64,000 bases of DNA. Source: Kitasatospora sp. NBC_00240 (GTDB taxonomy: Bacteria > Actinomycetota > Actinomycetes > Streptomycetales > Streptomycetaceae). The stretch lies in NCBI RefSeq assembly GCF_026342405.1, contig NZ_JAPEMU010000001.1:8556001-8620000 (forward strand), given 5' to 3'. Under the pieces are notes generated by a model, which saw only the letters and a program-made list of their open reading frames with translations, was not told where the DNA came from and did not search any database. Made by a program: the position numbers and the translations under genes. Position 1 is the stretch's first letter, and every line of letters begins with the position of its first letter. Shown here one piece after another: positions 1-64,000 of the stretch.

Positions 1-316
1 CCGTGGCGTACCGGCGGTGCCGGAAGCTGTGCACCCCCTGCAGTCGCACGGTGAAGGGCGGCGTTCGGGCGGCCACCTCGGCCAGCAGCGGGGCCGCCCG
101 CCGGAAGTCCGACTCGGGGACGAAACCGAAGAGCAGGTTGACGTGCGGCGGCCACCGGCGGACCTGCGGGTCGTGCTCCCAGCGGATGTCCTGGACCGCC
201 GGCCAGAGCTCCGGCGGAGGAATCCAGGCCAGCGCCGTCCGGGGCGTCGGTGCGAGCTCGAGCACGGCCGGGGCGGCGGCCGCCCCGGCCTCGTCGGGAC
301 TCGGCCACGGTTCCAC
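1..316 (-). CDS. 2'-5' RNA ligase family protein (partial, runs off left edge)
   Basis: Reading the minus strand gives a coherent coding frame that continues past base 1, so the C-terminus is missing. The visible part contains [13 protein letters not shown], which resembles the first His-x-(Thr/Asn) motif of the 2H phosphoesterase/2'-5' RNA ligase-like family, followed by a region ending [14 protein letters not shown]. Members are small cytoplasmic proteins acting on 2',3'-cyclic phosphate or 2'-5' linked nucleotides; the physiological role in actinomycetes is unclear. The first in-frame start I can find is the GTG at 316. A better ribosome binding site (AAGGAGG) precedes an ATG at 390, but that ATG is in a different frame from the coding region. 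Either the GTG is the real start or one base is wrong or lost near 380. It lies downstream of the alpha/beta hydrolase gene on the same strand. Confidence 0.6.
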
Positions 317-473
317 CCGCCCATGGTCCGCCGCCGGCGGCCCGTACGGCGAACGGTGCGGCCAGTCACCCGGGCCCGCCGGTCGCTCATCCCGTCGGAC
401 CTCCTTCTGTCCCGTCGGCCCGCCTCCGTCCGGGCCCAGGGTCGGACCGGCCGGACGACGGACCCCGACGGAC

Positions 474-601
474 GCCTCCGCGGCGCCGGTGACCGGTGCC
501 GGGAAGTACGCCTCCGCGGCGCCGGTGACCGGTGCCGGGAAGTACGCCTCCGCGGCGCCGGTGACCGGCCCCGGGCTCAGGCGACCGGCGCCGGGAAGTA
601 C
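474..601. repeat. 36-bp tandem repeats copying the 3' end of the hydrolase gene
   Basis: Two perfect adjacent 36-bp units (474-509, 510-545), a third diverging unit, and a fourth degenerate copy ending at 601. On the minus strand each unit reads [12 protein letters not shown], and the terminal copy is the actual C-terminus of the hydrolase (EAYFPAPVA). The repeats therefore look like tandem duplications of the last codons of that gene placed beyond its stop codon. There are no spacers, so this is not a CRISPR array. Confidence 0.85.
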
Positions 602-1536
602 GCCTCGGACCAGCGGTCCAGCTCTGCGAAGACCTGGGCACGCGCCTGGTCGCCCGAGAGGACCAGATCGTGCATGCCGCCGTCGATCCGGACGGTGGTG
701 ACGTGGCGGCCGAGGCGGGGGGCGAGGGCGGCGATGTCGTCGGCCCGCAGGATGGCGTCGGTCCGCAGCAGGGCCGGGTCCCACTTGGTGGTGACGGTGG
801 ACGCGGTGGAAGCCATCAGCAGGACCGGGACGTCGATCCGCAGCCCCCGCCGGACCTCGCGCTGCCCGCGCTGGATGGCGGCGAGCCAGCCGGCGAAGAG
901 CGGGAAGCCCGCGGCGGGCTTCAGGGTGAGGTCGAAGTCCCAGCTGCCCCGGTGGTCCCGGTGCAGGCTGTGGACGTAGTGCGGGTTGAGCGGCGCGGGC
1001 AGCTTGCGGGTGGCCGCCAGCCGGCCGAGGACGTCGATGGCCGGTGCCCCGATCGCGCGGACCGCCGGGGCGGCGGGCATGGAGAGGAACGGGCTGTTCA
1101 GGAAGAGCCCGTCCACCAGGCCGCGGCCGGCCCGCCGGGAGGCCCAGAGCGCGGCCACCAGACCCCCGGTGGAGTGGCCGTTGACGAGCAGCCGGGTGTG
1201 GCCGTCCAGATCGCGGATGACCCGGACGGCCTCGTCGATCTCCTCGTCGTAGGCGGCCAGGTCGCGGACGAAGTTGGGCGACTGGTGCGGTCGCAGCGAG
1301 CGCCCGTACTTGCGCAGGTCCAGGGCGTAGAAGGAGAAGCCGGCCGCGGTGAAGTGCTCGGCGAGGTTGGTCTGGAAGAAGTAGTCGGTGTAGCCGTGGA
1401 GGTAGAGGACGGCCTGCCGGGAGCCCGGGACCAGCCGCCTCACCAGGGTCGCGTGGACGGCGCCCTCCTCGTCGGCGCGCAGCGGCAGCTCGGCCGCCTC
1501 GTACGGTGCACCCAGGATGTCTTCGCGGAACTCCAC
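577..1536 (-). CDS. alpha/beta hydrolase (serine aminopeptidase S33 / lysophospholipase-like)
   Basis: A 319-residue single-domain alpha/beta-fold hydrolase without signal peptide, so probably cytoplasmic. The oxyanion-hole region is [10 protein letters not shown] (about residues 44-53), the nucleophile elbow is GHSTGG with Ser122, and the likely catalytic His is in GGMHDLVLS near the C-terminus. The overall pattern matches the S33/monoacylglycerol lipase-like group, which cleave esters or small peptides; the substrate cannot be told from sequence. The start is an ATG, followed by MEFREDI. The C-terminal peptide EAYFPAPV is repeated out of frame just past the stop in a 36-bp tandem array. The gene is alone on this strand except for the RNA ligase-like gene downstream. 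Confidence 0.85.
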
Positions 1537-1824
1537 GTCTGACCCACCCGATCTCTGATCCGACCTGCCGTCACAGGTACCAATGCTTCAGGGAGCACCG
1601 ACGATACCGGCCGGTAGCCTTTCTGGTGGCAGCGACTCCGCGCCGGGCGCCTATGCTGCGGGAATGCTCAGAAATGTCGCCACCGGGCGGGCCCTTCCGG
1701 TCGCCTCCCGCTCGTCCCTCCCGTCGGGGCGCCGGAAAACCCCAGGTCAGCAGGGTGCGGCCGGCGGGATCAGGGTTCCGGCCGACCAGGTCCGACCCGG
1801 CACCCGGCAGCGGCGGGCGGCATC

Positions 1825-2760
1825 GTGAGCGGCGCCTCCGGTCGGTCCGGCTCGACCGACGCCACCCCCGGCCCGCCGTCGGACCAGCTGCCGGGCGCGC
1901 CCTTGGACGAGCCGGCCGACCCCGTGCCCGTGCAGCGCCAGGTCGACCTGGGGGTCGCCAAGCTGATGCCGGACATCGACCAGGACGGCGGCTGGCTGCT
2001 CACCCTCGACGACACCCCGCAGTCCTACGTCGACCTCGGCGACCCGACCCACCTCGAGTTCGAGTACACCCGCCGGCTCGGCCACCTGGCGGACGCGCTC
2101 GCCCCCGCCGGGGAGCCGCTGGACGTGCTGCACCTCGGCGGGGGCGCGCTCACCGTGCCGCGCTACCTCGCCGCGACCCGGCCCGGCTCCCGCCAGCGGG
2201 TGGCCGAGATCGACGGCCCGCTGCTCGCCCTGATCGAGGAGCGGCTGCCCTGGCAGGGCCCGGGCGTCGACATCACCACCACGGTCGCGGACGCCCGCGC
2301 GGCCCTGGCCGCCGAGCCGGCCGGCTCGGCCGACCTGGTGGTCGCGGACGTCTTCCACGGCTCGCGCACCCCCGCCCACCTGACCTCGGTGGAGTTCCTC
2401 CGCCACGCGGCCGCCGTGCTGCGGCCCGGTGGCTGCTACGCCGCCAACCTCGCCGACGGACCGCCGCTGGCCTTCGCCCGGGCCCAGGCCGCGACCCTGC
2501 GGGCGGTCTTCCCGCACACCTGCCTGGTCGCCGAGCCCTCGGTGCTGCGCGGGCGCCGCTACGGCAACATCCTGCTGATCGGCTCGGACCGGCCGCTGCC
2601 GGTGCGAGCCCTGAGCCGGCTGCTCGCCGCCGACCCCTTCCCGGCCCGCCTGTGCGACGAGGACGAGCTGACCACCTTGGTCGGCCGGGCCCGTCCCGTC
2701 CTGGACGAGCACGCCGAAGCCTCCCCGGCGCCGCCCGCCGGGGCGTTCAGCGTCGGCTGA
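1825..2760 (+). CDS. spermidine-synthase-like SAM-binding protein
   Basis: A 311-residue protein starting at GTG. The core has the Rossmann-type motif LHLGGGALTVPRYLA followed by an acidic residue in VAEID, then VADVFHG and a late VLRPGGCYAANL strand, the layout of spermine/spermidine synthases and related class I methyltransferase-fold proteins. The first 45 residues are a Pro/Ala-rich low-complexity tail. In Streptomyces such short stand-alone members are common and lack the membrane-bound N-terminal half seen in fused MFS/spermidine synthases. Whether it makes a polyamine (aminopropyl transfer from decarboxylated SAM) or has another role is open. No ribosome binding site of note is seen, and it is followed by a C/G-rich simple repeat and a divergent-looking spacer. 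Confidence 0.8.
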   Translation: MSGASGRSGSTDATPGPPSDQLPGAPLDEPADPVPVQRQVDLGVAKLMPDIDQDGGWLLTLDDTPQSYVDLGDPTHLEFEYTRRLGHLADALAPAGEPLDVLHLGGGALTVPRYLAATRPGSRQRVAEIDGPLLALIEERLPWQGPGVDITTTVADARAALAAEPAGSADLVVADVFHGSRTPAHLTSVEFLRHAAAVLRPGGCYAANLADGPPLAFARAQAATLRAVFPHTCLVAEPSVLRGRRYGNILLIGSDRPLPVRALSRLLAADPFPARLCDEDELTTLVGRARPVLDEHAEASPAPPAGAFSVG

Positions 2761-2837
2761 GCGGCTGCGGGCCGGCGACGGGCCGGCGACGGGCGTCGGC
2801 GGACGGGCCGACAGGCCCGGGGGTGCTCCTACCTGGA

Positions 2838-2877
2838 CCGTCCGCCCGTCCGTCCGTCCGCCCGTCCGTCCGGTCCG
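2838..2877. repeat. short (GTCC)n-type low-complexity tract
   Basis: Repeated CGTCCGTCCGCC-type units lie in the 250-bp spacer between the spermidine-synthase-like and methyltransferase genes. It is a simple-sequence tract with no coding signal. Confidence 0.6.
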
Positions 2878-3010
2878 CCGGGACGGCGGCCCGTACGCTC
2901 CACCTGAACCGATCATCGTTCCGGCGCGCCCGGCGAGCCGGGGTCGGGCCGCACGCGCCGCCGGTGCCAGAATCGGCAGGTCCAGTCACCACGTCCCGAG
3001 GAGCGCGACC

Positions 3011-3970
3011 ATGACCGCCCGCCGACCGGCATCGTCCGACCGCGTACCGTCCGACCGCGGGCCGGGGGGCGCCCCGAACGACGGCGGACCGGAGAACGGG
3101 GTGACCGGCGGCGCGGCCCCCGCGGACGCTGCCACCGCGTCCGTCGCCCCCGACCTCGCGGCGGTGCCCGAAACCGCCCTGTGGACGCTCTACCACCGCG
3201 CCGTCGAGGCGGCCCGCCCCGACACCGTGCTGCCGGACCCGAAGGCCGTCGAGCTGGTCGACCGGATCGACTACCCCTTCGCCGAGCGCTTCGGCAGCAG
3301 CGCGGTTCAGGCGCAGCTCCAGGCGCTGCGGGTGGCCTGCTTCGACCGGGAGGTGGCGGACTTCCTCACCCGGCATCCGCGCGGGACGGTGGTCTGCCTC
3401 GGCGAGGGCCTGGAGACCCAGTTCTGGCGGGTCGACAACGGTCGCGCCTCGTGGCTCACCGTTGACTTGCCCGAGTCGTTGGCGCTGCGCGAGAAGTTGC
3501 TGCCGCCCGGGCCACGGCAGCGCTATCTTGCCGCGGACGCCACCGGGCTGGCATGGGCTGACGAGGTGGACCGCAGCAGTGGGGTATTGGTCACTGCGCA
3601 GGGCCTGTTGATGTATCTTCAGCCAGCCCAGGTGCGTTCCCTGATCGCCGGTTGCGCCGAGGCGTTCCCCGGCGGAACCCTTGTGCTGGACGCTGTTCCT
3701 CGTTGGTTCAGGCGCCTTACGCTGAGCGGGAAGGTGCGTACCCACCACGGTTACCAGGCGCCTTCGATGCCATGGGCGATGGACGCGGGTGAGCGGGACA
3801 AGCTCCGTAGCGCGAGTTCGGCGGTGATGGCGGTGCGGGACGTGTGGCCGGTCGGTGGGCGTGGCCTGCTGGGTGCCCTTCTGCCGCTCGCGCTGAGGGT
3901 GCCGCCGCTGGCCACCCGTCGCCCTTCGGTCACCGCCTTGGAGTTCGTCGGGCGACCCGGGCAGTCGTAG
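3011..3970 (+). CDS. class I SAM-dependent methyltransferase, leucine carboxyl methyltransferase (LCM/Ppm1) type
   Basis: A 319-residue cytoplasmic protein. After a disordered 45-residue leader it shows the LCM family pattern: ETALWTLYHRAVEAARPD, DRIDYPF, SAM-binding VVCLGEGLETQFWRVD, TVDLPESLALRE and VTAQGLLMYL. The family O-methylates carboxylates of small molecules or peptides; the substrate here is unknown. The ATG at 3011 is preceded by GAGGAGCGCGACC, a good ribosome binding site. From about 3470 to the stop, codon third positions contain many more T and G than the first half (for example runs of GTT, CTT, TTG), unlike the neighbouring genes. Together with the transposase remnant immediately downstream, this suggests the region has been disturbed by transfer or recombination. 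Confidence 0.8.
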   Translation: MTARRPASSDRVPSDRGPGGAPNDGGPENGVTGGAAPADAATASVAPDLAAVPETALWTLYHRAVEAARPDTVLPDPKAVELVDRIDYPFAERFGSSAVQAQLQALRVACFDREVADFLTRHPRGTVVCLGEGLETQFWRVDNGRASWLTVDLPESLALREKLLPPGPRQRYLAADATGLAWADEVDRSSGVLVTAQGLLMYLQPAQVRSLIAGCAEAFPGGTLVLDAVPRWFRRLTLSGKVRTHHGYQAPSMPWAMDAGERDKLRSASSAVMAVRDVWPVGGRGLLGALLPLALRVPPLATRRPSVTALEFVGRPGQS

Positions 3971-4161
3971 GGAGCCCACAGCGGCGAAATTGCCGACAGG
4001 CACAGAATCACGGTCCGGCCAATTCCCCGTCGGTGGGGACGCTTTGCCTCTCCCCGACGGACAGGAGAGGCCCGATGCCCCTTGCCGGGACGCCGACTGC
4101 TCCATCGCTGATGCGCGCGAGCTTCCGTTACGCGGCCTGCCGGTAACTCGCGCCGAGCGAG

Positions 4162-4569
4162 TTGCACCGCTGGCTGGACCCGCACCTGGCCCGCCGTCAC
4201 CGCTACACCCGTGAACTCTCCTTCCATCCCTGTCACTCCGCCATCCAACGACGCCCTCGCGCTCTCGTGGATGGGGTGTGCCGCAGGTGGCGTGTGGAGG
4301 AGGACTTCCAGCTCGCCACCACCGTCCTCGCCGTCACGCGCGCCCGCACCACCACCGCGGCACCCTCGGGCCACCGGCTCATCCCGCCCGATGTCCGCGA
4401 GGTCCTGCGGTTGCTCCGGATCACCGCCCTGTCCCGCCCGCGACGCGACCGCGACCGCGACCGCGACCGCGTCCTGCACCGGTCCGCCTGGCGCCGCCAG
4501 CACCAACACCAGGCGGCCCGAGCCCACCGCAGTTCGTTGATCGGTGGGTCGTCATTGCCGCTCAAGTGA
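4162..4569 (+). pseudogene. degenerate IS701/IS4-type transposase remnant
   Basis: The frame encodes CRRWRVEEDFQLA, then directly LAVTRAR, then GHRLIPPDVREVLRLL and SAWRRQHQHQAARAHRS. This is the order of C-terminal motifs of actinobacterial IS701/IS4-like DDE transposases: the Glu-containing RW.(V/I)EE.FQ block, an HAFLAVTRA block, LIPLT..EIRRL, and WRRRHQARA.(C/S)HYRRR. The stretch that normally separates EE.FQ from LAVTRA is missing, and no N-terminal catalytic region is present, so it is an internally deleted 3' fragment. A (CGCGAC)n tract at about 4440-4470 encodes an Arg-Asp run and is a further sign of decay. No terminal inverted repeats were found. The rest of the 3971-4744 spacer holds the promoter region of the GH27 gene. 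Confidence 0.65.
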
Positions 4570-4643
4570 TTGCTGTGGCGGTGTTTTTGTTCCAGCGGAC
4601 AGCCGCTTTGTCACGCCGTCACTGAATGAATCTGTCCGATCGA

Positions 4644-4659
4644 GTCCACTTGTGTGGAT
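4644..4659. promoter_or_regulatory. candidate operator upstream of GH27 (weak match to locus palindrome)
   Basis: GTCCACTTGTGTGGAT is an inverted repeat about 85 bp before the GH27 start. It matches 11 of 16 positions of the ideal palindrome GTTCACATATGTGAAC built from the sites before GH3 and at 57.7-57.9 kb. A TTGACA-like hexamer lies just downstream (about 4663). The match is weak and could be chance. Confidence 0.3.
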
Positions 4660-4744
4660 GTATTGACACCTGATCGAACAATAGGGCTCAATGCAGCACA
4701 GTCTGAAACATCTGACGTGACGTGAATCGACTCGAAGGAGAGTC

Positions 4745-6490
4745 ATGTACAAGCGCGCGCTCGTCGCGACGATTGCCCTGGCGTCGTCGCTGGTCATATC
4801 CACCCTGGCTGGCTCGACGCCCGCGCAGGCCCAGGACAACGGAGCGTCGCGGACGCCGCCGATGGGCTGGAGCAGCTGGAGCTCTCTCCGATACAACCCG
4901 AGCGAGGCCAAGCTCAGGGCCCAGGCTCAGGCGATGCACGACTCGGGCCTGCTGGCGGCGGGTTACAAGTACATCAACCTGGACGACTACTACATCAAGA
5001 ACCCCGGCACCACGGTCGATCAGGACGGTCGCTGGGTCGTCGACAACGCCAAGTTCCCCAGCGGCATGAAGAACCTGGGCGACTTCATCCACAACCTGGG
5101 TGAGAAGTTCGGCATGTATGTGACGCCGGGCATTCCGAAGGCGGCGTACGACCAGAACACCCCGATCGAGGGCACCTCGTACCACGCACGGGACATCGTC
5201 TCCAGCACGACGACCTTCGAGTCGAACTACGGGGGGTGGGGCAATGTCATGTACTTCATCGACTACAAGAAGAACCCCACCGCGGCACAGGCGTTCGTGA
5301 ATTCGTGGGCGAACCTGTTCGCCTCCTACGGGGTCGACTACATCAAGATCGACGGCGTGCACACCAGCGACCAGGACGACGTCATCGCCTGGTCGAAGGC
5401 GCTGAACCAGACCGGCCGCACCATCCACTACGGCCTGTCGAACACCCTGGACATCAACAACATCAAGACCTGGCAGCAGAACGCCAACAGCTGGCGGACC
5501 GGGGGTGACATCGAGTGTTACTGCTCGACCCTCACCAACTGGAGCAACGTCGGGCCGCGTTGGGCGAACCTGGCTCAGTGGGGGCAGTACGCCGGTCCGG
5601 GTGGCTGGAACGACCCGGACTCCATCGAGGTCGGCAACGGTGACCACAACGGTCTGACCGTGAACGAGCGGCAGAGTGTGATCACCCTGTGGGCGATCAC
5701 GCGGTCGGTGATGATGCTGGGGAGCGACCTGACCAACCTGGACGCGGGCGACCTCAACATGCTGAAGAACGCCGAGGTGACCGCCGTCAACCAGACCGAC
5801 TCCGTGGTGGCCAGCCAGATCTCGAACAACAACGATCTGCAGGTGTGGGCCACGAAGCAGAAGAACCCGGACGGCAGCTACACGGTGGCGCTGTTCAACC
5901 GTTCCGACCGGGCCGGTAACGCGACGGTGACGGCCAACTTCTCCGACCTCGGCTTCAGCGGTTCCGCCACGGTGCGCAACCTGTGGGGCAAGTCGAACGA
6001 GACGCTCACCAACTCCGTCAGCCGGAGCCTGGCCCCGCACGAGTCCGCGCTGTTCAAGATCACTCCGTCCGGTACCTCGACCCCGGTCGGCGGCTCCCTG
6101 ACCAGTGGCCTCTCCGGCCGCTGCGCCGACGACCCGGGCAGCACCCTGGTGAACGGCACTCAGCTGGACGTGTGGGACTGCAACGGCGGCGGCAACCAGA
6201 AGATCACCTACAGCTCCTCGGCCAAGACGCTGAAGGTGCTGGGGAAGTGCTTCGACGCCCACGGCGGCGCCACCACCGCCGGTACGCACGTGGAGATCTA
6301 CGACTGCAACGGCGGCACCAACCAGCAGTGGAACGTCAACTCCAACGGCACGATCACCGGCGTTCCGTCCGGGCTCTGCCTCGACGTCACCGGGGCCACC
6401 AACCCCAACGGCGCCGGCCTCGAGTTGTGGAACTGCAACGGGGGCGCCAACCAGAAGTGGACCCTCGGATCCGGCGTGCAGGTGGCCTGA
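4745..6490 (+). CDS. secreted GH27 glycosidase (alpha-galactosidase / beta-L-arabinopyranosidase) with C-terminal ricin-B lectin domain
   Basis: 581 residues. A Sec signal peptide (about 1-29, ending PAQAQ) precedes a GH27 TIM barrel from about 37 to 350, a beta-sandwich domain to about 440, and a ricin-B/CBM13 beta-trefoil (about 455-578) with three repeats ending in Q-x-(W/I). Catalytic residues by family pattern are nucleophile Asp203 (DYIKIDGVH) and acid/base Asp255 (WRTGGDIEC). The classical alpha-galactosidase signature NLDDCW reads NLDDYY here. GH27 plus CBM13 is the architecture of the Streptomyces avermitilis beta-L-arabinopyranosidase, so removal of terminal alpha-galactose or beta-L-arabinopyranose from plant glycans are both possible. 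The start is supported by GAAGGAGAG 5 bases upstream. A strong terminator follows at 6530. A second GH27 of similar sequence is at the right edge of the window. Confidence 0.9.
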   Translation: MYKRALVATIALASSLVISTLAGSTPAQAQDNGASRTPPMGWSSWSSLRYNPSEAKLRAQAQAMHDSGLLAAGYKYINLDDYYIKNPGTTVDQDGRWVVDNAKFPSGMKNLGDFIHNLGEKFGMYVTPGIPKAAYDQNTPIEGTSYHARDIVSSTTTFESNYGGWGNVMYFIDYKKNPTAAQAFVNSWANLFASYGVDYIKIDGVHTSDQDDVIAWSKALNQTGRTIHYGLSNTLDINNIKTWQQNANSWRTGGDIECYCSTLTNWSNVGPRWANLAQWGQYAGPGGWNDPDSIEVGNGDHNGLTVNERQSVITLWAITRSVMMLGSDLTNLDAGDLNMLKNAEVTAVNQTDSVVASQISNNNDLQVWATKQKNPDGSYTVALFNRSDRAGNATVTANFSDLGFSGSATVRNLWGKSNETLTNSVSRSLAPHESALFKITPSGTSTPVGGSLTSGLSGRCADDPGSTLVNGTQLDVWDCNGGGNQKITYSSSAKTLKVLGKCFDAHGGATTAGTHVEIYDCNGGTNQQWNVNSNGTITGVPSGLCLDVTGATNPNGAGLELWNCNGGANQKWTLGSGVQVA

Positions 6491-6529
6491 CGAACCGAGT
6501 CGTGACCATCGTTCCTGATTGAACCGGCT

Positions 6530-6562
6530 GTCCGCACGGACCGACTCCTGGTCCGTGCGGAC
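6530..6562 (+). terminator. terminator after GH27
   Basis: A perfect 13-bp inverted repeat (GTCCGCACGGACC, loop GACTCCT, complement) begins 40 bases after the GH27 stop. Confidence 0.85.
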
Positions 6563-7006
6563 GCCGGGTCACTGGACAAGTGGGCCTGCTGGGAAGCGTC
6601 TTGGACATCGCCGTCGGCCAGGCGCGATCACTCAGGCTGGTAAACGACCGGGGTGGGAGGACAAGCGTGGATGGTTCCCACGTTCACGCATTGTCGATCA
6701 GCCCGTGAGGCGCCCCGGGACCAGATCGGACCGGAGTCCCCGCCCCGGGGAGCGGCCCGCGGGCGCTGCCGCCACTGCGGTGACGTGCGACGTCCGACCG
6801 GGTAGCGGGGGCGTGGCCGGCCCAGCATCCGGGGCCGGCCGACGCATTGTACGCCGGCGCCGACGAGGCTCAGCTCCCGGTGACAATGTTCACACGTCGG
6901 TTGGAACGGTGCTTCGCTCCGCCCCTTGCAGCGGCGACCGCGGATCGTGAAGGGTTGGTGGCGCCCGCCGCTCTCAGGTGGGTACTGACCGACCAGGTGA
7001 GGAACC
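6563..7006. other. 444-bp spacer without recognisable gene
   Basis: Open frames here do not resemble known proteins and lack consistent codon bias. The segment presumably carries the promoter of the downstream ABC ATPase gene, whose GGTGAGG ribosome binding site lies at its end. No clear operator was seen. Confidence 0.5.
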
Positions 7007-7813
7007 ATGGCCCCCCACACTCCTGCGCTCCAGGCCCACCAGGTGGACGTCGTGCGTGACGGAAGGCTTCTGCTGGACGGAGTGTCACTGACGGTCCACC
7101 CCGGCGAGCACTGGGCGCTTCTCGGACCCAACGGGGCCGGGAAGACCACGCTGTTCAGTCTGCTCGGTGCCGTGAGCCATCCGACCCGGGGAACGGTCCA
7201 GGTTCTGGGACACACGCTGGGCCGCGTCGACCTGCAGAAGCTCCGCGGCCTGATCGGGCACGTCAACCCGCGGCATCCCCTGCGGTCCGCGCTCACGGTT
7301 TCCGAGGTCGTGCTCACCGGCCTCACCGGCACCATCGAAAGCAGCCCCCGCTGGACTCCCACCCCCGCACAGGGGGCCACGGCCGACAAGCTCATCGCCA
7401 TGCTCGGTCTGTCGGAGCGGGCGGACACACTCTGGCCGGTGCTCTCCCAGGGCGAGCGCGGACGGGTCCTCATCGCCCGGGCCCTGATGCCGGACCCTGG
7501 CCTGCTCCTCCTCGACGAGCCCGCTACCGGCCTGGACCTCCCCGGCCGGGAACAACTCGTGGAGAGCATCGACATACTTCAGCGTGCCCGTCCCGAACTG
7601 GCGTCGGTGATCGTCACGCACCACCTGGAGGAACTGCCCTCCGGTACGACGCACGCAGCACTGCTCCGTGCGGGCCGTGTCCTGTACTCCGGCCCGGTCG
7701 ACGAGGTCCTGACCAGCCGGAGCGTCAGCGACTGCTTCGGCTGCCCCGTCGCTCTCACCAGGTCATCGGGAGGACGCTGGCACGCGGAGGCGCGGCGCGA
7801 CCGGGCGGCCTGA
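7007..7813 (+). CDS. ABC transporter ATP-binding protein
   Basis: 268 residues forming one nucleotide-binding domain: Walker A GPNGAGKTT (40-48), signature LSQGERGR (about 147-154), Walker B LLLLDEP (about 165) and the switch His in VIVTHHLEE. The signature has Q-G-E in place of the usual G-G-Q, a pattern found in ModF/YlmA-like stand-alone ATPases. No permease or binding protein gene adjoins it, so its partner is unknown and it may act alone as an ATP-switch protein. The ATG start has GGTGAGG upstream. It is convergent with the AraF-like gene, with a hairpin between them. Confidence 0.8.
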   Translation: MAPHTPALQAHQVDVVRDGRLLLDGVSLTVHPGEHWALLGPNGAGKTTLFSLLGAVSHPTRGTVQVLGHTLGRVDLQKLRGLIGHVNPRHPLRSALTVSEVVLTGLTGTIESSPRWTPTPAQGATADKLIAMLGLSERADTLWPVLSQGERGRVLIARALMPDPGLLLLDEPATGLDLPGREQLVESIDILQRARPELASVIVTHHLEELPSGTTHAALLRAGRVLYSGPVDEVLTSRSVSDCFGCPVALTRSSGGRWHAEARRDRAA

Positions 7814-7996
7814 GCCGCTGGACGGCCAAGCGGTGGTGTCCACCGGCGCCGGGCACTTCGCCGGCACCCCACGGGAACGACGAGAACTCCGGTGGACGGA
7901 GAGCCTGCTGACTCGTCCGGCGGCCGGTCGGTCGGCGCGAGCGCGACGGCCGTGCCGTGCCGTGCCGTGCAGGACACGCGGCGATCCGTTCTGGGC

Positions 7997-8041
7997 AGGG
8001 GCAGGCGTACCTCGACTTCACGTCGGGGCGCGCCTGCCCCT
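7997..8041. terminator. hairpin between convergent genes
   Basis: An 11-bp perfect stem (AGGGGCAGGCG and complement) with a 23-nt loop lies midway in the 423-bp gap between the ABC ATPase gene and the convergent AraF-like gene. It is likely bidirectional. A pentanucleotide tract (CGTGC)n is at about 7949-7972. Nothing else is recognised in the gap. Confidence 0.6.
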
Positions 8042-8236
8042 CGCGTTTCCGGCGCCGCCGGCACGGTCCCTTCTCCCGTCCCGAACCCTGAGCCGAACCC
8101 GACCGCGCCCGGGTGCCGCTGCCGTGCGCCCGGTCAGCGAGAGGTCGCCCTCCGTCCGCGTGGCCGGCCGCCTCGACGGCGTCGAGCACCATGCCGGCCC
8201 GGCCCCCGGTGTCGGACCAGGCGTCCCGGGGGCAGG

Positions 8237-9283
8237 TCACCTGCAGGGGGCGCCGGAGCTCCGCCAGGTGTTGGCGTCGAGCATGGTGGTGGTCGCGAGG
8301 GCCTCGACAGGGAACGGCCTGCCGTTCTTGAGCTTGTCGTACATCGTCCGGACGGCCAGGGCGCCAACGTCTCTGCCGTTGATGAAGAGGGCATCCCTCA
8401 TCCCGGCGGGCTTGCTGCCGCTCCAGTCCTTGCAGGCGAGGTAGCCGCCCAGGCCGACGCCTATGACGTTGTCGGAGCTCAGACCGGCATTCTGGAGGGC
8501 GGTCATGGCACCGCGGACGTTCTCGTCGTTGCACCCCCAGACCACCCAGTGTTTGACGCCGACGCCGTCCACCACGATTCGCGACGCGACCTTGAGCTGA
8601 GCGCCCCGCAGGGTGTTGTCCGTACCGACGTCGAAGGAACGGACCCTGTCGGCTACTTGCTCGAAGGCGCGGCTCGCTGCGTTGATGCGCTCCCGGCAGA
8701 CGTTCACGTCCTGCTGCCAGGCGTACACGATCCGGGTGTCGCCGGGTGTCCAGCCCGCCTTCCGGTACTCCTCGCCCGCGCGCGTACCGACCTGGGCGCC
8801 CATCTGCTCCCCGCTGAAACCCACCCTGGGTACCAGGTTCTGACGCGAGCAGACACTCGGGTCCGGAAGGTCGGTGCAGATCTGGTCGTCGGAGGCGAGA
8901 AGCGCCACCCCGGCCTTCCGGGCGGTCATGGCGAACTCAGGACCGATCGCCGGATCGGGTGCGACGACTATCACCCCCGCCGTCCTGTCGGCGATCGCGG
9001 AGTGCAGCGCACCGAGTGCCTTCGTGGCGTCACTGCCCACGTCCACCACGGTCAGACCGATCCCGAGTGCGGCGGCCTCGGCCTTGGCGCCGGCCGCCTC
9101 GTCGACGAAGTACTCCTGGTCGCCCTGCTTCTGCAGGTAGGTGATCGAGATCTGCGCGGAGGCGGGAGGCACCCGGCCACCGGAGTCGGCCGACCCCTGG
9201 CCGACGGAACACCCGGTGAGCAGCCCGGCCGCGAGGAGAAGGCGGGTGGGGGCGGCGAGGTGCCCGGCACGGTGGTGGAACAT
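8237..9283 (-). CDS. orphan AraF-like sugar-binding lipoprotein (paralogue of the 47.4-kb araF)
   Basis: 348 residues, exactly the length of the AraF-like protein at 47389-48435 and clearly its paralogue. Both have a lipobox (LLTGCS here), the shared start ISITYLQKQGDQEYFV, the AraF signature KHWVVWGCNDEN and the same set of extra cysteines. It is a periplasmic-binding-protein-type extracellular lipoprotein that would capture L-arabinose or a similar pentose. No permease or ATPase gene of this family adjoins it, so it may feed the AraGH complex encoded 36 kb away or act in sensing. The ATG at 9283 is chosen because AGGAG lies 8 bases upstream and a signal peptide follows at once; longer in-frame starts have no such support. 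Confidence 0.85.
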   Translation of the reverse strand: MFHHRAGHLAAPTRLLLAAGLLTGCSVGQGSADSGGRVPPASAQISITYLQKQGDQEYFVDEAAGAKAEAAALGIGLTVVDVGSDATKALGALHSAIADRTAGVIVVAPDPAIGPEFAMTARKAGVALLASDDQICTDLPDPSVCSRQNLVPRVGFSGEQMGAQVGTRAGEEYRKAGWTPGDTRIVYAWQQDVNVCRERINAASRAFEQVADRVRSFDVGTDNTLRGAQLKVASRIVVDGVGVKHWVVWGCNDENVRGAMTALQNAGLSSDNVIGVGLGGYLACKDWSGSKPAGMRDALFINGRDVGALAVRTMYDKLKNGRPFPVEALATTTMLDANTWRSSGAPCR

Positions 9284-9900
9284 CACAAGTACTCCTGTAC
9301 GAGTAGCCGACTGTGGAGGCGGCAGGCTGTGGGCTGCCGGTCCGGCGGCGCGATTCGTCGGGCCGCCGAGCGGCATGGCCGAGTGGCGAAGGATGAGGGG
9401 GCCGCCGCATCGTGGCGGCGTACGCCGGAGGGGGCGGCGGCATGGCACGCACGCAGGGGACGGGACGTGGGCGGCCGCCGATGGTTGAGGGAGCCGGCCC
9501 TTAGCGGCCTCGCGCCGGCCTGCCGGGCGTTGCCGGGCCGGGCCGCCGTGTCTGGATGCCGCGGCCGCGGTGGCCGATCCTCGACGGAGATCGTCGGTCT
9601 CCGCGAACAAACGGGTCACGTGCCCGGTCGCTCATCGCCCGACGGACGAGGTGGCCGGACAGCGGCAGGACTGCTGGCGTGGAGTACGCAACCCTGCGGT
9701 GGCGACCGGTCCTGGTCGTCTCCGCCCTGGCCGGAAGCGCCCCGGCCGCAAGCGCCCCGTGGCCAGGCCCGGCCCCGTCGGTCCGGGACGAGCTCAGGTC
9801 CACGCCTGCGCTGAACAGTGGTCAGCCGGTGGGGCCGGCAACGGCAGCGGGCCGGTCGGCGCGGGCCGCTCCCACCCGCACCGCCGCTGCGCCCGGCACA
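9284..9900. other. 617-bp intergenic region, no gene seen
   Basis: It separates the start of the AraF-like gene from the end of the GH38 gene, both on the minus strand. Open frames on both strands look like random GC-rich frames. It should hold the promoter of the AraF-like gene near 9290-9400 and the end of the GH38 transcript. No strong hairpin or palindrome was recognised. Confidence 0.45.
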
Positions 9901-12900
9901 TCATGACCGCGTGGCGGGGCCCGGGGTGAGGCGGAGCGTCAGGATCTGGAACGGCCGCAGCGACAGGCGGATCTGTGACCCCTCCACCGTGTGGCCGCTG
10001 TCGTGGACCAGGGGGCGCTCCAGCAGATCGGTGGCCACGACGCCCACCAGTGCGAAGCCCGGTGTCAGCGTTGCCCGGGCCCTTCCGCCGTGGGCTTCGT
10101 AGAGGCGGACGATGATGTCGTCGGAGCGGTCGTCGGCGAGTTTGACGGCCGACACCACGACGGCGGCGTGGTCGACGGACACCAGTGGCGCGACGGTGGC
10201 GGTGCCGGGCACGGGCCGTTCGGGGAGGTTGAGCCGGTAGCCCTCCACGATCGCCTCGGGGACCCCGACCCCGACCAGCAGCCCGTAGCGCAGTCGGTGC
10301 CGGCCCTGATCCGCGTCGGGATCGGGGAAGCGGGCCGCGCGTAGCAGCGAGAGCCGCACGGTGGTGGTGGTTCCGCCGTCCGGGCGGGTGTCACGGGTGA
10401 CCTCATGCCCGTAGGTGGAGTCGTTGACCAGCGCCGCCCCCCAGTCGCGCTCGCCGACGTGCAGGAAGCGGTGCGCGCAGACCTCGAACTTGGCCGCGTC
10501 CCAGCTGGTGTTGGTGTGGGTGGGCCGTTCCACGTGTCCGAAGGGGATCTCCGCGGTCGAGTGGGCGGCCCGTACGTCCAGCGGGAAGGCCGCCTTGAGC
10601 AGCTTCTCCCGTTCGTGCCAGTCGATCACCGTGTCGATGTCGAGCCGTCGGCTTCCCCGGTCCAGGCTCAGCGTCTGCTCGATCCGGGAGGACCCGAAGG
10701 TCCGCACGATGTGGATGGCGCTGTCGGTCGCACGGACCGACTCGGCTTCGGTGAGGTCCCGCACGGTGTTGCGGTAGAAGGCGTCGATGTCCCAGGCGTC
10801 CCACTGGTTGGGGAAGTCCTGGTGCAGTTGCAGCATGTTGCCGGGACGTCCCGGAGCGAGCGCCTCCCGGTCGGCGACCAGGTCGTAGGCCGAGGTGACC
10901 AGCCCGCGGCCGTCGACCACGATGCGCACCAGCCCGTTCTCCAGGACGAGGTCGTCGCCCGCACGGGTCGGGGTGGTCGCCGCCGGCCGGTGCGCCCGGG
11001 GCGCGGCGCCCATGGCCGGGACGCCGTCGCGGGCGTGCGGGGCGGCGTTGAAGACGACCGCCGGCCCGTCCGGGGCGGGGGGTCCGGCCAGGGCGCGCTG
11101 GGCGTCGCCGACGAGCTGCTCCAGTTCGCCGATCACCGCCAGGTAGGTCTCCTGCGCCTCGCGGTGCACCCAGGCGATGGAGGTGCCGGGCAGGATGTCG
11201 TGGAACTGGTGCAGCAGCACGGTCTTCCACAACCGGTCCAGCGCCTCGTAGGGGTACGGCACCCCGTGGTTCACGGCGGCGGTGGCCGCCCACAGCTCGG
11301 CCTCGCGGAGCAGGTGCTCGCTGCGCCGGTTGCCCTGCTTGGTCGCCAACTGACTGGTCAGCGTGCCGCGATGGAACTCCAGATACAGCTCACCGACCCA
11401 CACGGGCGCATCCGGGTAGTCGGCGACTGCTCCCGCGAAGAACTCTCCGGGCGACTCGACGACGACCTTCGCCGACCCCTCCAGGTCGGCCAGCCGGGCG
11501 GCGCGGGCCAGCATCTCCCGGGTGGGGCCGCCGCCGCCGTCACCGTACCCGAACGGGACCATCGAGCGGTTGGTGCGGGCCTTGTCCTGGAAGTTGCGCT
11601 CGCTGTGGGCGACCTCGGCGCCGGAGAGTTCGCTGTTGTAGGTGTCGACCGGCGGGAAGTGGCTGAAGATCCGGGTGCCGTCGATGCCCTCCCACCAGAA
11701 GGTGTGGTGCGGGAACTTGTTGGTGGTGTTCCAGGAGATCTTCTGGGTCAGGAACCAGCGCACCCCGGCGAGTTTCATCACCTGGGGGAGTGCGGCGTTG
11801 TAGCCGAAGGTGTCCGGCAGCCACATGTCCTCCGTCTCCACACCGAACTCCTCGAGGTAGAAGCGCTTGCCGTGGACGAACTGGCGCGCCAGCGACTCCC
11901 CGCCGGTGATGTTGGTGTCCGGCTCCACCCACAGGCTGCCGGTGGGCAGGAACTGCCCCGTCGCCACCTTCTCCCCGACCCGGGCGTAGACCTCCGGGCG
12001 GTGCTGCTTGAGCCAGGCCAGTTGCTGCGCCTGGGACATGGCGAACTTGAAGCCCGGGTGGTCGTCCATCAACCGGGTGACGTTGGAGACCGTCCGGGCG
12101 ACCTTGCGGACGCTCTCGCGCAGCGGCCAGAGCCACGCCGAGTCGATGTGGGCGTGGCCGATCGCGGAGATCCGGTGGGCCCTGGCGCTCGCGGGTGCGG
12201 CCAGGGCGGGGGCCAGCGCCGCGCGCGCGGCGGCGGCCGTGCCGCTGACGTCCTGCAGGTCCACCGCGTCGAGGGCGCGTTCGACGTCCTGCAGCAGCTG
12301 CCAGCGGCGGGTGGACCCGGACGGCAACTCGTGCATCAACTGGCCGAGCACGTCCAGATCCTGGACCAGCTCGAACACGGTGCGGTCGAACACCGCCAGG
12401 TCCGCCCGGTGCAGCCGGTACAGCGGCTCGGCGGGCGGTGCGTCGGCGTCGCGGAGCCAGGGGGCACGGTCGCCCAGCCTCGTGGGACGGAAGGAGAGGC
12501 CGTCCGGACCGGTGTGCATGACCACCGGGTTGGCGGCGGCCTCGACGAAGTACTCGAACCCGGCACCGCCGCGCGCCGGCGCGCCGACCGGCAGGTGGGT
12601 GTTGCGCGGGTTGAGGGCCTTCACGGCGGTGCCGTCCGGGCGGTAGGCCAGCCCCTCGGCGGAGAACCCGGGCTCCGTGGCGCCGAAGCCCAGGTCCACC
12701 ACCGCCTCCACGGTGAGCCCGTCCCATTCCTCGGGGACCGTGCCGCTGATCCGGAACCAGCAGGTGGTCCAGGCGGGCCCCCAGCGGTCGCCGGCCCCGG
12801 CCGGGCGGTACCGGGCGCGGAGCGCGACCGGGACCGGGACCGGCTCGCCGGGGACCTCCCAGATCCCGATGCTGAGCGGGACCGAACGCGCGTGCACCGC

Positions 12901-12966
12901 GGGCCGGATGCGCTGGTCCAGCACCCGGGCGAGCCTTGCCTCGGTCACGGCGGGATCGTTGTGCAC
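9901..12966 (-). CDS. GH38 alpha-mannosidase
   Basis: 1021 residues without signal peptide, so cytoplasmic; it would cleave imported alpha-manno-oligosaccharides. Domains in order: N-terminal ancillary region (1-260), GH38 catalytic domain with zinc-binding His271-x-His273/Asp275 (GHAHIDSAWLWP) and nucleophile Asp385 (MWLPDTFGYN), a helical middle domain (HQFHDILPGTSI, about 590), and the C-terminal beta-sandwich. Length and motifs are complete. The GTG start is preceded by AGGAGG. It is the last gene of a minus-strand operon with a CUT1 sugar ABC transporter, which implies that the transporter brings in its substrate. A G-rich direct-repeat spacer (12967-13065) separates it from the permease gene. 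Confidence 0.93.
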   Translation of the reverse strand: MHNDPAVTEARLARVLDQRIRPAVHARSVPLSIGIWEVPGEPVPVPVALRARYRPAGAGDRWGPAWTTCWFRISGTVPEEWDGLTVEAVVDLGFGATEPGFSAEGLAYRPDGTAVKALNPRNTHLPVGAPARGGAGFEYFVEAAANPVVMHTGPDGLSFRPTRLGDRAPWLRDADAPPAEPLYRLHRADLAVFDRTVFELVQDLDVLGQLMHELPSGSTRRWQLLQDVERALDAVDLQDVSGTAAAARAALAPALAAPASARAHRISAIGHAHIDSAWLWPLRESVRKVARTVSNVTRLMDDHPGFKFAMSQAQQLAWLKQHRPEVYARVGEKVATGQFLPTGSLWVEPDTNITGGESLARQFVHGKRFYLEEFGVETEDMWLPDTFGYNAALPQVMKLAGVRWFLTQKISWNTTNKFPHHTFWWEGIDGTRIFSHFPPVDTYNSELSGAEVAHSERNFQDKARTNRSMVPFGYGDGGGGPTREMLARAARLADLEGSAKVVVESPGEFFAGAVADYPDAPVWVGELYLEFHRGTLTSQLATKQGNRRSEHLLREAELWAATAAVNHGVPYPYEALDRLWKTVLLHQFHDILPGTSIAWVHREAQETYLAVIGELEQLVGDAQRALAGPPAPDGPAVVFNAAPHARDGVPAMGAAPRAHRPAATTPTRAGDDLVLENGLVRIVVDGRGLVTSAYDLVADREALAPGRPGNMLQLHQDFPNQWDAWDIDAFYRNTVRDLTEAESVRATDSAIHIVRTFGSSRIEQTLSLDRGSRRLDIDTVIDWHEREKLLKAAFPLDVRAAHSTAEIPFGHVERPTHTNTSWDAAKFEVCAHRFLHVGERDWGAALVNDSTYGHEVTRDTRPDGGTTTTVRLSLLRAARFPDPDADQGRHRLRYGLLVGVGVPEAIVEGYRLNLPERPVPGTATVAPLVSVDHAAVVVSAVKLADDRSDDIIVRLYEAHGGRARATLTPGFALVGVVATDLLERPLVHDSGHTVEGSQIRLSLRPFQILTLRLTPGPATRS

Positions 12967-13065
12967 GGATGGCCTCCTGGGAGGGACGGGTGGAGCGGGG
13001 GTGCGGGGGTGCGGGGGAGCGGGTGGTGCGGGGGTGCGGGGACGTACGGCGGGCCGGGGAGAGGT

Positions 13066-13980
13066 TCAGCCCTTGACGGCGCCGCCGAGGGCGAAGCCGC
13101 CGCCGAGCCGGCGGGCGAGCAGCAGGTAGAGCATCAGCACCGGGACGGAGTAGATGATCGAGAAGGCCGAGAGCTGCCCGTACTGGGTCTGGTTGTGGGC
13201 ACTGAGAAAGGTGAACACGCTGACGGAGGCGGGCAGCTTCTCCGGCGACAGCAGCAGGACGAAGGGCACGAAGAAGTTGCCCCACATCCCGATGAAGGTG
13301 AACACCGTCACCACGACGACGCCGGGCCGCATCAACGGCAGGACGATCCGCCACAGCACCTGCATGCTGGTGGCCCCGTCGATCCTCGCGGCCTCCTCCA
13401 GCACGATCGGCACACCGTCCATGAAGCTCTTCATCAGCCAGATCCCGAACGGCAGCGCCGCGGCGCCCAGGAAGAGCGTGGTCGCGAGCATCGAGTCGAT
13501 CAGGTCGACCTGTACGAACATGCTGTAGACCGGGATCATCACCGCTGTGATCGGCAGCCCGGTGCTGAACAGGACGGTGTAGAGGAAGGGCCGTCGCAGT
13601 CGGGACCGCATCCGGGAGAGCGGATAGGCGGCAAGCACCGAGCACAGCACGCACACCAGAGTGCCCCCGCCGCACAGCAGCAGCCCGTTCAGCATGGGCC
13701 GGTAGGTGGTCTCGGCGTCGAGGACGGCACGGAAGTTGGCCGTGGTCGGGGACGGCGCCGTCAGCTCGAACCCGGAGCGCGAGCTGACGGAGGCCAGCAC
13801 CATCCACAGCAGCGGGACCAGGTAGAGCAGCGAGAAGACCAGCAGCACGACGTCGACGGACGCGCGGCCGGCGCTGCCGCGGCCCCGGCCGCGGTGCCCG
13901 CGCGGCCGGGGCGCGACCGGCGGGGTCCGGAGCCGGGGCCGGGGCCCGTCCGTGCGCGGGGGGCTGTCGGAGACGGCCAT
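13066..13980 (-). CDS. carbohydrate ABC transporter permease (MalG/CUT1 type)
   Basis: 304 residues. After a charged, Pro/Arg-rich cytoplasmic leader there are about six membrane segments, and the EAA loop of MalG-type permeases is visible (EEAARIDGATSMQVLWRI followed by LPLMRPG). Together with the MalF-type permease encoded immediately upstream it would form the channel of a sugar importer. No ATPase gene is present in this operon; in Streptomyces CUT1 systems commonly share the MsiK ATPase encoded elsewhere. The ATG start abuts the stop codon of the preceding permease gene. Confidence 0.9.
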   Translation of the reverse strand: MAVSDSPPRTDGPRPRLRTPPVAPRPRGHRGRGRGSAGRASVDVVLLVFSLLYLVPLLWMVLASVSSRSGFELTAPSPTTANFRAVLDAETTYRPMLNGLLLCGGGTLVCVLCSVLAAYPLSRMRSRLRRPFLYTVLFSTGLPITAVMIPVYSMFVQVDLIDSMLATTLFLGAAALPFGIWLMKSFMDGVPIVLEEAARIDGATSMQVLWRIVLPLMRPGVVVVTVFTFIGMWGNFFVPFVLLLSPEKLPASVSVFTFLSAHNQTQYGQLSAFSIIYSVPVLMLYLLLARRLGGGFALGGAVKG

Positions 13981-14874
13981 TCAGTCCTCCTCCACCTTCA
14001 GCATGCGGATGTAGACGGCGGAGAACACGCCGCCCACGGCGAGCAGCACCAGTGCCACGGCCGTTCCGTAGCCGATCAGGCTGTTCTGGAAGGCCTGCTG
14101 GTACATGAAGACCGGCAGCGTCTGCGAGCTGTTGCCGGGACCGCCCCGGGTCATGGTGTAGATCAGGCCGAACACGGACAGCGTCTGCAGGGTGACCAGC
14201 ATCAGATTGGTCAGCACCGCACGCCGGATGACCGGCAGGGTCACCCGCCACAGCCGCTGCCAGGGCCCCGCCCCGTCCATCTCCGCCGCCTCGACCAACT
14301 CCTTCGGCACCTCGCTCAGGGCCGCGGAGAACACCAGCATCGAGAACGCCGTGCCCCGCCAGACGTTGGCGATGCAGACCGCCAGGATCGGCAGGGTGTA
14401 CAGCCAGTTCTGCTGCGGCAGGTGCAGCAGCCGGAGGATCGCGTTGAGTGATCCCTGCTGGTAGAAGAAGGCGTACATGAGGTAGCCGGCCACCACTTCG
14501 GGCAGGACCCAGGCCGCGACGACGACGGCGCCGGTGATCGACCGGACCGGCTTGGACGCCTTCTCCATCAGCGCGGCCAGGGCCAGCCCCAGGCTGTTCT
14601 GGCCGATCACGGCCGAACCGACGACGAACACCAGGGTCAGTTCGACCGCGTTGAGGAAGTCCGGATCGTCGAACGCGCGGGTGAAGTTCCGCAGGCCGAC
14701 GAAGTTCGTACCGGAGGCCCCGGTGAGCTGCAGGTCGGTGAAGGCGTAGTAGACGCAGTACCCGATCGGACCGGCCAGGAACACCAGCAGCAGCACCAGC
14801 GAGGGCAGCAGCGGCAGGCCCCGCAGCAGGCCCCGCAGCGGGGCGCGCGAGGGCGCGGCAGGGACGCTGCTCAC
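13981..14874 (-). CDS. carbohydrate ABC transporter permease (MalF/CUT1 type)
   Basis: 297 residues with six predicted membrane segments and the MalF-type EAA loop (VEAAEMDGAGPWQRLWRV). The GTG at 14874 is chosen because it overlaps the stop of the binding-protein gene (GTGA) and gives the expected short N-terminal arm before the first membrane helix; longer readings run back through the binding-protein gene in another frame. It is translationally coupled within the SBP-permease-permease-GH38 operon. Confidence 0.9.
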   Translation of the reverse strand: MSSVPAAPSRAPLRGLLRGLPLLPSLVLLLVFLAGPIGYCVYYAFTDLQLTGASGTNFVGLRNFTRAFDDPDFLNAVELTLVFVVGSAVIGQNSLGLALAALMEKASKPVRSITGAVVVAAWVLPEVVAGYLMYAFFYQQGSLNAILRLLHLPQQNWLYTLPILAVCIANVWRGTAFSMLVFSAALSEVPKELVEAAEMDGAGPWQRLWRVTLPVIRRAVLTNLMLVTLQTLSVFGLIYTMTRGGPGNSSQTLPVFMYQQAFQNSLIGYGTAVALVLLAVGGVFSAVYIRMLKVEED

Positions 14875-16268
14875 GGGGTGCTGTGCACGGTCTTGTCCGC
14901 GCCGACGGCCGACGAGACCCCGTCGTCGTAGGCGCCGGCGGCCTGGGCGACGGAACTCTGACCGGTGGTCACCGCCTCCATGGCCTTCTGGATGGCGCTG
15001 GACACCTGGGTGTAGGCGGGGAGGCCCGGACGGTAGTAGGTGGAGGCGACCAGCGCGCTGAAGAACTCGTTGGTCGGCAGCGCCTTGAGGTAGGAGGGGT
15101 CGGCGGCCACGTCCTTGCGGACGGCGATGGTGGCGTTCACGCTGTTCCACGCGGCGGAGGCGGACTCGGTCTCCAGCGACTGGAGGAACTTCCAGGCCAG
15201 ATCCGGATTCTTGGCCTTGGCCGGGATCGACCAGGCCCAGCCACCGGACATGCTGACCTTGCCGGGGGCCTGGCCGTTCTGCGTCGGCATCGCCGCCATG
15301 CCCATGGTCGACTCCCACTCCGGCCACGGCTGGGGGCCGGTCCTGATCCAGTTGTTGGGCATCCAGGAGCCGTCGATGTCCATGGCGAGCTTGCCCTGCG
15401 GGATGAGCTGGGTGGCCACCGCGGAGGCGAAGTCGGTGCCCAGTGCCTGCTGCGCGGAGGGGGCGAGGCCCTGGCTGTAGACGGTGTGCACGAAGTCGAG
15501 CGCGTCCTTGAAGCTCTGGCTGCCGACGACCCACTTCTGCTGCCCGGCGTCGTACAGCGCGCTGTTGGCGGCGGGTGTTCCGTACAGGAGCATCTCGAAG
15601 CCCTGCATGGAAGACTGCTCACCGCCGGCGATGCCGGTGTAGAGGTTGAGCGGGGTCACCCCGGGGGCCTTGGCCTTGATCGTCCTGGCCGCGGCGAGCA
15701 CGTCGTCCCAGGTCTTCGGCTGCCAGGGCACGGGCAGGCCGGCCCGGGTGAAGATCTCCTTGTTGTACCAGATGCCACGGGTGTCGGTGTTGTCGGGAAC
15801 CCCGTAGGTCTTGCCGTCGGCGGCGTACTTCATCGCGGCCTTGGCCGGATCGGCGTACTGGCTCCAGTCGGGCCATGAGCCGAGGTAGCCGTCCAGCGGT
15901 CTGAGGTAACCGGCAGCCACGTCCGAGTTGATGATCGCGGTGTCCTCGTAGACCAGGTCGGGCGCGGTCGCGGGGGAGCGCATCATCAACTGGATCTTGG
16001 TGTAGTAGTCGTTCTCGGCGGCCGTGACCGGGATGAGCTTGACCGTGGTGCCCGGATTCGCCTTCTCGAACGCGGTGACCATGGGGTCCAGGTAGTTGGC
16101 CTGCACCTTGTTGCTGTTGTTCAGCTGCTGCTGGTAGACGACCTTGATCGTCTTCTCGGAGCCGCCCTGGCCGGAGTCCGAGCCGGACTTCGACCCGGAG
16201 CCGCAGCCCGACGCGGTGGACACCAGGGCGACTGCGACGCCGATGGCACCGAGAAGTGCTTTCCGCAC
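14871..16268 (-). CDS. sugar ABC transporter substrate-binding lipoprotein (CUT1)
   Basis: 465 residues. A lipoprotein signal peptide with Cys22 in STASGCGSGS is followed by a Ser/Gly linker and a MalE-like bacterial extracellular solute-binding domain type 1 (IKVVYQQQLNNSNKV, AFEKANPGTTVKLIPV, GIWYNKEIFTRAGLP, GKLAMDIDGSWMPNNW). It would bind an oligosaccharide; linkage to GH38 suggests an alpha-mannoside. The GTG start has GGAGG upstream. It is the first gene of the operon, divergent from the ROK regulator gene, with a palindrome near its promoter at 16315. Confidence 0.9.
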   Translation of the reverse strand: MRKALLGAIGVAVALVSTASGCGSGSKSGSDSGQGGSEKTIKVVYQQQLNNSNKVQANYLDPMVTAFEKANPGTTVKLIPVTAAENDYYTKIQLMMRSPATAPDLVYEDTAIINSDVAAGYLRPLDGYLGSWPDWSQYADPAKAAMKYAADGKTYGVPDNTDTRGIWYNKEIFTRAGLPVPWQPKTWDDVLAAARTIKAKAPGVTPLNLYTGIAGGEQSSMQGFEMLLYGTPAANSALYDAGQQKWVVGSQSFKDALDFVHTVYSQGLAPSAQQALGTDFASAVATQLIPQGKLAMDIDGSWMPNNWIRTGPQPWPEWESTMGMAAMPTQNGQAPGKVSMSGGWAWSIPAKAKNPDLAWKFLQSLETESASAAWNSVNATIAVRKDVAADPSYLKALPTNEFFSALVASTYYRPGLPAYTQVSSAIQKAMEAVTTGQSSVAQAAGAYDDGVSSAVGADKTVHSTP

Positions 16269-16314
16269 GCTGAACCTCCAGGGGTGGGGACGCTACTGTC
16301 GGGGCCGAAACTAA

Positions 16315-16325
16315 ATCCAATGGAT
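16315..16325. promoter_or_regulatory. candidate ROK repressor operator
   Basis: ATCCAATGGAT is a perfect 5-1-5 inverted repeat in the 145-bp gap between the divergent ABC/GH38 operon and the ROK gene, within an AT-richer patch (CTAAATCCAATGGATGGACT). Position and symmetry fit an operator for the adjacent repressor; no binding data are implied. Confidence 0.5.
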
Positions 16326-16413
16326 GGACTAAGTCAACGCTCCGGGCCTGTAGACTTCCGCTGCGACCGGTGCGCATCAGGCCTGTGCGCAGGGGCAGAG
16401 GAAAAGAGCAGCG

Positions 16414-17649
16414 GTGACGCAGGGCGGAACGAATCTTCCCCGGGTCGGGGGCTACAACCAGGCTGTCGTCCTGGACGCGATCCGCACCGCGGGCCCGGTG
16501 AGCCGGGTCGAACTCGCCCCGCTCACCGGGCTGACCAGCCAGACCGTCTCGAACGTGGTCAGGCGGTTGCTGGACGCCGGACTGGTCGCCGAGTCCGGGC
16601 AGGCCCCCTCCGGCGGCGGCAAGCCGCGGACCCTGCTGTCGCCGCGCGCGGACGGCGCCTACGCACTGGGTGTGCAGCTGGACCCGGACGTCGCCGTGGT
16701 CGTGCTGGTGAACCTCGTCGGTGAGGTGGTCGCGAGCAGGAGGCTGCGCCTGACCAGCCCCAGCGACCCGGCGGACGTGGTGGCGCGGGTGGCGGGCGCG
16801 GCGCGACGGCTCGCCGGCGGATCCGGGGTCGACCCCGCCCGGCTGCTCGGCACCGGCATCGCCACCCCCGGCCCGATCGACGGCCCGGCCGGCGCCGTCG
16901 TCTCCCCGCCGAACTTCTCCGGCTGGGGCCGGGTACCGCTGCTGCAGATGTTCGGCGTGGCCACCGGCATGCCGGTGGCCATGGACAACGACGCCACGGC
17001 GGCCGCCATCGGCGAACGCTGGATCGGCGGCAGGGCCCGCACCGGCAGCTTCCTCTTCATCTACCTGGGCACCGGTGTCGGCGCCGGCATCGTCCTCGAC
17101 AACACCGTCCTGCACGGGGATTCCGGCAACGCGGGCGAGTTCGGCCACATGGCCGTCGAGCCCGGTCCGCTGGTCTGCCACTGCGGTGGCACCAACTGCC
17201 TGGGGCCCTACGTCACGCCGGCCGCCGTCATCGCCGACCTCCTGGAGCGGCACGGCCGGGCCGCCGCGACACGCATCGGCGTGACCGGTGCCCCCGAGGC
17301 GCTGCACGAGGACTGGAAGGCGCTGCGCCAGGCCGTCCGCCGGGACGATCCTGCCGCCGGCGACGCGATCCGCAAGGCCGCGCGACTGGTGGGCCAGGCC
17401 GTCCGGGGCGCGGTCTCGCTGCTGGACGTGAGCCGCGTGGTGCTGGGCGGCGGGGCCCTGCGCGGCATCGAGTCCATCATGTGCGAAGAGGTCGACACGG
17501 CGGTCAACAGGATGGCGAACGCCACCCGTACCGTCGCCGTCGAGAAGAGCGTGATCGGCGACGCCGTGGGCGCGGTCGGCGCCGCGTCGCTCATCCTGCA
17601 CGGCAACTACGCCCCCGGCTGGGGCATGCTCACCGAACAGTCCCCCTGA
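16414..17649 (+). CDS. ROK-family transcriptional regulator (NagC/XylR type)
   Basis: 411 residues. An N-terminal winged helix-turn-helix (about 12-65, SRVELAPLTGLTSQTVSNVV) is fused to a ROK sugar-kinase-like domain with DNDATAAAIGE and the zinc-binding CHCGGTNC motif. The residues after the last Cys (LGPY) differ from the usual CxE, and catalytic kinase function is not expected. It is divergent from the ABC/GH38 operon, so it probably represses that operon until a mannose-type sugar binds. The GTG start follows a purine-rich AGAGGAAAAGAG stretch. Confidence 0.9.
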   Translation: MTQGGTNLPRVGGYNQAVVLDAIRTAGPVSRVELAPLTGLTSQTVSNVVRRLLDAGLVAESGQAPSGGGKPRTLLSPRADGAYALGVQLDPDVAVVVLVNLVGEVVASRRLRLTSPSDPADVVARVAGAARRLAGGSGVDPARLLGTGIATPGPIDGPAGAVVSPPNFSGWGRVPLLQMFGVATGMPVAMDNDATAAAIGERWIGGRARTGSFLFIYLGTGVGAGIVLDNTVLHGDSGNAGEFGHMAVEPGPLVCHCGGTNCLGPYVTPAAVIADLLERHGRAAATRIGVTGAPEALHEDWKALRQAVRRDDPAAGDAIRKAARLVGQAVRGAVSLLDVSRVVLGGGALRGIESIMCEEVDTAVNRMANATRTVAVEKSVIGDAVGAVGAASLILHGNYAPGWGMLTEQSP

Positions 17650-17888
17650 GTCCTGGCCCGGGCCCGGAGTCCCGGGCCGCCGGTCACCGGACGGGGCGCG
17701 ACCCCCGGGGCCACACTGCACGCTCCCGTGCCGTGGCACCGGGCACGCCGGATCACCTGAGGCGGTTCGGCATGCGCCCTGCTGTCCGGGAGGCCTTCGA
17801 CGCGGCGTCCTCGCCGTGGTGCTCATCGTCCCCGGCCGGTGAGGACGACATCCGCGCTGCCGGGGACAGGTGATCGCCACTTCATCGC

Positions 17889-17904
17889 GTTCTCCTATGT
17901 GAAC
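17889..17904. promoter_or_regulatory. palindromic operator site 1 upstream of GH3
   Basis: GTTCTCCTATGTGAAC matches 14 of 16 positions of the ideal palindrome GTTCACATATGTGAAC. It lies about 330 bp before the GH3 start, in the 570-bp gap 17650-18219 that otherwise shows no gene. Confidence 0.55.
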
Positions 17905-18003
17905 ACGTTTTGGGTCCCGAATGCGCAGACAGGGCGAAGTCGTCACTCTTACATGAGGGTTGACCCCGAAGGCGACTCCACCCTAGCCTCAACCCCAGCC
18001 AGT

Positions 18004-18038
18004 GTTCACATAGTCGACGAATGTTCAGATATGTGAAC
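18004..18038. promoter_or_regulatory. paired palindromic operator sites 2 and 3 upstream of GH3
   Basis: Site 3, GTTCAGATATGTGAAC (18023-18038), matches 15 of 16 positions of the ideal palindrome. Site 2 (18004-18019) keeps a perfect left half, GTTCACATA. The two start exactly 19 bp apart, the same offset as the pair at 57747 and 57766. This suggests cooperative binding of one regulator to both loci. The regulator is not identified. Confidence 0.65.
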
Positions 18039-18219
18039 CTGTATCGGCGTCAGGGGCTGTTCCGCTCCTCCTCTCCCCGCGCGAAAGCACCTGCCGTCCA
18101 GGACCGCCTCCCCCGCCCCGGGGGAGGCCGTCCCTCCGTCAGCCGGCGGAGACGTCAGAGACCGTCCCGTGGCCGTCCATGCCAACGGGAAGGATCCCCC
18201 TCCCCCATGGAGTCGTTCA

Positions 18220-21159
18220 ATGCCGAGCAAGCGTCACGTCCCCAGGTGGATGGCGGTGATGGCCGCAGTCGGGCTCGCCGTCCTCTCCCTCCCGGCACAG
18301 AGTCCGGTCGCCGAAGCCGCCCAGAATCCCTGGATGAACACCAGCCTGACGCCGGCCCAGCGGGCCGACAGCCTGCTGGCCGCGATGACCCAGGCCGAGA
18401 AGCTGACCATGCTGCACGGAGGGAAGTCCTGTGGCTACGTCGGCTGCGTCGACGGCAACAGCCGCCTCGGGATCCCGCCGTTGCACCTGCAGGACGGGCC
18501 GGTCGGAGTGGGTGACGGCCTGAGCGGCGTCACCCAGCTGGCCTCTCCGGTGTCCGGGGCGGCGACCTGGGACCCCAGCCTCATGCACAAGTACGGCGAG
18601 GTACTCGGCGCCGAGCAGTGGGGCAAGGGCGTCAACGTCGAGCTCGGCCCGACGGTGAACATCGTGCGGGATCCGCGGTGGGGCCGTGCCTTCGAGTCCT
18701 TCGGCGAGGACCCCTACCTGGCCGGCCGGATCGGCGTCGCGGACATCCAGGGCATTCAGAGCCAGGGCCCGATGGCGCAGGTCAAGCACTATGCGGCGTA
18801 CAACCAGGAGACCAACCGCTTCGGTATCGAGGACAATGTCGTCGTGTCCGACCGGGCGACCCGGGAGATCTACACCCCCGCGTTCGAGGCGGCCGTCAAG
18901 GGCGGCGTCGACTCGGTGATGTGCTCGTACAACCTGATCAACGGTCCGCATGCCTGCGAGAACGGCCCGATGCAGAACGGCATCCTCAAGGGCGACATGG
19001 GCTTCACCGGCTTCATCACCGCCGACTGGGGCGCCACCCACTCCACCGTCGCCTCGGCCAACAACGGCCTGGACATGGAGATGCCGGACAGCCAGTACTA
19101 CGGCAGCGCACTCACCACCGCCGTCAACAACGGCCAGGTTTCGCAGGCCACCCTGAACGACCACACCCGGCGCATCCTCACCTCGATGTTCCGGCAGGGC
19201 CTGTTCGACAAGACCCAGAACGGCGACATCAACGCCGTCGTCACCACCGCCGACCACCTCAACACCGCGAAGCAGGTCGCGATCCAGGGCAGCGTGCTGC
19301 TGAAGAACGCGAACAACGTCCTGCCGTTCACCGGTAGCACGCACAACGTGGCCGTCCTCGGCAGCGGCGGCGGGGCCGGCGCGATGACCCAGGGCGGCGG
19401 CAGCGCCGGCGTGACGGCCTCCGGCATCGTCACCCCGTACCAGGGGCTCAAGGCCCGTGGCGGCAGCGGCGTCAACGTCACCTACGCCCAGGGCGGCGCC
19501 CGCTCCGACGGCGCGCTGCCGCCGATCGACACCAGCCTGCTCACCCCCTCCTCCGGTTCGGGGCACGGTCTCACGGCCGACTACTTCAACAACCAGACCC
19601 TCGCCGCGCCGGCGGTGGCGTCCCGGGTCGAACCCACGGTGGACTCCACCTGGAACGGCGGCGCCCCGGTCCAGGGCACCTCCGGGGGCAGCTGGTCCGG
19701 GCGCTGGAGCGGCAAGGTGACCCCGCCGACCACCGGCACCTACACCTTCTCGCTGACCAGCGACGACGGCAGCCGGCTCTTCGTGAACGGCCAGAAGATC
19801 ATCGATCAGTGGCAGCCGCAGGCCTCGACCACCAGGACCGGCACCATCTCGCTGACCGCGGGCCAGCCGGTGAGCATCCAGGTGGACTACTACCAGGCCG
19901 GTGGTGCGTCCAACCTCACCCTCGGCTGGCTGCAGCCCGGCCAGAACCTGCACGACCAGGCGATCACGGCGGCCCGTAGTGCCGACGTGGCGGTGGTCTT
20001 CGCGAACAAGTTCGAGTCGGAGGGCAGCGATCTCGGTGACATCAACCTGCCCGCCGACCAGAACAAGCTGATCTCCGACGTCGCCGCGGTGAACCCGAAC
20101 ACCGTGGTCGTGGTGAACAGTGGATCGGCGGTGGCCATGCCGTGGGCGAACTCGGTGCGTGGCATCGTCGAGGCCTGGTACCCGGGCCAGGAGTACGGGA
20201 ACGCCCTGGCATCACTGCTGTTCGGCGACTCGAACTTCTCCGGCAAGCTGCCGGTGACGTTCCCGAAGTCGCTGGCCGACGTGCCGGCGAACACCGCGGC
20301 GCAGTTCCCCGGCCAGAACAACACGGTGCAGTACTCCGAGGGGATCAATGTCGGGTACCGCTGGTACGACAAGCAGAACATCGCCCCGGCCTATCCGTTC
20401 GGCTTCGGCCTGTCGTACACCACTTTCGGGTACGGCAATCTGACGGTCGGAACCCCCGACAGCGGCGGCAACGTCGCCGTGTCGTTCGACGTGACCAACA
20501 CCGGCTCGAAGGCCGGCTCCGAGATCGCCCAGGTCTACGTCGGGCAGCCCTCCAGCAGCGGCGAGCCGCCGCACAACCTGCGCGGCTTCCAGCGGGTCAC
20601 CCTCAACCCCGGAGCGACCCAGCGGGTGAACCTCACCCTCGACGCGCGCAGCTTCCAGTTCTGGAACGGCTCCTGGACCACCGCGCCCGGAGCGCAGGCG
20701 ATCAGCGTCGGCTCCTCCTCGCGTGACCTGCGCCTGAACGGCTCGGTGACGATCACCAACACTCCGGCCACCCAGACCGGCCCGATCAAGGGTGCCGAGT
20801 CCGGCCGCTGCATCGACGTGCCCGGCGCGAGCCAGGCCAACTCCACCGCGGTCGCGCTCTGGGACTGCAACAACGGCGCCAACCAGAGCTGGACCCTGAC
20901 CGCCAACCAGGAACTGAAGGTGTACGGCACCAAGTGCCTGGACGTCGCCGCCGGCGGCACCGCCGACGGCACGGCGGTCCAGATCTACGACTGCAACAAC
21001 ACGCCCGCGCAGAAGTGGACACTCAAGGCCGACGGCAGCATCGTCGGCGCCGGCTCGGGCAAGTGCCTCGACGCCAAGGCCCGCGGCACCGCGAACAGCA
21101 CGCCGATACAGCTGTGGACCTGCAACGGTCTGCCCAACCAGAAGTGGTCCCGCAGCTAG
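18220..21159 (+). CDS. secreted GH3 beta-glycosidase with PA14 insert and C-terminal ricin-B lectin domain
   Basis: 979 residues. A signal peptide (about 1-34, ending AEAA) is followed by the GH3 barrel with nucleophile Asp269 (GFITADWGA) and substrate-contact VKHYAAYNQE. The GH3 C-terminal sandwich is split by a PA14 domain (about 445-580, GLTADYFNNQ) and resumes at SADVAVVFANKFESEGSD. A fibronectin-III-like domain (to about 840) and a ricin-B beta-trefoil (about 855-979) complete the chain. GH3 members of this layout release beta-linked glucose, xylose or galactose from plant oligosaccharides; specificity cannot be read directly. I chose the ATG at 18220 because GGAG lies 7 bases upstream and the signal peptide follows; an in-frame start at 18169 is possible. 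The palindromes upstream imply inducible control. Confidence 0.9.
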   Translation: MPSKRHVPRWMAVMAAVGLAVLSLPAQSPVAEAAQNPWMNTSLTPAQRADSLLAAMTQAEKLTMLHGGKSCGYVGCVDGNSRLGIPPLHLQDGPVGVGDGLSGVTQLASPVSGAATWDPSLMHKYGEVLGAEQWGKGVNVELGPTVNIVRDPRWGRAFESFGEDPYLAGRIGVADIQGIQSQGPMAQVKHYAAYNQETNRFGIEDNVVVSDRATREIYTPAFEAAVKGGVDSVMCSYNLINGPHACENGPMQNGILKGDMGFTGFITADWGATHSTVASANNGLDMEMPDSQYYGSALTTAVNNGQVSQATLNDHTRRILTSMFRQGLFDKTQNGDINAVVTTADHLNTAKQVAIQGSVLLKNANNVLPFTGSTHNVAVLGSGGGAGAMTQGGGSAGVTASGIVTPYQGLKARGGSGVNVTYAQGGARSDGALPPIDTSLLTPSSGSGHGLTADYFNNQTLAAPAVASRVEPTVDSTWNGGAPVQGTSGGSWSGRWSGKVTPPTTGTYTFSLTSDDGSRLFVNGQKIIDQWQPQASTTRTGTISLTAGQPVSIQVDYYQAGGASNLTLGWLQPGQNLHDQAITAARSADVAVVFANKFESEGSDLGDINLPADQNKLISDVAAVNPNTVVVVNSGSAVAMPWANSVRGIVEAWYPGQEYGNALASLLFGDSNFSGKLPVTFPKSLADVPANTAAQFPGQNNTVQYSEGINVGYRWYDKQNIAPAYPFGFGLSYTTFGYGNLTVGTPDSGGNVAVSFDVTNTGSKAGSEIAQVYVGQPSSSGEPPHNLRGFQRVTLNPGATQRVNLTLDARSFQFWNGSWTTAPGAQAISVGSSSRDLRLNGSVTITNTPATQTGPIKGAESGRCIDVPGASQANSTAVALWDCNNGANQSWTLTANQELKVYGTKCLDVAAGGTADGTAVQIYDCNNTPAQKWTLKADGSIVGAGSGKCLDAKARGTANSTPIQLWTCNGLPNQKWSRS

Positions 21160-21203
21160 ATTCGGTGGCCGGCCACCTCCGGGGTTCCGGCCGAACGGGG
21201 CAT

Positions 21204-21248
21204 GTGCCGGTCCCCGGTGCGCGTCACCCGCGCGCAGGGGACCGGCAC
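21204..21248 (+). terminator. terminator after GH3
   Basis: A perfect 12-bp stem (GTGCCGGTCCCC and complement) with a 21-nt loop lies 45 bases after the GH3 stop. Confidence 0.75.
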
Positions 21249-21322
21249 GGACGAGTATGGATCATCAGCGCTCCGACGACCCGGGCCCACCGTACTGATC
21301 GGCAGTTAGGGGGTTCCATTTC

Positions 21323-21391
21323 CGCCTGCCCGCCTGCCCGCCTGCCCGCCTGCCCGACCGCCTGCCTGCCAACCCGCCCGCCTGCCCGACC
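21323..21391. repeat. octanucleotide tandem repeat
   Basis: CCTGCCCG is repeated four times in a row, then in degenerate form, within the 457-bp gap between GH3 and GH59. It is a simple-sequence tract that could vary in length; no coding signal is seen. The remainder of the gap holds the GH59 promoter region. Confidence 0.8.
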
Positions 21392-21616
21392 GGGCCGGAG
21401 CGGGTGCGAAGCCGCCGTGATCGAGCAGACCCGCTGTCCATGGGCAGGGAGCGTCCCCGCGGGTCCAGGAGTCCGGCCGAACACACCGGACCTGCTCGAC
21501 GCCGCCGGCCGATCCCCTCGCGGCCCCGCCACCGTCCTGCCACCGAAGCACCGCACGCCCACCCAAGCAGGAAACCACCGCGTGCCGTGCAACGAATCCA
21601 ACGGAAAGGTCCTTCC

Positions 21617-24001
21617 GTGAACCACACCCGAAAACTTCTCCCGCTGTGGGTGTTAGGGCTGCTTGCCGCGATGCTCGCGGTCGGAGCCACTCCGTCCCAG
21701 GCGGCCACGACCACGATCACTGTGGACGGCGCCCAGGGCGGCCGGACGTTCGACGGCATCGGCGCGATCAGCGGCGGCGGCGGCAACTCCCGGCTGCTGA
21801 GGGACTACCCGGCGGCCCAGCAGGCGCAGATCCTGGACTACCTGTTCAAGCCCGGGTACGGCGCGAACCTGCAGCTGCTGAAGGTGGAGATCGGCGGTGA
21901 CGCCAACTCCACCGACGGGTCGGAGCCGTCGATCGAGCACAGCCGCGGGGTGATCAACTGCAACGCCGGCTACGAGTTCTGGCTGGCCGAGCAGGCCAAG
22001 GCCCGCAACCCCGCCATCGGCCTCTACGGGCTGGCGTGGACCGCGCCCGGTTGGATCAACGGCGGCTTCTGGTCCACCGACACCGTCAACTACCTGATCT
22101 CGTGGCTCGGCTGCGCCAAGCAGCACGGCCTGACCATCAGCTACCTCGGCGGCTGGAACGAGCGCGGCCACGACGCCAACTGGTACGTCCAGCTGCGTTC
22201 GGCGCTCGACAGCGCCGGGTACTCCGGTGTGAAGCTGGTCGCCGCCGACAGCGGCTGGGACGTGGCCGACGACATGGCCAAGAACAAGGCCTTCAACGAT
22301 GCGGTCGCGATCATCGGCTCGCACTACCCCTGCGGGTACGGCAACGACGACATCGCCAAGACCTGCTCCACCACCACCACCGCCCGCAACAGCGGCAAGC
22401 CCCTGTGGGCCAGCGAGGGCGGCTCGAACGACATGGACAGCGGGACCCCGGCGCTGATCCGCGCCATCACCCGCGGCTACACCGACGCCAGGATGACCAG
22501 CTACTTCAACTGGCCGCTGATCGCGGCGATCTACCCGAATCTTCCCTACAACACCGTGGGTCTGGCCACCGCCCCTTCCCCCTGGTCGGGCAACTACACC
22601 ATCGGCGCCAGCACCTGGGCCACCGCGCAGGTCACCCAGTTCACCCGGCCCGGCTGGAAGTTCATCGACTCGGCCTCGGGCTACCTCGGCGGCACGGAGT
22701 CCAACGGCACCTATGTGACCCTGAAGTCGAACACCGGCTCGGACTACTCCACCATCCTGGAGACCACCACCTCCACCGGGACGCAGACCGCCAACTTCCA
22801 TGTCCAGGGCGGCCTGTCGACCGGCACCGTGCACGTGTGGGCCACGAAGGTGAACTCGCCGAGCCCGGCGACGTCCTTCGTCCACACGCAGGACATCACC
22901 CCGAGCAACGGTTCCTACTCGCTGACCATGCAGCCCGGGTACGTCTACACGGTCAGCACGACGACCGGCCAGGGCAAGGGCACGGCGACCGCGCCGGCCG
23001 CGCACCCGCTCGCACTGCCCTACACCGACAACTTCGACGGCTACGGCAACGGCACCGAGGCCACGTACCTGTCCGACATGCAGGGCTCCTTCGAGGTCCA
23101 GCCCTGCACCGGCCGCACCGGCAAGTGCGTCCAGCAGATGGCGCCCGTCAAGCCGATCGAGTGGCAGGACGACTCAGACTCCTACGCACTGATCGGCGAC
23201 ACGACCTGGTCCAACTACACCGTCAGCGCCGACGTCCTGCTGCGCGGCGCGGGCACCACCGAACTGCTCGGCCGCGCCAACACCCAGAAGCGCCCGCAGT
23301 CGCACATGAACGCCTACTACCTCCGGATCCGGGACACCGGGCAGTGGTGGATCGAGAAGATGTACACCGACGGCTCCAACCACACCCTGGCCACCGGCAC
23401 CACCACCGCGCTGGGCACCGGTACCTGGCACAACCTCTCCCTCGCCTTCCAGGGCTCGCAGATCACGGCCAAGGTCGACGGCAAGCAGATCGGCACGGTC
23501 AGCGACAGCTCCTTCCAGTCCGGACAGGCCGGCCTCGGCATCCAGGGCTACCGCACCGACCAGTTCGACAACCTCTCGATCACCCCGGGTTCGGGCAGCG
23601 CGGGCGGTACCGTGACCGGGCCGGTCACCAGTGCCCTGAACGCCGCGAAGTGCCTGGACGACTACACCGGCTCCACCACCGCCGGCGCCGTCGTCGACAT
23701 CTGGGACTGCAACGGCACCCCCGCCCAGCAATGGACCGTCGGCAACAGCGCCGTCACCGTCAACGGCCTCTGCCTGGACGTCGTCGGAGCGGCCACCGCC
23801 AACGGCTCGGCGGTTGATCTGTGGACCTGCAACGGGCAGGGCAACCAGCAGTGGAACCTCAGCAACGGCACCCTGGTCAACCCCGCCTCCGGCCGCTGCC
23901 TCGACATCCCCGCCTCCAACACGGCCAACGGCACCAAGCTGAACATCTGGGACTGCAACGGCGGCGCCAACCAGAGGTGGAACGTGCCCGTCGCCTCCTG
24001 A
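21617..24001 (+). CDS. secreted GH59 beta-galactosidase (galactocerebrosidase-like) with ricin-B lectin domain
   Basis: 794 residues. A signal peptide (about 1-31, PSQAA) is followed by a GH59 TIM barrel (about 36-340). It closely follows the family pattern: FDGIGAISGGGGNSRLL, QILDYLFKPGYGANLQLLKVE and EIGGDANSTDG, with acid/base Glu182 (GGWNERGHDAN) and nucleophile Glu267 (LWASEGGSND). Next come a beta-sandwich and a laminin-G-like domain (about 470-660, ending DQFDNLSI) as in mammalian GALC, then a ricin-B beta-trefoil (about 670-794). The family removes terminal beta-galactose. In mammals the substrate is galactosylceramide; with a lectin domain and these neighbours a plant or microbial galactan is likelier. 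The GTG at 21617 is preceded by GGAAAGG. It has its own terminator. Confidence 0.9.
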   Translation: MNHTRKLLPLWVLGLLAAMLAVGATPSQAATTTITVDGAQGGRTFDGIGAISGGGGNSRLLRDYPAAQQAQILDYLFKPGYGANLQLLKVEIGGDANSTDGSEPSIEHSRGVINCNAGYEFWLAEQAKARNPAIGLYGLAWTAPGWINGGFWSTDTVNYLISWLGCAKQHGLTISYLGGWNERGHDANWYVQLRSALDSAGYSGVKLVAADSGWDVADDMAKNKAFNDAVAIIGSHYPCGYGNDDIAKTCSTTTTARNSGKPLWASEGGSNDMDSGTPALIRAITRGYTDARMTSYFNWPLIAAIYPNLPYNTVGLATAPSPWSGNYTIGASTWATAQVTQFTRPGWKFIDSASGYLGGTESNGTYVTLKSNTGSDYSTILETTTSTGTQTANFHVQGGLSTGTVHVWATKVNSPSPATSFVHTQDITPSNGSYSLTMQPGYVYTVSTTTGQGKGTATAPAAHPLALPYTDNFDGYGNGTEATYLSDMQGSFEVQPCTGRTGKCVQQMAPVKPIEWQDDSDSYALIGDTTWSNYTVSADVLLRGAGTTELLGRANTQKRPQSHMNAYYLRIRDTGQWWIEKMYTDGSNHTLATGTTTALGTGTWHNLSLAFQGSQITAKVDGKQIGTVSDSSFQSGQAGLGIQGYRTDQFDNLSITPGSGSAGGTVTGPVTSALNAAKCLDDYTGSTTAGAVVDIWDCNGTPAQQWTVGNSAVTVNGLCLDVVGAATANGSAVDLWTCNGQGNQQWNLSNGTLVNPASGRCLDIPASNTANGTKLNIWDCNGGANQRWNVPVAS

Positions 24002-24009
24002 CCGACCGC

Positions 24010-24050
24010 GGCGTCCGGGCGGACGTCCCCTGATCGCCCGCCCGGACGCC
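24010..24050 (+). terminator. terminator after GH59
   Basis: A perfect 13-bp stem (GGCGTCCGGGCGG and complement), 15-nt loop, starts 9 bases after the stop. Repeated GCCCATGGGC palindromes follow at about 24049-24065. Confidence 0.85.
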
Positions 24051-24212
24051 CATGGGCCCATGGGCCCGTGAGCCCGTGCGCCAGAAGCGGCGGTGCCCGG
24101 CCGTCGCACGCCCGGGCGGCCGGACCCCGCCGACCGTGCCCACCGCGGCTCCCCGAGCCGCGCCGGGTACGGCCTCACCGAACCTGCGCTCCGCCGAATT
24201 CGAGGAGGAACC

Positions 24213-25343
24213 ATGACCAAGCGATCCACCGCAGGCCTGCTCGCCGCGCTGACCGTCGCCTCCGGCCTCGCCGCCGTGCTGCCGGCCACGACCGCCACGG
24301 CCGCGGACGCCCGGCCCGCTGCCGCCGCACCCGCGGCGCTACGGGTGCTGCCCCTGGGGGACTCCATCACCTGGGGCGTCGGAAGCCCCAGCGGCAACAG
24401 CTACCGGGGCTTTCTCGCCAACCAGCTGACCGCGGAGGGCCACACGCTGGACTTCGTGGGATCCGGCCGCAACGGATCGACGGCCGATCCGGACAACGAG
24501 GGCCACTCGGGCTGGCGGATAGACCAGATCGCCGCCATCACCGACGCCACCGTGGCCCGCTACCGGCCCAACGTGGTGCTGCTGGAGATCGGCACCAACG
24601 ACCTGGGCCAGAACTACCAGGTGCCCACGGCCACCGACCGCCTCAGTGCCCTGATCGACCAGATCACCCGGGGCGCCCCGGACGCCACTGTCCTGGTCGG
24701 CTCCGTGATCGTCTCCACCAGCGGGACCGAGGAGGCGAACCGGCCCGCCTTCAACCAGAAGCTGCCCGGCATCGTCCAGGCGAAGCAGTCCGCCGGCAAG
24801 CACGTCCGTCTCGTCGACATGGGAGCCCTGACCGCCGCCGACCTGTCGGATTCCCTGCACCCGAACGACAACGGCTTCCAGAAGATGGCCACCGCCTTCA
24901 ACTCCGGCATCCAGGCCGCCGACGCCGCCGGCTGGGTCAAGGCGCCCGTCGCCCTCGGCGGCCAGGTGCAGTCCGGCATCGCCGGCAAGTGCATGGATGT
25001 CAACGCCGGCAGCACCGCCAACGGCACCGCCGTGCAGATCTGGTCCTGCAACGGCACCCAGGCGCAGTGGTGGAACGCCTACGGCGACGGCACCCTGCGG
25101 TCGACGGGCAAGTGCCTGGACGCGAGCGCCAACGGCACCGCCAACGGCACCCCGGTCGAGATCTGGGACTGCAACGGCGGCGCCAACCAGGTCTGGCAGG
25201 CGCACAACGGGGGGTACCGCAACCCGGTGTCCGGGCGCTGCCTCGACGACCCTGCCGCCTCGACCACCAACGGCACGCGACTGGTGCTGTGGGACTGCAA
25301 CGGCGGTGCCAACCAGCGCTGGACGGCACTCCAGCCCGGCTGA
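24213..25343 (+). CDS. secreted SGNH/GDSL esterase with ricin-B lectin domain
   Basis: 376 residues. A signal peptide (about 1-31) precedes an SGNH hydrolase domain (about 43-240) with block I GDSIT (Ser51), block III GTND (127-130) and the catalytic pair in DSLHPND (Asp213, His216). The C-terminal beta-trefoil (about 255-375) has the three Q-x-W repeats. The sequence resembles CE3-type acetylxylan esterases, so removal of acetyl groups from plant polysaccharide is the best guess. The start at 24213 has an excellent GAGGAGGAA site. It is one of seven lectin-bearing secreted proteins in the window. Confidence 0.88.
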   Translation: MTKRSTAGLLAALTVASGLAAVLPATTATAADARPAAAAPAALRVLPLGDSITWGVGSPSGNSYRGFLANQLTAEGHTLDFVGSGRNGSTADPDNEGHSGWRIDQIAAITDATVARYRPNVVLLEIGTNDLGQNYQVPTATDRLSALIDQITRGAPDATVLVGSVIVSTSGTEEANRPAFNQKLPGIVQAKQSAGKHVRLVDMGALTAADLSDSLHPNDNGFQKMATAFNSGIQAADAAGWVKAPVALGGQVQSGIAGKCMDVNAGSTANGTAVQIWSCNGTQAQWWNAYGDGTLRSTGKCLDASANGTANGTPVEIWDCNGGANQVWQAHNGGYRNPVSGRCLDDPAASTTNGTRLVLWDCNGGANQRWTALQPG

Positions 25344-25490
25344 CGCCGAAGTCCCCGGCCCGGCTCCCACAGCGCGGGCGCGGTGGGCCGCAGCTCGTCG
25401 AACGGCCCCACGTACACCCTGCCTGCCCCGGGCACCGCACGGAGCCGGTGAATCCGCTCGTGTTCCTCATCGATCCGCAAGGAGATCTCC

Positions 25491-27587
25491 GTGTTCGGTA
25501 CAGCCCCGCACAGGCGGCGCCATCGCCGATGGCCGCGGTCCGTGGTCGCCGCGCCGGCCATGGTCGCGGCGCTGGTGGCCACTGTGACGACCAGTGCGCC
25601 CGTCGCGTCCGCGGCGACCGGCTCCCCGGTGGTCTCCGCCGCGGCGGGCCGCTGCCTGGACGTGGTCGGCAACAAGACGACCGACGGCACCGGGATCAAC
25701 ATCTACGACTGCGACTCCTCGAAGGCCAACCAGGCGTGGACCTTCACCTCGGCCGGTGAGCTGCGGGTCTACGACAGCCCGAAGTGTCTGGACGTGGCCC
25801 ACAACTCCACCACCGCCGGTGCCGTGGTGCAGATCTGGTCCTGCAACGGCGCCACCAACCAGAAGTGGAGGATCAACGGCGACGGCACCGTCACCGGCGT
25901 GCAGTCGGGGCTGTGCCTGGACGTGGTCGGCGCGAACACCGCGAACAGCACCCTGGTGCAGATGTGGACGTGCAACGGCCAGAGCAACCAGAAGTGGCGG
26001 ACCACCGCCGGTGACACCCAGCCGCCGACGGTGCCGGGCAACCCGAGGTTCAGCAACCTGCTGTGCGACTCGGTGACGTTCGCCTGGAACGCGTCGACCG
26101 ACAACACCGCAGTGGCGTTCTACGACGTCTACCACGACGGCCAGTTGATGAAGTCGGTCAGCGGGTCGACCCTGTCCACCAGCCTGACGGTGGTCCCCGG
26201 CGTCACCTGGGGGCTGTACGTCAACGCCCGCGACGCGGCCGGCAACGTCTCGCAGGCCAGCTCGACGGTGCCGATCACCGCGCCGCAGTGCCAGGCCGAC
26301 ACCCAGGCGCCGACCGCGCCCGGGTCGCTCACCGGGACGGTCTCCGGCACCACGGTCACCCTGAAGTGGTCCGCGTCCACCGACAACATCGGCGTCAAGT
26401 ACTACGACATCTACCGCGGCAGCACCAAGGCCGGCACGGTCACCGGCAGCGGGACGACCCCGCCGGCCACGACCTTCATCGACAGCGGACTGACTGCGAA
26501 CACGAACTACTCCTACTACGTGGTGGCCCGCGACGCCCAGGCCAACACCTCCGCGCACAGCAACACCGCAACTCTGAGGACCGGCGCCGCGTGCGGCAGC
26601 CCGGTGTGCACCGTCACGCAGATCGGCACCGACACCGACATCCCCTGGGGCCTGGTGACCCTGCCCGACGGGACGGTCCTCTACAACCGCCGCGACGCCC
26701 ACGACATCGTCCACCTCAACCCGGCCACCGGCGCGAAGACGACCGTGGGCACCGTGCCGAACGTCGACAACACCGACGGGGAGGGCGGCCTGACCGGGCT
26801 GGCGATCGCGCCCAGCTTCGCCACGGACCACTGGCTGTACATCATGCACACCTCGCCGACCGACAACCGGATCGTGCGGATCAAGCTGGAGAACGACAAG
26901 CTCACCCTCGGCAGCGAGCAGGTCCTGCTGTCCGGCATCCTGCGCAACAAGTTCCACGACGGGGGACGGCTGCGGTTCGGCCCTGACGGCAAGCTCTACG
27001 CGAGCACCGGCGACGCGCAGAACGGCGACAACGCGCAGAACAGGAGCAGCCTCAACGGCAAGATCCTGCGCCTGAACCCCGACGGCACCGTTCCCTCGGA
27101 CAACCCGTTCGGCACCTATGTCTGGAGCTACGGGCACCGCAACCCGCAGGGGCTCGCCTTCGACTCCCAGGGGCGTTTGTGGGAGCAGGAGTTCGGCAAC
27201 TCGGTGATGGACGAGACGAACCTGATCACCAAGGGCGGCAACTACGGCTGGCCCGCCTGCGAGGGCACCAGCGGCACCTGCGGCACCGCCGGGTACATCG
27301 CCCCGAAGCACACCTACACCACCGCCGACGGCTCCTGCTCCGGCATCGCCGTCGTCCGCGACGTCCTCTACGTGGCCTGCGAGCGCGGCACCCGCATGTA
27401 CCGCGAAGTCATCAACGGCAATGAACTGACCGATGTGCAGGTCTACTTCAACGGCACCTACGGCCGGCTGCGCACGGTCGAACCCGCCCCCGACGGCGGC
27501 CTGTGGCTGACCACCTCCAACACCGGCGACAAGGACAGCATCCCGAACAACAGCAACGAGAAGCTCTTCCACGTCGCTCTCGGCTGA
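25491..27587 (+). CDS. secreted PQQ-type sugar (glucose/sorbosone) dehydrogenase with N-terminal ricin-B and two fibronectin III domains
   Basis: 698 residues. A signal peptide with a long basic start (about 1-42) is followed by ricin-B (about 45-170), two Fn3 domains (about 175-355, PPTVPGNPRF and APTAPGSLTG), and a six-bladed propeller of the soluble glucose/sorbosone dehydrogenase family (about 360-698; IPWGLVTLPDG, HDGGRLRFGPDGKLYASTGD, GHRNPQGLAFD). Members oxidise aldoses with PQQ, and AA12 relatives oxidise pyranoses. Whether this protein binds PQQ cannot be decided by eye. The order lectin-Fn3-Fn3-dehydrogenase would fix an oxidase-like domain to polysaccharide. It could produce aldonates for the sugar-acid genes further right. 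The GTG at 25491 follows AAGGAGA. Confidence 0.85.
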   Translation: MFGTAPHRRRHRRWPRSVVAAPAMVAALVATVTTSAPVASAATGSPVVSAAAGRCLDVVGNKTTDGTGINIYDCDSSKANQAWTFTSAGELRVYDSPKCLDVAHNSTTAGAVVQIWSCNGATNQKWRINGDGTVTGVQSGLCLDVVGANTANSTLVQMWTCNGQSNQKWRTTAGDTQPPTVPGNPRFSNLLCDSVTFAWNASTDNTAVAFYDVYHDGQLMKSVSGSTLSTSLTVVPGVTWGLYVNARDAAGNVSQASSTVPITAPQCQADTQAPTAPGSLTGTVSGTTVTLKWSASTDNIGVKYYDIYRGSTKAGTVTGSGTTPPATTFIDSGLTANTNYSYYVVARDAQANTSAHSNTATLRTGAACGSPVCTVTQIGTDTDIPWGLVTLPDGTVLYNRRDAHDIVHLNPATGAKTTVGTVPNVDNTDGEGGLTGLAIAPSFATDHWLYIMHTSPTDNRIVRIKLENDKLTLGSEQVLLSGILRNKFHDGGRLRFGPDGKLYASTGDAQNGDNAQNRSSLNGKILRLNPDGTVPSDNPFGTYVWSYGHRNPQGLAFDSQGRLWEQEFGNSVMDETNLITKGGNYGWPACEGTSGTCGTAGYIAPKHTYTTADGSCSGIAVVRDVLYVACERGTRMYREVINGNELTDVQVYFNGTYGRLRTVEPAPDGGLWLTTSNTGDKDSIPNNSNEKLFHVALG

Positions 27588-27595
27588 CACCGGCA

Positions 27596-27635
27596 CCCGG
27601 CCCGAGGGGGTCCTCGGCGACGCCCTCGGGCCGGG
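27596..27635 (+). terminator. terminator after sugar dehydrogenase
   Basis: A perfect 13-bp stem (CCCGGCCCGAGGG and complement) with a 14-nt loop begins 9 bases after the stop codon. Confidence 0.85.
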
Positions 27636-27700
27636 CGCCTCCCTCCTCACGCACGAGCGGCGTCACGACCGCTGACGCGGCATCGAAGAATCGGAGAGAC

Positions 27701-29218
27701 ATGAACCGGACCAGCATCCTGGTGGGTGCCGTCGTGGCGTTGGTGATCGGCCTGTTCGGGTCGACCACCGCGTACGCCGGCAGTGCGGCACCGCGCGCCG
27801 CGACCGCAGCCGCAGCCGTCTTCAACGTCAGGGCCTACGGCGCCGTGGGCGACGGCCACGTCAACGACAGCCCCGCGATCCAGCAGGCCGTCAACGCCGC
27901 CAACGCCGCCGGCGGCGGCATCGTGGAGTTCCCGGCCGGCAACTACAAGTCGAAGAACACCGTCCACCTCAAGAGCAACGTGACGATCCAACTGGACGCC
28001 GGCTCCACCGTCATGGGGTCGACAGCCAACACCTACGACGCCGCCGAACCGAACCCGTACGACGCCTACCAGGACTACGGGCACAGCCACTTCCACGACG
28101 CGATGTTCTACGGTGACAACGTCGCCAACATCGGCTTCACCGGCTCCGGGACCATCGACGGCATGGGCTACCTGACCGCGAGCAACGACCCCGTCGCAGG
28201 ACAGGCCGACAAGATCATCTCGTTGACGCGCTGCAAGAACCTGACCCTCAGCGGCGTCACCCTGCGCCGCGGTGGCCACTTCGCCGCGCTGATCAACAAC
28301 TGCGACCAGGTCGTCTCCGACCACCTCACCATCGACACGGCGAGCGACCGCGACGGCTGGAACATCATCTCCACCACCAACGTCAAGGTCACCAACGCCG
28401 ACATATCCGCCAACGACGACGCCCTGGTCTTCAAGAGCGACTACGCGCTCGGCGCCAAACTGCCCAACGGCCACGTCACCGTGAGCAACTCCACGCTGTC
28501 CGCCCGGTGCTGCAACGCACTGATGTTCGGCTCGGAGACCTGCGGTGACTTCACCGACTACCAGTTCACGGGCATCAGGATCACCGGTGCGAACAAGTCC
28601 GGTCTGGGCATGGTCTCGATGGACGGGGCGAACATCTCCGACGTCCACTACCGCGACATCACCATGACAGGCGTCCACTCACCGATCTTCCAGAAGATCG
28701 GCACCAGGAAGCGCTGCGGAAACAACCCCGGCGTCGGACACATCAGCAACATCACCTATGACAACGTCACCGCGACCGGGAACAGCCCGAGCGTCACCCC
28801 CACCCTGTGGGGCGAGTCCGGCGGCAACCGCATCAGCGGGGTGACCTTCACGAACGTCGACATCACGGTGCCCGGCGGCGGAGCGGCGATCTCCACGGCC
28901 GTGCCCGGCAACGACCCGGTCAGCTACAACCCCACCAGCGTCGGCACCCGGCCCTCGTACGGCTGGTACCTCCACAACGCCGACAACATCCGCTTCAGCA
29001 ACTCCTCGGTGAGGTTCGCCGCCAACGACAACCGTCCCGCCGTCGTCGCAGACGGCGACAGTGCCGTCGCCCTCGACCGGTTCACCGCACAGCGCGGCAC
29101 CGGCAGCGCCTACGACGTCGGCTTCCAGAGCGTCAGCGGCTACTGCGTGACCAACGGTGTCAACACCACCGGCGGCGCCCTGCGCGTCAACGCCACCGGC
29201 TCCACCCGGACCTGCTGA
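27701..29218 (+). CDS. secreted GH28-family protein (polygalacturonase-like)
   Basis: 505 residues. A signal peptide (about 1-26) leads into a right-handed beta-helix that opens with the pectinase consensus FNVRAYGAVGDGHVNDSPAIQQAV. By GH28 pattern the acidic residues are Asp234 (TNADIS) and Asp239/Asp240 (ANDDALVFKS). The usual GHG motif is replaced by FGSETCG, as in bacterial exo-acting members (GSE), and the usual R-I-K motif is not evident (SGLGMVSM). Activity on galacturonan or another uronide is therefore likely but not certain. Its product would be galacturonate, matching the uronate dehydrogenase encoded at 36.9-37.7 kb. GGAGAG precedes the ATG at 27701. Confidence 0.8.
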   Translation: MNRTSILVGAVVALVIGLFGSTTAYAGSAAPRAATAAAAVFNVRAYGAVGDGHVNDSPAIQQAVNAANAAGGGIVEFPAGNYKSKNTVHLKSNVTIQLDAGSTVMGSTANTYDAAEPNPYDAYQDYGHSHFHDAMFYGDNVANIGFTGSGTIDGMGYLTASNDPVAGQADKIISLTRCKNLTLSGVTLRRGGHFAALINNCDQVVSDHLTIDTASDRDGWNIISTTNVKVTNADISANDDALVFKSDYALGAKLPNGHVTVSNSTLSARCCNALMFGSETCGDFTDYQFTGIRITGANKSGLGMVSMDGANISDVHYRDITMTGVHSPIFQKIGTRKRCGNNPGVGHISNITYDNVTATGNSPSVTPTLWGESGGNRISGVTFTNVDITVPGGGAAISTAVPGNDPVSYNPTSVGTRPSYGWYLHNADNIRFSNSSVRFAANDNRPAVVADGDSAVALDRFTAQRGTGSAYDVGFQSVSGYCVTNGVNTTGGALRVNATGSTRTC

Positions 29219-29292
29219 CGCCGCCGCCGGGCCCGCACCTCGCGGCCGGTGACCCGTCACACCCCCCGTGCCCCTGTCCCTGGAGGATTCCG

Positions 29293-31713
29293 ATGGATGT
29301 GCGACGACGCAGGTTCCTGACTCTCGGCGCGGCCATGGGGCTGTCCGCCGTCGCGGCGACGCGGGCCGCCCTCCCGGCGTCGGCGAGCATCGCCGACGGA
29401 GCCGCGACGCAGACGATGTACCTGACCGGCCAGGACGTCGACAGCACCGTCCCGTGGGAGTTCCTGTGCACGGCCGGGCGCAGGAGCGGGGTCTGGGGCA
29501 CCGTCCCGACGCCGTCGAACTGGGAGTTCTCCGGCTAGGCACGTACAACTACGGCGGCACGCTCACCCCGGGTGAGAGCGGGAAGTACCGGCACAGCTTC
29601 ACGCCGCCCGCCTCGTGGGCGGGGCGGCAGGTCTTCCTGGTCTTCGAGGGTGCGATGACCGACACCACGGTCCTGCTGAACGGCAGGTCCGCCGGCCCCA
29701 GGCACCAGGGCGCCTTCTACCGCTTCCGGTACGACGTCACGTCCCCGCTGCTGCCGGGCAGGACCAACCTGCTCGAGGTCACCGTGGACAAGGACTCCTC
29801 CGAGACCACGGTGAACCAGGCCGAGCGCCAGGGCGACTACTGGAACTTCGGCGGCATCTTCCGGCCGGTGTACCTCCAGGCCTTTCCCACCGCGCGGGTC
29901 GACCGGATCGCGGTGCGGGCCGAGGCCGACGGGACGTTCGCCGCCGACGTCCACCTGGCCGGGAACGTGGGCAGCGGCCGGGTGTCCGTCCGGATCAGGA
30001 CGGCCGACGGTACGAACGTCGGCGGCAGCGTCTCGACCGCGGTCGCGTCGGGCGCCACCCGTGTCACCGTCTCGACGAAGGTCCCCGGCCCGAAGCAGTG
30101 GACCACCGAGACGCCGAACCTCCACCAGGCGGAGGTGGTGCTGACCGACTCCTCGGGCGCCCAGGTCCACGGGCTCACCGAGCGGTTCGGCTTCCGGACG
30201 GTGGAGGTACGGGCGGGGGACGGCGTCTACGTCAACGGTGTCAGGGTGCTCCTGAAGGGCGTGAACCGTCACACCCTGCACCCGACCCTGGGCCGTGCCT
30301 CCAGCCCCCGCCTGGCGCGCGAGGACATCGAGCTGATGAAGTCGATGAACGTCAACGCCGTCCGGACGTCGCACTACCCGCCGGACACCTACTTCCTCGA
30401 CCTCTGCGACGAGCTGGGACTGTACGTCCTGGACGAACTCGGCGGCTGGCAGCACAGCTACAGCACCGCGGCCGGCAGCCCGCTGGTCCAGGCGATGGTC
30501 ACCCGGGACGTCAACCACCCGTCGATCCTCTTCTGGGACAACGGCAACGAAGGCGGCTGGAACACCGCCCTCGACAGTCTCTTCGGCTCCTGGGACCCGC
30601 AGAAGCGGGCGGTGCTCCACCCCTGGTCGAGCTTCGGCGGGATCGACACCAACCACGGTCCGACCTACTCCCAGGTCCAGTCCAAGCTGGCGGGCTCGAC
30701 GGTCTACATGCCCACCGAGTTCCTGCACGGCCTCTACGACGGCGGGGCCGGCGCCGGACTCGACGACTACTGGCAGCTGATGGCGACCGCACCGCGCTCG
30801 GCCGGCGGATTCATCTGGTCGCTCATCGACGAGAGCATCCGCCGCGACGACGGCGGCGGCGCGATCGACACGCACGGCAACCGGGGGCCGGACGGCATCG
30901 TCGGCCCGTTCCGGGAGAAGGAGGGAAGCTACTACGCGATCAAGGACATCTGGTCGCCGATCCAGCTGACCAGCCGCTCCTACTACGAGAACACCTTCCC
31001 CGCGGGCTTCGACGGAACGGTGCGCCTGACCAACCGCTACGCCTTCACCAACACCTCGACAGCCAGGTTCGGCTGGCAGCTGATCACCTACGCCACGCCG
31101 GGCGGCACCGGCCACACGGTGACCGCGCGGGGCACGTGTGCCAGTCCGAGCATCGCCCCGGGCGCCACCGGTGTGCTCACCCTCGGGCTGCCGGGGAACT
31201 GGGCCGACTCCGACGCTGTGCGGCTGACGGTGACCGACGCGTCCGGGGTGGAGATCGTCACCTGGGTCTGGACCGTCAAGAAGGCCGCCGACCACGTGCG
31301 CCGGATCGTCGTCCCCGTCCCGGGTGCCCCGTCGGTGACCGCGACCCGGACCGACGACACGGTCACCATGACCGCGGGCACCACCACCGTGAGCATCGCC
31401 CGGGCCACCGGGCGGCTGAGCAGGGTGACCAGGAACGGAACCTTGGTCTCGCTGGCCGACGGGCCGGCTCCGGCCGCCGGGTCCCATGGTGTCCGCCCAG
31501 GAAAACGTCTTCCTGAGGCTGTTCACCCCGGCGCAGCCGGCCGACTCGGGGAACGCCGCCGCGCCGTTCCCCGGTGGGGACCTCTCGTTCCTCGACGGCA
31601 TCCCCGCGATCGGGAACAAGTTCCACCCGGCCGCCTCCGTGGGACCCGCGGGCCAGCCGAACACGGCGTCGGGGACGTACACCCGCACCCTGTACTTCCA
31701 CTTCGGGAACTGA
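29293..31713 (+). pseudogene. GH2 beta-galactosidase-like gene, broken by a frameshift and an internal deletion
   Basis: The ATG at 29293 (TGGAGG upstream) opens a Tat signal peptide (MDVRRRRFLTLGAAMG) and 81 residues ending TPSNWEFSG at a TAG (29536-29538). The protein continues in the next frame with GTYNYGGTLTPGESGKY, exactly as expected for GH2, so one base is missing near 29536. The barrel is recognisable: FWDNGNEGG (acid/base Glu) and MPTEFLHGLY (candidate nucleophile). At about 31480 the frame leaves VSLADGPAPAAG and jumps to VSAQENVFLRLFTPA...FPGGDLSFLDGIPAIGNKF, the C-terminal end of the same enzyme type, with most of the C-terminal domain missing. Two independent lesions make a real pseudogene more likely than a sequencing error. 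Confidence 0.85.
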
Positions 31714-31715
31714 CG

Positions 31716-31752
31716 GACGCTCTTGACCGGCCTCCGGCGAGGCCCTAGCGTC
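31716..31752 (+). terminator. possible terminator after GH2 remnant
   Basis: An inner stem GGCCTC/GAGGCC (31729-31744) is enclosed by GACGCT/AGCGTC arms. The loop asymmetry makes it weaker than the other hairpins of the window. Confidence 0.4.
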
Positions 31753-31759
31753 TTGCACA

Positions 31760-31769
31760 TCATATATGA
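31760..31769. promoter_or_regulatory. GntR/FadR-type operator, probable autoregulation
   Basis: TCATATATGA is a perfect 10-bp palindrome in an AT-rich island 22 bases before the GntR start. Its form is typical of FadR-subfamily operators and it would overlap a -10 region. Compare the 16-bp palindrome at 37740. Confidence 0.6.
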
Positions 31770-31791
31770 GATCTTTTCGGGGGCCCGTCCT

Positions 31792-32454
31792 GTGTCCAAT
31801 GCACTCACCCACTCCGGCGGTTTCCGTCCCGGCTCGCTCCCCTCACGCACCGAAGCGGTCCTCGACGCGATCAAACACTCCATCCTGATCGGGGAGTTGA
31901 AACCCGGGCAGCCGCTGGTGGAGACCGAACTCGCCGCACGACTGGGCGTGTCCAAGACGCCGGTGCGCGAGGCGTTGAAGACGCTGGCCGGGACGGGCCT
32001 GGTCACCATGAGCCCCTACCGGGGAGCCACGGTGCGCGAGGTGGACGAGGCCATGGCGCGCAGTGTGTACGACATGCGGCTGCTGCTGGAGCCGGTCGCC
32101 GCGGCCCGCACCGCGGCGGTCGTCCGCCCGTCCTGGGCCGAGGCGGAGGCCGCTCTCGACCACGCGGACCGTGCCGTCGACGCCGCCGAACGCTCACTGG
32201 CCAACCGGGACTTCCACCGGGCCCTGTACGCGGGCTGCGGGAACCCGCTGCTGGTCGGTTCGCTGGACGAACTGCGTGACCAGACGGCCCTGGTGTCCAG
32301 CGCCGCCTGGGCGGTGCGGCCGTCCTGGGAGACGGAGGCCCAGGAGCACCGGGCGATCCTGGAGGCCGCGCGGAGCGGGAACCCCGAGCTGGTGGGCGAC
32401 CTGCTCCGCGACCACATCGGCGCCTTCATTGCGCGCAACTTCCCTGAGAACTAA
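31792..32454 (+). CDS. GntR-family transcriptional regulator (FadR subfamily, FCD domain)
   Basis: 220 residues. A winged helix-turn-helix (about 20-85: LPSRTEAVLDAIKHSI, LAARLGVSKTPVREALKTLAG, ATVREV) is followed by an all-helical FCD ligand domain with candidate metal-binding residues in DFHRALY, EHRAILEA and DHIGAFI. Such proteins are usually repressors released by sugar acids or their breakdown products. It is the first gene of an apparent operon with the DHDPS-like and IlvD/Edd genes (17-bp gap, then a 4-bp overlap), which points to a sugar-acid effector. The GTG at 31792 is chosen because it places the start just after the palindromic promoter; a longer N-terminus would run through that promoter. 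Confidence 0.88.
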   Translation: MSNALTHSGGFRPGSLPSRTEAVLDAIKHSILIGELKPGQPLVETELAARLGVSKTPVREALKTLAGTGLVTMSPYRGATVREVDEAMARSVYDMRLLLEPVAAARTAAVVRPSWAEAEAALDHADRAVDAAERSLANRDFHRALYAGCGNPLLVGSLDELRDQTALVSSAAWAVRPSWETEAQEHRAILEAARSGNPELVGDLLRDHIGAFIARNFPEN

Positions 32455-32470
32455 CCGAGTTAGGACCGAC

Positions 32471-33400
32471 ATGACACTGGAGGCCTCACCTTTGGACGAC
32501 CTTCGCACCCGCCTCGCCACCGTGATCGCGATCCCGGTGACCCCCTTCACCGCCGACGGCGACGTGGACCGGGACAACCACACGGCGCTGGTCCGCCGGC
32601 TGGTCGAGCACGGGGTGCGGGTGGTCACCCCCAACGGCAACACGGGCGAGTTCTACGCACTCGGCCGGGCGGAGGCCCGGCTGGCCGTGGAGTCGACCGT
32701 CGCGGCGGTCGCGGGCCGGGCGGAGGTGATGGCGGGCGTCGGCCTGGACACGGCGGGAGCGATCGCCGCCGCCCGGCACGCCCGCGAGGCGGGAGCGGGC
32801 TCGATCATGGTGCACCAGCCCGTCCACCCCTACCGCTCCGCGGCGGGCTGGATCGACTACCACCGGGCGATCGCGGATTCCGTGCCCGAACTCGGCGTCG
32901 TCCTCTACGTCCGCGACGAGCGCGTGAGCGGCGAGCAGATCCGGACACTCGCCGACCACTGCGCGAACGTGGTCGGCGTGAAGTACGCCGTCCCCGATCC
33001 GGTGCGCTTCGCCTCCGTGGCACGGGACGCGGGCCTGGAGCGGTTCACCTGGATAGCCGGCCTGGCCGAGCTGCACGCCCCCGGCTACTGGGCGACCGGC
33101 GCGACCGGCTTCACCTCGGGCCTGGTCAACGTGGTCCCACGGTTGTCGCTCGCCCTGCTGGAAGCCCTGCGTGGCGGCGACTACCCGAAGGCGATGCTGG
33201 TGTGGGAGTCGGCGCGGCTCTTCGAGGAGTTGCGCGCCGCCGACGCGTCCGCCGACAACGTCAGCGTGGTCAAGGAGGCGTTGGAGCAGCTCGGCCTGAG
33301 CCGACGGGCGGTGCGGCCGCCGTCGCGGACCCTGCCGAAGGCGGTCCGCGACGACATCGGCGAACTGATCACCCGGTGGCGGACGGAGGGCTGGCTGTGA
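32471..33400 (+). CDS. DHDPS/NAL-family aldolase or dehydratase (2-keto-3-deoxy-sugar-acid type)
   Basis: 309 residues forming a class I lyase barrel: start VIAIPVTPFTADGDVD, the GxxGE-like TPNGNTGEFYAL motif, and Schiff-base Lys171 in VVGVKYAV. The family includes dihydrodipicolinate synthase, KDG aldolase, 5-dehydro-4-deoxyglucarate dehydratase and L-2-keto-3-deoxyarabonate dehydratase. The following gene encodes an IlvD/Edd dehydratase and a semialdehyde dehydrogenase gene is next, so dehydration of 2-keto-3-deoxyarabonate (or xylonate) to 2-oxoglutarate semialdehyde fits best, with KDG/KDGal aldolase as the alternative. It differs clearly from the second family member at 37776. The stop overlaps the next start (GTGA). 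Confidence 0.82.
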   Translation: MTLEASPLDDLRTRLATVIAIPVTPFTADGDVDRDNHTALVRRLVEHGVRVVTPNGNTGEFYALGRAEARLAVESTVAAVAGRAEVMAGVGLDTAGAIAAARHAREAGAGSIMVHQPVHPYRSAAGWIDYHRAIADSVPELGVVLYVRDERVSGEQIRTLADHCANVVGVKYAVPDPVRFASVARDAGLERFTWIAGLAELHAPGYWATGATGFTSGLVNVVPRLSLALLEALRGGDYPKAMLVWESARLFEELRAADASADNVSVVKEALEQLGLSRRAVRPPSRTLPKAVRDDIGELITRWRTEGWL

Positions 33401-35175
33401 AGGCGCACCGGGCCCCGGGGGTCGAGGACGGGAGCGGGCCGGGGAGGCCGCTGCGCAGTGCGGCCTGGTTCGGCAGCGCCGACGACGCCACCGGCGGTGG
33501 CCTGCGGACCTTCAGCCACCGCTCACGGATGCGGCAGCTCGGCTACCTTCCCGAGGAGCACCTGGGCAAGCCGGTCGTCGCGATCCTCAACACCTGGTCC
33601 GACATCAACCCCTGTCACATGCACCTGCGGGAACGGGCCGAGCAGGTCAAGCGGGGCGTCTGGCAGGCCGGCGGGTTCCCGCTGGAGTTCCCCGTCGCGA
33701 CCCTCTCGGAGACCTTCCAGAAGCCCACGCCCATGCTGTACCGGAACCTGCTGTCCATGGAGACGGAGGAACTGCTGCGGTCCTACCCCGTGGACGGCGC
33801 GGTGCTGATGGGCGGGTGCGACAAGACCGTACCCGCGCTGCTCATGGGCGCCGCGAGTGCCGGACTGCCGGCCCTGGTCGTCCCGTCCGGACCCATGCTG
33901 CGCGGCCACCACCGGGGGAAGACCCTGGGGAGCGGCACCGATCTGTGGGCCTACTGGGACGAGTACCGGGCCGGACGGATCGGCGAGTGCGAGATGTCGC
34001 AGGTCGAGTGCGGCCTGGCGCGTTCGCCCGGCCACTGCATGACCATGGGCACCGCCTCCACGATGACCGCTGCCGCCGAGGCCCTGGGCATGGCGCTGCC
34101 CGGCTCCTCCGCCATTCCCGCGGTGGACTCGGCCCATCACCGGATGGCGGCGGCGGCAGGGCGGCGGATCGTCGGTCTCGTCGAGGAGGACATCACCCCG
34201 GCCGTGGTGATGACCCGGGAGGCGTTCGAGGACGCCGCCGCCACCGTGCTCGCACTGGGCGGCTCCACCAACGCCCTCATCCACCTGACAGCCATGGCCG
34301 GACGGCTCGGCGTCCCCTTCTCCCTGAAGGACTTCGACGCCATCGGCCGCCGGGTCCCGGTACTCGCGGACGTCCGTCCGGTGGGCCGGTACCTGATGGA
34401 GGACTTCTACTACGCGGGCGGACTCCCCGCCCTGCTGAGGCAGTTGAACGAAGTCCCGGGAGCACTGCATCCGGGCCGGATCACGGTCGCCGGTCACCCC
34501 TTCGCCGGCTACTTCGCGGACGCCGAGATCCACGGGCCGGCCATCCGTACGCACGACAAGCCCCTCCACGAGGAGGGCGGCCTCGCCGTCCTGCACGGCA
34601 ACCTCGCCCCCGGCGGCGCGGTGATCAAGCACCTGGCCGCCACCCCGGAACTGCTGAGCCACACCGGTCCGGCCGTGGTCTTCGACTCCTACGCCGAGTT
34701 GAGCAAGGGCATCGACGATCCCGCCTTCGCCGTCACCAGGGACACCGTGCTGGTGCTGCGCGGCGCCGGCCCCCTCGGCGGACCTGGCATGCCCGAGTAC
34801 GGGATGCTCCCGGTGCCCGCCTACCTGTTGGAGCAGGGCGTCACCGACCTGGTGCGGATCTCGGACGCCAGGATGAGCGGTACCAGCTACGGCACCTGCG
34901 TCCTGCACATCGCCCCCGAGTCGCACGCGGGCGGCCCGCTGGCGCTGGTCCGCACCGGCGACCTGATCACCCTGGACGTCGGGCGTCGGCTTCTGCAACT
35001 GAACGTCGAACCGGCCGAGTTGGAGAGCCGTCGGCAGGCCTGGCGCCCGCCGGAGCCGGTGTCCACCCGCGGCTACGGCGCGCTCTACGGCCGGCACGTC
35101 ACCCAGGCCGACGAGGGCTGCGACTTCGACTTCCTCGCCTCGCCGGGTCTGAACGCGGTGCCCGATCCGCGCTGA
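33397..35175 (+). CDS. IlvD/Edd-family sugar-acid dehydratase (L-arabonate/D-xylonate dehydratase-like)
   Basis: 592 residues. Iron-sulfur cluster ligands are recognisable by family pattern: Cys73 (SDINPCHMH), Cys141 (GGCDKTVPAL) and Cys214 (GHCMTMGTAST). Other signatures are LGGSTNALIHL, LHGNLAPGGAVIK and the SDARMSGTSYGT motif. The length fits the aldonate dehydratase branch. It would convert an aldonate to its 2-keto-3-deoxy form for the DHDPS-like enzyme encoded just upstream. The GTG at 33397 overlaps the previous stop and has GGACGGAGGG upstream. A bidirectional terminator separates it from the convergent dehydrogenase gene. The exact sugar acid (arabonate, xylonate, galactonate) is inference. 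Confidence 0.87.
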   Translation: MKAHRAPGVEDGSGPGRPLRSAAWFGSADDATGGGLRTFSHRSRMRQLGYLPEEHLGKPVVAILNTWSDINPCHMHLRERAEQVKRGVWQAGGFPLEFPVATLSETFQKPTPMLYRNLLSMETEELLRSYPVDGAVLMGGCDKTVPALLMGAASAGLPALVVPSGPMLRGHHRGKTLGSGTDLWAYWDEYRAGRIGECEMSQVECGLARSPGHCMTMGTASTMTAAAEALGMALPGSSAIPAVDSAHHRMAAAAGRRIVGLVEEDITPAVVMTREAFEDAAATVLALGGSTNALIHLTAMAGRLGVPFSLKDFDAIGRRVPVLADVRPVGRYLMEDFYYAGGLPALLRQLNEVPGALHPGRITVAGHPFAGYFADAEIHGPAIRTHDKPLHEEGGLAVLHGNLAPGGAVIKHLAATPELLSHTGPAVVFDSYAELSKGIDDPAFAVTRDTVLVLRGAGPLGGPGMPEYGMLPVPAYLLEQGVTDLVRISDARMSGTSYGTCVLHIAPESHAGGPLALVRTGDLITLDVGRRLLQLNVEPAELESRRQAWRPPEPVSTRGYGALYGRHVTQADEGCDFDFLASPGLNAVPDPR

Positions 35176-35221
35176 GCCGGCGTGCCCGCCACCGCACACC
35201 CTCGCGGTCCTTCCCCTCATG

Positions 35222-35266
35222 CGGAAGGCCGTCGGCCCGGGCGTCGACCCGGCCGACGGCCTTCCG
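35222..35266. terminator. bidirectional terminator between convergent operons
   Basis: A perfect 15-bp stem (CGGAAGGCCGTCGGC and complement) with a 15-nt loop lies between the IlvD/Edd gene and the convergent dehydrogenase gene. Confidence 0.88.
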
Positions 35267-35360
35267 ACTCACTGCGGGACGACAGATGTGAGCCTGCGAC
35301 CCCGTGACCCCCGGTCAAGAGGGTCGCGGGGAGGCGCTGCCCGCCCGGGGCCGGTCGGTC

Positions 35361-36857
35361 TCAGAACCCCGTCAGGCGGGGGATTCCGAGGGGATTCCCG
35401 TCCTGGAGCTCGGGCGGGAGCAGCTCCGCCGGCCAGTTCTCGTAGGCGACGGGTGTGAGCCATCGGTCGACGGCGGTGGCGCCGACGGAGGTGTGCCGGG
35501 CCGAGGTGGTGGCGGGCCAGGGGCCTCCGTGGTGCATCGCCGCGCACACCGCGACCCCGGTGGGCCAGCCGTTGTGGACGAGGCGACCGGCCGTGCGGCG
35601 CAGGACGGTGGCGAGCAGGGCCACCTCGGCGTGCTCACCGGGGGAGGCGTGGATGCTGCCGGTGAGGGTGCCGCCCAGGGCTTCCAGGACGGGGAGGAGG
35701 TCACGCACCTCACGGTAGGTGACGACCAGCCCGGCCGGCCCGAAGCACTCCTCGCGCAGGTCCTCCAGGCGTTCGGCGAAGGAGGCCAGCGGTAGCTGCC
35801 AGATCCTGGGGGTCACCGCCCACTCGCCCTGGGCCGCTGCGCCCGAGGCGAGCGGGACGAGCCCTGGCGTCGCGTCCAGCTCGGCCACCCGGTGTCGGTA
35901 GGAGTCCCGGATCCGCCCCGTCAGCACGGGGCCGCCGCTGGTCCGCCCGACGGCGTCGGCGATCGCGGTGGCCAGGTCGCTGTCCTCGGGCAGGAACAGC
36001 AGCCCGGGATTGGTGCAGAACTGGCCGGTTCCCTGGGTCAACGAGGCGGCGTAGCCGCCGGCGATCTCGGCGGTGCGGTCCCGGGCGGCTGCCGGGAGCA
36101 CCACGACCGGGTTGATGCTGCCGAGTTCCCCGTAGAACGGGATCGGGTCCTCGCGGCCGGCCGCGAGGTCGAACAGTGCCCGCCCGCCGCGCAGTGAGCC
36201 GGTGAATCCCACGGCACGGACGGACGGGTGGCGTACGAGGGCGGGGCCGGCGTCGAAGCCCTGGACGAGGGAGAAGACGCCGGCCGGAAGCCCGGCCCGG
36301 GACAGCTCGCCGGAGATGACGGCCGCGACGGCGGCCGAGGTGGCGGGGTGACCTTCGTGGGCCTTGACCAGGACGGGGCATCCGGCGGCCAGCGCCGATG
36401 CGGTGTCACCCCCGGCCACCGAGAAGGCGAAGGGGAAGTTGCTGGCGCTGAACACGGCGACCGGGCCGACGGGCAGCAGCATCCGGCGGATGTCGCCCCG
36501 TCCGGTCGAGGCGTCCGCGGGTGTGAGGATCGCCCCGACGTGGTCACCCTGGCGCAGCACTCGTGCGAACATCCTGAGCTGGCCGGTGGTCCGGGCCACT
36601 TCGCCGGTCAGCCGGGGCCTGCCCAGCGCCGTCTCGGCGTCCGCGACGTCCACCAGGTCGGTGGCGGCCGCGTCGAGGGCGTCGGCCACGGCGTCGAGTA
36701 CGTCGGCCCGGCGCCGTGCCGGCAGGCCGGACCACACCGGGAACGCGTCCCTTGCCGCGTGGACCGCCTGTTCCAGTGCTTCCGGTGTCGTGGTGGGGAA
36801 CGCCGGGCCGGTCGGGCTGCCGGTACGGGGGTCGTATCCCTGGATCGTGGTGGTCAC
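35361..36857 (-). CDS. aldehyde dehydrogenase, 2-oxoglutarate semialdehyde dehydrogenase type
   Basis: 498 residues with the ALDH fold: cofactor region FSASNFPFAFSVAGGDTASALAAG, Glu244 (FYGELGSINPVV) and catalytic Cys281 (GTGQFCTNPGLL). The sequence follows the NADP-dependent 2,5-dioxovalerate (KGSADH) group that oxidises 2-oxoglutarate semialdehyde to 2-oxoglutarate, the common last step of oxidative uronate, arabinose and xylose routes. The GTG start overlaps the stop of the uronate dehydrogenase gene (GTGA), so the two are translationally coupled. It would serve the KdgD route and probably the neighbouring IlvD route too. Confidence 0.9.
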   Translation of the reverse strand: MTTTIQGYDPRTGSPTGPAFPTTTPEALEQAVHAARDAFPVWSGLPARRRADVLDAVADALDAAATDLVDVADAETALGRPRLTGEVARTTGQLRMFARVLRQGDHVGAILTPADASTGRGDIRRMLLPVGPVAVFSASNFPFAFSVAGGDTASALAAGCPVLVKAHEGHPATSAAVAAVISGELSRAGLPAGVFSLVQGFDAGPALVRHPSVRAVGFTGSLRGGRALFDLAAGREDPIPFYGELGSINPVVVLPAAARDRTAEIAGGYAASLTQGTGQFCTNPGLLFLPEDSDLATAIADAVGRTSGGPVLTGRIRDSYRHRVAELDATPGLVPLASGAAAQGEWAVTPRIWQLPLASFAERLEDLREECFGPAGLVVTYREVRDLLPVLEALGGTLTGSIHASPGEHAEVALLATVLRRTAGRLVHNGWPTGVAVCAAMHHGGPWPATTSARHTSVGATAVDRWLTPVAYENWPAELLPPELQDGNPLGIPRLTGF

Positions 36858-37657
36858 GGTGTGATCTCCGCATCGAGTTCGGGCGAGCAGAACGTGCCGC
36901 CCAGGTAGACGTTGTCGAGTCCGTCGGCGGGTTCACCGTCGAGGCCGGCGGCGTACTGCTCGGCGTCGTCCCGCGGCCGGTAGCCGAGCTCGTGGGCCTC
37001 GGCGAGGGAGAACCAGCGCCTGGTGTTGGCGGACACTCCCCATGCGACGCGGAATCCCGGCGCGGGTGCGGTGAGTGCGGCCTCCAGCAGACGCGCGCCG
37101 TCGTCGGGCGAGAGCCAGGTGGCCAGCTGGCGCGGGAGGGAGGGCTTCTCCCGGCAGGCGCCGATGCGCAGGCAGATCACGTCCAGCCCGTACCGGTCGT
37201 GGTAGAGGCTGCCGAGGGCCTCCCCGGCGGCCTTGCTCACCCCGTAGAAGGTGTCGGGCCTGGGGAAGAGGTAGTCGGGCACCTCGGAGGCCTGGCGGGG
37301 ATGGAAGCCGACGGCGTGGCTGCTGCTTGCCAGGATCACCCGGGGTACGCCGGATCGTCGGGCTGCTTCGAGGACAACGTAGGTGCCGTGGATGTTGGTC
37401 TCCAGGATCTGTTCCCACGGTCCTTCGGTGCTGAGCCCGCCGAGGTGGATCAGGGCGTCCGCGCCTTCGCACGCTCTCTCCATGGCGGGGAGGTCGGCCA
37501 CCGATGCCTGGACGGTGTCCACGTCCTCGTCGGGGTCGGGGGGCGCGAGCGGCGCGATGTCGACCAGTCGCAGGGACCGGCCGGGGCGGGCGAGCCGGGG
37601 TCGCATGAGACGGCCCATGCCTCCCGCGGCCCCGGTGAGCACGATGCGTTCCGGCAT
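36854..37657 (-). CDS. udh: uronate dehydrogenase (NAD-dependent, SDR/epimerase family)
   Basis: 267 residues. NAD-binding motif GAAGGMG (9-15); HLGGLSTEGPWEQILETNI and SSSHAVGFHP are characteristic of uronate dehydrogenases; active-site Tyr138-x3-Lys142 (YGVSK). The enzyme oxidises D-galacturonate or D-glucuronate to the aldaric acid lactone, the first step of the oxidative route. Its substrate could come from the GH28 enzyme at 27.7 kb. The ATG at 37657 gives the glycine motif at the right distance; a longer reading extends through the promoter and is rejected. It is divergent from kdgD-gudD, with a 16-bp palindrome in between. Confidence 0.88.
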   Translation of the reverse strand: MPERIVLTGAAGGMGRLMRPRLARPGRSLRLVDIAPLAPPDPDEDVDTVQASVADLPAMERACEGADALIHLGGLSTEGPWEQILETNIHGTYVVLEAARRSGVPRVILASSSHAVGFHPRQASEVPDYLFPRPDTFYGVSKAAGEALGSLYHDRYGLDVICLRIGACREKPSLPRQLATWLSPDDGARLLEAALTAPAPGFRVAWGVSANTRRWFSLAEAHELGYRPRDDAEQYAAGLDGEPADGLDNVYLGGTFCSPELDAEITP

Positions 37658-37739
37658 ACCGCGTTGCCTTCCTGTGGGGCTTGACCTGACTTCGAAGCGA
37701 GTTTTACATTGATGGCAGCTGTTTTCAACCGTGAATATT

Positions 37740-37755
37740 GTCCATATATATGGAC
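37740..37755. promoter_or_regulatory. perfect 16-bp palindrome between udh and kdgD
   Basis: GTCCATATATATGGAC is a perfect palindrome in an AT-rich patch, 83 bp before udh and 21 bp before kdgD. Its position allows control of both divergent operons. The AT-rich core resembles FadR-subfamily operators and the TCATATATGA at 31760, so the GntR protein encoded at 31792 is the first candidate. Confidence 0.7.
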
Positions 37756-37775
37756 GCCGAGGAGTGGCATCCACG

Positions 37776-38699
37776 ATGCTCGAAGGTCTGCAGTTCTTTC
37801 CGGTGACGCCGTTCACACCGGCCGGCACCATCAACCCGGAGGTGTTCGCCGAGCACGTGCGGACCGGCCTCGACGACGGAGCCGGTGGCGTCTTCGTGGC
37901 CTGCGGAACGGGTGAGTTCCACGCACTCTCCCTCGACGAGTACGTCCAACTGGTGCACATCGCGGTCGAGGTGACGAACGGACGGGTCCCGGTCTTCGCC
38001 GGCACCGGTGGGCCCCTGCCGATGGCGCAGCAGTTCGCACGGGCCGCACTGGTCGCGGGCGCCGACGGCCTGCTCCTGCTGCCGCCCTACCTGGTCCAGG
38101 CGCCCCCGGCCGGCCTCGTCGCCTACACCGAGGCCGTCGCGTCGGCCACCGAGCTGCCTCTGATCGTCTACCACCGTGGAGCCGCGCGCTTCGACGTCGA
38201 GTCCGCCGTCGCGGTGGCCCGGCTGCCTCAGGTCGTCGGACTGAAGGACGGCTTCGGCGACCTCGAACTGCTCTCCCGCATCGTCCTGGGAATCCGCTCC
38301 GCGCTCGAAGGAACCGGCAAGCCCTTCCTCTTCTTCAACGGGCTCCCCACCGCCGAGGCGACCGTGCCCGCCTACCGGGGCATCGGTGTCGAGCTGTACT
38401 CCTCCGCCGTGTTCTGCTTCGCCCCCGAGATCTCCATGGCCTTCCACCAGGCCGTCACCAAGGGCGACCGGGCGTTCGCCGAGCGCCTGCAGCAGGAGTT
38501 CTTCCATCCCCTCGTCGCGCTGCGCGATCGCGTCCCCGGGTACGCCGTCTCCCTCGTCAAGGCAGGCGTCCGCCGGCGCGGCCTCGACGTGGGAGGAGTC
38601 CGGGCACCCCTCGTCGACCCGTCCCCGGAGCACCTGGAGGCCCTCCAGCGCCTCACCGACAACGGGCTCGCCATCTGCGCCGGGAAGGCCGCCCGATGA
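37776..38699 (+). CDS. kdgD: 5-dehydro-4-deoxyglucarate dehydratase (KdgD)
   Basis: 307 residues, DHDPS/NAL family. The KdgD pattern is clear: FFPVTPFT, GVFVACGTGEFHALSLDEY, LLLPPYLVQAP, Schiff-base Lys157 (VVGLKDGFGDLELL), FFNGLPTAEA, YSSAVFCF and RDRVPGYAVSLVKAGVR. It converts 5-keto-4-deoxyglucarate to 2-oxoglutarate semialdehyde with loss of CO2 and water. It is the first gene of a four-gene chain in which every junction overlaps by 4 bases. ATG 37776 is preferred; an in-frame GTG at 37764 is the alternative, because the AGGAG at about 37760 is rather far from the ATG. Confidence 0.92.
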   Translation: MLEGLQFFPVTPFTPAGTINPEVFAEHVRTGLDDGAGGVFVACGTGEFHALSLDEYVQLVHIAVEVTNGRVPVFAGTGGPLPMAQQFARAALVAGADGLLLLPPYLVQAPPAGLVAYTEAVASATELPLIVYHRGAARFDVESAVAVARLPQVVGLKDGFGDLELLSRIVLGIRSALEGTGKPFLFFNGLPTAEATVPAYRGIGVELYSSAVFCFAPEISMAFHQAVTKGDRAFAERLQQEFFHPLVALRDRVPGYAVSLVKAGVRRRGLDVGGVRAPLVDPSPEHLEALQRLTDNGLAICAGKAAR

Positions 38700-39964
38700 G
38701 CGACGCGATCCTGATCACCGACGTCACGATCACCCCCGTCGCCTTCCGCGATCCCGCGCTGCTCAACGCCGTCGGCGTGCACGAGCCGTACGCCCTGCGC
38801 GCCGTCGTCGAGATCTCCACCGACCAGGGCATCACCGGCCTCGGGGAGACGTACGCCGACGAGGGCCACCTACGCCGACTGCGACAGGCCGCGGAGGCCC
38901 TCACCGGGATGGACGTCTACGCCCTGGGCGCCATGAACCGGCGCCTCGTCGACCTCCTGAACGGGGAGACCGGCGCCGACGGGCACGGACTCACCGGCAT
39001 GATCACCTCCAGCGGCACGGTCGACCGGGTCTTCTCACCCTTCGAGGTCGCCTGCCTGGACATCCAGGGCAAGGCCGCCGGCCGCCCGGTCTCCGACCTG
39101 CTCGGCGGCGCCGTGCGTGACCGCGTCCCGTTCAGCGCCTACCTCTTCCACAAGTGGCGCGGACATCCCGGAGCCGAGGACGACCTCTGGGACGAGGCGC
39201 TGACCCCCGACGGCATCGTCGCCCAGGCCCGCCGCATGGTCGACACCTACGGCTTCACGGCGATCAAGCTCAAGGGCGGCGTCTTCCCCCCGGACCAGGA
39301 GATCGAGGCGATCAGGGCCCTGCGCGAGGCCTTCCCGGCCCTCCCGCTGCGCCTGGACCCGAACGCCGCCTGGAGCGCCGAGACCGCGATCAGGGTCGGG
39401 CGCGAACTCGACGGGGTGCTGGAGTACCTGGAGGACCCCACACCCGGCCTCGGGGACATGGCCCGGGTGGCCCGCGAAGTGCCCATGCCCCTGGCGACCA
39501 ACATGTGCGTCGTCGGCTTCGAACACCTGGCCCCCGCCGTCGAGCAGGGCTCCGTCCGCATCGTCCTCTCCGACCACCACTACTGGGGCGGGCTGCACCG
39601 CTCGAAGCTGCTGGCCGGCATCTGCGACACCTTCGGCATGGGACTCTCCATGCACTCCAACTCCCATCTGGGCATCAGCCTCGCCGCCATGGTCCACCTG
39701 GCGGCCGTGACACCGAATCTCACCTACGCCTGCGACACCCACTGGCCGTGGAAGACCGAGGACGTCATCGAGCCCGGCGCGCTCGCCTTCGAGAACGGCG
39801 CGGTGCGGCCCCCGCAAGGACCGGGCCTGGGCGTCGAACTCGACCGGGACGCCCTCGCGCGCCTGCACGAGCAGTACCTCCGCTGCGGAATCCGCAACCG
39901 TGACGACACCGGGTACATGCAGCGCGTGGTCCCCGGCTGGACCAAGAGGATTCCCCGCTGGTGA
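38696..39964 (+). CDS. gudD: glucarate/galactarate dehydratase, enolase superfamily (GudD-like)
   Basis: 422 residues. Enolase-superfamily barrel with catalytic Lys191/Lys193 (AIKLKGG), metal ligands Asp221 (LRLDPNAAW) and Glu246 (EYLEDP), followed by DHHYWGGL, and the GudD-type base His320 (MHSNSHLG). The N-terminal capping domain is present. It dehydrates D-glucarate (or galactarate) to 5-keto-4-deoxyglucarate, linking uronate dehydrogenase to KdgD. The ATG overlaps the kdgD stop (ATGA). Galactarate as well as glucarate must be considered because the likely input is galacturonate. Confidence 0.9.
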   Translation: MSDAILITDVTITPVAFRDPALLNAVGVHEPYALRAVVEISTDQGITGLGETYADEGHLRRLRQAAEALTGMDVYALGAMNRRLVDLLNGETGADGHGLTGMITSSGTVDRVFSPFEVACLDIQGKAAGRPVSDLLGGAVRDRVPFSAYLFHKWRGHPGAEDDLWDEALTPDGIVAQARRMVDTYGFTAIKLKGGVFPPDQEIEAIRALREAFPALPLRLDPNAAWSAETAIRVGRELDGVLEYLEDPTPGLGDMARVAREVPMPLATNMCVVGFEHLAPAVEQGSVRIVLSDHHYWGGLHRSKLLAGICDTFGMGLSMHSNSHLGISLAAMVHLAAVTPNLTYACDTHWPWKTEDVIEPGALAFENGAVRPPQGPGLGVELDRDALARLHEQYLRCGIRNRDDTGYMQRVVPGWTKRIPRW

Positions 39965-41190
39965 CCGCTCACGCCGGACCCTCCCGCCCGACCGCCCCCT
40001 CGACCCGGGCGGTGGGCTACGCCTACCCCTGGGACTTCCACGGCGACCCGGCCGCGGCCCACCGGGCCCGCGCCCTGGGGCTCGACGCCGTCGCCGTCGC
40101 CGCCGCCTACCACTCCGTGCGCTCGGCGAGCCCCCTCCACCCGGCCCGGCGCCTCACCGAAGTACCCCACGCCGCCTCGTACGTGCCCGTACGGGAGGAC
40201 GTCTGGCGCGGACGCCGGCTGCGCCCCGCCCCGGCGGGGTGGCTCCCCTCGGCCGACCCCTTCGGTGACGCCTGCCGCGCCCTGCACGGGGTCGGCCTCG
40301 ACGTCTACGCCTGGACGGTTCTCACCCACAACAGCCACCTCGGCCGGTCGCACCCCGATCTGACCGTCCGCAACGCCTACGGAGAGCACTACTCCTACGC
40401 CCTGTGCCCCTCGTGGGACGAGGTCACCGACTACTGCGTCACCCTGGTGGGCGAAGTCGTGGAGAACGGCCGTCCCGACGGCCTGGTCCTGGAGGCCTGC
40501 GGCCCGCTCGGGGCCGTCCACGGCAGCCACCACGACAAGGCCGGTCTCGCCGGGTGGAGCACCACGGACCAGCAACTGCTGTCGCTGTGCTTCTGCGACG
40601 CGTGCGGGCGCCGGTACACCGGCGCCGGTCTCGATCCCGCGCACGTCGCCGCCCGGGTGCGGAGCGCCGTCGGGCGCCCCGGACCGGCCGACAGCGTGGA
40701 GGACGTGCTGGGCCTCGAGGTGGCCCACGCGCTCCGAGCGGTCCGGGGAACGACGGTCGGCCGGCTGGGTACCGCGGCCGCCGAGCGGGCGCGCGCCGCC
40801 GACCCCGGCGTTCGCCTCGTGCTGCACGCGGCTCCCGACCCGTGGGCGACCGGAGCCTTCGCCGCCGTGGGCTCCGTCCCCCTGCCACCGGTGGACGTCC
40901 TCGTGGCGTCCTGCTGGGATCCGGGGCCGGCGGGGGAGACGGCCCTGCGCGGCCTGCGTGCGCTGGCCGGCCCGGGTACCGCCGTCGGCGGGTACCTCCA
41001 GGCCGACAGCACCTGGGGAGCGGACGGCGTGGCGGACCGCGTGGCCCGGTACCGTGCGGCGGGTATGGAGGAGCTTCACCTCTACCACCTCGGTCTGGTC
41101 GGTGACGAAGGGCTCCGGCTGATGGCCGCCATCCTTGCCGCCGCGGGCCTTCCCGCGGATCGCGGCGCGGGGCCCCGGCCGGAGGTCTGA
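39961..41190 (+). CDS. uncharacterised protein of the aldarate operon, possible TIM-barrel glycoside-hydrolase-like fold
   Basis: 409 residues, no signal peptide. I do not recognise a named family. It begins with a sugar-lyase-like pattern (VGYAYPWDFHGDPAAAHRA, LGLDAVAVAAAYHS), then YAWTVLTHNSHLGRSHPD, NAYGEHYSYALCPSWDEV, GLVLEACGPLG and LCFCDACGRRY. The layout (barrel strands with His and Asp at their ends, LCPS block, V(L)E block, C-F-C-x2-C) recalls the hypothetical glycosyl hydrolase (GHL) proteins. The cysteine cluster might bind a metal. The GTG start overlaps the gudD stop (GTGA), so it is co-translated with the aldarate genes and probably acts on a uronate-containing oligosaccharide or a related intermediate. 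Function unknown. Confidence 0.75.
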   Translation: MTAHAGPSRPTAPSTRAVGYAYPWDFHGDPAAAHRARALGLDAVAVAAAYHSVRSASPLHPARRLTEVPHAASYVPVREDVWRGRRLRPAPAGWLPSADPFGDACRALHGVGLDVYAWTVLTHNSHLGRSHPDLTVRNAYGEHYSYALCPSWDEVTDYCVTLVGEVVENGRPDGLVLEACGPLGAVHGSHHDKAGLAGWSTTDQQLLSLCFCDACGRRYTGAGLDPAHVAARVRSAVGRPGPADSVEDVLGLEVAHALRAVRGTTVGRLGTAAAERARAADPGVRLVLHAAPDPWATGAFAAVGSVPLPPVDVLVASCWDPGPAGETALRGLRALAGPGTAVGGYLQADSTWGADGVADRVARYRAAGMEELHLYHLGLVGDEGLRLMAAILAAAGLPADRGAGPRPEV

Positions 41191-41231
41191 TCCCTGCCGC
41201 AGGCCGCCGTCGGGCGGGCGGCATCGTGACG

Positions 41232-42746
41232 CTACGCGGACGCGGTCACGGGCCGGCCCTGGGCCGGGCGTTCGGCTACGGCGTCCCCGGAGATCGCGGC
41301 GACCAGGTCGTCGGCGGAGCGCTGGGGCTCCGGCGAGAGGAGCCCGACCAGGACGAAGACCACCAGCGAGGTCAGCAGCGGAGTGGCGATGACGGACGTC
41401 TGGTCGGTGCTGCCGTGCACGTACTTGACGAAGACGTAGGCGGCGAGACCGAGGGACCAGGAGGCGAGTGCGGCCCGGGGACCGCAGCGGCGGAAGGCGG
41501 GGAGCATGCCGAGCAGCATCGGGATGGAGATCGGTCCCATGACCGCCGCCACCAGGCCGACGATGATCCCCAGCACGCCGCCGAAGTGGCCGGCCTCGAT
41601 CGCGACGAGCATGCTCAGGGTGATGAAGACCACCGTGGCGGCACGGGCGGTGAACAGGCCCGCCCGGACGTCCATCGTCCTGGCACGCCGTGAGAGGGCG
41701 GGCAGGATGTCGCGGGTGACGACGGCGGAGACGGCGTTCGCGTCGGACGAGGCCATGGCCATGGTGTGCGAGAACATGCCGGCCAGGCTGAGGCCGACGA
41801 GTCCGGTGGGCAGGAGCGACTCGGACATGAGGGCGTAGACCTGCTGGGGGTTGGCCACGTGGGGCATCACCAGCGGGGCCACGACGGAGGGGAAGAGCAG
41901 GACGGCCGGCCAGACGAGGTAGAGGACCGCCGAGAGCGCGGCGGAGCGGCGGGCGGCTCGCGGCGACTCGGTGGCCATGTAGCGCTGGGCGAGGTTCCAC
42001 ATGCCGCCGTTGTACTCGAAGAACTTCACGATGATGTAGGTGCCGAGGAAGGCGGTGGTGTACGGGCCCACCAGCGGGTGGGTGTGCGTGGCGGGCAGTC
42101 TGCCCCACAGGGTGCCGAGTGCGGACAGGCCGCCGAGGCGGCCGACGACCGCGACCACCATCGCGAGGGCGGCGACGCCCTGGATGACGAACTGGCCGAA
42201 GTCGGTGAGTGCGTCGGCCCACAGGCCGCCGACCGTGCAGTACAGCAGGGTGACCAGACCGGTGGTCAGGATTCCCACGTTCATCGGGAGGCCCGTGAAG
42301 ACGTTCAGGAGGATGGCCACGGACGCCCACTTCGCCGCGACGTCGAAGATCTTGAGCAGGGCGCCGCTCCAGGCCAGCGCCTGTTGGGTCGCGACGTTGT
42401 AGCGCTTGGCCAGGAACTCCAGGGGTGAGGCGACGGCGTAGCGCAGGCGGAGGCGGTTCCAGCGCGGGGCGAAGAGAAAGGCGCCGACCCCGGTGGCCAG
42501 GGCCAGCGGAAGGAAGGCCCAGATGTAGATCGTGATGCCGTAGTTGTATCCGACGGCGGCGTACGCGACGAACACGGCCGCGCTGTAGCCGGACATGTGG
42601 TGGGAGATCCCGGAGAGCCACCAGGGCATGCGCCCGCCGCCGGTGAAGTAGTCGCTGACGCTGCTGACGCGCCGGTGCGACCAGAGCCCGATGAGCAGCA
42701 TCACAAGGAAATAGCCGCCGAGGGTGGTCCAGTCGAGCCAAAGCAT
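41232..42746 (-). CDS. sodium:solute symporter (SSS family)
   Basis: 504 residues with about 13 membrane segments. SSS-family features include the early LWSHRRVSSVSDYFTGGGRMPWW stretch (part of it, DYFTGGG, is the best marker), FVAYAAVGYNYG, and a sodium-site-like region around SDANAVSAVVTRDI. It would import an organic solute with sodium. It lies between the convergent kdgD operon and a divergent PucR-type regulator gene, so a uronate, aldarate or other sugar acid is the likely cargo. The start at 42746 has GAGGAG upstream. The short gap to the convergent gene (41191-41231) has no obvious strong terminator. Confidence 0.88.
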   Translation of the reverse strand: MLWLDWTTLGGYFLVMLLIGLWSHRRVSSVSDYFTGGGRMPWWLSGISHHMSGYSAAVFVAYAAVGYNYGITIYIWAFLPLALATGVGAFLFAPRWNRLRLRYAVASPLEFLAKRYNVATQQALAWSGALLKIFDVAAKWASVAILLNVFTGLPMNVGILTTGLVTLLYCTVGGLWADALTDFGQFVIQGVAALAMVVAVVGRLGGLSALGTLWGRLPATHTHPLVGPYTTAFLGTYIIVKFFEYNGGMWNLAQRYMATESPRAARRSAALSAVLYLVWPAVLLFPSVVAPLVMPHVANPQQVYALMSESLLPTGLVGLSLAGMFSHTMAMASSDANAVSAVVTRDILPALSRRARTMDVRAGLFTARAATVVFITLSMLVAIEAGHFGGVLGIIVGLVAAVMGPISIPMLLGMLPAFRRCGPRAALASWSLGLAAYVFVKYVHGSTDQTSVIATPLLTSLVVFVLVGLLSPEPQRSADDLVAAISGDAVAERPAQGRPVTASA

Positions 42747-43291
42747 GGTGAACTCCTCGTCACAAGGCAGGGAAGTGGGGCACGGGGTCCACCCGTGCCG
42801 GGAGGCGGGCCCGGTCCGGTGCACGGCATCGCCCGTCGAGGGGGCGACTGCGCCCCGCTGGCAACCGGCGACCGGGGCGTGCTACTTCGGTGCGGTCGGG
42901 TGTGCTGCCGACGGCGGATCGACGGGGGCCCGGTACGGGTCGCGGGGCCGGCCGGAGAGTCGGCGGAGCTCGGTGGCGGATGCCCCGGCCGGCGACCGCG
43001 AGCCGGCCCGGTCGAACGGCCGCGGTGGGGGTGACACGGACGACGGTGGAGTCGAGGATTCGGACCCGCGGGTCGTCGGGTCCGAGCAGTGCCCGGGAGT
43101 GGGTGAGCGGGCGTGCAACGAGGAGTCCCTCCTACCGGTGAGAGCACTCGAATTGGATACTGGAACAAGGTGCGAAGGGCTCTGCCACAGTGTGGCGTCG
43201 CTCTGGCACCATGAATACGGCTCCTCTTATAAAATCGCAGCGCCAAGCTTGTTCCAGCAAACAAACCTGAAGGTAGAGCGAGGCTGAGCAC
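42747..43291. promoter_or_regulatory. 545-bp divergent promoter region with inverted-repeat arms
   Basis: Between the symporter and PucR-type genes. CTGGAACAAG (43160-43169) recurs as its exact complement CTTGTTCCAG (43248-43257), centres 88 bp apart. A separate perfect 6-1-6 palindrome, GCCACAGTGTGGC, is at 43184-43196. An unusually AT-rich patch (CTTATAAAATC) is at about 43225-43236, close to the regulator start. These look like operator elements, possibly for looping, for the PucR-type protein. No gene was recognised here. Confidence 0.5.
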
Positions 43292-44530
43292 ATGGAGTAC
43301 GCGATCCCGCCTGCCTGGCCCGTCCGGCGACGGATGCCCGACCTCGCCGCACTCGACGGCCCGACCCGCGCCACGGTGCTGGCGGCGGTGGAGCGACTGC
43401 GCGCGTTGAGCGGGGTCTTCGCCGCTCGCGTCCTGGCCCTCGTCCGGTCGGACGTGCCCGGCTACGCGGCCCTGTCCGACGACGAGATCCAGGCGTCGGC
43501 CCACCGCTTCATGGACATCCTCGTCGGTGAGCTCTCCGCCCTCCGGGTTCCCGACGGCGCGCTGCGCGACGTGCTCCGCGCGTACGCCCTCGAACGCGTC
43601 GCCCGCGGAGTGCCGCTCGACGCCCTCGCGGTCGGATACCAGCTGGGCTCACGCGAGATGCTCACCCTGATCGACGAGGTCTCGGCAGAGGTGGGCCTGC
43701 CCTCCGGACTCCTGCTCGCGGTGCACGACAGCACCTGGGAGTTCGCCAACGAGGCGTCCTCGGTCTTCGCCAGGCTCCAGCACGACCTGGCCCTGGAGCG
43801 GGCGCACTTCGACGCCGAGCGCCGCTCCGCCTTCGCCGCCGGCGTGCTCGGCGGGGCATTCACCGCCGAGCGGATCCACCGGGACGCCCCGCTCTTCGGG
43901 CTCGACCTCCAACTCCCGTACGTCGCCCTGGCCGCGCGGGCGGCATCCGTCACCGACGCCGAGGCGGTCCGTCGCGTCATCGCCGCCGCCGTCCGTGTCC
44001 CGGCCGACCGTCTCCCGCTGGCCCAGATCGGATCCTGCCTGGGCGTCATCGTTCCCAAGGCTCCCGAGGACATCGTCCACCACCTGGTCGCGGCCGGCCC
44101 GCTCCTGCCGCTCGACCTGCTTCACCGGGGCTTCGACGAGGCGGTAGTGGCACTTGACACCGCCGAACGGTTCACGATGACCGGACTGGTGCGGCTGCCG
44201 GACCTCGGGCCGCGTCCGTTGGTCCTCTCCGCCGCCCGAACCGCTGCGCGACTCTCCGCGCGTCACCTGACGGCCCTCGACGAGGGCGGACGCTCGAGCC
44301 GCGAGATCGAGGACACCGTACGGGTCTACCTGGACTGCGACCAGGACGTCCGGGAGACGTCACAACGCCTCGCCGTGCACCCGAACACCGTGCGCTACCG
44401 GGTGAAACGCTTCCAGCTGCTCACCGGGCTGGACCTGCGGCATACCGAGGAACTGGTGACCGCGTGGTGGTTGCTGAACCGGCGGCGGCCGAACGGCGGT
44501 CCGGCCCGGACGCCTGGCCGGCCCACCTGA
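43292..44530 (+). CDS. PucR/CdaR-type transcriptional regulator
   Basis: 412 residues. An N-terminal helical region is followed by a GGDEF-like middle domain and a C-terminal PucR helix-turn-helix (about 345-405: VYLDCDQDVRETSQRLAVHPNTVRYRVKRF). CdaR, a member of this superfamily, senses sugar diacids in enterobacteria, which would suit the adjacent glucarate/galactarate genes. Divergent from the symporter gene, it most likely controls that gene and perhaps the kdgD operon. The ATG at 43292 is preceded by AGAGCGAGG. Effector and targets are inference. Confidence 0.85.
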   Translation: MEYAIPPAWPVRRRMPDLAALDGPTRATVLAAVERLRALSGVFAARVLALVRSDVPGYAALSDDEIQASAHRFMDILVGELSALRVPDGALRDVLRAYALERVARGVPLDALAVGYQLGSREMLTLIDEVSAEVGLPSGLLLAVHDSTWEFANEASSVFARLQHDLALERAHFDAERRSAFAAGVLGGAFTAERIHRDAPLFGLDLQLPYVALAARAASVTDAEAVRRVIAAAVRVPADRLPLAQIGSCLGVIVPKAPEDIVHHLVAAGPLLPLDLLHRGFDEAVVALDTAERFTMTGLVRLPDLGPRPLVLSAARTAARLSARHLTALDEGGRSSREIEDTVRVYLDCDQDVRETSQRLAVHPNTVRYRVKRFQLLTGLDLRHTEELVTAWWLLNRRRPNGGPARTPGRPT

Positions 44531-44632
44531 CCCGGAACTCCCCGGCCCGGCGAAGGCTGCCTGGACGTGGCAGCCCGCCACCGGGCGGGGCCGGGGGCGG
44601 GCTGTCACGGCCGGGCGTGAGGTGGTCCGGGG

Positions 44633-45666
44633 TCAGGCGGGGAGGCCGATGCGGCGTTCGCCGTTGCGGCGCTGCTGGATGACGACGGCGACGACGAGGA
44701 GGGCGCCCTGGGCGACGTTCTGCCAGAAGGCGTTGATGCCCTGGACGGTGAGGCCGTTCTCGAGGCAGCCGAGGAGGGCGACGGCGAGGAGGGTGCCGCC
44801 GATGCCGCCCTTGCCGCCCTTGAGGGCTGCGCCGCCCAGCGCCGCTGCGGTGATGGCCTTGAGTTCGAGGCCTTCGCTGCCGGAGGTGGGCTGGCCGGAG
44901 CCGGTGCGGGCGGTGAGGAGGATGCCGGCTACGGCGGCGACGACGCCGATGAGGGCGTAGACGGCGACGAGGTACTTGTTGATGTTGATGCCGGCGAGGC
45001 GGGCTGCGGTGTCGTTGCCGCCGATGGCGTAGACGTTGCGGCCGATGTCGGTGTACTTGAGGAGCAGGTGGACGGCGAGGGCGACCACGATGAGGATCCA
45101 CACCATGACCGGGAGGCCGGCGATCTTGCCGCGGCCGAGGAAGACGAAGACGTCGTTGTTGAGGACGTAGCCCTGGGCCCGGCCGTCGGAGATGAGCTGG
45201 GCGAGGCCCTTGTAGGCGGCGAGGCCGGCGAGGGTGGCGATGGTGGGGTTGACGCGGCCGTAGACGATGATCACGCCGTTGAGGATGCCGACGAGCAGGC
45301 CCACCCCGACGGCGGCGGCGATGCCGGCGAGGGCGTTGGAGCCGGCGGAGGTGAAGGCCATGGCGGAGACGACGGAGGCGACGCCGGCCTGGGAGCCCAC
45401 GGAGATGTCGAGGCCGCCGCAGATGATGACGGCGGTCTGGACGACGGCGAGCAGGCCGGTGATGGTGGCGGCCTCGGCGATGACCTGCATGTTGGAGACG
45501 CTGAGGTAGTTGTCGTTCAGCACGCCGAACAGGCCCAGGACCAGCACCAGGGCACCGATCAGGCTGAGGTTCTGACCGCCCAGGGATGTCAGGATGCGCG
45601 GCCTGGTGACGGTCTTGGCCCGGCGCTGTCCGCCGGCCTCGGCGCCGGACGGGGTGGTGGTCGTGG

Positions 45667-45670
<4 letters not shown>
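44633..45670 (-). CDS. araH: L-arabinose-type ABC transporter permease (AraH)
   Basis: 345 residues with 8-10 membrane segments of the RbsC/AraH (CUT2) permease family: GGLDISVGSQAGVASVV, GRVNPTIATLAGLAAYKG, GRNVYAIGGNDTAARLAGI and the glycine-rich AAALGGAALKGGKGGIGGTLL. Together with AraG and the AraF-type binding protein it forms a complete CUT2 importer. The start overlaps the araG stop by 4 bases (GTGA). It ends about 100 bp from the convergent PucR-type gene. Confidence 0.9.
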
Positions 45671-47241
<1,571 letters not shown>

Positions 47242-47308
47242 GGTGATTACCTTCGAGTGGTGCGGGAGGGCCTGGGACTCGTCGCGGGGCCGGTGACCTG
47301 GGCACTGT

Positions 47309-47350
47309 GGCGCCGCCCCGGACCCGCCTGAGCGGGTCCGGGGCGGCGCC
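47309..47350 (-). terminator. 19-bp stem hairpin between araF and araG (attenuator)
   Basis: A perfect 19-bp inverted repeat with a 4-nt CTGA loop, the tightest hairpin in the window, sits 39 bases after the araF stop and 68 bases before araG. It could stop most transcripts after araF or protect araF mRNA, giving more binding protein than ATPase and permease. Confidence 0.85.
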
Positions 47351-47388
47351 GGTCGGCCGGCCCACCAGGGGCACTTGCCTGACCGGGG

Positions 47389-48435
47389 TCAGCTGCAGGT
47401 GACTCCGGCGCTCTTCCAGGTGGTGGCGTCGACCATGGTGGTGGGCGCGAAGGCCTCGGCCGGGAAGTCCTTGCTGTTCTTGAGCTTGTCGTACATGGTC
47501 TGGACGGCCAGCGCGCCGACGTCCTTGCCGTTGATGAACAGCGCGGCCTTCATGCCCGAGGGCTTGTCACCGCTCCAGTTCTTGCACGCCAGGTAGGCAC
47601 CGAGGCCGACACCGATCACGTTGTCCGCCGAGACGCCCGCGTTCTGCAGGGCCGTCACACCGCCCTGGACGTTCTCGTCGTTGCAGCCCCACACCACCCA
47701 GTGCTTCACACCCTGGTTGGCGGTCACCGTCGCGGCGATCTTGTCCTGCGCACCGGTCGGCGTGTTGTCCGTCGCCACGTCGATGTTCTGCACACCCGGG
47801 ACGGCCCCGTTGAAGGCGTCCTTCGCGGCCTTCACGCGGTCCCCGCAGACCGTCACGTCCTGCTTCCAGGCCGAGACGATCCGGGTGTCGGCGGCCGACC
47901 AGCCGGCCTTCTTGTACTCCTCGGCCGCGCGCTTGCCGACCTCGCCGCCCATCTGGGCACCGCTGAAGCCGATCCGCGGCACCAGGCTCTCCTTCGCACA
48001 GGAGGACGGGTCCGGGCCGGTCGCACAGATCTGGTCGTCGGAGGTCAGCAGCGCGACCTTGGCGTCCTTGGCGGTCTGCACGACCTGCGGGCCGACGGCC
48101 GGGTCCGGCACCACGATGATCACGCCGTTGGACTTCTGCGCGACCGCCGACTGCACCTCGCTGATCGTCTTGTTCGCGTCGTTGCCGAGGTTCACGACCT
48201 TCAGGTCCACCCCCAGCTCCGCGGCCTTCGCCTTCGCACCGGCCGCCTCGCCGACGAAGTACTCCTGGTCGCCCTGCTTCTGCAGGTAGGTGATCGAGAT
48301 CTTGCCGGAGACCGGCGCAACCGACGCGTCCGAACCGGACTTCGTCTCCTGACCGGTGGAGCAGGCGGTGGTCAGACCCAGGGCGAGCAGCAGGCCGGTC
48401 GCGGCGACGGCACGGCTGGTGATGGTGCGGAACAT
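47389..48435 (-). CDS. araF: L-arabinose-binding lipoprotein (AraF-like)
   Basis: 348 residues. Lipoprotein signal peptide with lipobox LTTACS; a type 1 periplasmic binding fold follows (ISITYLQKQGDQEYFV, GVIIVVPDPAVGP, LLTSDDQICA, VPRIGFSGAQMGGEVG, KHWVVWGCNDENVQGGVTA, VIGVGLGAYLAC). The segments TPDP..G, DDQ and KHWL..G.ND are those of E. coli AraF. It is first in the araFGH operon and has a close orphan paralogue at 8237-9283. The ATG at 48435 has AAGGAG upstream; longer in-frame readings are not supported. Confidence 0.9.
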   Translation of the reverse strand: MFRTITSRAVAATGLLLALGLTTACSTGQETKSGSDASVAPVSGKISITYLQKQGDQEYFVGEAAGAKAKAAELGVDLKVVNLGNDANKTISEVQSAVAQKSNGVIIVVPDPAVGPQVVQTAKDAKVALLTSDDQICATGPDPSSCAKESLVPRIGFSGAQMGGEVGKRAAEEYKKAGWSAADTRIVSAWKQDVTVCGDRVKAAKDAFNGAVPGVQNIDVATDNTPTGAQDKIAATVTANQGVKHWVVWGCNDENVQGGVTALQNAGVSADNVIGVGLGAYLACKNWSGDKPSGMKAALFINGKDVGALAVQTMYDKLKNSKDFPAEAFAPTTMVDATTWKSAGVTCS

Positions 48436-49023
48436 GGGACAGCTCCTTGAGCGTGCGCCGGTGTCGGCGCTGGGGTGCGGGGGAAGGCAGCGGCAGCGGG
48501 AAACATGGCTGACCGCGGTGGGAAGGGCGGGACTTCCGGGGATTTCCGCCGACAGCGGCATCCCGGCCCACCAAAAACTGACACGTTCAAACGCTATGCA
48601 ACACATAACATCCCTGTCGCGCAGTGGCGTCAAGGGAATGGGAGGACCGATATCGCCTCGTGACCAACTGCCACACGTGTCCGGGGTGTCAGACCCGGCG
48701 GACCCGAAACCCGGCAATGACTGGCGTGTTGAACGCCCCGGCGGCTGCCGCGCGCACGGGCGCCGAGGCCGGCCCGCGGGCCCGTCGGGGCATGCCGAAC
48801 AGCTCGACGGCCCCGAGCACGACGGCCACCGCGAGCCTGCCTGGTGACAGTGACGGTCATGGCCGAAGGCCGCGCCCTTCACACCGAAGGACGGCAGCCT
48901 TCGGCCACCCCGTGGGACGTTCCGGGCGCACTGCTCCACCGGCTGTGTCCCGCGCCCCGGGTGACGGGACCCGGGACGCCCGGCCGGGGCGCGGGTGCGC
49001 ACCGGCGGCCCGCGTGGATCCGG
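48436..49023. other. 588-bp intergenic region with araF promoter and GH31 terminator
   Basis: The right part carries a GC hairpin with stem CGCGCCCCGG and its complement at 48951-48960/48984-48993, a probable terminator for the minus-strand GH31 gene. The left part contains an AT-richer stretch with an imperfect inverted repeat, GTTCAAACGCTATGCAAC (48585-48602), a candidate operator for araF. Open frames in this segment do not look coding. Confidence 0.5.
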
Positions 49024-52000
49024 CTACAGCACGGTCAAGCTGTCGAAGTTCGCCCCCGTCGCCTTGGTGAGGGTCGCGCGGACGGTGACGGAGCCTTGCG
49101 GGAGGGTTTCGGTGCAGGAGGCCGTCGCCCAGGTGTCCCAGCTGCCCGTGGGCGCCAGGGCGAGGGTGGATCCCTTCGTGCCGTTGACGTCGATGGTCAC
49201 GGGACGGTCGGTGTCGCCTCCGTTGGCGTAGCGGATGAGGAGTTGCCTCTTCCCGGCCGACGCCACGCTGACCGTCCACGCGATGGTGGCTCCTGCGGAC
49301 GTGCCGTTGAAGTCGGCGTAGCCGGTGCCGGTGTAGCCGGGGTGGAGGGTGTCGAGGATGAAGGTGCTGTCGAAGCGTGCGCTCTCGGCCTGGTGGACCG
49401 TGCCGCCGCCGACGGCGGGGAAGGAGGCACCACTGGGCTCGACGGTGGCGGCGGTGCCGCCGTTCGCGCTCACCGGGATCTCCGCCGTGACGACGGTCAG
49501 GACCTTCGTCTGCGCGTCCCACACGCAGCCCGCTCCGCTCCCGTTGACGAGAACCGCGGCCTCGCTGGTGAAGGCGGGCAGGGTGGCGCCCCCGTTGACC
49601 CGCATTCCCACCGGCTTGGCCAGACCGTGGAAGCGGACGAGGTAACGGCGGCTGCCGGGCGCGCCCTGGTACGTTCCCCGCGGATGCGCGACGACGACGC
49701 GGGTCGCGGTGTCGGTGTAGGTGAGTCGGGTGACGCTCGTGTTCTGGGCGCCCTTCCGGTACGCCTCGGTCACCCCGTCGTCCTCGACGAGATCGAAGGC
49801 GCCGTCGGCCCCCGCCCAGACGTCCATTTCGAGCTGGCGCTCGGCGAGGTAGGCGGTGCTCTGCGCGTACGGGTACTTGGGCAGGATCGCCCCCGCCTTG
49901 ACGAACAGGGGGGTCTCGCCGGTACGGGTGGTGTAGGCGAAGTCGCCGCTGTCGGACCCGGCGTGCTTGATGTCCGCCCAGAAGTTGTACCAGGTGGTTC
50001 CGGCCGGCAGCCAGACCTGCTGGACGCCGCCGCCGTCGGAGAGGAGCGGGGCGACGAGGAGCGAGGGACCCCACATGTACTGCAGGTCGTGGGTGTAGGC
50101 CTGGGGCCGGTCCTGGTAGTCGATCACCATGGCCCTCGCCATGGGCAGGCCGGTGGCGGCGGCCTGGTGGGCCAGCGTGTAGATGTACGGCATGAGGGTG
50201 TACCGCAGCTGTCCGTAGCGCGCGAAGTCCGCCTGCGCCTGCGCGCTCTGGTCGAGCGGCCAGCGCGAGGCCGTCCTGCCCTTCGCCTTGACCGAGGCGG
50301 AGGTGTGCGGTCGCCAGATCGGGGCGAGGCTGGACCAGGCGACCGGCCAGTTGCGGTAGAAGGCGTCGGAGGAGGCGTTGCCGTCGCCGAAGCCGCCGCC
50401 GTCGATGTTGGCGAAGGGGAAGCCGCCCAGACCGGCCGTCTGCATGCCGCGGATCTGGTTCTGCATCTCGGCGTAGGTCGAGCTGATGTCACCCGTCCAG
50501 TAGTGCCCGTAGCGCTGCTGGCCCGCGGTGGCACCGCGGCTCCAGGTCCACGGGCGCTTGGCGGATCCGATGTGGCCGCCGGCGTCGGGATCCCAGCCTT
50601 CCTGTCCGACCCCCTTCTGCAGGCTCAGGAAGTAGGAGTTGCGGTTCTCGGCCCAGGTGCGGCCGTCGGCCATCTTCGCCGTGTACAGGATCCCGCCGAG
50701 GTCGTCCGTCTCGTCGATCCACAGACCGTCGCACGGGTACTTCAGGCTCGGGTTGAGGGCCTTGTCCCAGAAGACCTTCCACACCCACGTCCGGGTGGCG
50801 GGGTTGGTCCAGTCGGGGACGGCGTTGTTCTCCTTCACGTTCGTGAGGTCGGACGCCGCGAGGCTGTAGCCGGGAGGCGGGCCGCCCTTCCACCCCGCCA
50901 TCTCGTTGGTGTTGTTGCGGTTGTAGTCCAGGGTCACGGTCACGCCGTTGGCGGCGGCCCACGCCGCGTAGCCGGCGGGGTCGGGCCAGCGGTCGGGGCT
51001 GAACTCGAACCACGAGCCGGACCAGCCGCCCGAGCCGTTGCGCCAGCGGTTGTCGTTGACCTGGTGGTCGAAGGGGAAGCCGGCCGCGCGGTGATCGGTG
51101 ATCTTGGTGCGCCACCAGTTCTGGTCGCTCACGTCGGCGAAGCTCTTGTCGGAGAGCTGGAGTCCGAAGATGGACCGCTGGGGCAGCCGCGGTCGGCCGG
51201 TGAGCTGGGTGTAGCGGTCGAGGAGCTGCGCGAACCGGGGGCCGTTGATGAGGAAGTAGTCCACCTGGGGCTTCGCGCCCCCGGCGTCGTGCCCGTCGGC
51301 GAAGAAGCCGTACCCGTTGCTGCCGCCGAAGCTGAAGGTGGTGTCGAACGTGGTGTTGAAGAACACCGCGTAGCCCTTGTTGGACAGGTAGAACGGCACG
51401 ATCGCCGGCGCCTGGTCGTTCGGGTTGTCGTTGGCGGCGGCCCCGTCGGCGTAGTTGTGGGAGACCGTGTCGCCGGTGCGGTCGATCTTGGGCGCGCGGC
51501 CGAGTATGCCGTGCCCGGCCTTGAGGAAGCGCTCGTCGGCGGGCGGGGCGGCGAACGCCTGGGTGGCGATGGTGGAGTTCGTGCCGCTCCAGGAGACGCC
51601 GTGCGCGGCGTCCTCCTTCGCCAGCAGGGCGCCGGTGGACCGGTGGTAGAACTCCAGCCGCAGGGGCTTCTTGTGCAGGACGACGCGCAGCCCGTCCGCT
51701 GCGGCGGTGTGCGCCTCGACGGTGTCCGACGTGGTGGTGACGGTCAGGGTGCCGCCCATGGAGGTGTGGTTCGCCGGCACCACCATCTCGTAGCGGGTGT
51801 CGGCGAAGAAGGCCTCACCGGCGCGGGTCGCGTGCACCCGTAGGATCTGGTCCCCGTACGCGGTGATCCGCAGTTGCTGGCCGGAGGTGCTGGTGACGGT
51901 CACGCTCCGGCTGTCGGTGGTGTGGCCGGCGTAGTCGCCGAGCTTCTCCTGTGCGGCGGTCGCCGCGCGGGCCGGCAGGGTACTGACCGCGCCTACGGCC

Positions 52001-52056
52001 AGAGCGCCGACGGCCGCCGAGAGCAGGGTCCTGCGCTTGATCCGATCGTGTTCCAT
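49024..52056 (-). CDS. secreted GH31 glycosidase with C-terminal CBM35/CBM6-like domain
   Basis: 1010 residues. A Tat signal peptide (MEHDRIKRRTLLSAAVG) is followed by an N-terminal beta-sandwich and the GH31 barrel with nucleophile Asp448 (GLWIDETDD) and acid/base Asp523 (WTGDISSTY). A proximal/distal sandwich (PLFVKAGAILP) and a carbohydrate-binding domain of CBM35/CBM6 type (about 880-1010: QAESARFDSTF, GYADFNGTS, LLIRYANGG) complete it. The family cleaves alpha-glucosides, alpha-xylosides or alpha-galactosides; exact activity is not readable. The ATG at 52056 has GGGAGA upstream. It is the last of four consecutive minus-strand secreted enzyme genes (GH2, GH76, GH43, GH31), with spacers of 130-190 bp, most of them carrying hairpins. 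Confidence 0.9.
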   Translation of the reverse strand: MEHDRIKRRTLLSAAVGALAVGAVSTLPARAATAAQEKLGDYAGHTTDSRSVTVTSTSGQQLRITAYGDQILRVHATRAGEAFFADTRYEMVVPANHTSMGGTLTVTTTSDTVEAHTAAADGLRVVLHKKPLRLEFYHRSTGALLAKEDAAHGVSWSGTNSTIATQAFAAPPADERFLKAGHGILGRAPKIDRTGDTVSHNYADGAAANDNPNDQAPAIVPFYLSNKGYAVFFNTTFDTTFSFGGSNGYGFFADGHDAGGAKPQVDYFLINGPRFAQLLDRYTQLTGRPRLPQRSIFGLQLSDKSFADVSDQNWWRTKITDHRAAGFPFDHQVNDNRWRNGSGGWSGSWFEFSPDRWPDPAGYAAWAAANGVTVTLDYNRNNTNEMAGWKGGPPPGYSLAASDLTNVKENNAVPDWTNPATRTWVWKVFWDKALNPSLKYPCDGLWIDETDDLGGILYTAKMADGRTWAENRNSYFLSLQKGVGQEGWDPDAGGHIGSAKRPWTWSRGATAGQQRYGHYWTGDISSTYAEMQNQIRGMQTAGLGGFPFANIDGGGFGDGNASSDAFYRNWPVAWSSLAPIWRPHTSASVKAKGRTASRWPLDQSAQAQADFARYGQLRYTLMPYIYTLAHQAAATGLPMARAMVIDYQDRPQAYTHDLQYMWGPSLLVAPLLSDGGGVQQVWLPAGTTWYNFWADIKHAGSDSGDFAYTTRTGETPLFVKAGAILPKYPYAQSTAYLAERQLEMDVWAGADGAFDLVEDDGVTEAYRKGAQNTSVTRLTYTDTATRVVVAHPRGTYQGAPGSRRYLVRFHGLAKPVGMRVNGGATLPAFTSEAAVLVNGSGAGCVWDAQTKVLTVVTAEIPVSANGGTAATVEPSGASFPAVGGGTVHQAESARFDSTFILDTLHPGYTGTGYADFNGTSAGATIAWTVSVASAGKRQLLIRYANGGDTDRPVTIDVNGTKGSTLALAPTGSWDTWATASCTETLPQGSVTVRATLTKATGANFDSLTVL

Positions 52057-52210
52057 GGTGTCTCCCATGCGTGTGGCCGCCGGGGCCGGCCGGTGTTCGT
52101 TCACCTGCGGCGCGCCGCGAGCGGGGGCGGGGGATGAGCAGCACGGGGGTGGGCCGTGCGGGGGTTGAGCCGTGCGGGGGTTGAGCAGTGCCGACGGTGC
52201 TCGGCTCCGT

Positions 52211-53686
52211 TCAGGAGACGCGCCAGACCTGGTTCGAGCCGCCGTTGCCGGTCCACTGGTCCAGGGCGGTGCCCGCGGTGGTGGAGTTCTTCGGTACGTC
52301 GATGACCAAGCCGCTGTTGAGGTTCTTGAGGATGTAGGAGGTGTTCGACGCCGAGGCGTAGTCGCCGACCGCGTCGAAGGCCCACAGCTGGTCGGCCGCG
52401 CCGGAGCACGGCCACTGGACGAGCTTCCCGCCGGCGCTGGTGGAGGCGCCCGACACGTCCAGGCACTTGCCGCTCTTGGCGCTGACGAGGCTGAAGACGT
52501 TGCCGTAGGAGCGGCGCAGGTTCCAGGTCTGGTTGGCGCCGCCGGTGGCCGGCCACTGGATGACGGCGGCGCCGTCGCTCGTGGACGCCTTGTCGACGTC
52601 GACGACCTGCGAGTCGCCGGCGCTGGTGAGGACGTGGCCGGCCGTGCTGGGCACGGAGGCGTCGGCGGTCCAGGTGCCCGCGGAGACGTCCAGCGACCAG
52701 GACGAGAACCATCCGAGGTTCAGCGTCGTTCCCGAGAAGGTGATCGGCAGCCAGACGAGCCGGGAGTCGCCCAGGTTCGAGGGGTTCCAGCGGTCGCCGG
52801 CGTAGACGTACGTGGTGCCCGAGGAGCCGCTGACCGGGATGATGTTCGCGGTCTGGGTGTTGTACGTCGAGGTGCCGACGGGTGCGAAGTTGGTGAGTGC
52901 CGTCCACGGCCCGCTCAGCGAGGTGGCGCTGGCGTACACGTTGTCGTTGAGGTTCCAGCCGGTCAGGCGGGAGCCGAGGAGGTAGTAGCGGCCGCCGGAC
53001 TTCATCATCGCCGGGGACTCGTAGTCGGGCAGGAGGGCGACGGTGGAGGCCGCCGAGAGGTAGTCGGCGGACAGCCGGTCGATGCGCAGGCCGTGCTGCG
53101 GGTCCCGGGAGAGCAGGTAGGCGGCGCCGTCGGGCTCCTGGTAGAGGCCCAGGTCCTTGCTCTGGAAGCCCAGCGGCCGGGAGCTGCCCCGGTAGGTGTA
53201 CGGGCCGCAGGGGGTGGCACTGGTGGCCACACCGACCTTGGCCTCGGAGTAGGAGGGGCTGTCGATGTGCAGGTACATCACGTAGGTGCGGGTCGAGGCG
53301 TTGTAGATCACCTTGGGCCGCTCCACGATCCGGCCCGGGCCCAGGTCGCCGCTCGGCTGCCGGGACAGCGCGCTGCTGCGGTACGTCCACGTGCGCAGAT
53401 CGGTCGAGGAGTAGCAGGGGATCGAGCGGAACGAGGTGTCCGAGGAGTTCTCACCGGTCTTGTCCTCGCCGAACGCGTACCAGGTGTCACCCGACTTGAC
53501 GATCCCCAGGCCGTGCATCTGGAGCGGGTTGCCGTTCTGGTCCTTCCAGGCCGTGCCGGGGGTGAACGTGCTCACGCCCGCGGCGTGGGCGGCGGGCAGC
53601 GGCCCGAGGGCGGCCGCGGCGAGCAGCAGCAGTACCGCCACGGTGCGGCGGAGCAGTGCGTTCAGCCCGGGGGCGTCCTTCAGCAT
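52211..53686 (-). CDS. secreted GH43 exo-beta-1,3-galactanase-like enzyme with ricin-B-type lectin domain
   Basis: 491 residues. Signal peptide (about 1-36, ending AHAA), then a five-bladed GH43 propeller (about 40-345). The features QMHGLGIVKSGDTWYAFGEDK, PGRIVERPKVIYN (catalytic Glu) and YVYAGDRWNPSNLGDSRLVWLP are those of GH43 subfamily 24/34 exo-beta-1,3-galactanases that attack the backbone of type II arabinogalactan. The C-terminal 130 residues are a beta-trefoil with Q-x-W repeats (ANQTW, ADQLW, SNQVW). The ATG at 53686 has AGGA upstream and directly precedes the signal peptide. It is the most direct substrate indicator in the locus. Confidence 0.85.
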   Translation of the reverse strand: MLKDAPGLNALLRRTVAVLLLLAAAALGPLPAAHAAGVSTFTPGTAWKDQNGNPLQMHGLGIVKSGDTWYAFGEDKTGENSSDTSFRSIPCYSSTDLRTWTYRSSALSRQPSGDLGPGRIVERPKVIYNASTRTYVMYLHIDSPSYSEAKVGVATSATPCGPYTYRGSSRPLGFQSKDLGLYQEPDGAAYLLSRDPQHGLRIDRLSADYLSAASTVALLPDYESPAMMKSGGRYYLLGSRLTGWNLNDNVYASATSLSGPWTALTNFAPVGTSTYNTQTANIIPVSGSSGTTYVYAGDRWNPSNLGDSRLVWLPITFSGTTLNLGWFSSWSLDVSAGTWTADASVPSTAGHVLTSAGDSQVVDVDKASTSDGAAVIQWPATGGANQTWNLRRSYGNVFSLVSAKSGKCLDVSGASTSAGGKLVQWPCSGAADQLWAFDAVGDYASASNTSYILKNLNSGLVIDVPKNSTTAGTALDQWTGNGGSNQVWRVS

Positions 53687-53762
53687 GAGTCCTGCCGTTT
53701 CCGCGGTCGTCGTCGACCGGTCGAGGTGTGCGATCACGAGCGATGTGCTTCGTTCGGGAGCG

Positions 53763-53795
53763 GTCGCCGCCGCGGGCCCTGTCCGCGGCGGCGAC
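53763..53795 (-). terminator. terminator after GH76
   Basis: A perfect 13-bp stem (GTCGCCGCCGCGG and complement), 7-nt loop, is placed 23 bases past the GH76 stop and before the GH43 start. Confidence 0.85.
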
Positions 53796-53817
53796 TACGG
53801 GTCAGTGCGGCTGCCGG

Positions 53818-55365
53818 TCAGTTCGACTGCGGCAGCGTCCACTTCTGGTTGGTCGCGCCGTTGCAGGCCCAGATCTGGAGCTGGGTGCCGTTGGTGGTGC
53901 TGGAGTGCGGGTCGTCGAGGCACTTGCCGGTGGCGGGGTTGACCAGGGCGCCGCCCACGGACTGCCACTTCTGGTTGGCGGCGCCGTTGCAGGTCCACAA
54001 CTCCACCGGGGTGCCGCCCGCGGTGCCGTTGCCGGTGATGTCGAGGCACAGGCCCTTGGCGCGCAGCGTCTGACCGTCGACGGTCCATTGCTGGGCCGGT
54101 CCGCCGTTGCAGTCCCAGATCTGGGCCTTGGCCCCGGGGGTGGTGGATTCCTTGTCGTCGTCGAGGCACTTGCCGGCCAGGCCCGACCTCACCGGGCCCG
54201 TGGGGTTGGCGGGGGTGCCCGGCAGGGCCGCGACGAGTGCGTCCTCGGCGCTGGCCGTGGTGCTGGAGGAGACGTCCCTGATCGGTCCGGCCCAGGAGAC
54301 GCCGAATCCGCCGCTGTTGGTGTCGTGGGCCGTGATCGAGCTCGCCTGGGTGTTGAGCCACGAGTCGTAGGCGGTGGTGCGGGCGGCGGTGGCCAGCTGG
54401 CGGAGCCCGCGGACGAAGATGCCCTTGAACGAGACGGCGTCCTGGTTGCAGCCCGGCTCGCACGGCTCGGTGAGGATGCCGTTCTTGGAGAGGTGGGAGA
54501 CCGCGGCGTCGGCGATCTGCCGGGCGGTGGTGAGCAGGCCGGCGTCCCCGGTGGCCTTGGACAGCTCGGCCAGGCCGGCGAGTACGACGCCCTGGTTGTA
54601 GGACCAGGTCTGCTGGCCGTTGTTCTTGCAGGAGCTGGTGAGCCCGTCGTTGACCAGGTGCGAGCTGTTGATCATCCCGGTGCCCTTGAACCAGTTCCAC
54701 TCCTGCTTGGCCCAGTTCAGGTAGGTGGTGTCACCCGGGACGCGGTTGTGCAGGGCGGCCGTCAACTGGAGGAAGAGCTCGTTGGGGATGGCGTTCTTGT
54801 ATCCCTTGGCCGTGCTCCACCAGACGCCGCCGCCGCACGTCGAATCCCAGTAGCCGTGGATGTACTCGGCGTCGGTCCTGGCCATCTGCAGGTAGGCGGG
54901 GTTGCCGGTGAGGTCGTAGGCCTGCACCCAGACCAGTCCCCACCAGCCGGTGTCGTCCAGGTACTCGTTCACGAAGTTCGACGCCTTGTGCTTCTCGAAG
55001 GCCCCGGAGATCGCGTACGAGTACTGGGCGTCGCCGGTGTTCTGCTGATAGGTCTCGATCGTGCTCAGCGCCACCGCGGAGTTCCACCAGCCGGTGCCGA
55101 TCTGCCCGGTGCCGGCGTTGTAGGACTTCATCAGCGCCGCGGCGCCGTTCGCGGCGGGGGTGGCCGCCGACGCGCTGCCGGCCGCGCCGACCACCGTGGA
55201 CAGGCCGAGGGCGGCGGCGGTCACGGCCGTGCCGAGTACGGCGGGCCGGCGTCGACGCCGCGCTTCGCGACCCTGGGCGCCGGGTTCGGACGGGCTGCCG
55301 TCCGCGGTACGGGGCGGGCGCGAGGGGGCCCTTACCGCGGTGCGTTTCGTTGTGTGGAGTCTCAT
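53818..55365 (-). CDS. secreted GH76 endo-alpha-1,6-mannanase-like enzyme with ricin-B lectin domain
   Basis: 515 residues. An unusually long basic leader (1-40, rich in Arg) precedes the hydrophobic signal segment and an ASAA cleavage site near 68. The (alpha/alpha)6 barrel carries the paired catalytic acids Asp137-Asp138 (YLDDTGWWGLVWVQAYD) of GH76, plus GGGVWWSTAKGYKNAIPNELF and TWSYNQGVVLAG. The C-terminal beta-trefoil is about 390-515. The family cuts alpha-1,6-mannan of fungal walls or mycobacterial-type lipomannan, matching the alpha-mannosidase at 9.9-13 kb. The ATG at 55365 has GAGG upstream; an in-frame ATG at 55377 is possible. Confidence 0.88.
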   Translation of the reverse strand: MRLHTTKRTAVRAPSRPPRTADGSPSEPGAQGREARRRRRPAVLGTAVTAAALGLSTVVGAAGSASAATPAANGAAALMKSYNAGTGQIGTGWWNSAVALSTIETYQQNTGDAQYSYAISGAFEKHKASNFVNEYLDDTGWWGLVWVQAYDLTGNPAYLQMARTDAEYIHGYWDSTCGGGVWWSTAKGYKNAIPNELFLQLTAALHNRVPGDTTYLNWAKQEWNWFKGTGMINSSHLVNDGLTSSCKNNGQQTWSYNQGVVLAGLAELSKATGDAGLLTTARQIADAAVSHLSKNGILTEPCEPGCNQDAVSFKGIFVRGLRQLATAARTTAYDSWLNTQASSITAHDTNSGGFGVSWAGPIRDVSSSTTASAEDALVAALPGTPANPTGPVRSGLAGKCLDDDKESTTPGAKAQIWDCNGGPAQQWTVDGQTLRAKGLCLDITGNGTAGGTPVELWTCNGAANQKWQSVGGALVNPATGKCLDDPHSSTTNGTQLQIWACNGATNQKWTLPQSN

Positions 55366-55437
55366 GTCTTGCCTCATTCCGGGTGGGGGCGTGGGGGCCT
55401 CTGGGAGGTACGCGAAGTGAGGTGGTGCATTCGACGG

Positions 55438-55467
55438 GGCGGGGCTCCGGGGAGGGGGAGCCCCGCC
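55438..55467 (-). terminator. terminator after GH2
   Basis: An 11-bp stem (GGCGGGGCTCC and complement) with an 8-nt loop lies between the GH2 stop (55551) and the GH76 start. Confidence 0.65.
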
Positions 55468-55550
55468 GAGTGGGGCGTTCAGGGCGTGGGGGGAGGGCGC
55501 GCCGGCGGGGCGGTCCGGGACCCGGCTCCGTCCACGGAGCGGCCGGCCCG

Positions 55551-57665
55551 TCAGGAACCGGCGAGGGTCCAGATCACGGTGTCGGTGTGGGTGGCACCGG
55601 CGATGGAGGCCGTGACGGTGAGGGTGTTGGTCCCCTGGCGGAGCTTCACGCCGGTCCACTTGAAGATTCGGTCCGTGCTGCTCCGGCTGCCGAGCGACGT
55701 GCCGTTGAGTACGGCGGTGACCTCGGTGGCGTTGGAGTAGACCTTCACCTCGGTGGAGGCTTCGGTCCGTGCCGTCCAGCGGCGACCGGTGATGTAGAGG
55801 GTCGGCTCGGGGGACCAGTTGGCCCGGTACCAGAAGAAGGCGTCCTTGCGGGTCGAACGGTCGCGGGTGACCAGCCCCTTGTCGTTGATCCCGGGCTGCC
55901 CGCCCTCGTTGCGTCCGTCGGAGGCGAAGTCGAACATGTTCCACACGAAGCTGCCCCAGACGAAGGGCCTGGCGGCCAGTTGCTTCCAGGAGGCCTCGTG
56001 GAGGAGCGCCTGGTACTCCTCGGGGTGGAAACCGCCCGAGTAGCCGGACGGGTTGAGGGCGTGCTGGGTGGTGTTCGCGCCGGCGCCGTACTCGGAGAGG
56101 GCGAAGGTGCGCTTCGGCTCGGCGTTGTGCAGGTTGTCGGCCCAGCCGCCCAGGTCGTTGTACGAACCGCCGTACCAGCCGAAGTACTTGTTGTACGCGG
56201 TGGTGTCGGCGTGGCCCGCGACCTTGGCGTCGTTGCCGAGGTTGTTGGCGTAGGCGCTGATGCGGTCCGGGTCCTCGCTCCTGACCAGTGCGGCGAGGCT
56301 CGCCAGCAGGTTGTTGGTGGCCGTGTCGTCGGAGCGCTGCTCGTTGCCGATGCCCCAGAAGACGATCGACGGGTGGTTGTAGTTCTGCCGGATCAGCTCG
56401 CGCAGCTGGCTCTGGGTGCTCGCGGTGAAGGCCGCCGAGTTGGTGACGCCGTTGACCAGCGGTACCTCGGCCCACACCACCAGGCCGGCGGCGTCGGCGA
56501 GGTCGTAGTCCTTCTGGTCGTGCTGGTAGTGCGCCATCCGTACGGCGTTGGCACCGACTTCGCGGATGAGGGCGAAGTCCTGTGCGTGGTCGGTGTCGCT
56601 CTCGGCCCAGCCGACGCCGGCGCGGTCCTGGTGCAGGTTGACGCCGTGCAGGCCCAGGCGCTTGCCGTTGAGCGAGAACGCGCCGGTGGAGTCGAAGCCG
56701 AAGCTGCGCAGGCCCAGCGGCTCGGTGACCACGTCCGTGACCCGCCCCGCGGCGGCGTCCCGGATCTCGACGGTGGCGCTGTACTGGTACGGATCGGCCG
56801 GGCCGTCCCACCGGCGGGGGTTGGCGACGGTGAGCGTCTGTGTCACGTCCGCGCCGGCGTTGGCCCCGATCGTCTGCGGGACGCTGCTGCGGTCCGCCAC
56901 GATCGTGCCACTCGCGTCGGTGATGACGGCGCGCACCACCAGGGAGCGGCTGCTGGTGTTGTTGTTGAAGACGGCCGCCCGCACGTCGACCGTCGCCGAG
57001 GCGGCGGTGACGCTCCGCTGGCGGAGGTAGACGCCGGGGCCGGCGTAGTCGAGCATCCGCACCGCGAGCTTGTCGACCGCGTGGAGGCTGACGTTGCGGT
57101 AGAGGCCTCCCTGGAAGGTGTAGTCGGCGCTCAGCGGCGCGATGTCGGGGTTGTCGGCGTTGGTCACCTTGACCGCCAGCACGCTCTCCGTGCCCGGCCT
57201 GAGGTTCGCGGTGGCGCCGAACCGGAACCGGGAGTAGCCGCCTTGGTGCTGGCCCAGGTGGGTGCCGTCGATCCAGACGTCGGCCACCTGGTTCGCCCCG
57301 GCGAACTGCAGGAAGAGCATCCGGCCCGCCAGGCCGTCGGGCACGGTGACGCGCCTGCGGTACCAGCCGACGCCCCGGTAGTAGTTGCCACCGCCGTCCG
57401 CCCCGTCCTGGGCGTTCCACGTGTGCGGGACGCTGAGAGCGTTCCACGCGCTGTCGTCGAAGGCGGGTGCCTGAGCCCCGGTGACGTCACCCTTGTGGAA
57501 GCGCCACCCGGAGTTGAGGCTGAGTCGGGTACGCGTCGCGGGCGGGGTGTAGGTCTGTGCGGCGGCCGGGGCGGCGGCGGCCGGGCCGCCGCCGAGGGCG
57601 AACGTGGCGAGCGCGCCGCCCGCCAGGGTGCCGAGCACCTGCCGGCGGCTGGGGAGTTCGTGCAT
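55551..57665 (-). CDS. secreted GH2 beta-galactosidase
   Basis: 704 residues. Tat signal peptide (MHELPSRRQVLGTLAGG), sugar-binding jelly roll (SLNSGWRFHKGD, SVPHTWNAQDG, YYRGVGWYRR), immunoglobulin-like domain, barrel with acid/base Glu442 (WGIGNEQRSDD) and nucleophile Glu525 (ALSEYGAGA), and a short C-terminal beta domain. Likely removes terminal beta-galactose from galactan or arabinogalactan side chains; beta-glucuronidase-type relatives exist but FVWNMFDFASDGRNEG is beta-galactosidase-like. The ATG at 57665 is chosen because GGAAGGA lies upstream and the Tat motif follows. Operator palindromes lie 80-230 bp upstream. It is an intact counterpart to the broken GH2 at 29.3 kb, though not closely similar. 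Confidence 0.9.
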   Translation of the reverse strand: MHELPSRRQVLGTLAGGALATFALGGGPAAAAPAAAQTYTPPATRTRLSLNSGWRFHKGDVTGAQAPAFDDSAWNALSVPHTWNAQDGADGGGNYYRGVGWYRRRVTVPDGLAGRMLFLQFAGANQVADVWIDGTHLGQHQGGYSRFRFGATANLRPGTESVLAVKVTNADNPDIAPLSADYTFQGGLYRNVSLHAVDKLAVRMLDYAGPGVYLRQRSVTAASATVDVRAAVFNNNTSSRSLVVRAVITDASGTIVADRSSVPQTIGANAGADVTQTLTVANPRRWDGPADPYQYSATVEIRDAAAGRVTDVVTEPLGLRSFGFDSTGAFSLNGKRLGLHGVNLHQDRAGVGWAESDTDHAQDFALIREVGANAVRMAHYQHDQKDYDLADAAGLVVWAEVPLVNGVTNSAAFTASTQSQLRELIRQNYNHPSIVFWGIGNEQRSDDTATNNLLASLAALVRSEDPDRISAYANNLGNDAKVAGHADTTAYNKYFGWYGGSYNDLGGWADNLHNAEPKRTFALSEYGAGANTTQHALNPSGYSGGFHPEEYQALLHEASWKQLAARPFVWGSFVWNMFDFASDGRNEGGQPGINDKGLVTRDRSTRKDAFFWYRANWSPEPTLYITGRRWTARTEASTEVKVYSNATEVTAVLNGTSLGSRSSTDRIFKWTGVKLRQGTNTLTVTASIAGATHTDTVIWTLAGS

Positions 57666-57746
57666 GGCGTTCCTTCCCGGGGTGAGGGGCTGCGGTCCCG
57701 GACGGGATGGGGCCCGAGCCGCGCAAGTCGGCCGGGCGTCATCATC

Positions 57747-57781
57747 GGTCACGTATGTGGACACTGATCTGTTATGTGAAC
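57747..57781. promoter_or_regulatory. paired palindromic operator sites 4 and 5 upstream of GH2
   Basis: GGTCACGTATGTGGAC (57747-57762) and GATCTGTTATGTGAAC (57766-57781) match 13 and 12 of 16 positions of GTTCACATATGTGAAC. They start 19 bp apart, the same spacing as the pair at 18004/18023 in front of GH3. Confidence 0.6.
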
Positions 57782-57883
57782 TCTGCCTGGGGAGGAGGCT
57801 AGGCGGGTGCGACTGTCAGGGTCAACCCTGCTGCAGAGGGGAGGCGATCCGAAATTCCGTGGACATGACCGGACTCTCAGGTC

Positions 57884-57899
57884 GTTCACGTATGCGAAT
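57884..57899. promoter_or_regulatory. palindromic operator site 6
   Basis: GTTCACGTATGCGAAT matches 13 of 16 positions of the shared palindrome. It lies further into the 1.1-kb divergent region between GH2 and the ABC operon and could serve the rightward genes. Confidence 0.5.
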
Positions 57900-58470
57900 A
57901 TGGCGAAGGCTGCGCGGATTGACTCCGCGGGGTCAATCGCTCCGGCCTGCGGCTTCTTGTCGGGGCTCGAATGTCGGAAAATGTTTCTATGTCTTGAGTC
58001 TTGACCCTTGAAGAAACAAGACAGCACACTTTGGCGCAGTCCCTCGCCGGGCGAAGGGCACGTCCCGGGCGTGGGCCGGCATCACCAGGACGCGGCGACG
58101 ACGGCGATCGTCGGCAGTCCCGCGACCCGCACCACGGCTTCCCGGCCTTCCGCCCCTCCGCGCGGGGTGGCGGTCGCCCCGCCGTGGCCGGGGCATGACG
58201 CATCACCAGCGCGTCATCCCGCGCGGGACGCCGCAGGAGCGGCACCGGACGCCGCCGTGCCGCAACGAGACCAGGAGCACCCATAGGCCGGACTCACCAT
58301 CGCGCTTCCCTGCGCCTCGTCGTCAGACAGGTGCGCCACCGCCCTCGCCGCGGTGGCCGGCCATCACGCCGTCGTCTCCCCGGCGCGCCTGCCGGGACGG
58401 CATCCCGGCGGGGTCCGTCGTCCGAGTCGCGGGCGACCTCGCCACCAGTGTGTCGAACGGAGAGGCCTCG
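57900..58470. other. spacer of the divergent promoter region, no gene seen
   Basis: Contains GAAAATGTTTC (about 57977-57987, a 4-3-4 inverted repeat) and TGTCTTG/CAAGACA arms (57990-57996 and 58017-58023), either of which could be regulatory. A TTGACC hexamer is at about 58000. Open frames do not resemble proteins. Confidence 0.4.
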
Positions 58471-58648
58471 ATGCCCGGGAAGCGTTGGTCGAGCACCGCG
58501 ACGGGAGGCGCCCTCGTCGTGGTGGGCATCGCGGGGCAGTCCTCCGCGTCGCCCGCCTCGGCAGCCGGCTCCGGGTGCTCCCGGGTCGGGAGCACCCGGA
58601 GCCGGCAGCCGCAACACCACCAACGCCCAGAAGTGGGACCTGCCCTGA
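58471..58648 (+). pseudogene. remnant of a secreted lectin-domain protein: signal peptide joined to the last residues of a ricin-B domain
   Basis: The ATG at 58471, after CGGAGAGGCC, opens a convincing signal peptide (MPGKRWSSTATGGALVVVGI, then AGQSSASPASAA). Almost immediately the reading becomes a hairpin, after which another frame gives NTTNAQKWDLP and a stop at 58646-58648, the typical last Q-x-W repeat of the ricin-B domains in this locus. I infer that nearly the whole enzyme was deleted, leaving both ends out of frame. The original catalytic family cannot be known. Confidence 0.5.
58564..58606. terminator. perfect 19-bp hairpin at the deletion junction
   Basis: A perfect 19-bp stem with a 5-nt GGGTC loop, located exactly where the signal-peptide part meets the lectin tail of the remnant. 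It may act as a terminator, or it may have promoted or resulted from the deletion. Confidence 0.7.
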
Positions 58649-58769
58649 CCGGTCCGCACCGGTAGCGGACCGACCGCGACAGACCCGGCAGTTCCGCACG
58701 ACCCCTGTCCCGTCGGGCGGGCGACCCGCCCGACGGGACACCACCACACAGCGAAGGACGTCATCCGTC

Positions 58770-60023
58770 ATGCCCGAATTCCCCGGAAGCAGATCGAGCA
58801 TCCCCGCCCCCTCGCGCCGCCGGGTGCTGTCCACGCTCGCCGCGGGCGCCGCCGCGGTGCCCGTCCTGGCGGCCTGCTCCGCGCCGAGCAGCCCCAAGCG
58901 CGGCGGCACCTCGGCCGCGCCCACCTCGCTCCCCAGCGCACCCGCCAAGCCGGTCACCCTGAACGTGCTGGACGTGGCGGGGAACCTGGCGCTCACCAAG
59001 CCGATGATCGAGGCGTTCAAGGACGCCCATCCCGAGATCGTCTCGCGGGTGACCTACAGCACCGGCACCGCGCCCCAGCTGGCCGCGAAGGTCCAGGCTC
59101 AGCAGCAGGCCGGCAACGTGCAGGTCCACCTGGTGCTCACGGGCACCGACGGCCTGGCGGCGGGGATCCAGAACGGGCTGTGGTACGAGCTGAAGCCGTA
59201 CTACGACACGTTCTTCCCGGGCCTGATGGCCAACTACCAGCCGGCCGCGGCGGCGATGGCCTCGTTGGCGCAGGACCAGGGGATCGAGCTGGTCTGGTAC
59301 CCGTCCGGGCCGTTGCTGGAGTACGACCCGGCGAAGGTCCAGGCGCCTCCGGCCACGGTGGACGCGTTGCTGGACTGGGCGAAGGCGAATCCGGGGAAGT
59401 TCCAGTACGCCCGGCCGGCCAACTCCGGTCCGGGGCGGACCTTTCTGATGGGCCTGCCGTACCTGCTGGGAGACTCCGACCCCACGGACCCGGCCAACGG
59501 GTGGTCGAAGACCTGGGCCTATCTGACCGAGTTGAACAAGTACGTCGACTCGTACCCGGCGGGGACGACCGCGACGATGAAGAACCTCGCGGCCGGCACG
59601 GTGCAGATGGTCGCCACGACGACGGGCTGGTACGTCAACCCGCGGGCGCTGGGCACGGTTCCGCCGGGGATGAAGGTCGCGAAGTTCTCCTCGTTCACCT
59701 GGGTCAGCGACGCCCAGTTCGGGGTGATCCCCAAGGGCGTCGAGCCCGACGTGCTGACCGCGGTGCTGCGGCTGCTGGCGTGGATGCTCACCCCGGAGCA
59801 GCAGGCCTTCGCCTACGACGAGGGCTACTTCTACCCCGGTCCGGCGGTGAAGGACGTGCCGTTGAGCAAGGCTCCGGCCGCTTCGCAGAAGGTCGTCGAG
59901 CAGTTCGGCGAGCCGGCCTTCGACGGGTGGATCACGCAGTATCCGATCAAGAACTCACTGCCGGCCACGACCCAGGTCACGGCCTTCGACCTGTGGGACC
60001 GCCAGATCGGCTCCACGAAATGA
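58770..60023 (+). CDS. ABC transporter substrate-binding lipoprotein (polyamine/iron-type operon)
   Basis: 417 residues. A signal peptide with an R-R-R-V-L motif (Tat-like) and lipobox VLAACS leads into an extracellular solute-binding fold (VTLNVLDVAGNLALTKPMI, AFKDAHPEIVSRVTYS, WYPSGPLLEYDPAKV, GTVQMVATTTGWYVNP, LLAWMLTPEQQAFAYDEGYFY). It is first of a tightly coupled operon with an ATPase and two permeases of the PotABCD/AfuABC layout, and with GH27 at the end. Polyamine or iron carriers use this layout, but so do some sugar and sugar-phosphate importers. The genetic context favours a sugar; the ligand is unknown. GAAGGA precedes the ATG at 58770. Confidence 0.85.
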   Translation: MPEFPGSRSSIPAPSRRRVLSTLAAGAAAVPVLAACSAPSSPKRGGTSAAPTSLPSAPAKPVTLNVLDVAGNLALTKPMIEAFKDAHPEIVSRVTYSTGTAPQLAAKVQAQQQAGNVQVHLVLTGTDGLAAGIQNGLWYELKPYYDTFFPGLMANYQPAAAAMASLAQDQGIELVWYPSGPLLEYDPAKVQAPPATVDALLDWAKANPGKFQYARPANSGPGRTFLMGLPYLLGDSDPTDPANGWSKTWAYLTELNKYVDSYPAGTTATMKNLAAGTVQMVATTTGWYVNPRALGTVPPGMKVAKFSSFTWVSDAQFGVIPKGVEPDVLTAVLRLLAWMLTPEQQAFAYDEGYFYPGPAVKDVPLSKAPAASQKVVEQFGEPAFDGWITQYPIKNSLPATTQVTAFDLWDRQIGSTK

Positions 60024-61207
60024 GCGGGGTGCCCTCGATGACTCCCATCGCATCCGACCCGAAGTCAGGACCGGCCCCCGGTCCGCCGTCCGAGCGCCGG
60101 CCGGCGGGCACCGATCGTCCCGGATCGCAGGTGCGGGAGCTGCGGCTGCAGGGTGTCACCCGCGCCTACGGCGCGCACACCGCGCTGCATCCGCTGGACC
60201 TGACGCTGCACGGTGGCGAGTTCGTCGCCCTGCTCGGCCCTTCCGGGTGCGGCAAGACGACGGCGCTGAACTGCCTGGCGGGCCTGCTGCCCCTGACCGG
60301 CGGTCAGATCACCCTGGACGGGCGGCGGATCGACACGCTGCCGCCGGAGAAGCGCGACTTCGGGATGGTCTTCCAGAACTACGCCCTCTTCCCGCACCTC
60401 ACCGTGCGCGCCAATGTCGCGTTCGGGCTGAAGATGCGCAAGGTCGGCAAGGCGGAGACCGAACGCCGGGTGAACGAGGTGCTGCGGCTGGTCAGGCTCA
60501 GCGAGCAGGCCGGCAAGCATCCGGGGCAGCTGTCGGGCGGCCAGCAGCAGCGGGTCGCGATCGCCCGCGCCATCGTCCTGGAACCGCCGCTGGTGCTGAT
60601 GGACGAGCCGTTGTCGAACCTGGACGCGGCGCTGCGGCTGGAGATGCGCACCGAGATCCGCCGCATCCACCAGCAGTTCGGCCTGACGACCCTGTACGTG
60701 ACCCACGACCAGGAGGAGGCGCTGTCGCTGGCCGACCGCCTGGTCGTCCTGCACGAGGGGCGGGTCAGCCAGATCGGCACCCCCGCCGACCTGTACGAGC
60801 ACCCCGCCAACCCGCACGTGGCGGCGTTCATGGGCTACCGCAACCTGCTGCGCCTGGAGGTGGCCTCCGCCGACGGCGGCGGCGCGCTGGCCCGCGGGCG
60901 GGGACTGGCGCTGCAGGGCACACCGGTCGCCGACCGCCCGCTGGCCGCCGGCGAGAAGGTCGTCGTCGCGATCCGTCCGGAGGACATCCACCTCGCCGAG
61001 GACGGCGGCCGCACCGACGTCGAGGCCGTCGCCGAGATCGTCGAGTACCACGGGCGGCAGTTCCACGTGGAAGCCCTCACCCGTGAGGGCGACCGCATCC
61101 ACTTCACCACCGCCGCCTCCGTGCGCCCGCACGACACCCTGTCGCTGACCATCCCCGCCGAACGCGCCCTGGTCTTCCCCCAGGACCCACTGGGAGCGGC
61201 CGCATGA
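60020..61207 (+). CDS. ABC transporter ATPase (PotA/FbpC type, TOBE domain)
   Basis: 395 residues. After a 38-residue variable leader: Walker A GPSGCGKTT (73-81), Q-loop VFQNYALFPHLTV, signature LSGGQQQR, Walker B VLMDEPLSNLD, switch VTHDQEEA, then a C-terminal TOBE_2 domain (VVVAIRPEDIHL). The ATG at 60020 overlaps the stop of the binding-protein gene (ATGA), in line with the other junctions of this operon; a second in-frame ATG at 60038 is an alternative. It energises the importer formed with the two following permeases. Confidence 0.9.
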   Translation: MSGVPSMTPIASDPKSGPAPGPPSERRPAGTDRPGSQVRELRLQGVTRAYGAHTALHPLDLTLHGGEFVALLGPSGCGKTTALNCLAGLLPLTGGQITLDGRRIDTLPPEKRDFGMVFQNYALFPHLTVRANVAFGLKMRKVGKAETERRVNEVLRLVRLSEQAGKHPGQLSGGQQQRVAIARAIVLEPPLVLMDEPLSNLDAALRLEMRTEIRRIHQQFGLTTLYVTHDQEEALSLADRLVVLHEGRVSQIGTPADLYEHPANPHVAAFMGYRNLLRLEVASADGGGALARGRGLALQGTPVADRPLAAGEKVVVAIRPEDIHLAEDGGRTDVEAVAEIVEYHGRQFHVEALTREGDRIHFTTAASVRPHDTLSLTIPAERALVFPQDPLGAAA

Positions 61208-62127
61208 CCATGACCCTGTCACCGTCGGGAGCCGCGCCCGACCCCGCGAGGCAACGCGCGGCGCTGCGCCACCGCCTGGCCGAACGCGGTGTCGACCGCA
61301 CCCTGCTCCTGCTGCTGCCCGGGCTGCTCGCCGTGGTCGCGCTGTTCTGCTACCCGTTCCTCTACGGACTGCAGATCTCCTTCCAGCCGGAGACCGGCGG
61401 CTTCCTCGGCTCCTACCGCGCCTTCTTCAGCGACTCCTTCTCGGTCGGCTCCATCGGCATCACCTTCAAACTCGCGCTGCCCGCCGCACTGATCAACGTC
61501 GGCGCGGCCGTGCCCGTCTCCTACGGCATGCGGCGGGACTTCCGCGGCAAGCGCCTCCTGCTGGGCCTGCTCGTGGTCCCGATCACCCTGGGTACGGTCC
61601 TGACCGCCGAGGGCATCGTGGAGTTCTTCGGCCCGGTCGGCTGGTTCAACCAGACCCTGCAGGCCCTGGGCCTGGCCGACAAACCCGTACAACTCACCTA
61701 CAACTACTGGGGTGTGCTGCTCTCGCTCATCATCAGCGGCTTCCCCTTCGCCTTCCTGCTCACCCACTCCTACCTCTCCGGGATCCACCCCGCCCTGGAG
61801 AAGGCCGCGGCCACCCTCGGCGCCGACCGTCGGCAACGCTTCCGCCACATCACCTTTCCCCTGCTGCTCCCCGGGCTGCTGACGACGTTCTGCCTGACCT
61901 TCGTGCTGGCCTTCGCCGTCTTCCCCTCCGCGATGATGGTCGGCGACCCCGACGGCAAGACCCACGTCATCTCCATCGCGGCCTACGAAGTCGCCCTGGA
62001 GCACTTCGACTACTCCCAGGGCTGCGCCATCGCCATGGTCATGACCGCCCTCATGCTCGCCGTCATCGGCGCCGCCATGGGCCTGCGCAGCCTCCTCTAC
62101 CGCGGTTCGACAGGAGGCAAGGGATGA
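61204..62127 (+). CDS. ABC transporter permease (PotB-like)
   Basis: 307 residues with six membrane segments and the EAA-like loop LEKAAATLGADRRQRFRHI followed by TFPLLLPG. The start overlaps the ATPase stop (ATGA) and its own stop overlaps the next permease gene, so translation is coupled. The partner permease is encoded next. Confidence 0.9.
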   Translation: MTMTLSPSGAAPDPARQRAALRHRLAERGVDRTLLLLLPGLLAVVALFCYPFLYGLQISFQPETGGFLGSYRAFFSDSFSVGSIGITFKLALPAALINVGAAVPVSYGMRRDFRGKRLLLGLLVVPITLGTVLTAEGIVEFFGPVGWFNQTLQALGLADKPVQLTYNYWGVLLSLIISGFPFAFLLTHSYLSGIHPALEKAAATLGADRRQRFRHITFPLLLPGLLTTFCLTFVLAFAVFPSAMMVGDPDGKTHVISIAAYEVALEHFDYSQGCAIAMVMTALMLAVIGAAMGLRSLLYRGSTGGKG

Positions 62128-63026
62128 GCACCACCACGCCCACGGCCACAACCCCCGCCACGGACCCGCCGGGCGGCTCCGGCACCCACCACCGGGCGGG
62201 CCGGCGCCGCTCCCTGGCCCTGCGTCCGGGAAACTGGCTGGTCTGGGCCGCCCTCGCCTTCTTCTTCCTCAACCTCCTCGGCGTCATCGGCGCCGTCGTC
62301 CTGAACTCCTTCGGCAGGACCTGGTTCGCGGGCTGGGCGCCGGACGGCTACACCGGTACCTGGTACAGCCGGGCCTGGAAGGAGTTCGGCCTCGGCCAGG
62401 TGATGTGGGTGACCGTCGAGGTCTCCTTCCTCGTTGTGGCCCTGTCGCTGCTCCTGGCCGTACCCGCCTCGTACGCCCTGGCCCGACGTGACTTCCCCGG
62501 CAAGCGCCTGCTGACCACCCTGTTCGTCCTGCCGATCCTGGTACCGCCGATCGCCTACGGCATCCCGCTGGCCACCGTGCTGTACAAGTTCCACCTGGCC
62601 GGCTCCCTCACCGGCGTCGTCCTGGCCAACCTGGTGCCCTCCATCCCGTTCGTGGTCTTCACCATGACGCCCTTCATCGAGCAGATCGACTCCCGCCTCG
62701 AAGCCGCGGCCCGGATGTGCGGCGCGTCGACCCGGTCCGTCCTCCTCCAGGTGCTGGGCCCGCTGCTCCTGCCGGGAATGCTCGCCGCGGGCATCCTCGT
62801 GCTGGTCCGCACCTTCGGCATGTTCGAACTGACCTTCCTCACCTCCGGCCCCGACAGCCAGACGCTGATCGTGTCGCTGTTCTCGGCCGCCTTCTCCGCC
62901 GGCATCCGCACGCCGCAGTCGATCGACGCCATGGCCGTCATCTACACCGCCTCCATGGCCGTCCTCCTCCTGGTCGCCCTGCGCTTCGTCAACCCCACCC
63001 AGCTGGTCGCCCGCAGCTCCAACTGA
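62124..63026 (+). CDS. ABC transporter permease (PotC-like)
   Basis: 300 residues, six membrane segments after a Thr/Pro-rich leader, EAA loop LEAAARMCGASTRSVLLQV followed by LGPLLLPG. It completes the four-part importer. Only 35 bases separate it from the following GH27 gene, which therefore probably belongs to the same transcript. Confidence 0.9.
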   Translation: MSTTTPTATTPATDPPGGSGTHHRAGRRRSLALRPGNWLVWAALAFFFLNLLGVIGAVVLNSFGRTWFAGWAPDGYTGTWYSRAWKEFGLGQVMWVTVEVSFLVVALSLLLAVPASYALARRDFPGKRLLTTLFVLPILVPPIAYGIPLATVLYKFHLAGSLTGVVLANLVPSIPFVVFTMTPFIEQIDSRLEAAARMCGASTRSVLLQVLGPLLLPGMLAAGILVLVRTFGMFELTFLTSGPDSQTLIVSLFSAAFSAGIRTPQSIDAMAVIYTASMAVLLLVALRFVNPTQLVARSSN

Positions 63027-63061
63027 CCCCCACTCACGACAGCACGACCGAAGGACCATCC

Positions 63062-64000
63062 ATGACGTCATCGATACCGCACAGAGCTCCCCGTGCGGCC
63101 GGAGCCCAGCGCCGCAACTGGTGGAGCCTGTTCGCGGTGGCCGCGCTGCTGGCCTCCTTCCTGTACGGAACGGCGGTGTCCGCCGCTCCGCCCGCGGCCG
63201 CGTCGGCCAACGGCGCAGGCCTGAAGCCCCTGTCGGGCTGGAGCAGTTGGAGTTTCATCCGGAAGGATCCGACGGAGGCGAACATCCAGGCGCAGGCCGC
63301 CGCGCTGGCCTCCACCGGCCTGCTCGACCACGGCTACAACTACGTCAACATCGACGACTTCTACTACCTCGACCCGGGCACGGACGTCGACGCCTACGGC
63401 CGCTGGGTGATCGACAGCGCCCGGTTCCCGCACGGGATGAAGGCCGTCGGGGACTACGTGCACGGCAAGGGCGAGAAGTTCGGCATGTACCTCACCCCGG
63501 GTATCCCGGTGGCGGCGTACAACCGGAACACCCCGATCGAGGGGACGTCCTTCCACGCCCGCGACATCGTCTCCGACACCACGCACTACGAGACGAACTA
63601 CAACTTCCGCGACGGCTCGATGTACTTCATCGACTACGCCAAGAACCCCGCCGCCGCGCAGGCCTTCCTCAACTCGTGGGCGAAGCTGCTGGCCTCCTAC
63701 GGCGCGGACTACCTGAAGATGGACGGCGTCCACACCTCCGACAAGGACGACGTCCAGCACTGGTCGCAGGCCCTGGACCAGTCCGGGCGCCTCATCCACT
63801 TCGAGCTGTCCAACTCCCTCGACATCAACCAGGGCCCGTTCTGGAAGCAGTACTCCAACGGCTGGCGGGTCGGTGGTGACATCGAGTGCTACTGCAGCAC
63901 CCTGACGAACTGGAACGCCGTCTCCCAGCGGTTCAACACCCTGCCGGCCTGGGTGCAGTACGACTCCTCCGGCGGCTACGGCGACCCCGACTCCATCGAG
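63062..64000 (+). CDS. secreted GH27 glycosidase, second copy (partial, runs off right edge)
   Basis: 313 residues are visible and the frame is open to the end of the window. A signal peptide/membrane segment (about 1-50: WWSLFAVAALLASFLYGTAV) precedes the barrel. The motifs parallel the GH27 at 4745: LSGWSSWSFIRKDPTEANI, nucleophile Asp in DYLKMDGVHTSD and acid/base Asp in WRVGGDIECYCSTLTNW. The alpha-galactosidase signature NLDDCW is here NIDDFY. Whether a lectin domain follows cannot be seen. ATG 63062 has GAAGGA upstream. Placement at the end of the ABC operon suggests the transported sugar is related to its product. Confidence 0.9.
   Translation, partial: MTSSIPHRAPRAAGAQRRNWWSLFAVAALLASFLYGTAVSAAPPAAASANGAGLKPLSGWSSWSFIRKDPTEANIQAQAAALASTGLLDHGYNYVNIDDFYYLDPGTDVDAYGRWVIDSARFPHGMKAVGDYVHGKGEKFGMYLTPGIPVAAYNRNTPIEGTSFHARDIVSDTTHYETNYNFRDGSMYFIDYAKNPAAAQAFLNSWAKLLASYGADYLKMDGVHTSDKDDVQHWSQALDQSGRLIHFELSNSLDINQGPFWKQYSNGWRVGGDIECYCSTLTNWNAVSQRFNTLPAWVQYDSSGGYGDPDSIE

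Follow-up and report, generated by a model that had tools for sequence, protein, structure and literature searches.

The gene at 39,961..41,190 (+) of the 64,000-nucleotide stretch of Kitasatospora sp. NBC_00240 DNA analysed here (the window) encodes a member, within clade A, of a real but unnamed protein family, and its open reading frame (409 aa, GTG start), AlphaFold2 model and homologues all support the gene. The product, hereafter the barrel protein, has a predicted glycoside hydrolase (GH)-like barrel fold and a strictly conserved set of residues, and its gene adjoins aldarate genes and tracks udh, and thus uronate entry, rather than glucarate-only operons. The gene travels with those for the catabolism of uronic acids, acidic sugars that occur in pectin and further polymers of plants, and the barrel protein probably frees or prepares these sugars inside the cell.

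The barrel gene and its neighbours

The barrel gene begins within the stop codon region of a gudD-like gene of the glucarate dehydratase family (38,696..39,964, +; Pfam and NCBIfam searches), such that its GTGA start shares four bases with the upstream TGA (39,961..39,964, +), and AAGAGG at 39,944-39,949, read from the sequence, is a candidate ribosome-binding site. Of the 107 relatives that immediately follow gudD or kdgD, 81 start on an NTGA overlap of this kind (70 of 89 after gudD, 11 of 18 after kdgD). The overlap therefore exceeds chance, and the gudD-like gene is likely to be a translationally coupled partner. Its product matches 3vdg, a ‘probable glucarate dehydratase’, at 7e-201, and scores 264 bits, below the NCBIfam cut-off of 829. 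Next upstream is kdgD, for 5-dehydro-4-deoxyglucarate dehydratase (37,776..38,699, +), which clears the cut-off of an NCBIfam subfamily model (400 vs 278 bits), misses that of the equivalog model (292 vs 374 bits) and matches 4ur7 at 5e-54. On the opposite strand, the divergent unit includes udh (36,854..37,657, −), the product of which matches uronate dehydrogenase 3rft at 5e-62; its top NCBIfam match is another model, below cut-off. An aldehyde dehydrogenase gene (35,361..36,857, −; PF00171, with matches to 1eyy and 3v4c) falls under all NCBIfam cut-offs listed and may encode a 2-oxoglutarate semialdehyde dehydrogenase. The sodium:solute symporter encoded downstream (41,232..42,746, −; PF00474) is a probable importer.

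The first-pass annotation regarded the chain from uronate to 2-oxoglutarate as complete without the barrel gene. The udh, kdgD, gudD-like and aldehyde dehydrogenase genes are indeed there, but the lactone step lacks a recognised enzyme: according to the excerpt of PMC6353982, the Udh product is an aldarolactone, on which Gli, UxuL or UxuF serve in other bacteria, and Pfam and NCBIfam scans of the genes between 33.4 and 44.5 kb recognised no lactonase.

An unnamed family with a predicted GH-like barrel

Searches of Pfam, NCBIfam and PDB sequences found no match for the barrel protein, and neither it nor its relatives in loci L037, L134 and L137 reached the curated cut-off of any named NCBIfam family, in agreement with the earlier suggestion of a new family. 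Profile searches against PDB sequences gave marginal matches with 21 rows (Cwp19 and a glycogen debranching enzyme, both at 0.011) and weaker ones with 82. The GHL10 profile (PF02638; gathering threshold 27.9 bits) did not hit the barrel protein; it was passed by a paralogue in L038 (29.2 bits), and the L037 relative scored 26.2. GHL6 (PF14871; gathering threshold 35 bits) likewise gave no hit for the barrel protein and was weakly matched by 5 of 21 family members (best E 0.002), and PF08450 (SMP-30/gluconolactonase) did not match it. PADLOC found nothing, and no title or abstract beginning returned by our literature searches names the barrel gene. At least 564 relatives were confirmed, of which the best 80 were kept; the matches listed include many Actinomycetota and one Rhodanobacter-labelled bin. 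Identical proteins were removed for the tree only, in which a 12-row group drew a program warning that long branches meet there.

In the AlphaFold2 model (m058a1518485d; pLDDT 93.9, pTM 0.92), the protein is a predicted (β/α)8 barrel closest to GHL10 Cwp19, GH151, PgaB and GH42, with β1 at residues 16-21, β3 at 114-120, β4 at 174-178 and a helix (382-394) as its final element. Foldseek ranked the GH151 α-L-fucosidase 6tvk first (1.3e-10), with PgaB (9e-10), Cwp19 (1e-9), GH42 1kwg (1.4e-7) and GH156 (2.3e-6) also matched; the query TM-scores span 0.47-0.55, and sequence identity does not exceed 15%. VIA-align superposed the model on Cwp19 (Z 24.1, 3.2 Å, 293 aligned residues), 6tvk (Z 23.7, 3.2 Å, 289) and 1kwg (Z 21.5, 3.2 Å, 305); GH156 was absent from the 50 VIA-align matches listed, an absence given no weight, and from the top 50 matches of a first, poorer model, which weighs against the uronosidase reading below. 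Together with the GHL10-passing paralogue, these results bear out the GH-like barrel proposed at first pass. By eye, no export signal was seen. The location is presumably cytoplasmic.

Ten positions are identical in 114 of 114 family members, namely H51, H123, N138, E178, H187 and H191 and the four cysteines C149, C210, C212 and C215, and D25 is Asp in 113. D25 (codon 40,033..40,035, +), just past β1, is a candidate general base; H123 (40,327..40,329, +), just past β3, is a candidate general acid; and E178 (40,492..40,494, +) lies at the β4 end, the catalytic-acid position in related barrels, preceded by L177 in 102 of 114 members. The H187-H191 pair (H-x3-H; 40,519..40,533, +) occupies the β4 loop, and H289 and H376 are conserved in 104 and 108 members. 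Within the β6 and β7 strands (columns 313-317 and 341-347), no position is acidic in as many as 40% of members; partially conserved acids occur elsewhere (D293 after β5, 86/114; D312, 91/114; D355, 89/114; E371, 99/114). The C-F-C-x2-C cluster noted earlier is present as C210-F-C212-D-A-C215 (residues 210-215; 40,588..40,605, +) and, with C149 (40,405..40,407, +), may hold a structural zinc, by analogy with the C...E...C-x-C-x2-C layout of the GH42 zinc cluster (excerpt of PMC8573354).

Like Cwp19, in which Gly328 replaces the β7 acid (excerpt of PMC5765458), the barrel protein has an acid at the β4 end and none on β7; unlike Cwp19, the β4 residue is Glu rather than Asp, a four-Cys layout and a His-rich pocket are present, and there is no GHL10 profile hit, no visible export signal and a uronate operon around the gene. 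With GH42 it shares the fold (Z 21.5-22.7) and, with those GH42 members that have the Cys4 zinc cluster (not all do), the order of C149, C210, C212 and C215 around the β4 Glu. However, L177-E178 takes the place of the GH42 Asn-Glu (NE) motif, whose Glu is the β4 acid/base, the β7 Glu nucleophile is not conserved (columns 341-347), and the protein is a single domain. GH151 uses an Asp on β4 and a Glu on β6 as catalytic acids (excerpt of PMC10154630), whereas the barrel family has E178 on β4 and no conserved β6 acid (columns 313-317). The likeness to the inverting sialidases of GH156 (EnvSia156), which act on an acidic sugar, lies in the Foldseek match and possibly in an Asp after β1 and a His after β3, the GH156 positions being placed from residue numbers and secondary structure (excerpt of PMC6811678); GH156 differs in showing no sequence match and in having a C-terminal β-sandwich, and features an Arg/Arg/Asn carboxylate triad.

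Linkage to gudD, kdgD and udh

Linkage was counted in 169 of 260 loci, most of the others being short pieces of regions already included; three pairs (L049/L225, L053/L228 and L103/L223) are probably the same contigs, pair by pair. Locus genes were named by blastp, tblastn or phmmer against window or locus proteins and some by reading translations, with Pfam applied to chosen representatives. The 169 loci contain 125 full-length copies of the barrel gene; 113 of them have gudD/kdgD-type genes no more than 10 kb away, and 107 are directly 3' of gudD or kdgD (89 with gudD directly upstream). The proposed co-translation and conserved aldarate linkage are thus upheld, and no clear match to a family of unrelated function emerged. 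Besides gudD, an enolase-type gene (MR_cl7) also accompanies the barrel gene; its top NCBIfam match is talarate/galactarate dehydratase (126 bits, cut-off 500).

In a survey of 40 gudD loci, which left out nine other matches of at least 50% identity and a group at about 42-44%, 9 loci had both udh and the barrel gene, 6 udh only, 4 the barrel gene only and 21 neither (Fisher p 0.006, ignoring kinship). Of the 15 gudD loci in this sample of the class that also have udh, 9 thus contain the barrel gene and 6 lack it. Likewise, all 23 genomes in which the barrel gene has a close copy (E 2e-40 or better) carry a udh-like gene, vs 36 of 61 overall. A set of 13 udh-positive genomes without the barrel gene was set aside, as the udh-like gene proved mostly to be of another kind; for 12 of these genomes, the fetched stretch showed no kdgD, gudD or aldehyde dehydrogenase (one of them, L182, begins at a contig end), and the thirteenth, G015, has a broken-up locus with a kdgD-gudD pair and no barrel gene. 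Among 127 loci with the barrel gene, 14 have gudD and udh but lack a kdgD match of at least 42% identity. The presence of the gene thus goes with that of udh, not of gudD alone, and it is kept where kdgD is undetected, which lends indirect support to the uronate role suggested at first pass. The reaction may be glycoside hydrolysis or elimination, although the usual second carboxylate is not conserved. Genes of other routes lie close to the barrel gene in L055 and L063.

Candidate functions of the barrel protein

Our preferred explanation, tentative and at somewhat less than even odds, is that the barrel protein works in the cytoplasm as an exo-acting uronosidase and supplies Udh. A GH-type (β/α)8 barrel would then act where uronates enter their oxidative pathway, before the ketodeoxy-aldarate is formed: imported uronic-acid di- or oligosaccharides or glycosides would be cleaved to free hexuronate, Udh would convert hexuronate to aldarolactone, GudD would dehydrate the aldarate, and KdgD and the aldehyde dehydrogenase would carry the GudD product to 2-oxoglutarate. 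The chemistry would probably be a single (inverting) displacement, with D25 activating water, H123 or E178 protonating the leaving group, and R54, K193 and the conserved histidines holding the acidic sugar. In GH156, Asp14 is the base, His134 the acid and sialic acid, an acidic sugar, the substrate (excerpt of PMC6811678). A CUT1-type permease occurs in 8 of 11 survey loci of at least 10 kb with the barrel gene vs 8 of 26 without it (p 0.03, ignoring kinship); beyond the survey, 58 of 93 loci with the barrel gene have one. Two udh loci without the barrel gene hold other uronide-active gene types, GH28 in L237 and GH88 in L234; relatives of each were found in one of 127 gene-bearing loci (L112 and L071, respectively), so both types also occur beside the barrel gene. 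Counting against a uronosidase, the barrel gene is found with udh far more often than with polysaccharidases (PL1 in 8 of the best 80 of at least 564 relatives), which suggests a core pathway step, and partnership with both gudD and MR_cl7 would be unexpected of a glycosidase specific for one linkage. Importers are also mixed, with an SSF type in the window and an MFS-like one in L071; the β6 and β7 strands have no conserved acid; and three of the six udh-bearing loci without the barrel gene (L233, L235 and L242) show no GH28, GH88 or SGL type.

A lactonase at the junction of Udh and GudD would suit much of this evidence too, and we give a lower but appreciable chance to an enzyme of GH fold that, as a lactonase or lactone isomerase, opens Udh's aldaro-1,5-lactone and supplies GudD with free aldarate, D25, H123 and E178 activating water for a lactone carbonyl rather than for an acetal. 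In its narrower form, nearly as plausible, the barrel would be an aldarolactonase dedicated to oxidative uronate catabolism in actinobacteria, bridging the step from Udh to GudD. The gene's tracking of udh and its place directly behind gudD speak for a lactonase, as do dehydrogenase-type genes near relatives elsewhere (SDR in L134-L136, Gfo/Idh in L137). Against it, we know of no GH-fold lactonase, and 1,5-lactones open spontaneously too; nor do we know of any lactonase with an Asp/His/Glu pocket. UxuL is an SMP-30-type protein, and the barrel protein matches no amidohydrolase or SMP-30 Pfam family. UxuL, UxuF and Gli, the last an amidohydrolase-superfamily member by a reference title there, hold the metabolic position that the barrel protein would take as a lactonase (excerpt of PMC6353982). 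The SGL-type lactonase of L230, the one lactonase type searched for across the loci, has a relative in just 1 of 127 gene-bearing loci, which favours a lactonase role for the barrel protein; the idea that the SGL enzyme replaces the barrel gene was rejected, being one locus, with SGL relatives in 1 of 42 other loci. L230 itself contains SDR and SGL by Pfam and, by eye, GSA-aminotransferase-, M81-, RidA- and D-serine-dehydratase-like genes. Against a lactonase, an MBL protein lies directly 3' of the relative in L137 and L138 and would be redundant, the one in L137 having AHL lactonases as its closest match, at 79 bits and under the cut-off; L233, L235 and L242 have udh with neither the barrel gene nor an SGL; and the long-contig gudD loci L253 and L254 have the barrel gene with udh undetected, though by eye an SDR-type gene precedes gudD in both.

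A mutarotase, epimerase or isomerase acting on free uronates or aldarates, which would let non-standard uronates into the Udh/GudD route, is less probable again: the His-rich barrel mouth (H51, H123, H187, H191, H289 and H376), the missing second carboxylate and the several co-occurring importer types suit it, but the closest folds are glycoside hydrolases. We consider a lyase or hydratase on unsaturated uronosyl oligosaccharides improbable. Pectinesterase and pectate lyase genes adjoin the barrel gene in L024 and similar loci, and single-acid chemistry suits a vinyl-ether substrate; however, PL1 is as scarce as noted above, L234 pairs GH88 with KduI/KduD-looking genes (by eye) and no barrel gene, and unsaturated uronide products are taken to enter by KduI/KduD, not Udh. 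The excerpt of PMC6353982 covers part of that route. Least probable of all is a non-catalytic or regulatory barrel, for which the unconserved β6/β7 acid could be cited, since six pocket-type and four Cys positions identical throughout the family fit an enzyme.

Naming the reaction of the barrel protein would close a gap in our understanding of how soil bacteria use pectin and glucuronosyl sugars, and would establish a new GH-like family whose set of active-site residues is unusual. The protein may also be a possible part for aldaric-acid production.

A conserved gene of the uronate operon

The gene at 39961-41190 (+), here called the barrel gene, encodes 409 amino acids, and its GTG start lies in a four-base overlap with the TGA stop of the gudD-like gene, just as the first-pass annotation had stated. 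That enolase superfamily gene falls below the NCBIfam glucarate dehydratase cut-off, its nearest solved relative being 3vdg ('probable glucarate dehydratase'). Also close by are kdgD (which clears the NCBIfam cut-off for the subfamily but not the one for the equivalog, and matches PDB 4ur7), a sodium:solute symporter gene and, divergently oriented, udh (PDB 3rft match) and an aldehyde dehydrogenase gene. The window also carries GH2, GH3, melibiase-type, GH31, GH59 and GH76 genes and a GH28 gene whose top NCBIfam match is rhamnogalacturonidase (300 bits against a cut-off of 500), which together point to a setting of plant-polymer use. At 32471-35175 (+), adjoining the uronate cluster, lie a further gene of the DHDPS family and, overlapping with it, an IlvD/EDD (arabinonate-dehydratase-like) gene, which perhaps form a parallel sugar-acid route. 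The genes at 8237-9283 (-) and 47389-48435 (-), 38 kb apart and near-identical by eye in their N-terminal regions, look like duplicated sugar-binding proteins.

The earlier suggestion of a possibly new family has held up. The protein matched nothing in NCBIfam or PADLOC, nothing in Pfam beyond one noise match at 0.19, and nothing of substance in the PDB by sequence (best 0.65; none at 0.01 in a second search), yet relatives occur in 48 of 61 genomes (60 related genomes plus the window's own), a count that pools the closer group with a roughly 30% identical paralogue also present in the window's genome. No paper naming the gene was found in searches of openly licensed literature. A scan of named genomes confirmed at least 564 relatives, and the best 80 of these bear Actinomycetota record titles (genus or group names), except for one in a Rhodanobacter-labelled metagenome bin (L071); in an even sample of the phylum, just 12 of 296 genomes gave a match. 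A starred branch in a tree of 124 proteins separates 112 rows, including the window (clade A), from 12 others, a group for which the program warned of long branches.

Linkage to udh, kdgD and gudD, which the first-pass annotation had proposed to survey, proved to be conserved. The barrel gene was present in 127 of the 169 loci examined, 125 copies being full length (two probably double-counted), and 113 of the 125 have gudD, kdgD or MR_cl7, an enolase-type gene, no more than 10 kb away. Within that distance are found gudD (97 copies), udh (93), kdgD (92) and aldehyde dehydrogenase (78). Immediately downstream of gudD (89 copies) or kdgD (18), and in the same orientation, sit 107 copies, 81 of them with an NTGA overlap at the start. 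Because most loci were found via the barrel gene, these counts describe its surroundings and not how often gudD is accompanied by it.

A reverse survey of 296 genomes from the class identified gudD-like genes in 53, and among 40 such loci fetched, nine had both udh and the barrel gene, six udh only, four the barrel gene only (two on contigs below 4 kb) and 21 neither (Fisher p 0.006, kinship ignored); the gene is thus absent from 6 of 15 udh-bearing gudD loci. Likewise, a udh-like gene occurs in all 23 genomes whose copy is close (E of at most 2e-40; one copy, in G005, is a fragment) versus 36 of 61 overall, kinship again ignored, and 12 of the other 13 udh-like-positive genomes have no kdgD, gudD or aldehyde dehydrogenase near udh in the fetched stretch. 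By both comparisons, the barrel gene tracks uronate entry, not glucarate use as such.

Individual loci vary. L184 (G005:C3:806500-826400), with symporter, aldehyde dehydrogenase and barrel gene shortened while kdgD, udh and gudD look full length, is a decaying version of the operon. In one relative genome (L021), two clade-A copies, at 5532-6713 and 15408-16628, share a stretch of about 11 kb, one behind udh and aldehyde dehydrogenase, the other behind kdgD-gudD. The paralogue in the window's genome (L037, G000:C1:5208370-5209488, -), present as one copy in most same-genus genomes of the 61 compared, has no aldarate genes nearby and adjoins an ATPase-like gene, as in L038, and by eye a rhomboid-like gene. 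Distant relatives in L134-L136 and at L071:18670-19839 stand with SDR and RidA-like genes (in L134 also D-ser_dehydrat and amidohydrolase genes), a different catabolic context, and those at L137:9028-11827 and L138:8820-11586 are flanked by creatininase-family and MBL genes, the L138 neighbours being named by similarity.

Predicted fold and active site

The AlphaFold2 model, built with 82 relatives (pLDDT 93.9, pTM 0.92), bears out the earlier reading of a GHL-like barrel, and a single distant paralogue scores above the threshold for GHL10. Its top Foldseek matches in the PDB are GH151 fucosidase, the PgaB C-terminal domain, Cwp19, beta-amylase and GH42-type beta-galactosidases; VIA-align Z scores were 24.1 (Cwp19), 23.7 (GH151), 23.2 (PgaB, 4p7l) and 22.7 (the GH42 enzyme 5xb7), the alignments spanning 289-314 residues at 3.1-3.6 A. 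A GH156 sialidase is listed for the final model (2.3e-6) and lay outside the best 50 of the first.

Invariant in 114 aligned members are H51, H123, N138, C149, E178, H187, H191, C210, C212, C215 and a few others (e.g., Y50, W118); D25 has one exception. The four cysteines and E178 follow the same order as in the GH42 zinc cluster (PMC8573354). These members have no conserved acid in strands beta6 or beta7, unlike GH151 (beta6) and GH42 (beta7); the beta7 acid is missing from Cwp19 too (PMC5765458). Acids shared by some members but not all are D293, directly behind beta5 (86 of 114), D312 (91), D355 (89) and E371 (99); where present, D293 could serve as a second catalytic acid. The base and acid of GH156 sialidases are Asp14 and His134, respectively (PMC6811678); from these published numbers they can be placed after beta1 and beta3, where D25 and H123 sit likewise, a likeness of strand positions only. 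Fold and pathway are already known, and the family and its active-site set are unnamed in the libraries searched.

Candidate activities and place in the pathway

Very probably, the protein is an enzyme with a GH fold that serves uronate entry. The more specific reading that we favour, a cytoplasmic exo-uronosidase, is tentative: it would hydrolyse its substrate with inversion, using a GH156-like Asp/His (or Asp/Glu) pair. This is favoured by the fold, by the acidic-sugar precedent of GH156, by CUT1-type permeases (8 of 11 gene-bearing versus 8 of 26 gene-lacking survey loci, p 0.03, kinship ignored; 58 of 93 gene-bearing loci outside the survey) and by GH28 and GH88 genes in two udh loci without the barrel gene (L237 and L234, respectively). 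Against it, polysaccharidases are seldom found close by (8 of 80 loci have a PL1 gene, the loci being those of the best 80 of at least 564 relatives), and the gene co-occurs with two kinds of dehydratase. A lactonase, the chief alternative, would suit the Udh product, a lactone (PMC6353982), and a relative of the single SGL lactonase probe is found in just 1 of 127 gene-bearing loci; in L137 and L138, however, an MBL gene lies directly 3' of the barrel relative with a four-base overlap, and since that of L137 is nearest to AHL lactonases, albeit below cut-off, a lactonase role would be redundant there. We consider this activity unlikely.

Whether uronosidase or not, the enzyme's position can be narrowed by operons with other downstream steps. 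Of the 127 gene-bearing loci, 14 have gudD and udh yet lack a kdgD of at least 42% identity; among them, L114 has a weaker kdgD-like gene. The fetched stretch of L055 shows the order gudD, barrel gene, udh, accompanied by a hydroxyacid-dehydrogenase-type reductase (Pfam) and by an aldolase-like gene upstream, and on the 6.6-kb contig of L063 the same three genes are flanked by an HpcH/HpaI-type aldolase and a MOFRL-type (glycerate-kinase-like) gene. The apparent retention of the barrel gene where the steps after ketodeoxyaldarate differ places it upstream of that intermediate, and the protein thus seems to act either in providing free uronate or at the junction of Udh and GudD.
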